Of a stretch of DNA of 33,533 nt, positions 1 to 33,533 are shown piece by piece (the stretch's first letter is position 1; each line of letters begins with the position of its first letter). The stretch is taken from the NCBI GenBank assembly GCA_015491815.1, contig WFVC01000089.1, forward strand, positions 1 through 33,533, read 5' to 3'. The translations under genes and the position numbers were made by a program. Source of the stretch: Gammaproteobacteria bacterium. Lineage in GTDB: Bacteria > Pseudomonadota > Gammaproteobacteria > UBA6429 > Thiohalophilaceae. The notes under the pieces are model-generated. The model searched no databases, was not told where the DNA came from, and worked only from the letters and a program-made list of their open reading frames with translations.

Positions 1-1806
1 ATGACGCACCTGCTCGATATCATCCTGTCGCACAACCACACGCACGATGGCGTCCCGTTGATCGAGCACATACCCGAATTCTTCACCGCGATGCAGGAAA
101 CGCCCTGTCAGATCATCCCGCTCGGGGATCACCACGACCCCATCCAGCGGGCTTCTTATCTGCAGGGCGGCGAGGCGTTCAGCCGCGCGTTGCAATTCAG
201 CTTCGAGAAAACCGATCTCCTCTTTTAACACTAACGCCTGAGCGCGATCCTCCTGCAGGCCGGCATGAAAACGCGCGCGGAACTCTTCGAGTCGCGTCTG
301 CAAAACCCGCTGTTCTTTTTCCAGTGCGGGGGACGCAAGGCGAACCAGTAACTGCCGGCGATGAACCCGTTCACCGTTGCTGACCATTATCTCCTGCACA
401 AAACCATCGACCTCACTGAGCAGACGCACATCTTCCGGCGCCCAGATCACGCCCTGCGTCTTTGTCGCCGAGGGCAATGGCAAAACAAAGAGTATCAACA
501 TGACAAGGCCGATGCCGCCTGCGGCCAACAGCAGACCGCGTTCACGCCGGGTCGGATGCATGAGCAGGCGCTGCAGCAATTTAAGCACCGGCAATAACAA
601 TGTATTTGCCAGAGACCAGAGCGCCAGCACCACGCCGAAAATAAAAAATTTCTGCGCGACAAATAAAGCAATACTCAGGCTGATAAAAATACGATAAATA
701 AAGGCCAGCGGCGCATAGCTGAACAACCAGCGTCGTTCTGAATCCTGCATCGGTGGCGCACTCGCCTCTTTGACCCCGAGCAAATAACGCTGGCCCAGAT
801 ATGCCCAGTAACGATTGCTGCGGCTGGCGAAGTTGGGGATCTCCAGCCAGTCGGCCAGAAGATAATAACCATCGAAACGCAGCAGCGGATTGCCGTTGAG
901 CATCAGGGTTGAGATCCCGGCGATCATCATGACATTGAAAGCCAGCGCACGCACCACTCCCGGCTCGACATTGATCCAGATGAGCATGGCCAGCCCGGCA
1001 AGAAACAGTTCCACCATGATCCCGGCGCCACTGACCAGCATGCGCTGATACTTGTTATTAAAGGCCGAGGCGGCGCTGGCATCGACATAGGGCACCGGCA
1101 TCAGGACCAGCAGCATAATGCCCATCTCATGCACTTCGCCGCCCCAGCGTTTTACCGCCAGCGCATGCCCCAGTTCATGCAGCGCCTTGACCAGCGGATA
1201 AACAAACCAGAGCAGCAGCAGATTTTCCATGCTTAGAATTCGATCGCTGATATTTTCAGTCAGGGCCGGCCAGTGCAGCAAAGCCATGAGCGTAGTAAAC
1301 GCCAGCAACATCAGCCAGAGAAGAAAGAAACGGCGACTGAACAGCGGACGCACCAGCGGCAGGCAGGCCTGTAAAAAACGATCCGGATCAAATAATGGAA
1401 AACGCAGCGCCAGCGGACTGCGCCAACGCGCCTTACGTTGCCGGCGTTGTTGCCGCTGACCGCGTTCCACCATCTCCAGAATGTCCGCCGGAATATCGGT
1501 GCGCAAAACATCAAACTGATGAAGCTGGGAAAGCAGATGCAGAAGTTCAGCCTGGGTCGGCGGCCTGTCCGGCCTCAGCGCCGTCGCCTGTTCCCAGATC
1601 GCCTGCATACTGTTATCGCCATTCATCAACCCGATTAACTGCCAGGCCTGTGGCGAAAACCGATGAAAGGCGCCGGTGATGGCATCCTGCAATATATAGA
1701 AACGCTGACCGCGATGGCGCTGGCGATGAATGCGCACATGGGCGCGCAGCGCCGGTTTTAAATCAGCAATCCGATACCAATAGGGGCTTTGTTGAGCATC
1801 TTCCAC
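1..1806 (-). CDS. PqqD-like / M50-like metalloprotease / HlyD-like fusion membrane protein (partial, runs off left edge)
   Basis: The reading frame is open from GTG 1806 to the window edge, giving 602 codons without a stop; the C-terminus is missing. AGGAA lies 9 bases before the GTG, and an in-frame stop lies a little further upstream. Residues about 20-110 resemble a PqqD-type winged-helix domain. Several membrane segments follow from about residue 170 to 450. They carry HELGH (H210, E211, H214), an HExxH zinc motif, and NPLLRFDG ending at D312-G313, which fits the third-ligand region of M50 site-2 proteases. After the last membrane helix (about 435-452) comes a HlyD-type segment: a lipoyl-like half (VDGFVQEIMVSNGERV), a coiled coil, and the second half beginning SPLDGVVV. 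Such fusions occur beside HlyD-type adaptors in export loci. Here it follows the GAF-HlyD gene and probably works with it on the giant protein. Whether it is a protease, a transporter part or both is unknown. Confidence 0.85.
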   Translation of the reverse strand, partial: MEDAQQSPYWYRIADLKPALRAHVRIHRQRHRGQRFYILQDAITGAFHRFSPQAWQLIGLMNGDNSMQAIWEQATALRPDRPPTQAELLHLLSQLHQFDVLRTDIPADILEMVERGQRQQRRQRKARWRSPLALRFPLFDPDRFLQACLPLVRPLFSRRFFLLWLMLLAFTTLMALLHWPALTENISDRILSMENLLLLWFVYPLVKALHELGHALAVKRWGGEVHEMGIMLLVLMPVPYVDASAASAFNNKYQRMLVSGAGIMVELFLAGLAMLIWINVEPGVVRALAFNVMMIAGISTLMLNGNPLLRFDGYYLLADWLEIPNFASRSNRYWAYLGQRYLLGVKEASAPPMQDSERRWLFSYAPLAFIYRIFISLSIALFVAQKFFIFGVVLALWSLANTLLLPVLKLLQRLLMHPTRRERGLLLAAGGIGLVMLILFVLPLPSATKTQGVIWAPEDVRLLSEVDGFVQEIMVSNGERVHRRQLLVRLASPALEKEQRVLQTRLEEFRARFHAGLQEDRAQALVLKEEIGFLEAELQRAAERLAALQIRSPLDGVVVIPERDDLTGRFLHRGEEFGYVLDQRDAIVRVVVRQDDIEQVRH

Positions 1807-1847
1807 AGAATAAAATTCCTGACGGTTAATCCAGTATACTATGTATT

Positions 1848-2140
1848 ACCAGCGCCTGTTGCAGGTACGATTTCAATCGTACCTGTACGGCTGAAGCCGT
1901 ACCTACCATTCCACCGCTGTTCCATAGGGGTACTGAAATTAGAAACGCTTTTTTACACTATCATTACCAGAGCCTACTGTAGGTACGATTTCAATCGTAC
2001 CTGTACGGCTGAAGCCGTACCTACCATTCCACCGCTGTTCCATAGGGGTACTGGAATTAGGAACGCTTTTTTACACTACCATTACCAGAGCCTACTGTAG
2101 GTACGATTTCAATCGTACCTGTACGGCTTCAGCCGCACCG
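1848..2140. repeat. Tandem array of three 118-bp double-palindrome repeat units
   Basis: This fills most of the 380-base gap between the two adaptor genes. Each unit holds two perfect palindromes: GTACGATTTCAATCGTAC (starts at 1865, 1983 and 2101) and, 2 bases later, GTACGGCTGAAGCCGTAC (starts at 1885, 2003 and 2121). The period is exactly 118 bases. The third copy has the loop of the second palindrome inverted (CTTCAG) and one stem change. The remainder of units 1 and 2 is almost identical, including CCATAGGGGTACTG and TTAC(C)AGAGCCTACTG-like segments. The same element recurs at 27790 in the opposite orientation, and a fragment lies at 31901. It is a REP- or MITE-like intergenic element with no coding content. 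The hairpins may affect transcript stability between the adaptor genes. Confidence 0.9.
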
Positions 2141-2186
2141 GCAATAGAACTTCGCAACATCTCGCTGATATCCACAGAAATTATTT

Positions 2187-4025
2187 TTAACCCAGCCAGT
2201 ACCAGTATTGCAGCGCCAGCCATTCACGCAAATTGCGGCTCCAGATGGAAACCAGCAATCGTTCGTCAACCTGAATCTTGGCGATGCCCTCCATCCCCGG
2301 CCGAAATTGCGGCGCGACTTTCTTCAGCTTTGCTTCGACCCGAAAAGTATTACTGCCATCGCCTGCGCTGGCCACCGGCGTTATTTTTTCAATCACGAAA
2401 GGAAACGATTGATCGGGGAGCGCGGTTAACACCAGTTGGCCCTGCTGCCCGGTTTTAACATCGCTGATGCGGGACTCTTCGACTTGCAGGATCAAACGAT
2501 AGGCCTGTAGCGGCGCCATCTCGAACAACACTTCGCCCTGTTGCACCGCGCCGCCCAGACGCTGACTCAAATCGCCACTGACGATCAAGCCGTCGAAAGG
2601 CGCGCTGAGGCGGGTGCGCTGCAGGCGATTTTCAACCAGTTGCAGTTCCGCAGTCGACTGCGCGATTTGTGATTCCAGTATGGTCACCTCGGCCCGTTGC
2701 CGGCGCGCCCGCGCATCCTGCGACTGCTTCTGTAAACGCGCGCGTTCACTCAGCCATTTGATGCGCTCAAGTCGCAAGTCGCGGTCATCCAGTTGCGCGA
2801 GTAATTGCCCCTGTTTAACCACATCTCCCGCGCGCACCGGCGCGCTGCTTATAAAACCATTAAAGGGCGCGGCAATCACCCGTTGCACTGCGCCTTCCAG
2901 CACCGAGTCAGAATTCAGCTTATAATCGCCCTTCACAAACGCCGCTAACAGCAACAAAACCAGCAACAGTGTTAACAGGCCATAGCGTCCCCATGCTCGC
3001 GTCTGTTCCCGGTTGCGCAGACGCTGGCGAACAAATTTTCCCAGCGGCAGATCCAGTCGCTGCTTATCTTTCAGCGCCGAGCCTGCGAGACTGGCGATGC
3101 TTGTTGCTGTTTCGATTTCATGCTCAGAAAACGTCTTCGATGAAGCCCGCTCCAGCATGAGTACAGCATAACATCCATCCTTATCCATTAGCGGTAAACT
3201 AAGAATGGTTCCGCTGCCTTCTTCCGCCGCCAGCCGTTCATGATCCCGGGTGATAATCCGTTGCGAGGATTCCGTCGGCCAGTGAATCAGACAGGCCTGA
3301 TCAAGCGTTTCATCCATCGCCGAGCTCAGCAGGCGAACCAGATTCATCTTTTGCGCAAAGCGGGCGCTGTGCGACAGTGCGGCGAGTTGAATTTGCCCGG
3401 CTTCAACAAAACCGATACTGACGCGTTCGCAGTCAAACAAAGCGGCCATGTCATTCACCAGCGCCAGCGCCGCTGCGCTAAACTGTGATTCCGACAACAC
3501 CCGCGCCAGTAGATCCACCGCCGGTTGCAGACGAGTCAGTATTTTTTCATCCTCAGCGGCGCGTTGCCGCCAGAGCGCCAGTTCCAGCCAGCCCGCGCCC
3601 CAGCGTAATTGTTGCATGGCCCCGGCAAGATCCGATTCCGATTGAACCGGCAACTCAATTGCAACCACGCCTTTTATTTTGCCTTCGAGCTTAAGCGGGT
3701 AACTCAGGGCATAAACCGATCGGGAGGCCGCAGTTGCTGATGGGGGGGATTCCATTTTCAACCACAGCCCGCTGCCCTGTTCAAGACTGCGCTCAATCAA
3801 ATCCGCCAGACGTTGACTGTCGCGCACGCCCTCAGGATAAAGGGCGCAAGGCGTGTAGCCTTCTTCACTTTCCAGCACCAGCACCGCCAGCGAGACGCCG
3901 CCGATATGCGAACATTGCAAAGCCAGCCAGGCCTGTGCATACGCGTCGGGATCGTCCGCGCTTTCAAACGCCGCCCAGAGTCCCTGCTGATTATCGTTGT
4001 CCCGGCTGTGTATCGGCTTATCCAT
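2187..4025 (-). CDS. HlyD-type membrane-fusion adaptor with tandem N-terminal GAF-like domains
   Basis: 612 residues from ATG 4025. A TTG two codons upstream is possible; neither start has a strong ribosome site. Residues about 15-150 look like a degenerate GAF domain and residues about 180-320 like a better GAF domain (DMAALFDCERVSIGFVE, then GTILSLPLMDKDGCYAVLML). A basic stretch and one membrane helix (about 350-366, rich in Leu) follow. The rest is a classic membrane-fusion fold: lipoyl half (NGFISSAPVRAGDVVKQGQ), long coiled coil (about 420-475), second lipoyl half (SAPFDGLIVSGDL), beta-barrel, and a short aromatic tail (LQYWYWLG). By topology the GAF domains face the cytosol and the adaptor faces the periplasm, where it should bridge to TolC. 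A GAF input on a secretion adaptor is unusual and suggests ligand-gated export. A terminator at 4076-4118 separates it from the upstream DUF3467 gene, so it probably has its own promoter or depends on read-through. Confidence 0.85.
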   Translation of the reverse strand: MDKPIHSRDNDNQQGLWAAFESADDPDAYAQAWLALQCSHIGGVSLAVLVLESEEGYTPCALYPEGVRDSQRLADLIERSLEQGSGLWLKMESPPSATAASRSVYALSYPLKLEGKIKGVVAIELPVQSESDLAGAMQQLRWGAGWLELALWRQRAAEDEKILTRLQPAVDLLARVLSESQFSAAALALVNDMAALFDCERVSIGFVEAGQIQLAALSHSARFAQKMNLVRLLSSAMDETLDQACLIHWPTESSQRIITRDHERLAAEEGSGTILSLPLMDKDGCYAVLMLERASSKTFSEHEIETATSIASLAGSALKDKQRLDLPLGKFVRQRLRNREQTRAWGRYGLLTLLLVLLLLAAFVKGDYKLNSDSVLEGAVQRVIAAPFNGFISSAPVRAGDVVKQGQLLAQLDDRDLRLERIKWLSERARLQKQSQDARARRQRAEVTILESQIAQSTAELQLVENRLQRTRLSAPFDGLIVSGDLSQRLGGAVQQGEVLFEMAPLQAYRLILQVEESRISDVKTGQQGQLVLTALPDQSFPFVIEKITPVASAGDGSNTFRVEAKLKKVAPQFRPGMEGIAKIQVDERLLVSIWSRNLREWLALQYWYWLG

Positions 4026-4075
4026 CAGCAAAGTATAAGAACTATATGCGTTAACCGCCAGAAAATATCAGGCAT

Positions 4076-4118
4076 AAAAAAACAGCTCAGTATCCGCAGC
4101 AAGCAGCGAGATCTGAGC
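4076..4118 (-). terminator. Rho-independent terminator after the DUF3467 gene
   Basis: Read on the minus strand, GCTCAG (4118-4113) pairs with CTGAGC (4090-4085). The loop contains a smaller CGC/GCG hairpin. Seven uridines follow (the A run at 4076-4082 on the plus strand). It lies between the DUF3467 stop at 4150 and the HlyD-type start at 4025. It would end, or partly attenuate, the tolC-giant protein-DUF3467 transcript before the adaptor genes. Confidence 0.7.
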
Positions 4119-4149
4119 CGAAGGGGGGAAGGGAAAATTCAGGCGAGTA

Positions 4150-4452
4150 TTATTTTTTATCCGCGTCAAGGCCAATTTCACCAAAGCGGGATTCGTATTC
4201 GGTAATGACATTGTTCAGCAACAGGGATAAACGCTTGGCCGCATAGGGGTTGAGAATAATGCGATCAGATAAATCGACGGTTAACTCTTTCTGTCCGGTA
4301 TGCCAGGTCTGATTGGTGCCGAACAATAGCGTCACTTCTTCACGGGTGCTGGCGACGTTACAGACATTAGCATAGGTGCTGCGCATATTGCTGTCATCCC
4401 AGCGGATCTTGGTTGCTGTATTTTCAGTTTTTTTATCACTGGCGTCAGCCAT
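4150..4452 (-). CDS. DUF3467 family small protein
   Basis: 100 residues, with a good ribosome site (GAGGAA) before ATG 4452. The body fits the DUF3467 pattern: a start like RWDDSNMRSTYANVCNV, a central strand EVTLLFGTNQTW, a DLSDRIILNPYAAKRLSLLL segment, and a C-terminal helix. The function of this family is not known to me. There is no signal peptide or membrane segment, so it should be cytosolic. It starts 42 bases after the giant protein's stop and is followed by a terminator, so it probably shares the giant protein's transcript. A cytosolic protein made with a very large export substrate could be a chaperone, a regulator or an assembly factor; that is inference from position only. Confidence 0.85.
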   Translation of the reverse strand: MADASDKKTENTATKIRWDDSNMRSTYANVCNVASTREEVTLLFGTNQTWHTGQKELTVDLSDRIILNPYAAKRLSLLLNNVITEYESRFGEIGLDADKK

Positions 4453-4494
4453 GATCGATTCCTCATTGTTTTACAGAAATAAAATTAATAACAA

Positions 4495-7400
4495 CTACCA
4501 GCTCGAATAGCGGCGCGCCTCACTTTCACGTTCCAGTTTGGCGAAGGCCTTGCGGTTAAACCTCGACTGACTGTTGGCGCTCTTCGTATAGGCCTGTATC
4601 CCCAGCACGCTGCTTAAAGCCAACATTGGTTCCAGCACAGTATGCTCATTCGCGCTGTGCTCATCTTTCGAATCGTTTACCGGTTTGCAGTCAATTGCAT
4701 CGGGCAGTTTTTTCGGCTCGCCGGTGATGATCACATCAATCATGTCGCTGGCGACGCCGACCGCTTCATCAACGCTGTCAGAATCCAGCAGCTGATCCCA
4801 GAGTTCACCTATGCCCAGTCGTTTACCTTCAACCCGGGTGCAGTCAAGCTCGGGTTCTTTGACAACCGGCGTCTCAACTTTTTCTTCCACCACCGGCGCA
4901 GGCGCAGGTTTAATTTCGTCACTACCCGCCGCCGGTGGATTGGCGCGCAGGGCTTCTTCAAAAGCCACTTCTCCGGCGCTGGGTTCAGGTGGTGGTGGTG
5001 GCGGTGGCGGCGGCTCGATATCCTGAGCGCTGCTGCCAACCGGCATGGAAATGCTATTGTAAACCGGTTCATAGGCAGTCGCCGCGCTGCCCAATGGCGG
5101 AATACCGGTGATGGAAAATGGACCAAAGGCCAGAACATCCGGTGTATAAAGCGTAAACAGGGTGCTGGTAATCAGATCCAGTTTACCCTGTCCCAGACGC
5201 ACCACGCTCAGACCCTTGCCATCCTCGACAGTAATACGCGCATAGTCCCCGACGATAATATCATCGGCAAAGTTGCCGACAAATAAATCACCGTCCGCCC
5301 CCCCCAGCATCCAGTCATCGCCGTTGCCGCCATCGAGGAAATCAACGCCGCCGATAAAGAAACCGGTAGTTTCAGCCACTACCAGCGTATCATTCACCCG
5401 CACCTTACCGCCATCGCCAAGCAGGATGTCATCGCCACTGCCGCCGAACAGGCGATCCTCGCCATTGCCGCCAAACAGTTTGTCATTGCCCGCGTTACCT
5501 TCGATAACATCATTGCCGCCGGGAATGTCTATTCCGGCCTGAGCTTCGTCATCAGGATACAGATTAAATGTTTGCATCAGCGCGGGCAGGCCGTTGACAA
5601 AATTCACCTGCGCATTGTCGCCGAAGACAAGATCATCGCCGCCATTGCCGATCAGGATATCCGCTCCCGTTCCGCCGATAAGGATGTCACTGTCGCTGCC
5701 GCCAATCAGGGTATCCTCATCGCCTTCATCGAACCGGTTTGAGCTGACACTGAGCAGGCTATCCATGTTTTTAACATCGCGGCTATAGCTTATATCACCG
5801 TCATCGCCAAACATAATCGTGGCTGAATGCCAGCTCCCGGCATCGAGCGTATCATTGCCGTTTTCACCCAGCAGGATCAACACGCCATCATCGGCGCTGG
5901 CGTCCGCATCGACAGCCGTGATCCGGTCATCGCCATCATTGGCCCGGATCGTGGTGATGCTGTCGGCATGTGTGCTGGTCACGGTAGCCGTATCACTGCC
6001 TTCGCCAAACCAGATATTCACGCCCTTGTCATAACGACCACCGGTGAAATAATTAATCGCGGCAGGCGCCAGGCCGGTAATGCGATTTTGTGTGATCAGG
6101 ATATTATCATCGGCAACCGTGCTGCCTTTGTCACTGATGTTCAGCTCGTTGACGCCGGCGCCCATGAGCAGGGTCAGTTCGCCTTCGATGCCATCGAGGT
6201 TGCCGCTGTTGATCGGCGCATCGGAAGACACATTAACAGTGGCATCGCCACCGAAAGTGGCAATGGTGGTCAGGGAACCGGCGGCGGTGCTTTCCACATC
6301 AACCACATCATTGCCGCTACCGCTGCCGATATTAATAAATTCCATGTTGGCGTAGTCAATGCCGTCACTCATGCCCAGTCCGGTCAACCGGGTTGCGGTC
6401 ACGCGCAAGGCATCGTCTTCGGTTTCCGCCGTGTCATCAACGTTGAGCGTATCCGTACCGGCTTCGCCATCCACATCCAGCAGATCGGAAATGAAGTTGA
6501 CCGTGCCACCGCTATTGGGCGCGGCGCTGCCGACATTAATCACATCGTTGTCATCGCCGCCGCGCACAATCACCGGTTCAATCATGCGCTGCACATTGAG
6601 AATATCCTCACCGCTTTCACCGAACAGGCTGACTTCGCTGCCGCTGTTATTGTTTTGCAGGGTAATGCTATCGTTCCCGGCGCCGCCGCGCGCCTGCAAA
6701 ACGCCACTGGCGCTTTGAATATTAATAATATCGCTGCCGCCATTGCCGGTCAGATAGGTCGCGCCGCCAATGCTGCCGGCGACGGTAAAGATATCATTGC
6801 CGCCGCCCATGGCCAGACCGACGGATTCTATCGCGCCATAGTCGATGCCGATGGTCATGCCCATGCCGGAGAGGTATTCATCGGTGAGCACGCCATCGAG
6901 GTTGTTGGACGTATCGCCGCTGTCATCGATGATCAGGGTATCATTGTCTTCATCGCCGCGAATCACCAGCGCGCCGGTCTGCTCATTGCCATCGATATTG
7001 TCCAGCAGTCCTTCTGTTGCGATACTCGAACGACCTACGGTGATCACATCATCGCCTTCATTACCACTGACCGAGGCGGCCAGATAGTCCGGCGTGCTTT
7101 CGACAAAGACCGTGTCATCACCCTGTTTGGCGATCACTTCCAGTGACTCCAGACCGGAATCAGAACCATAGACGCCATAGCCAAAGCTTTGTTTATCCGC
7201 ATTCGTACGATCAACAACAGGTGGCGCAACCGCCACCACATCAACTTGCGAGGTAATCGTAAAGGGCTTGTAGGAGTCCACGCTAATCGCATTTACGTCC
7301 AGCAAGTCATCATTGTCGGAGCCAAAGGCAATAGCCTTGTCCGTATCCCAGAGATTGCCCTGATCGCGGATGGCGACATCCATGGAAATGGGGATCGGCA

Positions 7401-10400
7401 CCCAGGCCGGTTTGAAATAGCTGATATAGGTATCAGAACCGCCGCGGCCATCCAGCAGCAAGACATCCCGTCCCGGATTGTCGCCATAGTCAGCGGTGCG
7501 ATAAATATTGAAGGTGTCCGAACCGGTGCCGCCCGCGCCACTGCCGCCAAGTACGGTTTCAACCGCAAAGCGCTGGCTGGCGACTTCCGTTACACTGTTC
7601 GTCAGGTTGGTCGCCTTGACGATATCGCCATCGAGATAGCCCGCCGAACCGAAGTCAAAATTGATATCGGTGCTTACTGCGGTAAAGTCCCAGGTGTCGC
7701 CGACCCGACCCGTCGCGCGATTCAGATCACTACCAGTATCTTCTACCGTATCGTTGCCAAAGTCATTGGCGAAATAATAAGTATCGTTATCAAGGCCGCC
7801 TTCGAGAGTGTCGTTGCCCTGTTCGCCATACAGCGCATCATCACCGCCAAAGCCGCGCAAAATATCATTGCCCGCGCCACCATAGAGTACGTCATCGCCG
7901 GCACCGCCTTCGATGATGTCGCCGCCTTCATCACCATAAAGTTCATCGTTACCACCACGGCCATCAATTTGATCCCGGCCCTCGCCGGCGCGAATAATAT
8001 CCGCGCCACTGCCGCCGGTAATAATGTCGTCACCGCTGCCGCCATCGATTTCCGTGGCGATCGTGACGCTGCTGTCAATCGTAATGCGGTCATTGCCTGC
8101 GCCGCCGTCGATCACTAATTTTTCAATACCCACGGCGCTATAGCGATCTTCATACAAAATACCGGATTCCAGATAGCTAATCACATATTCATCATCACCG
8201 GCATCATCATTGCCATTATCGTCAAAGCTGACAGTGATGGTTTCATTACCATCAACGGCATTGCCCTGTAATCTGGCTTCCGCATTTTTACCGATGTTTA
8301 AAATTAAATCCGTTCCCACTTCCTGCGCCAGCACCGGCAGACGATTGAAAGGAACTTCAAAATCATAAATCGTGCCGCTGCCCAGGTTCATGCTGTCTTC
8401 AAAAGTGAACAGCAACAGGTCTACCTCAACAAAAGCGCGGAAGAACCAGTCAATCGCGCCGCTGATGTCAAACACGGCCAGCGGGTTGGAATCGTTGTAG
8501 CGCAGGTTGGCGCCCATCTCGGTGAAACGCACCTTGCCATCATTATTGAGATCGCTGAGATTAAAATCGATACCGGTGCGAATACCGCCTTCGACGCCGG
8601 CCTCCGCCACCAGCAGATTCAGCGAAGCGCCGGCGGCAATGGAACCGCGCAACCAGGCTTCCAGCACGTCTTCGCCGGTGCCGAAATCAATATCACTGAC
8701 GAAGAAACCATTGATGAGTTCCGCCGGGTTGTCCGTCTTCAGGAAACGGGACAGGCCCAGGGTGTCATACCCCATTGCAAGATCCACCCCGGCATTAAAC
8801 GCGCCACGCAAATTTGCGCTTAAAGGACCAAAGACCGGGAAGGACTGACGATAATCAAAATTAAATTCCAGTTTCGGTAAATCATAGGTAATGAGATTCA
8901 CATCGTCCTTGCCCAGCAACAGGCCGAAGATGTTGACTGGTTTAAGAATCGCAAAATCGACACTGCCTTCACCGACCGAAGTTTCACTGGTAACGGTTTT
9001 GGCAAATTCTCTGGCGTCGCCATTGCCGCCAATGCTATCCAGATCGATATCGGGACGGCTCGGCGCGGTGAGGCCGGAAAGACTGGACAGGCCGCGCAAG
9101 TCACCACCCGACATTTCCGTAAGATTCAAGTTGCCAAAATCCAGAACCAGATTGCCGCCGTTTGCATCATCGGCCGCATCCGTGACCATGTCGATCAAAT
9201 TATAAATTTGCTGAACTGAATTCAGGAAGGGTGTAATCCTCGCGCCGGGATCATACAGTTCGGCCAGTGAAGCCAGGGTTACGGTATAGCCTGACAGATC
9301 GGAAATAACCGGCAGGCGTTTATTGAGCATGCCATCGGGGCCGATGAGCCAGTCCAATGGATCCAGAACATCGCCAATCTGCTCAAGGAAAGGCCCGGCG
9401 AACTCGGAAATGAAGGAACCCAGATCCAGTTCAATATTATTAAACGCCACCTCGGGCGAGCCGCCGAAGCTGTTGCTGTCGGCAGCGGTATCAGCATCAA
9501 GGAAAGTCCAGTCCAGCGCCAGCGCAAAATCAATTTCAGGCAACAGGCCGCCCAGACCACTCAGGCCGGGAACTTCGGACAAGAGTTCATCCAGTCCACC
9601 GAAGCTGACATTGACATCCAGATCCCCCAGCGCGTGTCCATTGGCGTTGGCGCTGACAATATCCTTGAAACCGGTCGCCGGGGAAACCATTTCGCCGAAG
9701 GTCAGACGTCCATCATTATTGGGATCATCCAGCTCGACGCCAAAATTCAGCGCCAGATGAGAATAAGCAATATCATCTTCGGCATCGGTAGCCGGATCAA
9801 AGGCGTCTTCCGCATTTACCTGCAAAAAGCCCAGCGTGCCTTCGGCGCTGGCCGGGCCGCCGGCGCCATCGGTAAGCGCGGCATAGGTATTGATTTCAAT
9901 TTCGTTGGCGTTTTCGGTAACGAAGTAAAAACCATCGGTCTGATCAATGCCGAACCCGAAGTCCATCAGCCATTCGATGCCCAGCTCCACCCCGGCATCC
10001 AGATCCAGTCCCAGTGCGGGCAGCCCAATATCAAAATCAACCGGTTGATCCCAGAGGTAGGATTGGCCAATCTGGAAATCAAACTGGCCAAAGGTATCGG
10101 TGAGTCCAAAGCCCGTTACTTCGATATCATCAAGGTCGATACCGTCACCATCACGATCCTGCAACAGCCCCAGACCGCCAAACTCACCGAACAACCTTTC
10201 AGCGCCGTCCGCTTCACTGGCAAAAATATTGAACAGGGTTTCCTGCACCAGTACATCAGGATCATCCGCACCGCTTCGTTGCAATACGGTGCTTAAATAG
10301 GCGAGCGTATCTTCACGGAAGTCTTCAATAAACTGCGCGGCCGGTTGCAGGGCGTCGCCAAGGAAGGGCAGGTTCACATCCAGCACTTCGCTGTTAAGAC

Positions 10401-13400
10401 CTTCCTGTACGGTGTACAGCAGCGCATCCAGACCATCGACAACCACCGCCGGGTTGCTCAACATGCCAAACAAAGTCAGCGGTTCGAGATCGGTAAAGTC
10501 GGGGGCGTCAATAGATACGCTACCGGCGACGCCATCGAAGAAGTCAGCAATATTATCAACGGTGATGGCCATGATGTTATTGCCTTCGCCGCCCACCGGA
10601 CTGGAGATGCTGGGGAAGTAAACCGGCAGGCTGATGTCCGCCGCCTGCGCCAGTCCGCCATTGCTAATGCCGATGCTCAGATCATCGGCATTGAGCGCGC
10701 CAAAATCGTATTCCGCATTGTTGAGGAAGATTTCAAGCCCGGAACCCAGCGATACGTCACCGCCAATGACATTGATGCCGAATGGCCCGGTCTGCGCGGT
10801 AAACTCAAGATCGCTGCCGGTGGCGCGCACATCAAAACTTACGCTGGCGCCATCCGCACCGCCATACATAAAGGCGCTCGGTGGCGTGCTCGCATTGACG
10901 CCGGAGAGATCCAGTCCCATCGAAAGATTGAACCCGCCCTCCACTTCCAGCCCCAGATCGCCGCTTGAAGAAACGCCGATGAAATTACCGAATTTATCAT
11001 TAAAGCCGGTAAAGCCCGCCAGATCAGCCAGCCTGTCCAGACTCAGTTCCATCGGCACATTCATGTCCTGCGTGCGCGTATAGTTCAAATCGATGCGCAA
11101 CGCCGCCGCGCCCGCGGCAGTGGTGTCCAGCACCAGCTCAACCAGATCACTGTCGGCGGCCAGTCCCAGATAATCTTTGATCAGGGTTTCGGTGGCCTGC
11201 ACGCTGCCGGCGGGATTCGCTTCGAGATCATCCACCAGCGTCGCAAATTGATCGGCCATAGTCAGCAGATCCGAGGTGCTGCGATTGATCACCGGCAGAT
11301 CTTTATCCAGCGCCTCGACCAGTCCGCCCGTACCGCCCTCGCCTTCCAGATCGCGCAGATAATCCACCGCCTGATTCAGACCGTGAATAACATCGCTAAA
11401 GCCGATGTTTTCAAACTTCAGATATTCGTCGATATCCGGGCCGTCAAAACTCACCTGAATCGCATAGTCGTCACTGCTGTCATTCATTACCGGCGCATTC
11501 GCCAGCCAGTCGACGATATTCAGATCCAGACTCACCGTCGCCGCAGCAAGGGAATCCATGCCGACGCCGGTTTCCGGCGTCACCGTCAGATCAACATCAA
11601 CATTGCCGGTAACCGTGGCGTCGACAATGCCGCTGGTCTCATTGGCAATATCGCCATCAGCCATTTTTTCCAGCAGGCGATCAAGGGTGATGCGACTGCT
11701 GTCGTTTTCACTGTCATAAAGATCCAGACTGGCGCTGGCGCTAATGCCGCCTGCGCTGCCATTCATGTTGAGGCCGAGGAAACCTAAATTAGCGCTGCCT
11801 GCAATATTGCCGGCGTCAAAGCTGACATTGCCACTAAAGCTGGCGTCCTCGATAAAGAATTCCGTGGCCCGGCCACGCGCAACCGGCTCGTTATTCGCCA
11901 CCCCGTTAACGCCGCTAAAATCAAATCCCAGTTCATCAGCGGCAATGCTGTTTATATCTTTCATCGCAAAGCGCGCCACACCGGCGTCAGCCGCAAGCTT
12001 GAATACAATCAGGTTGCTGTTCATGGCGCGGTAGGCTTCCACCCCGGCGGGCAGCGCGCTGCCATCGCTACCGACAGCGTCGGCCAGCGCCGCATTGATA
12101 TCATCGACCAGATCATCTACTGAACCATTGCTCGCATCAGCGGCAACGCTGATCACATAGTCTATTTCGTCTACGACCAGCGTGAAGGTTGCTGTATCAG
12201 TTAAGATCCCATCCAACGGCGTGGGGGAGATCATCACACCCAGTTCAGAATAGGCGGTGTTGTCCGTCGCGGCGCTGACTTCCACGCGACGCTCCAGCGT
12301 CTGCGCCGATGAAGTGCCGTCACCGTTATCAACCGTAGTGCTGCTGGGCAGGGCGGTCAGGGCAATGCGATTGCCGGTGTATTCGGCAACAATATCGCCG
12401 GCGGCAAAGTCTTGTGCCTGCAGGGCAAGATCCAGTGCGGCCTGCACATCGTCGAGTAACTCATCAATGGATGTCCGATCGGCATCTTCACTGCTATCCG
12501 GTGTGGCGTTGTTCGTGTCGGGAAGCACGTTAACAATCAGCGTAGTCAACAGCGTTTCTCCGCCGTCTGCTTCCTCATAAAGTGAGACATTAAAGGTCGC
12601 TGTATCGCTTAGCACGCCATCAGCAGGCAGATCGGGAGAAAACAGCGGCGGAGCAATATGCAGTTCTTCATTCGGCGCAAGATTGGCGCCGAAGGTAAAA
12701 GCCAGATCAGCGCTGGCGTTGATCCCCAATTCGCTGGCGGACTGAATGCCGCCAAAGCTGCCGAGGTCGACATCAAAGTCAACGCCGGTGCTGCTGTCAG
12801 TAAAAGTACGCGACCAGTCGAGACGGAAACTCAGATCCTGAGTGTCGACGTCATAGTCCGCCAGCACTTCAAAGTCCTCCGGGGTATAGTCCGCCAGCAC
12901 CGCGGTCAGTTTTTCTGACAGGGTTTGCACGCTATCGAAATAGAGAATCGGATTACCATCCGCATCGCGTTCAATAAAGCCCTGCTCATCGTATTGCGCC
13001 AGATTATTCAGAATCTCATTCCGGAAAGCCTGAGCAAAATCCAGCGTCTCGCCAATGGTCACGCCATCGGTCAGCGGAATTTCCAGATCCAGCACTTCGC
13101 TTTGTCCCAGTTGCAACAACCATTCATCCAGCTGGTTGAGCATGCCCAGCATTTCTTCGGCGCTGAGATTATTAAAATCGCGGATATCATTACTGAGCGT
13201 GACATCCGGGGATTCGCCGCTGAAAACATCCGCCGCTGTTACGCCAATCGTCTGCCCGGCAAAGGTATCCCAAAGCTGAGTCCGCTCGGAATCGCTATAA
13301 ACGCTGACCGGCAAACTCACATTCAGTCCATTGCCGGCCTGCTGCGTCAAATTTACAAGGCTGTTGATATCCGCTGACAGTTCACCTGTATTCAGGCGAT

Positions 13401-16047
13401 TGGCGCCATCGCCATCGATATCGTTAAAGCCAAGCTCCAGTCCGGCATCGAGCTGAATGCCGCCGCCGCTCACCGCGGCTTCAAGGAAACCGATATCAAC
13501 GCCGAAGTTCATGTCGCTGGCGTCGATGCCGGCGCTGACATCAAACTGATTGACATCGAGGAAAAAGTTGGCGGTGTTAGCATCATCGATGGCGAGGCTT
13601 AACGCCGCATCGAGATTCATTTGCGCTGACAGTTCAAAGGTGGCGGCCGCACCCAGTTGCACGCCCAGCTCGGCGGCTTCACGACCCAGATCGATATCAA
13701 AGGTGGTGCTGCGTTCGGCATTGTAGTTAAAATTAAATTTCAGTTCCGGATTGCCCGTTGCGCCGATGACGATATCCAGCGTCATGCCGGGGGCGATGCT
13801 GGCATTGAGGCCGCCGAGATCCGGATTGTCCTGTACATCGCTGACATAAAGCCCGGCCAGATAAGTCAGCAGACCGTCGCTGGTGGGAGTTTCACCCGCA
13901 TCTGCCGCTTCCGTAAAATAATTATCCAGCCGCTGCTGTAATTGCGCGATGCTGTTGCGCGCATCAAGCACCTGATCCAGCGTCAGGTTCAAGGTTGGCA
14001 AAGCATTGGCCATCTCACCGACATTGCCCAGCTCTCCCGCCCAGTTCGTCAACTGTTGCATGCCGTCTTCAAGCGCGGTTTGCCAGTCGCTGATGTCCAG
14101 CACGGCATTGGCAATCGCATCACTGGCGGCCAGATTCAATGTCACAGAATTGCTTCCGTCACCGATGGCAACGCTGCCCGCATTATTACTCAGCGTAAGT
14201 ACGCCACTGACGGCATCGAAGTCCGGGGTATTGCTGCCCCCGGTATCGCTCAGGCTGTCATTGCCCCAGCCATCGGCAAAAAAATAACTGTCATCACCTG
14301 CACCGCCCATCAGCGTATCGTCGCCCGCGTTACCGGTGATCTGATTATTACCGCTGTCGCCAGTCAGACTGTCATTGCCGCTGCCGCCGATAATATTGTT
14401 AATGTTGCTGATGCCGCCGGTGGCGCTGGCGCTGTTGGCGGAGAGATCGACATTGACCCCGTTCAACCAGCCGGAATAATCCAGCGTGGCCGCGCCGCTG
14501 CCGCCATCAATAATTCCAGCCAGCGCCGCGCCTTCCTCGATAATAAAGGCGTTGCTACCGCTGCCGCCGATCAGATTTTCAACATTACTGGCCGTTACCG
14601 TGTTGCTGCCATCGGTGACATTAACGCTGCCATCAGCATTAATATTAAACGTCAAGTCGCTGGTGACCTGAGAAAAGTCCAGCGTGTCGTTACCTTCACC
14701 GGCAAGCTCGATAACGCTATCGCTGCCCCAGTCATCCTGAAAAACATAACGATCATCACCCAGTCCTCCTGTGAGGGTGTCATCTTCTGCGACATTACTG
14801 GTGAGCGTATCGGCGTTATCGGTGCCGACTATATCCGCCAGCACATGCGCGTAATCAGTGGCTGATGTAAACAATGAGGCGGCTTCAATCGCGCCGGTGG
14901 CCTGCTCAAGATCCCAGTCGCCACCGCTGGCCGCGCCACCGCTATTATCATCGGAAGCGGCCACATCCGCGCCGGTCAACTCGCTGATGCGAGTGATGAA
15001 TTCAACCCCGGCCTGTCCGTCCGCCACATCACAGCCGTACAGAAGAACATCGGCGTTCTCGCTCAGGGCTTCGCCCCATTGACGCAACTGGTTCTGGTAA
15101 CTGTTCAGACTGGCGTTATTGATACTGGCGTTGCCCAGTCGCAAATAGCCGGCGGCGCCATGCGATAATACATTCACGGCGGCGACATTTTCATATTGCG
15201 CCAGCACTTCGGTGATCTGAGTCAGACCGTCGCGGTTGCTGTCGAGGACGAACACCTGCACCTGAGAAGCGGAACCGGTTTGCGCATCGTCATTAATAAG
15301 CGGCAACTCGATCGAAGCCGGGACGACACTGGCCAGATCAACATAGGCAGGCGCATCGCTTGTCTTCGGCGCATCGCCACTCTCTGCTGCGCCGCTGTCC
15401 GCCGGCAACGATGAAGTCCCGGTTGCGGTTTCCGGACTGGATTCCGGCAATGTCGCCAGCAACGATTCAAACTCCGGCACGGAAGGATCGACAAAAACCA
15501 GTTGTAAACCGGATTGCGCGTTAAACGCCGCTGCGGCATCTGCCGGCAGAGTGCTAATCTGCATGTCCGTAGCAGGATCGGCTGCATCGGCTTCCGGATC
15601 TGCAGCCTCACCGGCGGCAGTCGCATCGTCTGCTGAAGCCGTATTTTCTTCGTTGTTTTCGTCCGCCGCACCGGCGTCTGTATTTTCCACCTCAGCCTTA
15701 TCCAGCGCCGAAGCTTCGGACGCCGGGCGGGGAAGTTCCGGCGTTGCCGTCTCATCATGTTCAACAACCGGGGTATCCGCCGATACCGGCTCATCGGCAT
15801 CAGCCTGTGTCGCGGTAAGCGGGGGTTCAAATTCAACGCTGTTATCAACACTGACGGTCTGCGCGTCGTCGAGTAGAAGATCCTGCGCCATATCCTGAGG
15901 CGGAATGGCAAGCTCGGCTGATAGCAGGATGCGCGGTTCCAGCGGTTCTAATAAAATTTCTGAACCAGGTAATATTTCCGAGGCGGCGTTATCACTGCCA
16001 GCGCTGTTCTCCTGTTTGCGCGCAGATTTTTTTAAATATTTAAACAT
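4495..16047 (-). CDS. Giant LEPR-XLL / DUF4347 / RTX-repeat surface protein, putative LapA-like adhesin
   Basis: 3850 residues, ATG 16047 with GGAGAAG upstream. Order from the N-terminus: a basic start; the LEPR-XLL motif (LEPRILL, residues 36-42); an acidic Ala/Asp/Glu-rich linker with TAAG at 143-146; a DUF4347 domain (about 180-392; SHG at 295-297, YGCD at 337-340); an RTX-like block (about 405-605); about 2000 residues of repeated amphipathic beta-type modules with EF-hand-like loops; strong RTX nonapeptides (about 2645-2770); a long beta-solenoid-like stretch of GxxNDxxxV repeats; a third RTX block (about 3440-3603); nine prolines; and a tail of about 160 residues with a basic end. The protein is strongly acidic and Cys-poor: by eye only C339 and two Cys in the tail. 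LEPR-XLL and DUF4347 occur in very large, probably surface-exposed proteins. The TolC gene 27 bases upstream, the adaptors downstream and the nearby lapD/lapG-like genes indicate an exported, probably releasable adhesin. The ligand is unknown. Confidence 0.9.
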   Translation of the reverse strand: MFKYLKKSARKQENSAGSDNAASEILPGSEILLEPLEPRILLSAELAIPPQDMAQDLLLDDAQTVSVDNSVEFEPPLTATQADADEPVSADTPVVEHDETATPELPRPASEASALDKAEVENTDAGAADENNEENTASADDATAAGEAADPEADAADPATDMQISTLPADAAAAFNAQSGLQLVFVDPSVPEFESLLATLPESSPETATGTSSLPADSGAAESGDAPKTSDAPAYVDLASVVPASIELPLINDDAQTGSASQVQVFVLDSNRDGLTQITEVLAQYENVAAVNVLSHGAAGYLRLGNASINNASLNSYQNQLRQWGEALSENADVLLYGCDVADGQAGVEFITRISELTGADVAASDDNSGGAASGGDWDLEQATGAIEAASLFTSATDYAHVLADIVGTDNADTLTSNVAEDDTLTGGLGDDRYVFQDDWGSDSVIELAGEGNDTLDFSQVTSDLTFNINADGSVNVTDGSNTVTASNVENLIGGSGSNAFIIEEGAALAGIIDGGSGAATLDYSGWLNGVNVDLSANSASATGGISNINNIIGGSGNDSLTGDSGNNQITGNAGDDTLMGGAGDDSYFFADGWGNDSLSDTGGSNTPDFDAVSGVLTLSNNAGSVAIGDGSNSVTLNLAASDAIANAVLDISDWQTALEDGMQQLTNWAGELGNVGEMANALPTLNLTLDQVLDARNSIAQLQQRLDNYFTEAADAGETPTSDGLLTYLAGLYVSDVQDNPDLGGLNASIAPGMTLDIVIGATGNPELKFNFNYNAERSTTFDIDLGREAAELGVQLGAAATFELSAQMNLDAALSLAIDDANTANFFLDVNQFDVSAGIDASDMNFGVDIGFLEAAVSGGGIQLDAGLELGFNDIDGDGANRLNTGELSADINSLVNLTQQAGNGLNVSLPVSVYSDSERTQLWDTFAGQTIGVTAADVFSGESPDVTLSNDIRDFNNLSAEEMLGMLNQLDEWLLQLGQSEVLDLEIPLTDGVTIGETLDFAQAFRNEILNNLAQYDEQGFIERDADGNPILYFDSVQTLSEKLTAVLADYTPEDFEVLADYDVDTQDLSFRLDWSRTFTDSSTGVDFDVDLGSFGGIQSASELGINASADLAFTFGANLAPNEELHIAPPLFSPDLPADGVLSDTATFNVSLYEEADGGETLLTTLIVNVLPDTNNATPDSSEDADRTSIDELLDDVQAALDLALQAQDFAAGDIVAEYTGNRIALTALPSSTTVDNGDGTSSAQTLERRVEVSAATDNTAYSELGVMISPTPLDGILTDTATFTLVVDEIDYVISVAADASNGSVDDLVDDINAALADAVGSDGSALPAGVEAYRAMNSNLIVFKLAADAGVARFAMKDINSIAADELGFDFSGVNGVANNEPVARGRATEFFIEDASFSGNVSFDAGNIAGSANLGFLGLNMNGSAGGISASASLDLYDSENDSSRITLDRLLEKMADGDIANETSGIVDATVTGNVDVDLTVTPETGVGMDSLAAATVSLDLNIVDWLANAPVMNDSSDDYAIQVSFDGPDIDEYLKFENIGFSDVIHGLNQAVDYLRDLEGEGGTGGLVEALDKDLPVINRSTSDLLTMADQFATLVDDLEANPAGSVQATETLIKDYLGLAADSDLVELVLDTTAAGAAALRIDLNYTRTQDMNVPMELSLDRLADLAGFTGFNDKFGNFIGVSSSGDLGLEVEGGFNLSMGLDLSGVNASTPPSAFMYGGADGASVSFDVRATGSDLEFTAQTGPFGINVIGGDVSLGSGLEIFLNNAEYDFGALNADDLSIGISNGGLAQAADISLPVYFPSISSPVGGEGNNIMAITVDNIADFFDGVAGSVSIDAPDFTDLEPLTLFGMLSNPAVVVDGLDALLYTVQEGLNSEVLDVNLPFLGDALQPAAQFIEDFREDTLAYLSTVLQRSGADDPDVLVQETLFNIFASEADGAERLFGEFGGLGLLQDRDGDGIDLDDIEVTGFGLTDTFGQFDFQIGQSYLWDQPVDFDIGLPALGLDLDAGVELGIEWLMDFGFGIDQTDGFYFVTENANEIEINTYAALTDGAGGPASAEGTLGFLQVNAEDAFDPATDAEDDIAYSHLALNFGVELDDPNNDGRLTFGEMVSPATGFKDIVSANANGHALGDLDVNVSFGGLDELLSEVPGLSGLGGLLPEIDFALALDWTFLDADTAADSNSFGGSPEVAFNNIELDLGSFISEFAGPFLEQIGDVLDPLDWLIGPDGMLNKRLPVISDLSGYTVTLASLAELYDPGARITPFLNSVQQIYNLIDMVTDAADDANGGNLVLDFGNLNLTEMSGGDLRGLSSLSGLTAPSRPDIDLDSIGGNGDAREFAKTVTSETSVGEGSVDFAILKPVNIFGLLLGKDDVNLITYDLPKLEFNFDYRQSFPVFGPLSANLRGAFNAGVDLAMGYDTLGLSRFLKTDNPAELINGFFVSDIDFGTGEDVLEAWLRGSIAAGASLNLLVAEAGVEGGIRTGIDFNLSDLNNDGKVRFTEMGANLRYNDSNPLAVFDISGAIDWFFRAFVEVDLLLFTFEDSMNLGSGTIYDFEVPFNRLPVLAQEVGTDLILNIGKNAEARLQGNAVDGNETITVSFDDNGNDDAGDDEYVISYLESGILYEDRYSAVGIEKLVIDGGAGNDRITIDSSVTIATEIDGGSGDDIITGGSGADIIRAGEGRDQIDGRGGNDELYGDEGGDIIEGGAGDDVLYGGAGNDILRGFGGDDALYGEQGNDTLEGGLDNDTYYFANDFGNDTVEDTGSDLNRATGRVGDTWDFTAVSTDINFDFGSAGYLDGDIVKATNLTNSVTEVASQRFAVETVLGGSGAGGTGSDTFNIYRTADYGDNPGRDVLLLDGRGGSDTYISYFKPAWVPIPISMDVAIRDQGNLWDTDKAIAFGSDNDDLLDVNAISVDSYKPFTITSQVDVVAVAPPVVDRTNADKQSFGYGVYGSDSGLESLEVIAKQGDDTVFVESTPDYLAASVSGNEGDDVITVGRSSIATEGLLDNIDGNEQTGALVIRGDEDNDTLIIDDSGDTSNNLDGVLTDEYLSGMGMTIGIDYGAIESVGLAMGGGNDIFTVAGSIGGATYLTGNGGSDIINIQSASGVLQARGGAGNDSITLQNNNSGSEVSLFGESGEDILNVQRMIEPVIVRGGDDNDVINVGSAAPNSGGTVNFISDLLDVDGEAGTDTLNVDDTAETEDDALRVTATRLTGLGMSDGIDYANMEFINIGSGSGNDVVDVESTAAGSLTTIATFGGDATVNVSSDAPINSGNLDGIEGELTLLMGAGVNELNISDKGSTVADDNILITQNRITGLAPAAINYFTGGRYDKGVNIWFGEGSDTATVTSTHADSITTIRANDGDDRITAVDADASADDGVLILLGENGNDTLDAGSWHSATIMFGDDGDISYSRDVKNMDSLLSVSSNRFDEGDEDTLIGGSDSDILIGGTGADILIGNGGDDLVFGDNAQVNFVNGLPALMQTFNLYPDDEAQAGIDIPGGNDVIEGNAGNDKLFGGNGEDRLFGGSGDDILLGDGGKVRVNDTLVVAETTGFFIGGVDFLDGGNGDDWMLGGADGDLFVGNFADDIIVGDYARITVEDGKGLSVVRLGQGKLDLITSTLFTLYTPDVLAFGPFSITGIPPLGSAATAYEPVYNSISMPVGSSAQDIEPPPPPPPPPEPSAGEVAFEEALRANPPAAGSDEIKPAPAPVVEEKVETPVVKEPELDCTRVEGKRLGIGELWDQLLDSDSVDEAVGVASDMIDVIITGEPKKLPDAIDCKPVNDSKDEHSANEHTVLEPMLALSSVLGIQAYTKSANSQSRFNRKAFAKLERESEARRYSSW
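5238..5728 (-). repeat. RTX calcium-binding nonapeptide block, C-terminal
   Basis: Within the giant protein (about residues 3440-3603), repeats of the GGxGxDxLx type run in series: DTLIGGSDSDILIGG, GADILIGNGGDDLVFGD, then after a short insertion GNDVIEGNAGNDKLFGG, EDRLFGGSGDDILLGD, and finally DDWMLGGADGDLFVG. They should fold into a Ca2+-dependent parallel beta-roll, typical of type I secretion substrates. Unlike classic RTX toxins, about 230 residues follow the block rather than a short C-terminal signal. Confidence 0.85.
7738..8113 (-). repeat. RTX calcium-binding nonapeptide block, central
   Basis: This is the most regular RTX block of the giant protein (about residues 2645-2770). It begins GGAGNDRITI and continues through GGSGDDIITGGSGADII, GRGGNDELYGDEGGDII, EGGAGDDVLYGGAGNDIL and GEQGNDTLEGG. 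It ends in a DTYYFANDFGNDTVED cap like the caps that close many beta-rolls. It separates the beta-module region from the downstream beta-solenoid-like region. Confidence 0.88.
14230..14835 (-). repeat. RTX-like block, N-terminal
   Basis: Residues about 405-605 of the giant protein, directly after DUF4347. The repeats are looser than in the other blocks: DDTLTGGLGDDRYVF, a GGSGSNAFII segment, IIGGSGNDSLTGDSGNN and GDDTLMGGAGDDSYFF. Two DxYxF-DxWGxDS caps divide it into two units. It was probably secreted early or late with the DUF4347 head, depending on export direction, which the sequence does not settle. Confidence 0.7.
15610..15621 (-). other. Candidate LapG cleavage motif TAAG in the giant protein
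   Basis: Codons ACT GCC GCC GGT encode T143-A144-A145-G146, in a disordered acidic linker between the LEPR-XLL motif and the DUF4347 domain. LapG of Pseudomonas fluorescens cuts LapA between the two alanines of a TAAG sequence near the N-terminus. The match is exact, and a LapG-like protease is encoded at 22227-23078. Other Ala pairs occur nearby, but none in the T/P-A-A-G form. Cleavage here is inference. Confidence 0.5.
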
Positions 16048-16074
16048 GGATCACTTCTCCACCGGCATGAAGTT

Positions 16075-17427
16075 TTATTCCAGCCAGTTGTTAATCGCCA
16101 GCAGATCCTGTTCCGTCAGATTTCCGGTTACTTTTTTAAGGCGTAAACTGTTTAGCAAATACTCATAGCGCGCCTGCGCATAATCTTTTTTCGCCTGATA
16201 AAGATCGCGTTCGGCGTCCAGCACATGAATATTCGTGTTCAGGCCGGACTTGAAGCCTTCGCGCTTGGCTTTCAGGGTGCGCTGCTGTGACTTTACCGCA
16301 TGACTCAACGCTTCCACCTTGCTGATCGCGCTGATCACGCCGTGATAGGCCGCCGTGGTTTTACGCACGACCAGTCGGGTCTGCTGTTCCAGATCCTGTT
16401 TGGCCTTGGCGTACAGCTCTGCGGTTTCCCGGCTGCGCGAACTGACCATGCCGCCTTCATAAATGGGCAGGCTGAAACGCAACAGAATGTCCCGGTTTTT
16501 GACTTCGCTGCCACCGCCAAACAGGGTGCCGCCGGTGTCGCGATAATTCTGCCGCGCCACCACATCCAGAGTGGGCAGGTGACCGGCCTTCTGACGTTCC
16601 TGTTCATGCCGCGCGATTTCTACGGCATAGCGGGCAATCAGAATGTCCGGATTGGACTCCATGGCGATATCCACCCAGGCCTGCAGATCTTCCGGCTCAG
16701 GCCGTTCCAGCACGATGTCGTTTTTCAGGCGATTCAGGTTTTGTGGTAATTCCCCGGTGGACTCGCGCAGTTCCTGCTGGGTATCTTCAACCGCGAAACG
16801 ATTCTCGACGCTCACCGACTCCACCCAGGCATAACGGGCTTCAGCATCCAGTTTATCCGTCAGTCGCGCCAGTCCCATTTTGTAGCGGCCTTTGGCCAGA
16901 TCCAACTGGCGTTTTACCGCGACTTTTTCGGTTTCTGAAAATTCAAGCAGATCCTGCGCGGCCAGCACCTTCATATAGCGCTCGCTGGTGCGTAGAATCA
17001 GATCCTGACGCGCCTTGAAAAATTCAATTTCCGCTTTCTTGCTTTCCACTTCCGCCTGACGAATGCGCACGATGCTGGCCCACTGGAACAGGGGCTGGGT
17101 TAGTTTGAGGGTATAGCTATTGGTGGGGAAACGGGTCTGGCCGACGGCAAACACGGCATTATCACTGCTGATCACATCCTGCGTCGTTTCGGTGCGCTCG
17201 ATATCCAGACTGACATTGGGCAGATAGCCCGCCTGCGCCTGATTCAGCGATTCTTCCGCCGCCCGCCGCGCATGCAGACTGCCAACGAACAGGGGATCAT
17301 TGACCAGCGCTTTGCGATATATTTCCTCCAGATTCTCAGCATGCACTGATGTGATTGTGAACAAACTCAGCAGTATGATTAAAAAGTTAACTATGCGCAG
17401 ACAGGGGGGGCATGTTTGCAGTGACAA
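16075..17427 (-). CDS. tolC: TolC-family outer-membrane efflux/secretion channel
   Basis: 450 residues from TTG 17427, chosen because GAGGAG lies 7 bases upstream. A GTG at 17442 would add five residues but has no ribosome site. A signal peptide is clear, with a hydrophobic core VNFLIILLSLFTI followed by SVHA and cleavage before ENLEE. The mature part shows the duplicated TolC fold: EEIYRKALVNDPLF at the start, AGYLPNVSLDIER, then in the second half a VEIARHEQERQKAGHLPTLD segment and FSLPIYEGGMVSSR. The length is normal for the family. It is the outer-membrane exit duct for type I secretion and efflux, equivalent in role to LapE. The giant protein gene starts 27 bases after its stop, so the two are almost certainly cotranscribed. 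Transcription should start in the 17443-17744 region shared with the divergent response regulator. Confidence 0.92.
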   Translation of the reverse strand: MSLQTCPPCLRIVNFLIILLSLFTITSVHAENLEEIYRKALVNDPLFVGSLHARRAAEESLNQAQAGYLPNVSLDIERTETTQDVISSDNAVFAVGQTRFPTNSYTLKLTQPLFQWASIVRIRQAEVESKKAEIEFFKARQDLILRTSERYMKVLAAQDLLEFSETEKVAVKRQLDLAKGRYKMGLARLTDKLDAEARYAWVESVSVENRFAVEDTQQELRESTGELPQNLNRLKNDIVLERPEPEDLQAWVDIAMESNPDILIARYAVEIARHEQERQKAGHLPTLDVVARQNYRDTGGTLFGGGSEVKNRDILLRFSLPIYEGGMVSSRSRETAELYAKAKQDLEQQTRLVVRKTTAAYHGVISAISKVEALSHAVKSQQRTLKAKREGFKSGLNTNIHVLDAERDLYQAKKDYAQARYEYLLNSLRLKKVTGNLTEQDLLAINNWLE

Positions 17428-17442
17428 GCTATCTCTCCTCAC

Positions 17443-17744
17443 AATTTATTATTGATTATTTTGTTCATACTGAATGCCGCGCTACGACCGGCATTTCAGT
17501 TTAACTGGCAGGAATATCCTGATATATTTGCAGAGGATTATGGAACCAATTCACACTTTTGTAAATATAATAAAGGACTTATGACTTTCGATATATTTTT
17601 GCCCAGCTGCAGACACACGCTTTACTAAAGTGGTATGGTTCAAAGCCTGTAAAAATTTTATGGTTCCCTGTCTTCATCTTTTGCTAAACTGGAACCGGAA
17701 CTATTTTGTTAAGTGCTATTCATTTTTCGACCTGGAATGCCCCT
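17443..17744. promoter_or_regulatory. Divergent control region between tolC and the response regulator
   Basis: About 300 AT-rich bases between two divergent genes. A TATAAT box lies at 17566-17571 on the plus strand without a convincing -35 at normal spacing. A motif recurs: TGGAACCA at 17541-17548, GGTTC at 17637-17641, GGTTCC at 17662-17667 and GGAACC at 17691-17696. The last two face each other, as expected for operator half-sites. A 15-codon open frame (17581-17628, ATG after AAAGGACTT) also begins here; it is too short to call. Binding of the adjacent response regulator is plausible but not shown by the sequence. Confidence 0.35.
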
Positions 17745-18422
17745 ATGAAAATACTGGTAGCGGATGATCATGCGCTATTCCGTCAGGGACTGCTCTATAC
17801 CCTGCAGTCACTCGGTAATGATGTAGAAGTGATGGAAGCAAATAATGCGGCAGAAGTTCTGGACTATGTTGATAAACATACGGATCTGGATCTGATTCTG
17901 ATGGATCTGGATATGCCCGGAATCGACGGCTATTCCGGCCTGCTTAAACTGCGGGAAAGTCACCCGGAACTGCCCGTCGCCATTGTCACCGCCTCTGAAT
18001 ATGAAGCCGATATGCTGCGCATCATCGAAAGCGGCGCATCCGGCTATATTCCCAAATCTCTGACCAGCAATGAAATGCTCGATGCGCTGAAACAAATTCT
18101 GGATGGTGAAATTTTTGTCCCGGATCTGTCCGCCACCAGCGGCACCTTCCAGATACGGCAGATCACGCCTTCCGGCCCCCTGCTCGCCGATCTGGATAAA
18201 AATGAAGCAGCGGCTGAAATCAGGGCGCGCCTGACCCCGCGTCAGATTGACGTTCTGAAACTCATGTGTGAAGGCATGTCGAATAAAGTCATCGCCCATA
18301 GTCTGGGCATGGCGGAAGGCACGGTAAAAATTCATGTAACCGCAATTTTAAAAGAAATGAACGCCACCAACCGCACTCAGGCCGTCATCATGGCCAAAGA
18401 ACTGGGCTTTATTTCAGGCTGA
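17745..18422 (+). CDS. NarL/FixJ-type response regulator (REC-LuxR HTH)
   Basis: 225 residues from ATG 17745, chosen over a TTG at 17706 because family alignment begins MKILVADDHALFRQG and GGA lies upstream. The receiver domain has the acidic pair D7-D8, the phospho-acceptor D54 in LILMDLDMPG, T82 and K104 (YIPKS). A linker of about 45 residues leads to a GerE/LuxR helix-turn-helix (about 163-215: LTPRQIDVLKLMCEGMSNK, then AEGTVKIHVTAIL). It should bind DNA as a phosphorylation-dependent dimer. It is convergent with the hybrid kinase (2 bases between the stops) and divergent from tolC. The natural reading is that the kinase controls it and that it acts on the tolC-giant protein promoter. That partnership is inferred from position. 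Confidence 0.93.
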   Translation: MKILVADDHALFRQGLLYTLQSLGNDVEVMEANNAAEVLDYVDKHTDLDLILMDLDMPGIDGYSGLLKLRESHPELPVAIVTASEYEADMLRIIESGASGYIPKSLTSNEMLDALKQILDGEIFVPDLSATSGTFQIRQITPSGPLLADLDKNEAAAEIRARLTPRQIDVLKLMCEGMSNKVIAHSLGMAEGTVKIHVTAILKEMNATNRTQAVIMAKELGFISG

Positions 18423-18424
18423 AT

Positions 18425-20200
18425 TCAGCCGTCCTGCGCTTCCATTTCCTCACGTAATTTCTGCTGATGAATATGTTTTAGCAGGGCGCGCAAACGCGCA
18501 GGCTGCACCGGCTTGTGCATCAGATGGTAGGCGTCCGCCCCCTCCTCATGCAGTTTTTTAATCGCTACGTCACCGGTAATCAGCACCGCCGGCACATCCT
18601 CGCCCGTCACCCCGGCAATATCCCGGATCGCGTCCAGACCCGTTTTGTTATTGCGCAGACGGTAATCGGTAAGAATGCAGTCCGGTTTTATCCCCTGCGC
18701 ACGAATTTTCTCACAGGCTTCCTCACCCGACTCGGCCGAAATGACCTTGCACTTCCAGCCACGTAGCAGCGCATCCAGCGCATCCAGATTGGAACGCTCA
18801 TCATCGATAATCAGAACATTAAGATTCTCAAGCTCCATTCCGGGGGTGCGTGCAACATACGACTCCGGCACAGGAATATCCTGCTGCCGTCCCAGTGAAA
18901 CAGCGATACTGAATACAGATCCCTTACCCTCAGCCGATTTGACATGCACAGGATGATCCAGCAGGTGGCTGATTCTGGCGACGATGGCCAGGCCCAGTCC
19001 CAGACCTTTTTCCCGATCACGTTCCGGGTTGCCAATCTGTACATATTCATCAAAAATTGTCTGCAAATTATTATCCTGAATGCCAATCCCTGTATCCTCA
19101 ACAATAATTTTAATCTTGTCATTTACCGGTTCACAAAAAAGTCTGACCGTTCCTTTATCGGTATAGCGCAGGGCATTGGAAACAAAATTTCGAATAACCC
19201 GCTCCAGAAGAATATCATCTGAATAAACAATGGCGTCACGGCAACTATCGACAATAAATTCCAGCCCCTTGCGATCGGCTTCCGGTCGATAATCGTTTTC
19301 GATTTTGTCAAAAATGTCCCGCAACCTGAAACTGGTGATATTCGGTTTGAGCACTCCGGAATCCAGTTTGCTGATATCCAGCAGCGCATTGAACAGATTT
19401 TCCAGCGCGGATACCGCAAGCATGATCTTGTCAACAATATGTTTGACTTCCGGGTATTTAATGCGATCGCAAAGGGCGCTGGAAAGCAGCGACAAAGCAT
19501 GCAGGGGCTGACGCAGATCATGACTGGCTGCGGCAAGGAACTTGGACTTGGCGACATTGGCCAGTTCCGCCGACTCTTTTTCTTTGGTCAGGCGTTTAAC
19601 CAACTCCAGATTTTCAAATCGCAGTCGCAGACTCTCGGTTAACATGCGATTCATATTATGGCCAAAGATCATAAAAATAATAATGTAAACCGCAATCAAC
19701 ACGCCAATAATTATATTAACAAAGTCACCGACGAGAAATACGCGTAGCAATAAAGGCAAGGTGATCAGAAGAAAAGAACTGATGAACAACCAGTGCACAA
19801 TTGACAGAAAAACCAGTGAACCGGCCGCCAGCGCCAACGGTACAATAATTCCCACAGCCTGATATTGTCCACCATTGGGAATATAAAAAATATATGCGCC
19901 CAAACCCCAGATTGCAACGGAAATAAGCGAGGGCAGGGAAAACATACGCCACCACAGCAATATGTTTTCCTGAGGTTTATTTTCCTGCAAAAATTTCCAG
20001 GCAAAAAAACCACGCACTGAATTCACTAGCAAAAGCGCGCCCAACCAGGTTAATAAATAGGCGTGCGGATGTTGATTCCAGTAAATCGCCGTCAACATGA
20101 GGGCGGAAAAAACCGAGGCCAGAATAACCGCAGGTGAATTTTTTAACAGCGTCTGGATCTGGATATATTCAAGATCCCGGCTTTGTTCCTGTGTGCTCAA
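18425..20200 (-). CDS. Hybrid sensor histidine kinase with C-terminal receiver
   Basis: 591 residues from TTG 20200, with AGGA 8 bases upstream. Residues about 20-180 hold six or so membrane helices with short loops and no large periplasmic domain, suggesting a signal sensed in or near the membrane. A linker helix leads to HisKA (KSKFLAAASHDLRQPLHAL, phospho-acceptor H227), then an HATPase domain with N342 in the N box, DTGIGI at 369-374 and GLGLGL at 399-404. The receiver domain (about 460-580) has D467-D468, the phospho-acceptor D512 (LTDYRL) and K563. No HPt domain is fused, so the receiver may be regulatory or act through a separate relay. It starts 41 bases after the LapD-like gene, is probably cotranscribed with lapG and lapD, and faces the response regulator. 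Confidence 0.93.
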   Translation of the reverse strand: MSTQEQSRDLEYIQIQTLLKNSPAVILASVFSALMLTAIYWNQHPHAYLLTWLGALLLVNSVRGFFAWKFLQENKPQENILLWWRMFSLPSLISVAIWGLGAYIFYIPNGGQYQAVGIIVPLALAAGSLVFLSIVHWLFISSFLLITLPLLLRVFLVGDFVNIIIGVLIAVYIIIFMIFGHNMNRMLTESLRLRFENLELVKRLTKEKESAELANVAKSKFLAAASHDLRQPLHALSLLSSALCDRIKYPEVKHIVDKIMLAVSALENLFNALLDISKLDSGVLKPNITSFRLRDIFDKIENDYRPEADRKGLEFIVDSCRDAIVYSDDILLERVIRNFVSNALRYTDKGTVRLFCEPVNDKIKIIVEDTGIGIQDNNLQTIFDEYVQIGNPERDREKGLGLGLAIVARISHLLDHPVHVKSAEGKGSVFSIAVSLGRQQDIPVPESYVARTPGMELENLNVLIIDDERSNLDALDALLRGWKCKVISAESGEEACEKIRAQGIKPDCILTDYRLRNNKTGLDAIRDIAGVTGEDVPAVLITGDVAIKKLHEEGADAYHLMHKPVQPARLRALLKHIHQQKLREEMEAQDG

Positions 20201-20241
20201 ACGACTAATCCTGCATTATAGTATTAACGATGATGTAAAAT

Positions 20242-22173
20242 TTATATTGGCTGTGGATGCCCAACATAATATCCCTGCATTGCATCAAAACCCAGTTTCT
20301 CCACTAATTCGGCAACCTTCTCTGTTTCAACCGATTCGGCAACCACATCCAGCTCCAGATTATGCGCCATTTGTAATAATGTCTTAATATAGAACTGATG
20401 CTCCGCATCATTTTCTATTCCTCGGATATAGCGCCCGGACACTTTTATATAACATAATGTCAGCTTCATCAAATAAGCAAAATCCTGATTACCACTGGCA
20501 AAGCGTTCAATCGCCACCCCCGCACAGGCATTTGCCAGTTTTTTCAAGGTTTCCTGAATTGCTTCAGAGCGAAGCTGACGCGTCTCGCTAATTTCAAATA
20601 ACAAACTTTTTGCTCGCTCACCGGCATGTTCAAGCGTCATCAATAACCAGTGTATGAAATCATCGTCAACCAGACTATTGATGCTCAAATTTACTGCATA
20701 GAGTCGTTCTGAATTTTCAATGACTAATTCAAGAACCCGATTAACCACAAGGCGATCAATACGAGGCAATAAATCATGATCCTGTGCACTCGACAGAAAT
20801 ACACTTGCGGGAACAGACTGGCCGTCACAATTCATCCGCAATAATACTTCGGCAAGCGCTGTATTTTTTTTGTTAAAATATTTGATCGGCTGTATATGAA
20901 GTTCAAAATTATTTTTGTCTATTGCGTCAAGCAATAAAGATCGCCATTCACCGGCGGTTCTGGTTGTCAATGCCGAGGTCGATGCTTTTTCAAATACATG
21001 CCATTTCTTCGACGCAAACGACTCGGCCTGACGCCGAGCCTGATCCGCCTCGGAAAGAATCGTCCTGATGCTTTTAACTTCTTCGAATTCCGTAATCCCG
21101 ATATAAAGATCGCCGGGATATTTACTATCGCCATGAACGGTATATTCTTTCAATATCTTGTCGGCGCAGGATACGGCTTCACCCGCATGTGGATTTTTCA
21201 GCAGCAGACCAAAATCTGAGCCGCCTATACGCGCAATAAGTTGCTGGCTATCTCCAGAATTAATCGCATGCAGACAATTTTTTACCGTTTTTAAAGCTTC
21301 ATCACCATATTCATAACCGTATTTTTCATTCGCATTAAGCAGCCCTGAAAGATGAACAATCAGCACAGCGGCATTCCTGAATTCTTCCCGGTGTTGAACA
21401 AAGTTATCGACTTCGGCAAGATAACATCGTCGATTCGCCAGCCCGGTCAGAGGATCTCGGTAGGCCAGTTGTTGATAGCGATTAATTTGTTGTATCTGCG
21501 CATCGATATTTTCCCTGACCTTTCGGGTCATTAAATTCATCGCAGTAACAACATTGCGCAACTCTCTTGTTTTAGGCAGCTCCTCCTGAAAAATATACAT
21601 TTTTTGCGCTATCGCCAGCGCCTGCTGCTCAGTGCGTAACAGCGGCTGTAAAACCCGGCGCAAACCATAAAACACCAGCAAGCCAATAAAGACCGTTATC
21701 AGCAATAACCAGAGAATATTATTTCGTGTTATTTTCCATAATTCATTATAGGCATAGCCGGGATGCACGCTGACTGATATTTTTGCTCTATTTTTCCAGT
21801 CAATTAAAATTTCACTGCTGCGTACAGGCGTATCCAGCGCCAGCAATTTAATAAACCACTCGGGTGATTCCGCCGTCCAGGTATCCAGATGGCGTTCAAC
21901 TTTGAATGAACCCCGCCATGCTTCCAGAGAGATACGATTAAAATAGCCACGATCAAAAATAACGTCAATCATGGAATTCGCCCGCGCCAGATCCCGTTCC
22001 CGAATCGCCGGCGCCAACGACAGGCCCAACGAAGTCGCCGTATCCTGCGCATGCACGGCAAGCTGATTATTCAGATATTCCTGAGTACTTTTGACGCTGA
22101 TATACAGCGTACCGGTATAAGCCAGGCCAAGAACAATGGCGAAAAGAATGAATATCTGCTTTTTTAAACTCAC
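20242..22173 (-). CDS. lapD: LapD-like membrane c-di-GMP receptor with degenerate GGDEF and EAL domains
   Basis: 643 residues from GTG 22173, with AGGCGG upstream. An N-terminal helix (about 5-25), a periplasmic domain of about 125 residues (matching the LapD/MoxY N-terminal type, with SLGLSLAPAIRERDLARANS), a second helix (about 152-171) and a HAMP-like segment precede the GGDEF and EAL domains. The GGDEF site reads GGSDF (317-321), so cyclase activity is unlikely. The EAL site reads EVLLRM, and the metal-binding DDFG motif is replaced by ERFASG (556-561), so phosphodiesterase activity is also unlikely. Residues of the EAL fold such as VNLS, FEISET, AESVE and MQGYYVGHP remain. LapD of Pseudomonas binds c-di-GMP through its degenerate EAL domain and sequesters the protease LapG with its periplasmic domain. 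The lapG-like gene directly upstream supports the same role here. Confidence 0.88.
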   Translation of the reverse strand: MSLKKQIFILFAIVLGLAYTGTLYISVKSTQEYLNNQLAVHAQDTATSLGLSLAPAIRERDLARANSMIDVIFDRGYFNRISLEAWRGSFKVERHLDTWTAESPEWFIKLLALDTPVRSSEILIDWKNRAKISVSVHPGYAYNELWKITRNNILWLLLITVFIGLLVFYGLRRVLQPLLRTEQQALAIAQKMYIFQEELPKTRELRNVVTAMNLMTRKVRENIDAQIQQINRYQQLAYRDPLTGLANRRCYLAEVDNFVQHREEFRNAAVLIVHLSGLLNANEKYGYEYGDEALKTVKNCLHAINSGDSQQLIARIGGSDFGLLLKNPHAGEAVSCADKILKEYTVHGDSKYPGDLYIGITEFEEVKSIRTILSEADQARRQAESFASKKWHVFEKASTSALTTRTAGEWRSLLLDAIDKNNFELHIQPIKYFNKKNTALAEVLLRMNCDGQSVPASVFLSSAQDHDLLPRIDRLVVNRVLELVIENSERLYAVNLSINSLVDDDFIHWLLMTLEHAGERAKSLLFEISETRQLRSEAIQETLKKLANACAGVAIERFASGNQDFAYLMKLTLCYIKVSGRYIRGIENDAEHQFYIKTLLQMAHNLELDVVAESVETEKVAELVEKLGFDAMQGYYVGHPQPI

Positions 22174-22226
22174 TGACTGCCGCCTTTAATAAATGTATCA
22201 CTCATTATTATTGTGTTTCTTTAATC

Positions 22227-23078
22227 TTAGTGCTTTATTTCCATTCGTTCCATCAGCATTTTCCAGATACCAATATTTGCGCTTTTACCAACCTTTATTC
22301 CACCTTCACGCAACATCTTGGCCTGCCAAAGGCTGTTGCCGTTAAAGCTGTAAGAGGGGATCAGATCCTGACGCAGAGAGGCGGGCTGGATCTCCGGATC
22401 CAGATTGTCCAATATCAACGGTTCGGCATCCGCATTTTTATAATAGCCCAAAACCATATGCGCCTGATTAATCGATGTTGCTTTTACATAGATTAGTCGT
22501 AATTTCTCTGTTTCAATCCCTAGCTCACGCAAGGTAAAATATTTGGCAATCGAAAAGTCTTCACAATCGCCTGCGGCGGTGGCGATAAATTCAACCGGGG
22601 TCGCCCAGTAATCCTTCTTTCCCCAGTGTTCCATGTCGCTGATGAATTCCATACGATTGAAATATTGATTAACGATCTCCAATTTTTGTCTCTCGGATTC
22701 ATCACGATTAGCGACAATCATCGCCTGCCAGTCTTCAATCCGTTTAACTGCAGCCTGACCATAGTGATTTTGCAAGGCCTTCAGTTGCTGGGGCGTCAAT
22801 AATTGCGATCCGCTCACCGTTATGTTCACCACCAATAATATCAGCAATACAAATAAAACATACGCGCAAGCATTATTTATCCCCTCGACAGGGAAGGAAC
22901 GCTTTATAAGCTTATAATAATGATCAGGCATCATCTGGACAGAAAAAACGGACAGACGCCGTCTTTCCGGCATATCTCTAATTGCTAATATCCTTTTATC
23001 GGCCAGAAAAGACAGAGAGTTGAGTCTATAGCCTGATTCATTCCGGCATCCGCCCACAAATAAAGATTGAATCCGCAT
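22227..23078 (-). CDS. lapG: LapG-like periplasmic transglutaminase-like cysteine protease
   Basis: 283 residues if started at ATG 23078, which has AGGAAA 8 bases upstream. ATG 22973 or 22934 would give 248 or 235 residues and a more usual N-terminus just before the single membrane or signal helix (YVLFVLLILLVVNITVSG). The protease domain shows the bacterial transglutaminase-like triad: C172 in AAGDCEDFSIAKY, H207 in NQAHMVL, and D224 in LILDNLDP. A Trp-rich ridge upstream (FISDMEHWGKKDYWATP) is typical of LapG. The family cuts the N-terminal region of LapA-type adhesins at a di-alanine site, releasing them from the cell, unless LapD holds the protease. It ends 53 bases before the lapD-like gene and so fits a lapG-lapD unit. 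The substrate is probably the giant protein of this locus. Confidence 0.9.
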   Translation of the reverse strand: MRIQSLFVGGCRNESGYRLNSLSFLADKRILAIRDMPERRRLSVFSVQMMPDHYYKLIKRSFPVEGINNACAYVLFVLLILLVVNITVSGSQLLTPQQLKALQNHYGQAAVKRIEDWQAMIVANRDESERQKLEIVNQYFNRMEFISDMEHWGKKDYWATPVEFIATAAGDCEDFSIAKYFTLRELGIETEKLRLIYVKATSINQAHMVLGYYKNADAEPLILDNLDPEIQPASLRQDLIPSYSFNGNSLWQAKMLREGGIKVGKSANIGIWKMLMERMEIKH

Positions 23079-23098
23079 TCAAGACATTTCCTGCGCGC

Positions 23099-23127
23099 AA
23101 AAAAAAGCCCCGAAATTCGGGGCTTTT
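23099..23127 (-). terminator. Strong Rho-independent terminator after the chemoreceptor gene
   Basis: AAAAGCCCCGAA (23103-23114) and TTCGGGGCTTTT (23116-23127) form a perfect 12-base-pair stem with a one-base centre. On the minus strand it is followed by a run of eight uridines (23106-23099). It sits 17 bases after the chemoreceptor stop and just before the LapG-like frame. Confidence 0.92.
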
Positions 23128-23144
23128 CTACATTAATATCAATA

Positions 23145-25163
23145 TCAGACTTTGAACTGCCCCACTAGTCCCTGCAGCTCAGAACCAAGTCGGGATAACT
23201 CATCCGTTGCGGCGGCGGTTTTCTGTATGCCATTGGAAGTTTCATTCGCCATTTCAGTAATATTGGTAATATTGCGGTTGATCTCCTCAGCGGTCGCACT
23301 TTGCTCCTCAGCAGCGCTGGCGATCTGGGTGCTCATATCGTTGATGCGCTCCACCGCTGTCGAAATTGCTGACAGGGATGTCCCTGCTTTTGAGGCCTGT
23401 TCGACTACCGATTGCGCCTCCTCCTGACTTTGAGTCATGGCCTCCACCGCCGTTCTCGATCCTGTCTGGAGTTTTTCGATCATCTGATTGATTTCTTCCG
23501 TGGACTGCTGGGTGCGGCCAGCCAGCGTGCGCACCTCATCAGCAACAACCGCAAAACCCCGGCCCTGCTCACCCGCACGCGCCGCTTCGATAGCCGCATT
23601 CAGAGCCAGCAGATTGGTTTGTTCAGCAACACCTCGAATCACATCCATGACCGCACTGATATTTTCACTATCCTGTTCCAGTTTGTGAATAACCTCCGCC
23701 GCGTTTTCAATTTGTCCGGCAAGTTTCTGAATAGCCTTGATAGAATCCCCTACGACTTTCTGACCTTCAGATGTTTCCATATTAGCTTCCTGAGCAGCCT
23801 GCGCCGTGCTGGCAATATTCTGGCTCACTTCCTGTACGGTTGCGCTCATTTCCGTCATCGCCGTGGCAACCTGTTCGGTCTGCGATTGCTGTTCAAAAAT
23901 ATTTTGACTGGTTTTCTCTGCGGTATTGGAAAATTGTTCAGTCGCGGCTCCCAGTTGACCGGTCGAGTTGAGAACTTTCTGTATGATGGTATGTAAACTA
24001 TCACTCATGGCGTTAATCGATCTGCCTAATTCAGCCAGCTCATCATTACCTTTGACAATGAGCGCCTCACCCGTAAGATCTTTATCAGCAATCGCTCTGG
24101 CGCGATCGACCACATAATTCAGACGGCTGGTAATCATTCTGCTGATATAAAGCGCGACCAGGATACCAATCACCAGCGCCAGCAGCGTACCAATCAGCAT
24201 AATATTCAGCATGGTCTTTGTTTCTGTTTTCAATTTGTTCTTATCCGCCACCGCCAGTTGATTCTGTGACTCACGCATTTGCGTGAGAATTTTCATAATC
24301 GCCCCGGCTTTGGGCGCGGCTTTACTGCCCAGCCAGTAGTTCGCCAGATTCCAGTCCTTCGCTTCGCGCAGGGCAAACATTTTTTCCGGCAGGGGGGAAA
24401 ATTCAGCGCGCAGTTTTTTATAGTCGTTCCATGCCTGACGCTGTTTATTATTAAACAAATGATTCATGCCGGAGAGTTGTTTAAAGCGGGCTTCATTAAC
24501 CGCCCATTTGACTTCAAACTTATCGGCAAAACCTTTGTCACCCGATAACAGGTAGGCGCGGATATTGGCCAGTCCCAGCGCGAATGAACCCCGGCTGTCT
24601 GCGAGTAATTTCAATAATTTTTTCCGCTCTGCGCTAGCCGGAAGCGTCGCTTCTTCATCAATCAGCATGGAAATATTTTTAATTACTTTTTCCGCCCGGG
24701 GTGCGGCCTCAGTCAACAATATATTCAGAGCCGGAATATTTTCAGGCGTATGCGCAATATCTTCGACTTCCTGCTGGGCGCGACGAAATTCCTCTATCAG
24801 GTTCTTCATCTGATTTAATTTTTCTATATTTTCCGGAACTGTCCAGCTCTGAGAAAACGCATTCAGTTCCTTCACAGCGCGATCAATTTTAGCCCAGCCG
24901 GCCTGTCGTTCCGCCTTAAATTTTTCGGCTTTGGCGGGATCATCCCCCAGAATCATATAAGCCCGTAGTCCGGCAAGAGAAAGGTGTATGCCATCCGTCA
25001 GTTCCATTCCCGCCAGCACTGTCGGTAAACGCAATTCAATCAGACGATGTTCATCCTCAGAAATTGTTCCCATCATGATGACGTTGTTCAGGGCAACTAA
25101 AGTAGTAGTAAGCAGCACCGCACCAAAGCCCAGCAATAATTTTTTCCGAATAGTGAGTTTCAT
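23145..25163 (-). CDS. Methyl-accepting chemotaxis protein with large helical periplasmic domain
   Basis: 672 residues, ATG 25163 with AAGGTG upstream. A first membrane helix (about 9-30) and a second (about 318-340) enclose a periplasmic region of about 285 residues. That region is almost entirely helical, with two similar halves each containing an LRAYxxxGD-like segment ([20 protein letters not shown] and [19 protein letters not shown]). This resembles the HBM (helical bimodular) ligand-binding domain, which in other bacteria senses organic acids. A HAMP domain (about 340-395) and a long coiled-coil signalling domain follow. The conserved tip reads [21 protein letters not shown]. No CheR-tethering pentapeptide is seen at the C-terminus (GQFKV). 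It is followed by its own terminator, so it is a separate transcription unit from lapG-lapD. The ligand is unknown. Confidence 0.93.
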
Positions 25164-25493
25164 TATTTACACCTTGTAAAATAAATGGTTACCTAACTCC
25201 CACTCGACTTTGCCTGCTTGAGTAACCGACAGAATATCAGGATATTAAATCCGGTTTTCAGGAGGATAGCCTGCATATCGTCATATCCCGGCGTAACTTT
25301 AGAATGATTCTCATATCGATTTACTAAAATGAAATAACCGGTAATTACCGAGGTTATTTTAAGAAAGCTCTGATTAATTCCGTTCGCCCTGAGCTTGTCG
25401 AAGGGTGAACCATATAACATTATGCTTTTACAATGCTTGGCGTTCATGGTTCGCCCCTTCGTCAGGCTCAGGACTTCACCACGAACGGCGAAA
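25164..25493. other. Intergenic region between recQ and the chemoreceptor gene, with palindromes
   Basis: No credible gene. From left to right it holds the chemoreceptor ribosome site, a weak Fur-box-like sequence (about 25298-25316, AGAATGATTCTCAT), a nested palindrome (25332-25359: AAATAACC and GGTTATTT around GGTAATTACC), and the inverted repeat listed separately. The chemoreceptor promoter must be here, but I cannot place a clear -35/-10 pair. Confidence 0.5.
25380..25488. repeat. Inverted repeat built on the common TTCGACAAGCTCAGGG-type intergenic element
   Basis: The left arm (25380-25413) contains GCCCTGAGCTTGTCGAAGGG and ends GTGAACCAT. The right arm (25446-25488) starts ATGGTTCGCCCCTTCG, contains GTCAGGCTCAGG, and ends CGAACGG. 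The arms pair imperfectly around a 32-base loop. This sequence is widespread in bacterial intergenic regions and, when translated, gives the well-known false peptide SPFDKLRANG. It lies 5 bases from the recQ stop codon and may serve as its transcription end. Confidence 0.8.
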
Positions 25494-27620
25494 TTAATTA
25501 GAAATCAATGATGCCCGAACACAGTGCAACAGGTCATAATCAAACAGGCCGTCAAATGCATCGTGAACCCGTTTCAGGCCGCCCGGCTCATTTTCATTCA
25601 AATTCAGGAATGCATCCTGAATCATCAGGATCTTTTTCTCATCAACATCGAACACATCGCTTACCCGCAATGCGCCCTGCGCTATTTTTTCTGACAGGTG
25701 CCAATAGATGGTCGCCGGTTTCAAATCACGATGCCGGGCGATCTCTTTTGCCTTCATTCCCTGAGTAAACAATTCAAATGTTTCTTCAACCGTCTCCGTC
25801 GATGAAACACGCGACGCGTCTTCATGCTGCGCTAATACCCTGAGGAACTCATCGGCGTAGGCTTCAAGTTTATGTTCTCCGACTCCGGCTATCCCGGCGA
25901 ACTGTTCTTTGTTCTGCGGCCGCCTTTCCAGCATTTCCATTAAGCTGGCATCGTGAAAAATTACATAAGGCGGAACGCCCCGTCCTTCCGCCAACGTTTT
26001 GCGACAGGCGCGCAGGGCTTCCCACAGCAGTTTGTCCTGTCCGCTAACGGCAGCATTCTGTTTTCTGTTTCTTACTGTGGTTTTTTCATGTTTAAGCGCG
26101 CGCCGGAGCATTAATTTTTCTTCGCCCCGAAGTACGCGCCGGCATTGCTCCGTTAGCTGTAATCCACCATATCCCTGCATATCAACAGTTAACAGGTTCC
26201 GGGCGATCAACTGCCTGAAAATATCGCGCCACTGCTTTGCATTTAATTCTGTACCGATGCCATAAACGCCAAGCTGATCATGGCTGAATTTTATAATCCG
26301 TTCATTGGACTTGCCCAGAAGCACGTCGATTAAATAATTCACGCCGAACCGCTGCCCGGTTCGGTGTACGCAGGACAGGGCTTTTTGCGCCACGGTGGTG
26401 GCATCCCAGGTTTCCACCGGGCTTAGACAAGTATCACAATTGCCACAGGCCGCATCCAGATGATCGCCAAAATACTTCAACAACGCCTGTCGTCGACAAC
26501 TGACAAGTTCACTGAATCCCAGCATGGAATCCAGTTTGTGACGTTCTATGCGCTTGTGCTGTTCATCCGCATCCGATGATTCCATCATCTGCTTTAACAT
26601 GATCACATCCTGCAGGCCGTACATCATCCAGGCGGTGGCCGGCAGACCGTCGCGCCCGGCGCGCCCGGTCTCCTGATAATAGGCTTCGATGCTTTTCGGT
26701 AAATTCAGATGCGCGACAAACCGCACATCCGGCTTGTCGATGCCCATGCCAAAGGCAATGGTGGCGACGATAATAATGTTATCTTCATTTAAAAAACGCG
26801 CCTGGTTATGCTGACGCTCAGAGGCCGACATGCCGGCATGATAAGGCAGGGCGGTGAGTCCTTTGCGACTCAGCCACTCAGCCGTCTGCTCGACCTTTTT
26901 ACGCGAAAGGCAATAGACAATTCCGGCATCGCCCTCATGTTCATTTAAGATAAAGCGCAGCAGCGCATCCCGGGCATTCCCCTGATTCTGGGAAATGCGG
27001 TAACAGATATTCGGCCGGTCAAAACTGGAAACATGGATTTTCGCCTGTTCCAGCCCCAGCCGCTGAATGATCTCGCCCCGCGTGGTTTCATCTGCGGTCG
27101 CCGTTAAGGCGATGCGTGGTGTCTGTGGATAGCGTTGATGGAGAATCGAAAGCTGGATATATTCCGGACGAAAATCATGTCCCCATTGAGAGACACAGTG
27201 CGCTTCATCGATGGCAAACAATGCCAGAGATGACCGATCCATGAGATTCAAAAAGGATTCAGTCATTAAGCGTTCGGGCGCGACATAAAGCAGATCCAGT
27301 TCCCCCGCCACTAATTGCTGTTCGATTTCACGCGCCGCACGCGCATCAAGGGTGGAATTCAAAAAAGCGGCCTTAACGCCCAATTGCTGCAGCGCGCTAA
27401 CCTGATCCTGCATCAACGCAATCAGGGGTGAGATAATAATTCCCACCCCCGGGCGCATCATCGCCGGAATCTGGTAACACAGGGACTTGCCGCCGCCGGT
27501 GGGCATTAATACCACGGCATCATCGCCCTGCAATAATTGCTGGATAATCGCCTGCTGGGAATGGCGAAAGGCGCTGTAGCCAAAGACGCTTTTTAATACA
27601 TTGACGGCCTGTTCTTGCAT
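25494..27620 (-). CDS. recQ: ATP-dependent DNA helicase RecQ
   Basis: 708 residues. The superfamily 2 helicase core shows the RecQ opening ([18 protein letters not shown]), Walker A (PTGGGKS, K45), DEAH at 138-141 in [18 protein letters not shown], a TATA motif III, and [10 protein letters not shown] (316-325). The RQC zinc site is complete: C375, C392, C395 and C398. A winged helix (about 405-510) and an HRDC domain (about 530-600) follow. The last 100 residues add a helix-turn-helix ([19 protein letters not shown]), an HTH_40-like extension found in some RecQ proteins, which makes it longer than the Escherichia coli enzyme (about 610 residues). It unwinds 3'-to-5' in recombination and fork repair. 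It is divergent from the DUF1415 gene and appears to be transcribed alone. Confidence 0.97.
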
Positions 27621-27789
27621 ATTTAATCGATACAGAAAATCTTTTTTCGGATCAGTGAAGCATACAGTAAGTGCTTGACCTGCGCAGGTGGATTCGTCAT
27701 TCTTTTCCGCAACAACACAAACTTAATCAGGCACCGGATTATAAATAGCTGTTCCAAATACCGGTGCACCTGTAGATAGTGATGAAATT

Positions 27790-27873
27790 GTAGGTACGGC
27801 TTCAGCCGTACAGGTACGATTGAAATCGTACCTACAACAGGCTCCGATAATGATAGTGTACCGGAATTAGGAA
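27790..27873 (-). repeat. Single inverted copy of the double-palindrome repeat
   Basis: It contains GTACGGCTTCAGCCGTAC (27794-27811) and GTACGATTGAAATCGTAC (27814-27831). The same flanks as the 1848-2140 array follow, in reverse orientation (CAACAGGCTCCGATAATGATAGTGTACCGGAATTAGGAAC in shortened terms: AACAGGCTC, then GATAGTGTA, then GGAATTAGGAAC). Its last bases, AGGAA at 27869-27873, lie 11 bases before the DUF1415 start codon and could be that gene's ribosome site. Confidence 0.88.
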
Positions 27874-27884
27874 CACATATTTAT

Positions 27885-28445
27885 ATGAACGAAAACGAGA
27901 GCGAGGCGATTATCAGCCAGATCCGCTACTGGGTGAAAAGCGTTATTATTGATCTTAATTTCTGCCCGTTTGCCAGACGGGTGTATGAAGGCGACGCCAT
28001 TCACTACCGGCCGGTTGCCGAGTCAACGTTACCGGCCTGCCTGCATGCGCTGGTTCATGAATGCATTGCGCTCGACAAACAGGATCGATTCGAAACCAGT
28101 CTGCTGATATTCCCGCAGGCTTTCAGCCGGTTTGATGACTTTCTTGATTTTATTGAACTGGCCAATACGCTGTTGATCGAGCGCGGCTATGAGGGCGTTT
28201 ATCAGTTAGCGCATTTTCATCCGCATTACTGTTTTGCCGGTGTGGCTGAGGATGATGCTTCCAACTACACGAATCGCTCGCCCTGGCCAATGCTGCACCT
28301 TATTCGTGAAGCCAGCCTCGAACAGGCTTTGCAAAGCTTTCCTGATCCTGAAAACATCCCCGAGCGAAACATCAAGCTCGCCCGGGAGAAAGGTTCCAAA
28401 GCCCTGCAGGCGCTACTCGACGCCTGTTATCAGGCGCGCAAATAA
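27885..28445 (+). CDS. DUF1415 family protein
   Basis: 186 residues from ATG 27885, with AGGAA 11 bases upstream supplied by the neighbouring repeat. It shows the DUF1415 layout: an N-terminal helix, then VIIDLNFCPFARRVYEGDAI with its conserved Cys-Pro-Phe-Ala, a central region with ETSLLIFPQAFSRFDDFLDF, and a conserved FHPHYCFAG followed by NYTNRSPWPMLHLIRE. The Cys, His and Asn-rich conserved residues suggest an enzyme or metal site, but I know of no established function. No membrane segment or signal is seen. The gene stands alone, divergent from recQ and convergent with the DsrC/TusE-like gene (29 bases between the ends). Confidence 0.93.
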   Translation: MNENESEAIISQIRYWVKSVIIDLNFCPFARRVYEGDAIHYRPVAESTLPACLHALVHECIALDKQDRFETSLLIFPQAFSRFDDFLDFIELANTLLIERGYEGVYQLAHFHPHYCFAGVAEDDASNYTNRSPWPMLHLIREASLEQALQSFPDPENIPERNIKLAREKGSKALQALLDACYQARK

Positions 28446-28474
28446 ACGCGACGACTCGCGGCTGTCATTTTCGC

Positions 28475-28831
28475 TCAATGCTCGCCCTTGGTGCGCAGTA
28501 ACCCCGCCAGACGGTTGCCCTGTTTCTGTGGCCCGCCACGCGGAAAAATCTGATGCAGGTAGCGGCTGCTTCCCCGTTCTTTCCCCCATACCTGCTTAAA
28601 GTGTTTAACCATCTTCCGTACTTCACACTGCACGCCATGTGTCTGATAATAATGACGCAGAAACGCCACTACTTCCCGGTGTTCATCGGTTAACTCAAGA
28701 CCTTCCACTTCCGCCTGCGCTTCGATGAAGTCCTCCGTCCACTGATCGAGATACACGATATAGCCTTCACCATCGGTCAGGATTTCCTTGCCGTTGACTA
28801 TTAATGTCCGTGTTTGCATATTCGGATACAT
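28475..28831 (-). CDS. DsrC/TusE-family protein lacking the catalytic C-terminal cysteines
   Basis: 118 residues, ATG 28831 with ACAGGAAA upstream. The family features are clear: a GKEILTDGEGYIVYLDQW start, LTDEHREVVAFLRHYYQTHG, a RKMVKHF segment, and the conserved SRYLHQIFPRGGPQKQGNRLAGL end. DsrC and TusE carry sulfur on a cysteine next to the C-terminus, and DsrC has a second one ten residues before. Here the C-terminus reads RTKGEH with no cysteine; the only one is C69, outside the normal sites. Thus persulfide carriage by the usual mechanism is not possible. Cysteine-less relatives have been proposed to be regulatory. The gene begins 15 bases after the nitrate-reductase-like gene, so it belongs to the same operon and may regulate or assist that enzyme. 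Confidence 0.92.
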   Translation of the reverse strand: MYPNMQTRTLIVNGKEILTDGEGYIVYLDQWTEDFIEAQAEVEGLELTDEHREVVAFLRHYYQTHGVQCEVRKMVKHFKQVWGKERGSSRYLHQIFPRGGPQKQGNRLAGLLRTKGEH

Positions 28832-28846
28832 ACTGTTTTCCTGTCT

Positions 28847-31519
28847 TTACTTCTGTTGTTGATTTATGGATGAAAAAAGAATGGCTTTTATTTCCGGCAC
28901 GCAGGAACCACAATTAGTGCCCGCCCGCAGCGCCTCGCCTATCGCCTCAACGGACTGCAGTCCCTGTTCACGAATGCCCTTCTCAATGGTTTTAATGCCG
29001 ACGCCGAAACAGGAGCAGACGATGCGCCCGCTATCTTCTTCAGCACTGGCCGGCCGTCCGGTTAACAGGCTGCCGCGTTCTTTATCGTCGAGGCTGTCGC
29101 TGGCGAATAATTTCGACAGCCATTCCCGATCCGGCAGCGTCACTTCGGGACCGATAAAAATACAGCTTTCCAGTCGCCCGTCTTCGATTCGCGCGGCGCG
29201 ATAACGGCTCTGGCCTTTATCAAAAAATTCGATCCATTCCACTTTTTCCGCCGTCTGACATAACAGTCGACGGGCGCAGCCCGCCCAGTCTTCCGGCATG
29301 CCCTTCCCGGCGATTTCATAGCGCCACAGGTTTTTTCCTTTTGAACAGGCCCAGTAGTCCAGTTGCTGCATTTCAAGTCGGCGTCGTGAAAGCACAAAGC
29401 CGTACCAGTTCGCGGCATAGGTTTCGATCTGCACCGGCGTGTGCTTGAATTCAGGCTGACCGGAAACCGGATCGGTCTCGGGATTCACCAGCGCATCCAC
29501 CCGCGCATCACTGGCGAACTGATCATTCCAGTGGATCGGCATAAACACGCTGCCCGGCGCCAGATCCTCACGCAGTCGCGCGCGCACGACAGCCGAACCC
29601 CAGCGACTGCGGACACAAAGCAGTTCACCTTCACTGATATAATTCTTTTTCGCATATTCGCTATTCAGCTCGACGAAGGGCTCATAAATATGCGCTGACA
29701 GTCGCGCCGACTTGCCGGTGCGGGTCAGGGTATGCCAGTGATCACGCACCCGCCCTGAATTCAGTTGCAGAGGATATTCGGCATCCGGCGGATTCACAGG
29801 CTGACTGGCCGCCACCGCAATAAATTGCGCCCGGCCACTTTCCGTAAAAAAACGCCCGTCGCTGAACATGCGCGTCACGCCATCCGGCTGCTCTGCCGTC
29901 AGCGGCCACTGCCGCGGCTGAAAATGTTCATACTCGGCATCCGTCAATCCCGCCAGCGCGCTGATATCAAAATCACGCTGACCGTTATTTTCAAATCCCG
30001 ACAGCGCGGCATGCTCATTAAAAATATCCACCGGCTCCTGATAGGCAAAGGCTTCGGCAAAGCCCAGTCGTTTGGCCACGGCGGAAATAATCCACCAGTC
30101 AGCCCGCGCCTGTCCGGGCGCAGGAATAAAGGCGCGTTGCCGGGAGATGCGCCGTTCTGAATTGGTGACCGCGCCATCCCGCTCGCCCCACGTTCTCGCC
30201 GGTAACAGCACGTTGGCGAATTGCGTGGTATCGGTTTTACGCACGCAATCCGAGACCACCACAAACTCGCATTTTTTCAGCGCTTCGCGCACCTGTGCAT
30301 TATCCGGCAATGACACCGCCGGGTTGGTCGCCATGATCCACAGCGCTCTGATCTTTCCATCAGCCACGGCGCGGAACATATCCACCGCCTTCAGACCTTC
30401 GCCCTGCACCATGTTCGGCGCACGCCAGAAACGCTGAACCCGATCCCGATCCGCCGCGCTGTTGATATCCATGTGCGCAGCCAGTTGATTGGCCAGCCCG
30501 CCCACTTCACGTCCGCCCATGGCGTTAGGCTGGCCGGTAAGTGAAAAAGGCCCCATGCCGGGACGACCGATGCGTCCGGTCAGCAGGTGACAGTTAATAA
30601 TACTGTTGGCGTTATCCGTGCCATACGACCATTGATTAATGCCCTGTGAAAATACCGTCACCACCCGCTCGGTGCGGGCGAATAATTTATAGAATCGCCG
30701 GACATCATCAGCGGCCAGGGCGCAGGATGCGGCCACCTGCTCGATTGAGGCCGCCTGCTCTCTGGCGCAGGCCAACGCCGCATCCAGTCCTTCGGTGTGA
30801 TGATTGACAAACAGGGGATTGCTTTCCTGCGCATCATGTAAATGCACCAGCAGCCCGTTGAACAAACGATGATCTGCGCCCGGTTTAATCGCTAAATGCA
30901 GATCTGCAATATCGCAACTGGGTGTTTTACGCGGATCGATCACCACCACCATCAGATCCGGATTTTCTTTTTTTGCTTTCACCACGCGCTGGTATAAAAC
31001 CGGATGACACCATGCAGTGTTGGAACCGGTCAGAATCACCAGTTTGGCGCGCTCCAGATCTTCATAGGCGCAGGGCACCGAGTCCGAGCCAAAGGCGCGT
31101 TTATAAGCGGCCACGGCTGACGACATGCACAGGCGTGAATTGGTGTCGATGTTGGCGCTGCCGATAAAGCCTTTCATCAACTTGTTGGCGACATAATAAT
31201 CTTCCGTCAGCAACTGACCGGAGACATAAAAACCCAGCGCATCCGGACCGTGTTTTTCAATCACATCGCGGAATTTATCCGCTACATAATCCAGCACATT
31301 GTCCCAGCTATGCGGCGTGCCCTCGATTTCCGGATACAGCAAGCGCCCTTCCATGCTCAGGGAATCAGCCAGCGCCGCGCCTTTTGAACACAGGCGACCG
31401 AAGTTGGCGGGATGATCGGGATCGGCCTTGATGCTGACCTTGCCGGTTTCATCCAGCCCGGCGAGAATGCCGCAGCCAACGCCGCAATAGGGACAGGTTG
31501 TTTTAACGTTGTTGCTCAT
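28847..31519 (-). CDS. nasA: NasA-type molybdopterin nitrate reductase with C-terminal BFD-like [2Fe-2S] domain
   Basis: 890 residues. The N-terminal [4Fe-4S] motif is C9, C12, C16 and C44 (TTCPYCGVGCG, then GRLCSKG). The molybdenum-ligand cysteine is C131 in NSRLCMSSAV, as in Nas/Nap enzymes. Further cofactor segments are GSNTAWCHPVLYQRV and VIDPRKT, with a C-terminal dinucleotide-binding domain around LQLNSGRVRDHWHTLTRTGK. Residues 831-890 add a bacterioferritin-associated-ferredoxin-like domain (C835, C837, C870, C873), as in Klebsiella-type NasA. There is no twin-arginine signal, so it is cytoplasmic. The usual partner NasB is not seen; a DmsBC-like iron-sulfur anchor is encoded upstream instead. 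Nitrate is the most likely substrate, reduced to nitrite for assimilation. The start lies 12 bases after the preceding stop, indicating translational coupling. Confidence 0.9.
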   Translation of the reverse strand: MSNNVKTTCPYCGVGCGILAGLDETGKVSIKADPDHPANFGRLCSKGAALADSLSMEGRLLYPEIEGTPHSWDNVLDYVADKFRDVIEKHGPDALGFYVSGQLLTEDYYVANKLMKGFIGSANIDTNSRLCMSSAVAAYKRAFGSDSVPCAYEDLERAKLVILTGSNTAWCHPVLYQRVVKAKKENPDLMVVVIDPRKTPSCDIADLHLAIKPGADHRLFNGLLVHLHDAQESNPLFVNHHTEGLDAALACAREQAASIEQVAASCALAADDVRRFYKLFARTERVVTVFSQGINQWSYGTDNANSIINCHLLTGRIGRPGMGPFSLTGQPNAMGGREVGGLANQLAAHMDINSAADRDRVQRFWRAPNMVQGEGLKAVDMFRAVADGKIRALWIMATNPAVSLPDNAQVREALKKCEFVVVSDCVRKTDTTQFANVLLPARTWGERDGAVTNSERRISRQRAFIPAPGQARADWWIISAVAKRLGFAEAFAYQEPVDIFNEHAALSGFENNGQRDFDISALAGLTDAEYEHFQPRQWPLTAEQPDGVTRMFSDGRFFTESGRAQFIAVAASQPVNPPDAEYPLQLNSGRVRDHWHTLTRTGKSARLSAHIYEPFVELNSEYAKKNYISEGELLCVRSRWGSAVVRARLREDLAPGSVFMPIHWNDQFASDARVDALVNPETDPVSGQPEFKHTPVQIETYAANWYGFVLSRRRLEMQQLDYWACSKGKNLWRYEIAGKGMPEDWAGCARRLLCQTAEKVEWIEFFDKGQSRYRAARIEDGRLESCIFIGPEVTLPDREWLSKLFASDSLDDKERGSLLTGRPASAEEDSGRIVCSCFGVGIKTIEKGIREQGLQSVEAIGEALRAGTNCGSCVPEIKAILFSSINQQQK

Positions 31520-31531
31520 GAGCTGATGATA

Positions 31532-31876
31532 TCAATCCGGCCAGACCCGTTTGCGAATAAAATCTTTCTCCAGGATCTGTTCATGCACATGCTGTTCATA
31601 ATCCACCTGCGCGCCTTTTATATAGATGAACAACCATATCAACAAACCCGGCGTCAGTATAAACAAAAGCACCAGCCTGTTGCCCGGCAGCGGTAAAAAA
31701 ACCAGCGCGGCGAGAACAAGGTAAACCGGCCAGATATAAAACAGGCCGCGAAGCGTATGCTTTACTATCAACAACAGCCGCGCCAGAAGCCGCCGTTGTC
31801 GCTGCAGCCGTGAGCCATACACCGAAAGAAACACCGCCCGTTCCAGTTCATCATCAATTTCGGACAGGCGTTTCAT
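31532..31876 (-). CDS. Small two-helix membrane protein of unknown function
   Basis: 114 residues from ATG 31876; a TTG at 31891 would add five. Neither has a good ribosome site. It starts with an acidic/basic amphipathic segment (RLSEIDDELERAVF), then two strongly hydrophobic helices: one around FYIWPVYLVLAALVFLPL and one around LVLLFILTPGLLIWLFIYI. It ends in a charged soluble tail. I recognise no family. It sits between the dmsBC-like gene and nasA, 12 bases before the latter, so it is probably part of the operon. It could be a small subunit or assembly factor for a membrane complex; this rests on position and topology only. Confidence 0.65.
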   Translation of the reverse strand: MKRLSEIDDELERAVFLSVYGSRLQRQRRLLARLLLIVKHTLRGLFYIWPVYLVLAALVFLPLPGNRLVLLFILTPGLLIWLFIYIKGAQVDYEQHVHEQILEKDFIRKRVWPD

Positions 31877-31900
31877 GCATTTATCGAACAACTATTTATG

Positions 31901-31920
31901 TGTAGCTGAAGCCGTACTTA
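31901..31920. repeat. Decayed half-copy of the double-palindrome repeat
   Basis: TGTAGCTGAAGCCGTACTTA matches TGTACGGCTGAAGCCGTACCTA from the array at 1848-2140 with a three-base deletion and one substitution. It overlaps the stop codon of the dmsBC-like gene (31918-31920). Confidence 0.6.
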
Positions 31921-33533
31921 ATGGGTATCGGGCGTCACACCCACCTGCGGCATCCCGGCCAGTCCGGTTTCCCGCGCGTGTTCCTGAAAGCCGCGGTTGC
32001 GCCAGAAAAAAGCCCCCGGCATGGTGGTGGGAATCACCAGCACATAAAACAGCGCGCGACTGATAAGCGCGGCGCTCACCACAGCCAGCGCAGTCAGAAC
32101 CCAGAGCGCATAGGCCAGTGCGCCATCGATGAGCGTGACGGATAATGACAGCGCCAGCACCCCGCCGGTGGCGAGCAGCATATTCCTTAAAATATAGGTA
32201 TTGCCGAACTTCGTCCGCTGCTGGAAGTGCGAGGCCGCCGCCTCGCCTCCGGCGCGAACATTATCCCGCACATGAAAATGCAGGCCACTCGCATCCAGCA
32301 ATAACCCCAGCAACAGCGGCCAGCGCATGATCTCAAGCAAAGGCGCAAACGATTCACCTTTATATAAAAGCGCGCCGGCAAAAATAAGAATGACCATGAT
32401 GCTGCCAAGCGAAAGCATGTTGCCGTAAAACGAGGTCAGCACCTGCCAGTGATTCCAGAAGGGACGCGCCCTGATGCGATAAATGCGATGCATGAAATAC
32501 AGCGCCAGCGGCCCGGCGATCACCGCGCCCCAGCCACAGGCCTGCTGCAGACCAAATAAAATATTTTCCGGCAACCAGCCGAACAGCGCAGGGAAACTTG
32601 TCAGCAGGGTATAAGCGCCGAGCAAATTAAAAAACACCGCTACCCCGGCGACTTCCCGGCTCACCGGTGAATAACGCAAATTATTAAAGGCGCGATAAAA
32701 GCGATGCGGCCGCCCCAGATGCATTGTCGACAGCGCCAGCGCAAAGGTTTCCAGTCCCAGCAGGCTGAACAGGACAAGAGGCTGTAACACCGGATTGGCC
32801 GCCAGTGACAACTCTTCTAATCCAGCATAGGGCGCGAGGAACAGCGCCAGAAATACGCCGACCACGGTCTGGGTTATCAGGGTAAAGATCACCAGTGGAT
32901 CTTCACGCGAGCGCAGTTTTTTTAGATTCCACTCGCGCGGCTCTCCGCTGTCGCGCAATTTGGTTTTGAATTCCGACTCGCCCTGTTCATCACGTTCATA
33001 ACGCAGCGGCATGGCGTCGGTGCGCCGCATTTCACGCGGCAGCGAACGGCTTTGCTGAAAACGAATATTCGGATGAGTGATCTCAGTGGTCGGAAAACCG
33101 GGGATCCGCGTCTTCAACTGTTCACGGTTTTTCGGCGTGGTTTCGATCACGCCAAAGTCCAGCGCGCCGCCCAGACAGGCCGCCGCGCAGGCGGGTTTGA
33201 GTCCGACTTCCAGCCGGTCCACGCACATATTGCATTTCATCACATGCCCGCGCGTGGTATCCAGTTGCGGCGCATTATAGGGACACACCCAGGTGCAGTA
33301 ACCACAGCCAAAACAGATATCCGGATCCTGCAATACCGCGCCATACTCGGCAAACTTGGTATAGGCGCGAGTCGGACAGCCCTTGAGACAAACCGGATCA
33401 TCACAATGATTACAGGCCATGGAAATATTCAGCCGGGTGTAATTCGGATAACTGCCGCCTTCGACATAGCCCACCGCGCGATAGGCGATATGCGGCGGCA
33501 GATCATTTTTTTCACTACAGGCCGATTCACAGG
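31918..33533 (-). CDS. Fused DmsB-like ferredoxin / DmsC-like membrane anchor (partial, runs off right edge)
   Basis: The frame is open to the window edge at 33533, so the N-terminus is missing. The internal GTG at 33474 is not the true start, because the frame upstream of it reads CESACSEKNDLPPHIAYRAV, which is normal DmsB sequence. The iron-sulfur part shows CNHCDDPVCLKGCP, CFGCGYCTWVCPYNAP and CNMCVDRLEVGLKPACAAAC, the multi-[4Fe-4S] pattern of DmsB/NrfC-type subunits. From about 32900 down to the stop come eight or so membrane helices of the DmsC anchor type, with LSTMHLGRPHRFYRAFNNLR and SREVAG. DmsB and DmsC are usually separate; here they are one chain. The anchor should take electrons from quinol and pass them through the clusters to a partner, most simply NasA downstream. 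A terminal oxidoreductase for DMSO cannot be excluded, as the region beyond the edge is unseen. Confidence 0.88.
   Translation of the reverse strand, partial: CESACSEKNDLPPHIAYRAVGYVEGGSYPNYTRLNISMACNHCDDPVCLKGCPTRAYTKFAEYGAVLQDPDICFGCGYCTWVCPYNAPQLDTTRGHVMKCNMCVDRLEVGLKPACAAACLGGALDFGVIETTPKNREQLKTRIPGFPTTEITHPNIRFQQSRSLPREMRRTDAMPLRYERDEQGESEFKTKLRDSGEPREWNLKKLRSREDPLVIFTLITQTVVGVFLALFLAPYAGLEELSLAANPVLQPLVLFSLLGLETFALALSTMHLGRPHRFYRAFNNLRYSPVSREVAGVAVFFNLLGAYTLLTSFPALFGWLPENILFGLQQACGWGAVIAGPLALYFMHRIYRIRARPFWNHWQVLTSFYGNMLSLGSIMVILIFAGALLYKGESFAPLLEIMRWPLLLGLLLDASGLHFHVRDNVRAGGEAAASHFQQRTKFGNTYILRNMLLATGGVLALSLSVTLIDGALAYALWVLTALAVVSAALISRALFYVLVIPTTMPGAFFWRNRGFQEHARETGLAGMPQVGVTPDTH

Follow-up and report, generated by a model that had tools for sequence, protein, structure and literature searches.

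A PqqD–M50–HlyD fusion protein in a widespread bacterial export module linked to giant LEPR-XLL proteins

We analyzed a 33,533-nucleotide stretch of a gammaproteobacterial genome (the window; contig C89), which opens with a gene for a chain that joins a PqqD-like domain, an M50-like membrane metalloprotease and a HlyD-like adaptor. On balance, we place this protein at the inner membrane as the hub of a TolC-type exporter that has no ABC transporter and is dedicated to giant LEPR-XLL surface proteins; the hub would be equipped for leader capture and trimming. The putative recognition and cleavage of a leader by this chain are plausible, because it carries a PqqD/RiPP recognition element (RRE) domain and an invariant zinc site and is associated with LEPR-XLL giants. 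Its gene is part of an export module that is widespread in bacteria and has been little studied; we link this module to its probable cargo, giant surface proteins that start with a short LEPR-XLL tag (Table 1).

Table 1. Features of the window and of contig C184, with the matches that identify them
Feature	Position	Strand	Basis
PqqD–M50–HlyD protein	1..1806	−	602 of ~717 aa; remainder on contig C184 (7977–8786, minus); 80 full-length relatives
HlyD/MacA-like adaptor domain	1..483	−	Residue 442 onwards, truncated at contig end; Pfam HlyD_3, MacA fold match
M50/site-2-protease-like membrane core	721..1236	−	Residues ~191–362; Pfam M50 sub-threshold, NF041824 159 bits, fold match RseP
NPLLRFDG motif, presumed third zinc ligand D312	868..891	−	Residues 306–313; N306, P307, D312 invariant in 81/81
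HELGH zinc motif (H210, E211, H214)	1165..1179	−	Residues 210–214; H, E, H invariant in 81/81
PqqD-like/RRE domain	1492..1761	−	Residues ~16–105; Pfam PqqD in 29/33 relatives, PDB profile match 3g2b, fold match 5v1v
GAF–HlyD adaptor protein	2187..4031	−	Next gene upstream of protease; Pfam GAF and HlyD
3850-aa giant (LEPR-XLL N-terminus, DUF4347, RTX repeats), presumed cargo	4495..16047	−	NF012209, Pfam DUF4347 and RTX
DUF4347 domain, caspase-like fold	14833..15522	−	Invariant His and Cys; model pLDDT 78
TAAG, possible LapG cleavage site	15610..15621	−	Residues 143–146 of giant; weak
LEPRILLSAE motif, presumed recognition element	15913..15942	−	Residues 36–45; conserved block in 32 N-termini
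TolC family outer-membrane channel	16075..17442	−	TIGR01844 331 bits, over cut-off
LapD-like c-di-GMP receptor	20242..22173	−	NF045673 420 bits, below cut-off of 1020; LapD_MoxY_N, GGDEF, EAL
LapG-like periplasmic cysteine protease	22227..23078	−	NF045674 220 bits, below cut-off of 320; Peptidase_C93 over cut-off
SecA-like pseudo-ATPase	L092 (G000:C184) 6404–7990	−	Walker A lost, ORF open

Domains and zinc site of the PqqD–M50–HlyD protein

The reading frame lies on the minus strand and starts with GTG. It is incomplete and stops because contig C89 stops, the window start being the contig end (G000:C89:1). A second contig of this genome, C184, shares 454 bp with C89 (97.6% identity) and supplied the final ~115 residues. 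The break falls inside the M50–HlyD gene, and an overlap of this identity suggests a strain mixture in the assembly. The architecture was found at full length in 80 loci of many phyla, and it is therefore neither chance nor a chimera. The initial annotation, made from the DNA alone, had described one chain of these three parts; Pfam and profile matches, fold matches of a homologue model and the 80 loci bore this out.

Two observations concern other stretches of the window. Between the M50 and GAF–HlyD genes (1845–2139), a tandem array is built from 2.5 copies of a unit of 118 bp that contains two palindromes. Searches for its 35-bp core gave 19 matches in the genome and 0 in a reversed control, and the array resembles a dispersed hairpin element of REP type. 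At 31918–33531, a single ORF fuses a 4Fe-4S DmsB-like subunit to a DmsC membrane anchor, beside a molybdopterin oxidoreductase that ends in a BFD-type 2Fe-2S domain.

For the fold comparison, an AlphaFold2 model of the L005 homologue (79% identical; pLDDT 84, pTM 0.61) was matched against the PDB. The match list held mostly adaptor folds, with the RRE and RseP rows among many others, each covering the whole domain. Residues 16–105 resembled TbiB1 with bound leader peptide (5v1v; Z 10.5, 86 aa, 2.6 Å) and a second lasso-peptide recognition element solved with its leader (6jx3; Z 10.3). A Pfam search of the window protein itself left PqqD undetected at E<0.1, and profile and fold comparisons were needed. 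Of 33 N-terminal domains of the family, 29 matched Pfam PqqD, with a best E of 2e-7. The family profile, run against the PDB at E≤10, matched the two solved PqqD chains only (E 0.007 and 0.66). The domain, which is expected to be cytoplasmic, thus combines membership of the PqqD sequence family with the winged-helix RRE fold.

The membrane core (residues 191–362 of the model) matched RseP (7w6y; Z 9.9, 140 aa, 5.4 Å), and the Pfam M50 score of the window protein, 21.6 bits, fell short of the 27.2-bit cut-off. A zinc site formed by HELGH and NPLLRFDG had been proposed for this region, and lack of HExxH conservation in relatives had been named as a finding that would count against the proposed path of leader recognition, cleavage and export. 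The check did not go against it: H210, E211, H214, N306, P307 and D312 proved invariant in all 81 sequences, and HExxH was also present in 39 of 39 further loci readable through that region. The number given earlier for the glutamate, E211, was correct. HExxH and NPxxxxD accordingly sit within a membrane core of site-2 protease fold, and activity is predicted. The best NCBIfam match was the daptide intramembrane metalloprotease NF041824 (residues 24–418; 159 bits, cut-off 300); the PqqD–M50 part is a relative of that family, not a member. At the C-terminal end, Pfam HlyD_3 scored 28.0 bits, over its cut-off, and residues 442–704 of the model matched MacA/MexA adaptors, with a best Z of 14.4 (MacA 9qgy).

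The export module and its SecA-like subunit

In most of the 80 loci, the GAF–HlyD gene adjoins the protease gene. The conserved gene order in these relatives is GAF–HlyD, PqqD–M50–HlyD and a SecA-like ATPase of ~665 aa, often followed by a HlyD protein of ~250–280 aa. The SecA-like gene overlaps or abuts the end of the PqqD–M50–HlyD gene. In the genome of the window, C184 continues after that end with a SecA-like ORF and then a 267-aa ORF with HlyD similarity.

Kamneva, Poudel and Ward (2015; PMC4452313) described a module of GAF–HlyD, Peptidase_M50–HlyD, SecA_DEAD, HlyD/biotin_lipoyl and sometimes OEP/TolC. They noted the missing ABC transporter and proposed SecA_DEAD as the ATPase and M50 as the pore; the main text mentions neither PqqD nor a giant cargo and terms the role of the module completely unknown. 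Our literature search found no functional study of it later than 2015. The window system belongs to this module, except for an active ATPase. GAF–HlyD (2187–4031) stands beside M50–HlyD (1–1806), the extra HlyD lies downstream as the 267-aa ORF, and the window has no ABC gene; the SecA_DEAD counterpart (C184:6404–7990) is without Walker A. Our analysis extends the 2015 paper by the PqqD/RRE domain, by the invariance of the zinc site and by the association with LEPR-XLL giants.

The SecA-like proteins of the relatives scored ~600 bits against SecA profiles, and the alignment ended at about SecA residue 604. The C-terminal part of SecA holds the helical wing and the two-helix finger, which the SecA-like proteins therefore lack. 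Walker A was intact in 67 of 69. The copies of this genome and of its two nearest relatives, L005 and L006, have ~530 aa and no Walker A, and they group as a single clade within the intact ones (tree support 100); the tree label 'none_in_locus' was for some rows set by how far the contig extends. Decay to a pseudogene was not supported, as each of the three genomes keeps the reading frame open and the dN/dS of the gene against L005 was 0.25 (0.11 for the protease gene and 0.09 for the small HlyD). A conserved C-terminal tail (...LSFxG..) is retained in the copies without Walker A. This protein looks like a conserved non-ATPase subunit under purifying selection. The rest of its own genome held the housekeeping SecA only and no other SecA-like gene.

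In 40 gammaproteobacterial loci, the SecA-like gene was in place in 16 and locally missing in nine close relatives, and 15 belonged to a divergent class without it. Some of the nine carried it elsewhere in the genome (G273, G070, G307). Whole-genome searches found none in others of the nine (G184, G165, G304 and G170), all of which have LEPR-XLL proteins and the protease, and none in four examined genomes of class C (G159, G252, G284, G145). We rejected the SecA-like protein as a universal motor on account of these whole-genome absences. Its motor step is not general, because Walker A is lost here and in L005 and L006 and the gene is missing in G184, G165, G304 and G170. The PqqD–M50–HlyD protein is the constant part of the system, and the SecA-like motor is an option.

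The giant LEPR-XLL proteins and competing explanations

The giant encoded in the window scored 23.9 bits against NF012209 (LEPR-XLL; residues 32–54), over the cut-off of 17, and matched Pfam DUF4347 (171.8 bits) and RTX. The 32 LEPR N-termini were collected with a pattern that fixed L/M/F-E-x-R and the hydrophobic positions, and neither the leading E nor S-A-D; only an E-x-LEPR-x-L-x-S-A-D block was conserved among them, and the flanks were not. By inspection, the LEPR-XLL N-termini are basic and have no hydrophobic signal-peptide core. At the sequence level, a conserved block between unconserved flanks looks like a short recognition tag, although this pattern is no proof of cleavage.

The association between such proteins and the protease was strong. 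Among 323 evenly drawn Gammaproteobacteria, the protease occurred in 26 of the 28 genomes with a strong LEPR-XLL match and in 22 of the 295 others (Fisher p 6e-23, ignoring kinship). It was likewise present in 6 of 8 LEPR genomes within a set of 247 from the Desulfobulbus phylum (Fisher p 4e-7, kinship again ignored). Conversely, genomes chosen solely for holding the protease had LEPR-XLL in 27 of 30 cases (controls: 0 of 14). Twenty-two of the 48 protease-bearing gammaproteobacterial genomes were without a strong LEPR match, and most of these have a divergent subfamily. When giant coordinates and ORF lengths were set against locus coordinates, LEPR giants of 6,400–15,600 aa were found directly upstream of GAF–HlyD in at least nine loci (L043, L058, L017, L022, L025, L067, L068, L072 and L073). 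LEPR-XLL giants are the probable cargo of the module. A literature search returned nothing on LEPR-XLL function, nor on a link to an RRE–protease exporter.

Three further features were observed. The candidate cargo of a divergent system (L160, 6115–8625) starts with MRKLEQRVVLDAA, which suggests a broader LExR-hydrophobic motif with LEPR-XLL among its forms. The C-terminus of the giant (4495–4900; LWDQLLDS...KRYS.W) is conserved in the L006 giant and may be a second signal or an anchor. A pair of LapG-like and LapD-like genes (20242–23078) lies near the giant RTX protein, and no LapB-type ABC transporter was found in the genome.

LapG and DUF4347 are competing candidates for the processing of the giant. 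In one alternative, which we consider unlikely, LEPR-XLL would be a docking or retention signal that the M50 protein binds and does not remove, holding the end of the giant in the envelope. LapG would then cut at TAAG (residues 143–146) when c-di-GMP falls, as with Lap adhesins, and the M50 zinc site would serve otherwise, for example in the turnover of stalled substrates. LapG-like and LapD-like proteins are both encoded in the window, and TAAG comes after the LEPR motif in the giant. However, the zinc site is invariant across genomes, and a (T/P/A)AAG-type motif arises in the first 250 aa in 9% of shuffled sequences. TAAG is also missing from the giant of the close relative L006, and we rejected it as strong evidence for a LapG site.

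Alternatively, the giant may process itself: DUF4347, just after the leader, would remove the N-terminus, and the M50 protein would be a translocation platform only. The modeled domain was closest in fold to the T6SS effector Tce1 (Z 11.7), followed by SAVED-CHAT (Z 8.6) and caspases (up to Z 7.5). Its His and Cys were invariant in 26 of 26 domains, and DUF4347 comes after LEPR in many giants. A caspase fold with a His–Cys dyad places the domain in clan CD, with peptidase activity predicted. Yet cleavage by DUF4347 is putative, the account leaves the invariant M50 zinc site unexplained, and the two proteases could act in series. We regard self-processing in place of M50 cleavage as improbable.

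The 2015 proposal as published, in which M50–HlyD takes the place of the ABC transporter as a pore, with the SecA-like protein as its ATPase and no role for leader recognition, fits the same locus and its missing ABC transporter (PMC4452313). However, it takes no account of the PqqD/RRE domain or of the association with LEPR-XLL, and the ATPase is degenerate here and missing elsewhere, which leaves this version with a slim chance. No ABC transporter was found beside the protease gene in the window or in the loci of relatives, where the apparent matches were, in L160, an ABC-F protein and, in L148, an Atm1-type exporter at a distance of 7 kb. The ABC transporter of a canonical type I secretion system (ABC transporter, adaptor and TolC) was found neither in the window nor, above the profile cut-off, in its own genome, which is 93% complete, so that absences are provisional. 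RTX repeats and TolC are typical of type I cargo, but we give almost no credence to secretion of the giant by an ordinary ABC-type system encoded elsewhere, with the locus product unrelated: the best match to the LssB-type transporter (TIGR03375) in this genome was 295 bits against a cut-off of 693, its three full-length ABC proteins appear to be Atm1/MsbA-type exporters, and LEPR-XLL and M50 co-occur strongly.

Proposed mechanism and comparison with known systems

In the reading we prefer, an ABC-free exporter built around the PqqD–M50–HlyD hub, the cytoplasmic PqqD/RRE domain would first capture the basic LEPR-XLL N-terminus of the giant. The chain would then cross the inner membrane, either at the M50 core or next to it. 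In most relatives it would be pushed by the neighboring SecA-like ATPase, whose motif is intact in those relatives and lost in this genome. As the chain enters the membrane, the M50 zinc site would remove the leader, as its invariant active site and the M50 leader proteases of RiPP systems suggest. Finally, the HlyD domain, GAF–HlyD and the small HlyD, recognized by fold and neighborhood, would connect to TolC, the exit of the giant. In this genome, LapG and LapD may later control its release from the surface.

The initial annotation had suggested that leader recognition, cleavage and export could be joined in one machine. The RRE fold, the invariant zinc site, the adaptor in the same chain and the statistical and positional link to LEPR-XLL agree with this, but a single machine is too narrow, because GAF–HlyD, a second HlyD and TolC, and in most cases a SecA-like ATPase, also belong to the conserved system. 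More tentatively, we propose a distinct secretion route, in which a LEPR-XLL leader is read by an RRE–site-2 protease–adaptor fusion, a shortened SecA (core motor only) replaces the ABC transporter and trimming occurs during export. The SecA copy of the window lineage would be a conserved pseudo-ATPase, implying a second energy source.

If this is true, RiPP-style leader recognition directs the largest proteins of bacteria (up to ~15,000 aa) to a hybrid exporter whose motor derives from SecA. The PqqD–M50 chain and LEPR-XLL would each gain a function, as would the module for which the 2015 paper could name none. Vibrio superstes, Marinobacterium rhizophilum, Desulfobulbus rhabdoformis and Methylobacterium extorquens AM1 are examples of culturable hosts in which each step could be tested.

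Compared with the SecA_DEAD, T1SS-like module of 2015, the system has the same gene set and no ABC transporter, and its SecA-like subunit is here a pseudo-ATPase. The giant exceeds the cut-off of the LEPR-XLL model (NF012209), which itself is a domain name only. The Lap retention system likewise groups a LapG-like protease, a LapD-like receptor, TolC and a giant RTX protein; here, in contrast, no LapB-type ABC transporter was found, the N-terminus of the giant has LEPR-XLL and the LapG site is only suggestive. RseP and the site-2 proteases share the HExxH and NPxxxxD zinc site and the membrane core fold (Z 9.9), whereas the window protein carries RRE and adaptor domains and no PDZ domains were seen in it. 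RRE-dependent proteolysis is known in lasso peptides, and the M50 protease EpeP is thought to cleave and export (PMC10885120). The daptide and epipeptide M50 proteases (NF041824, NF058609; EpeP) mature RiPPs and may export them, and the PqqD–M50 part aligns with NF041824 over residues 24–418. Unlike these proteases, the window protein falls below both equivalog cut-offs (300 and 225) and has a C-terminal HlyD domain, and its presumed cargo is a giant protein instead of a small peptide.
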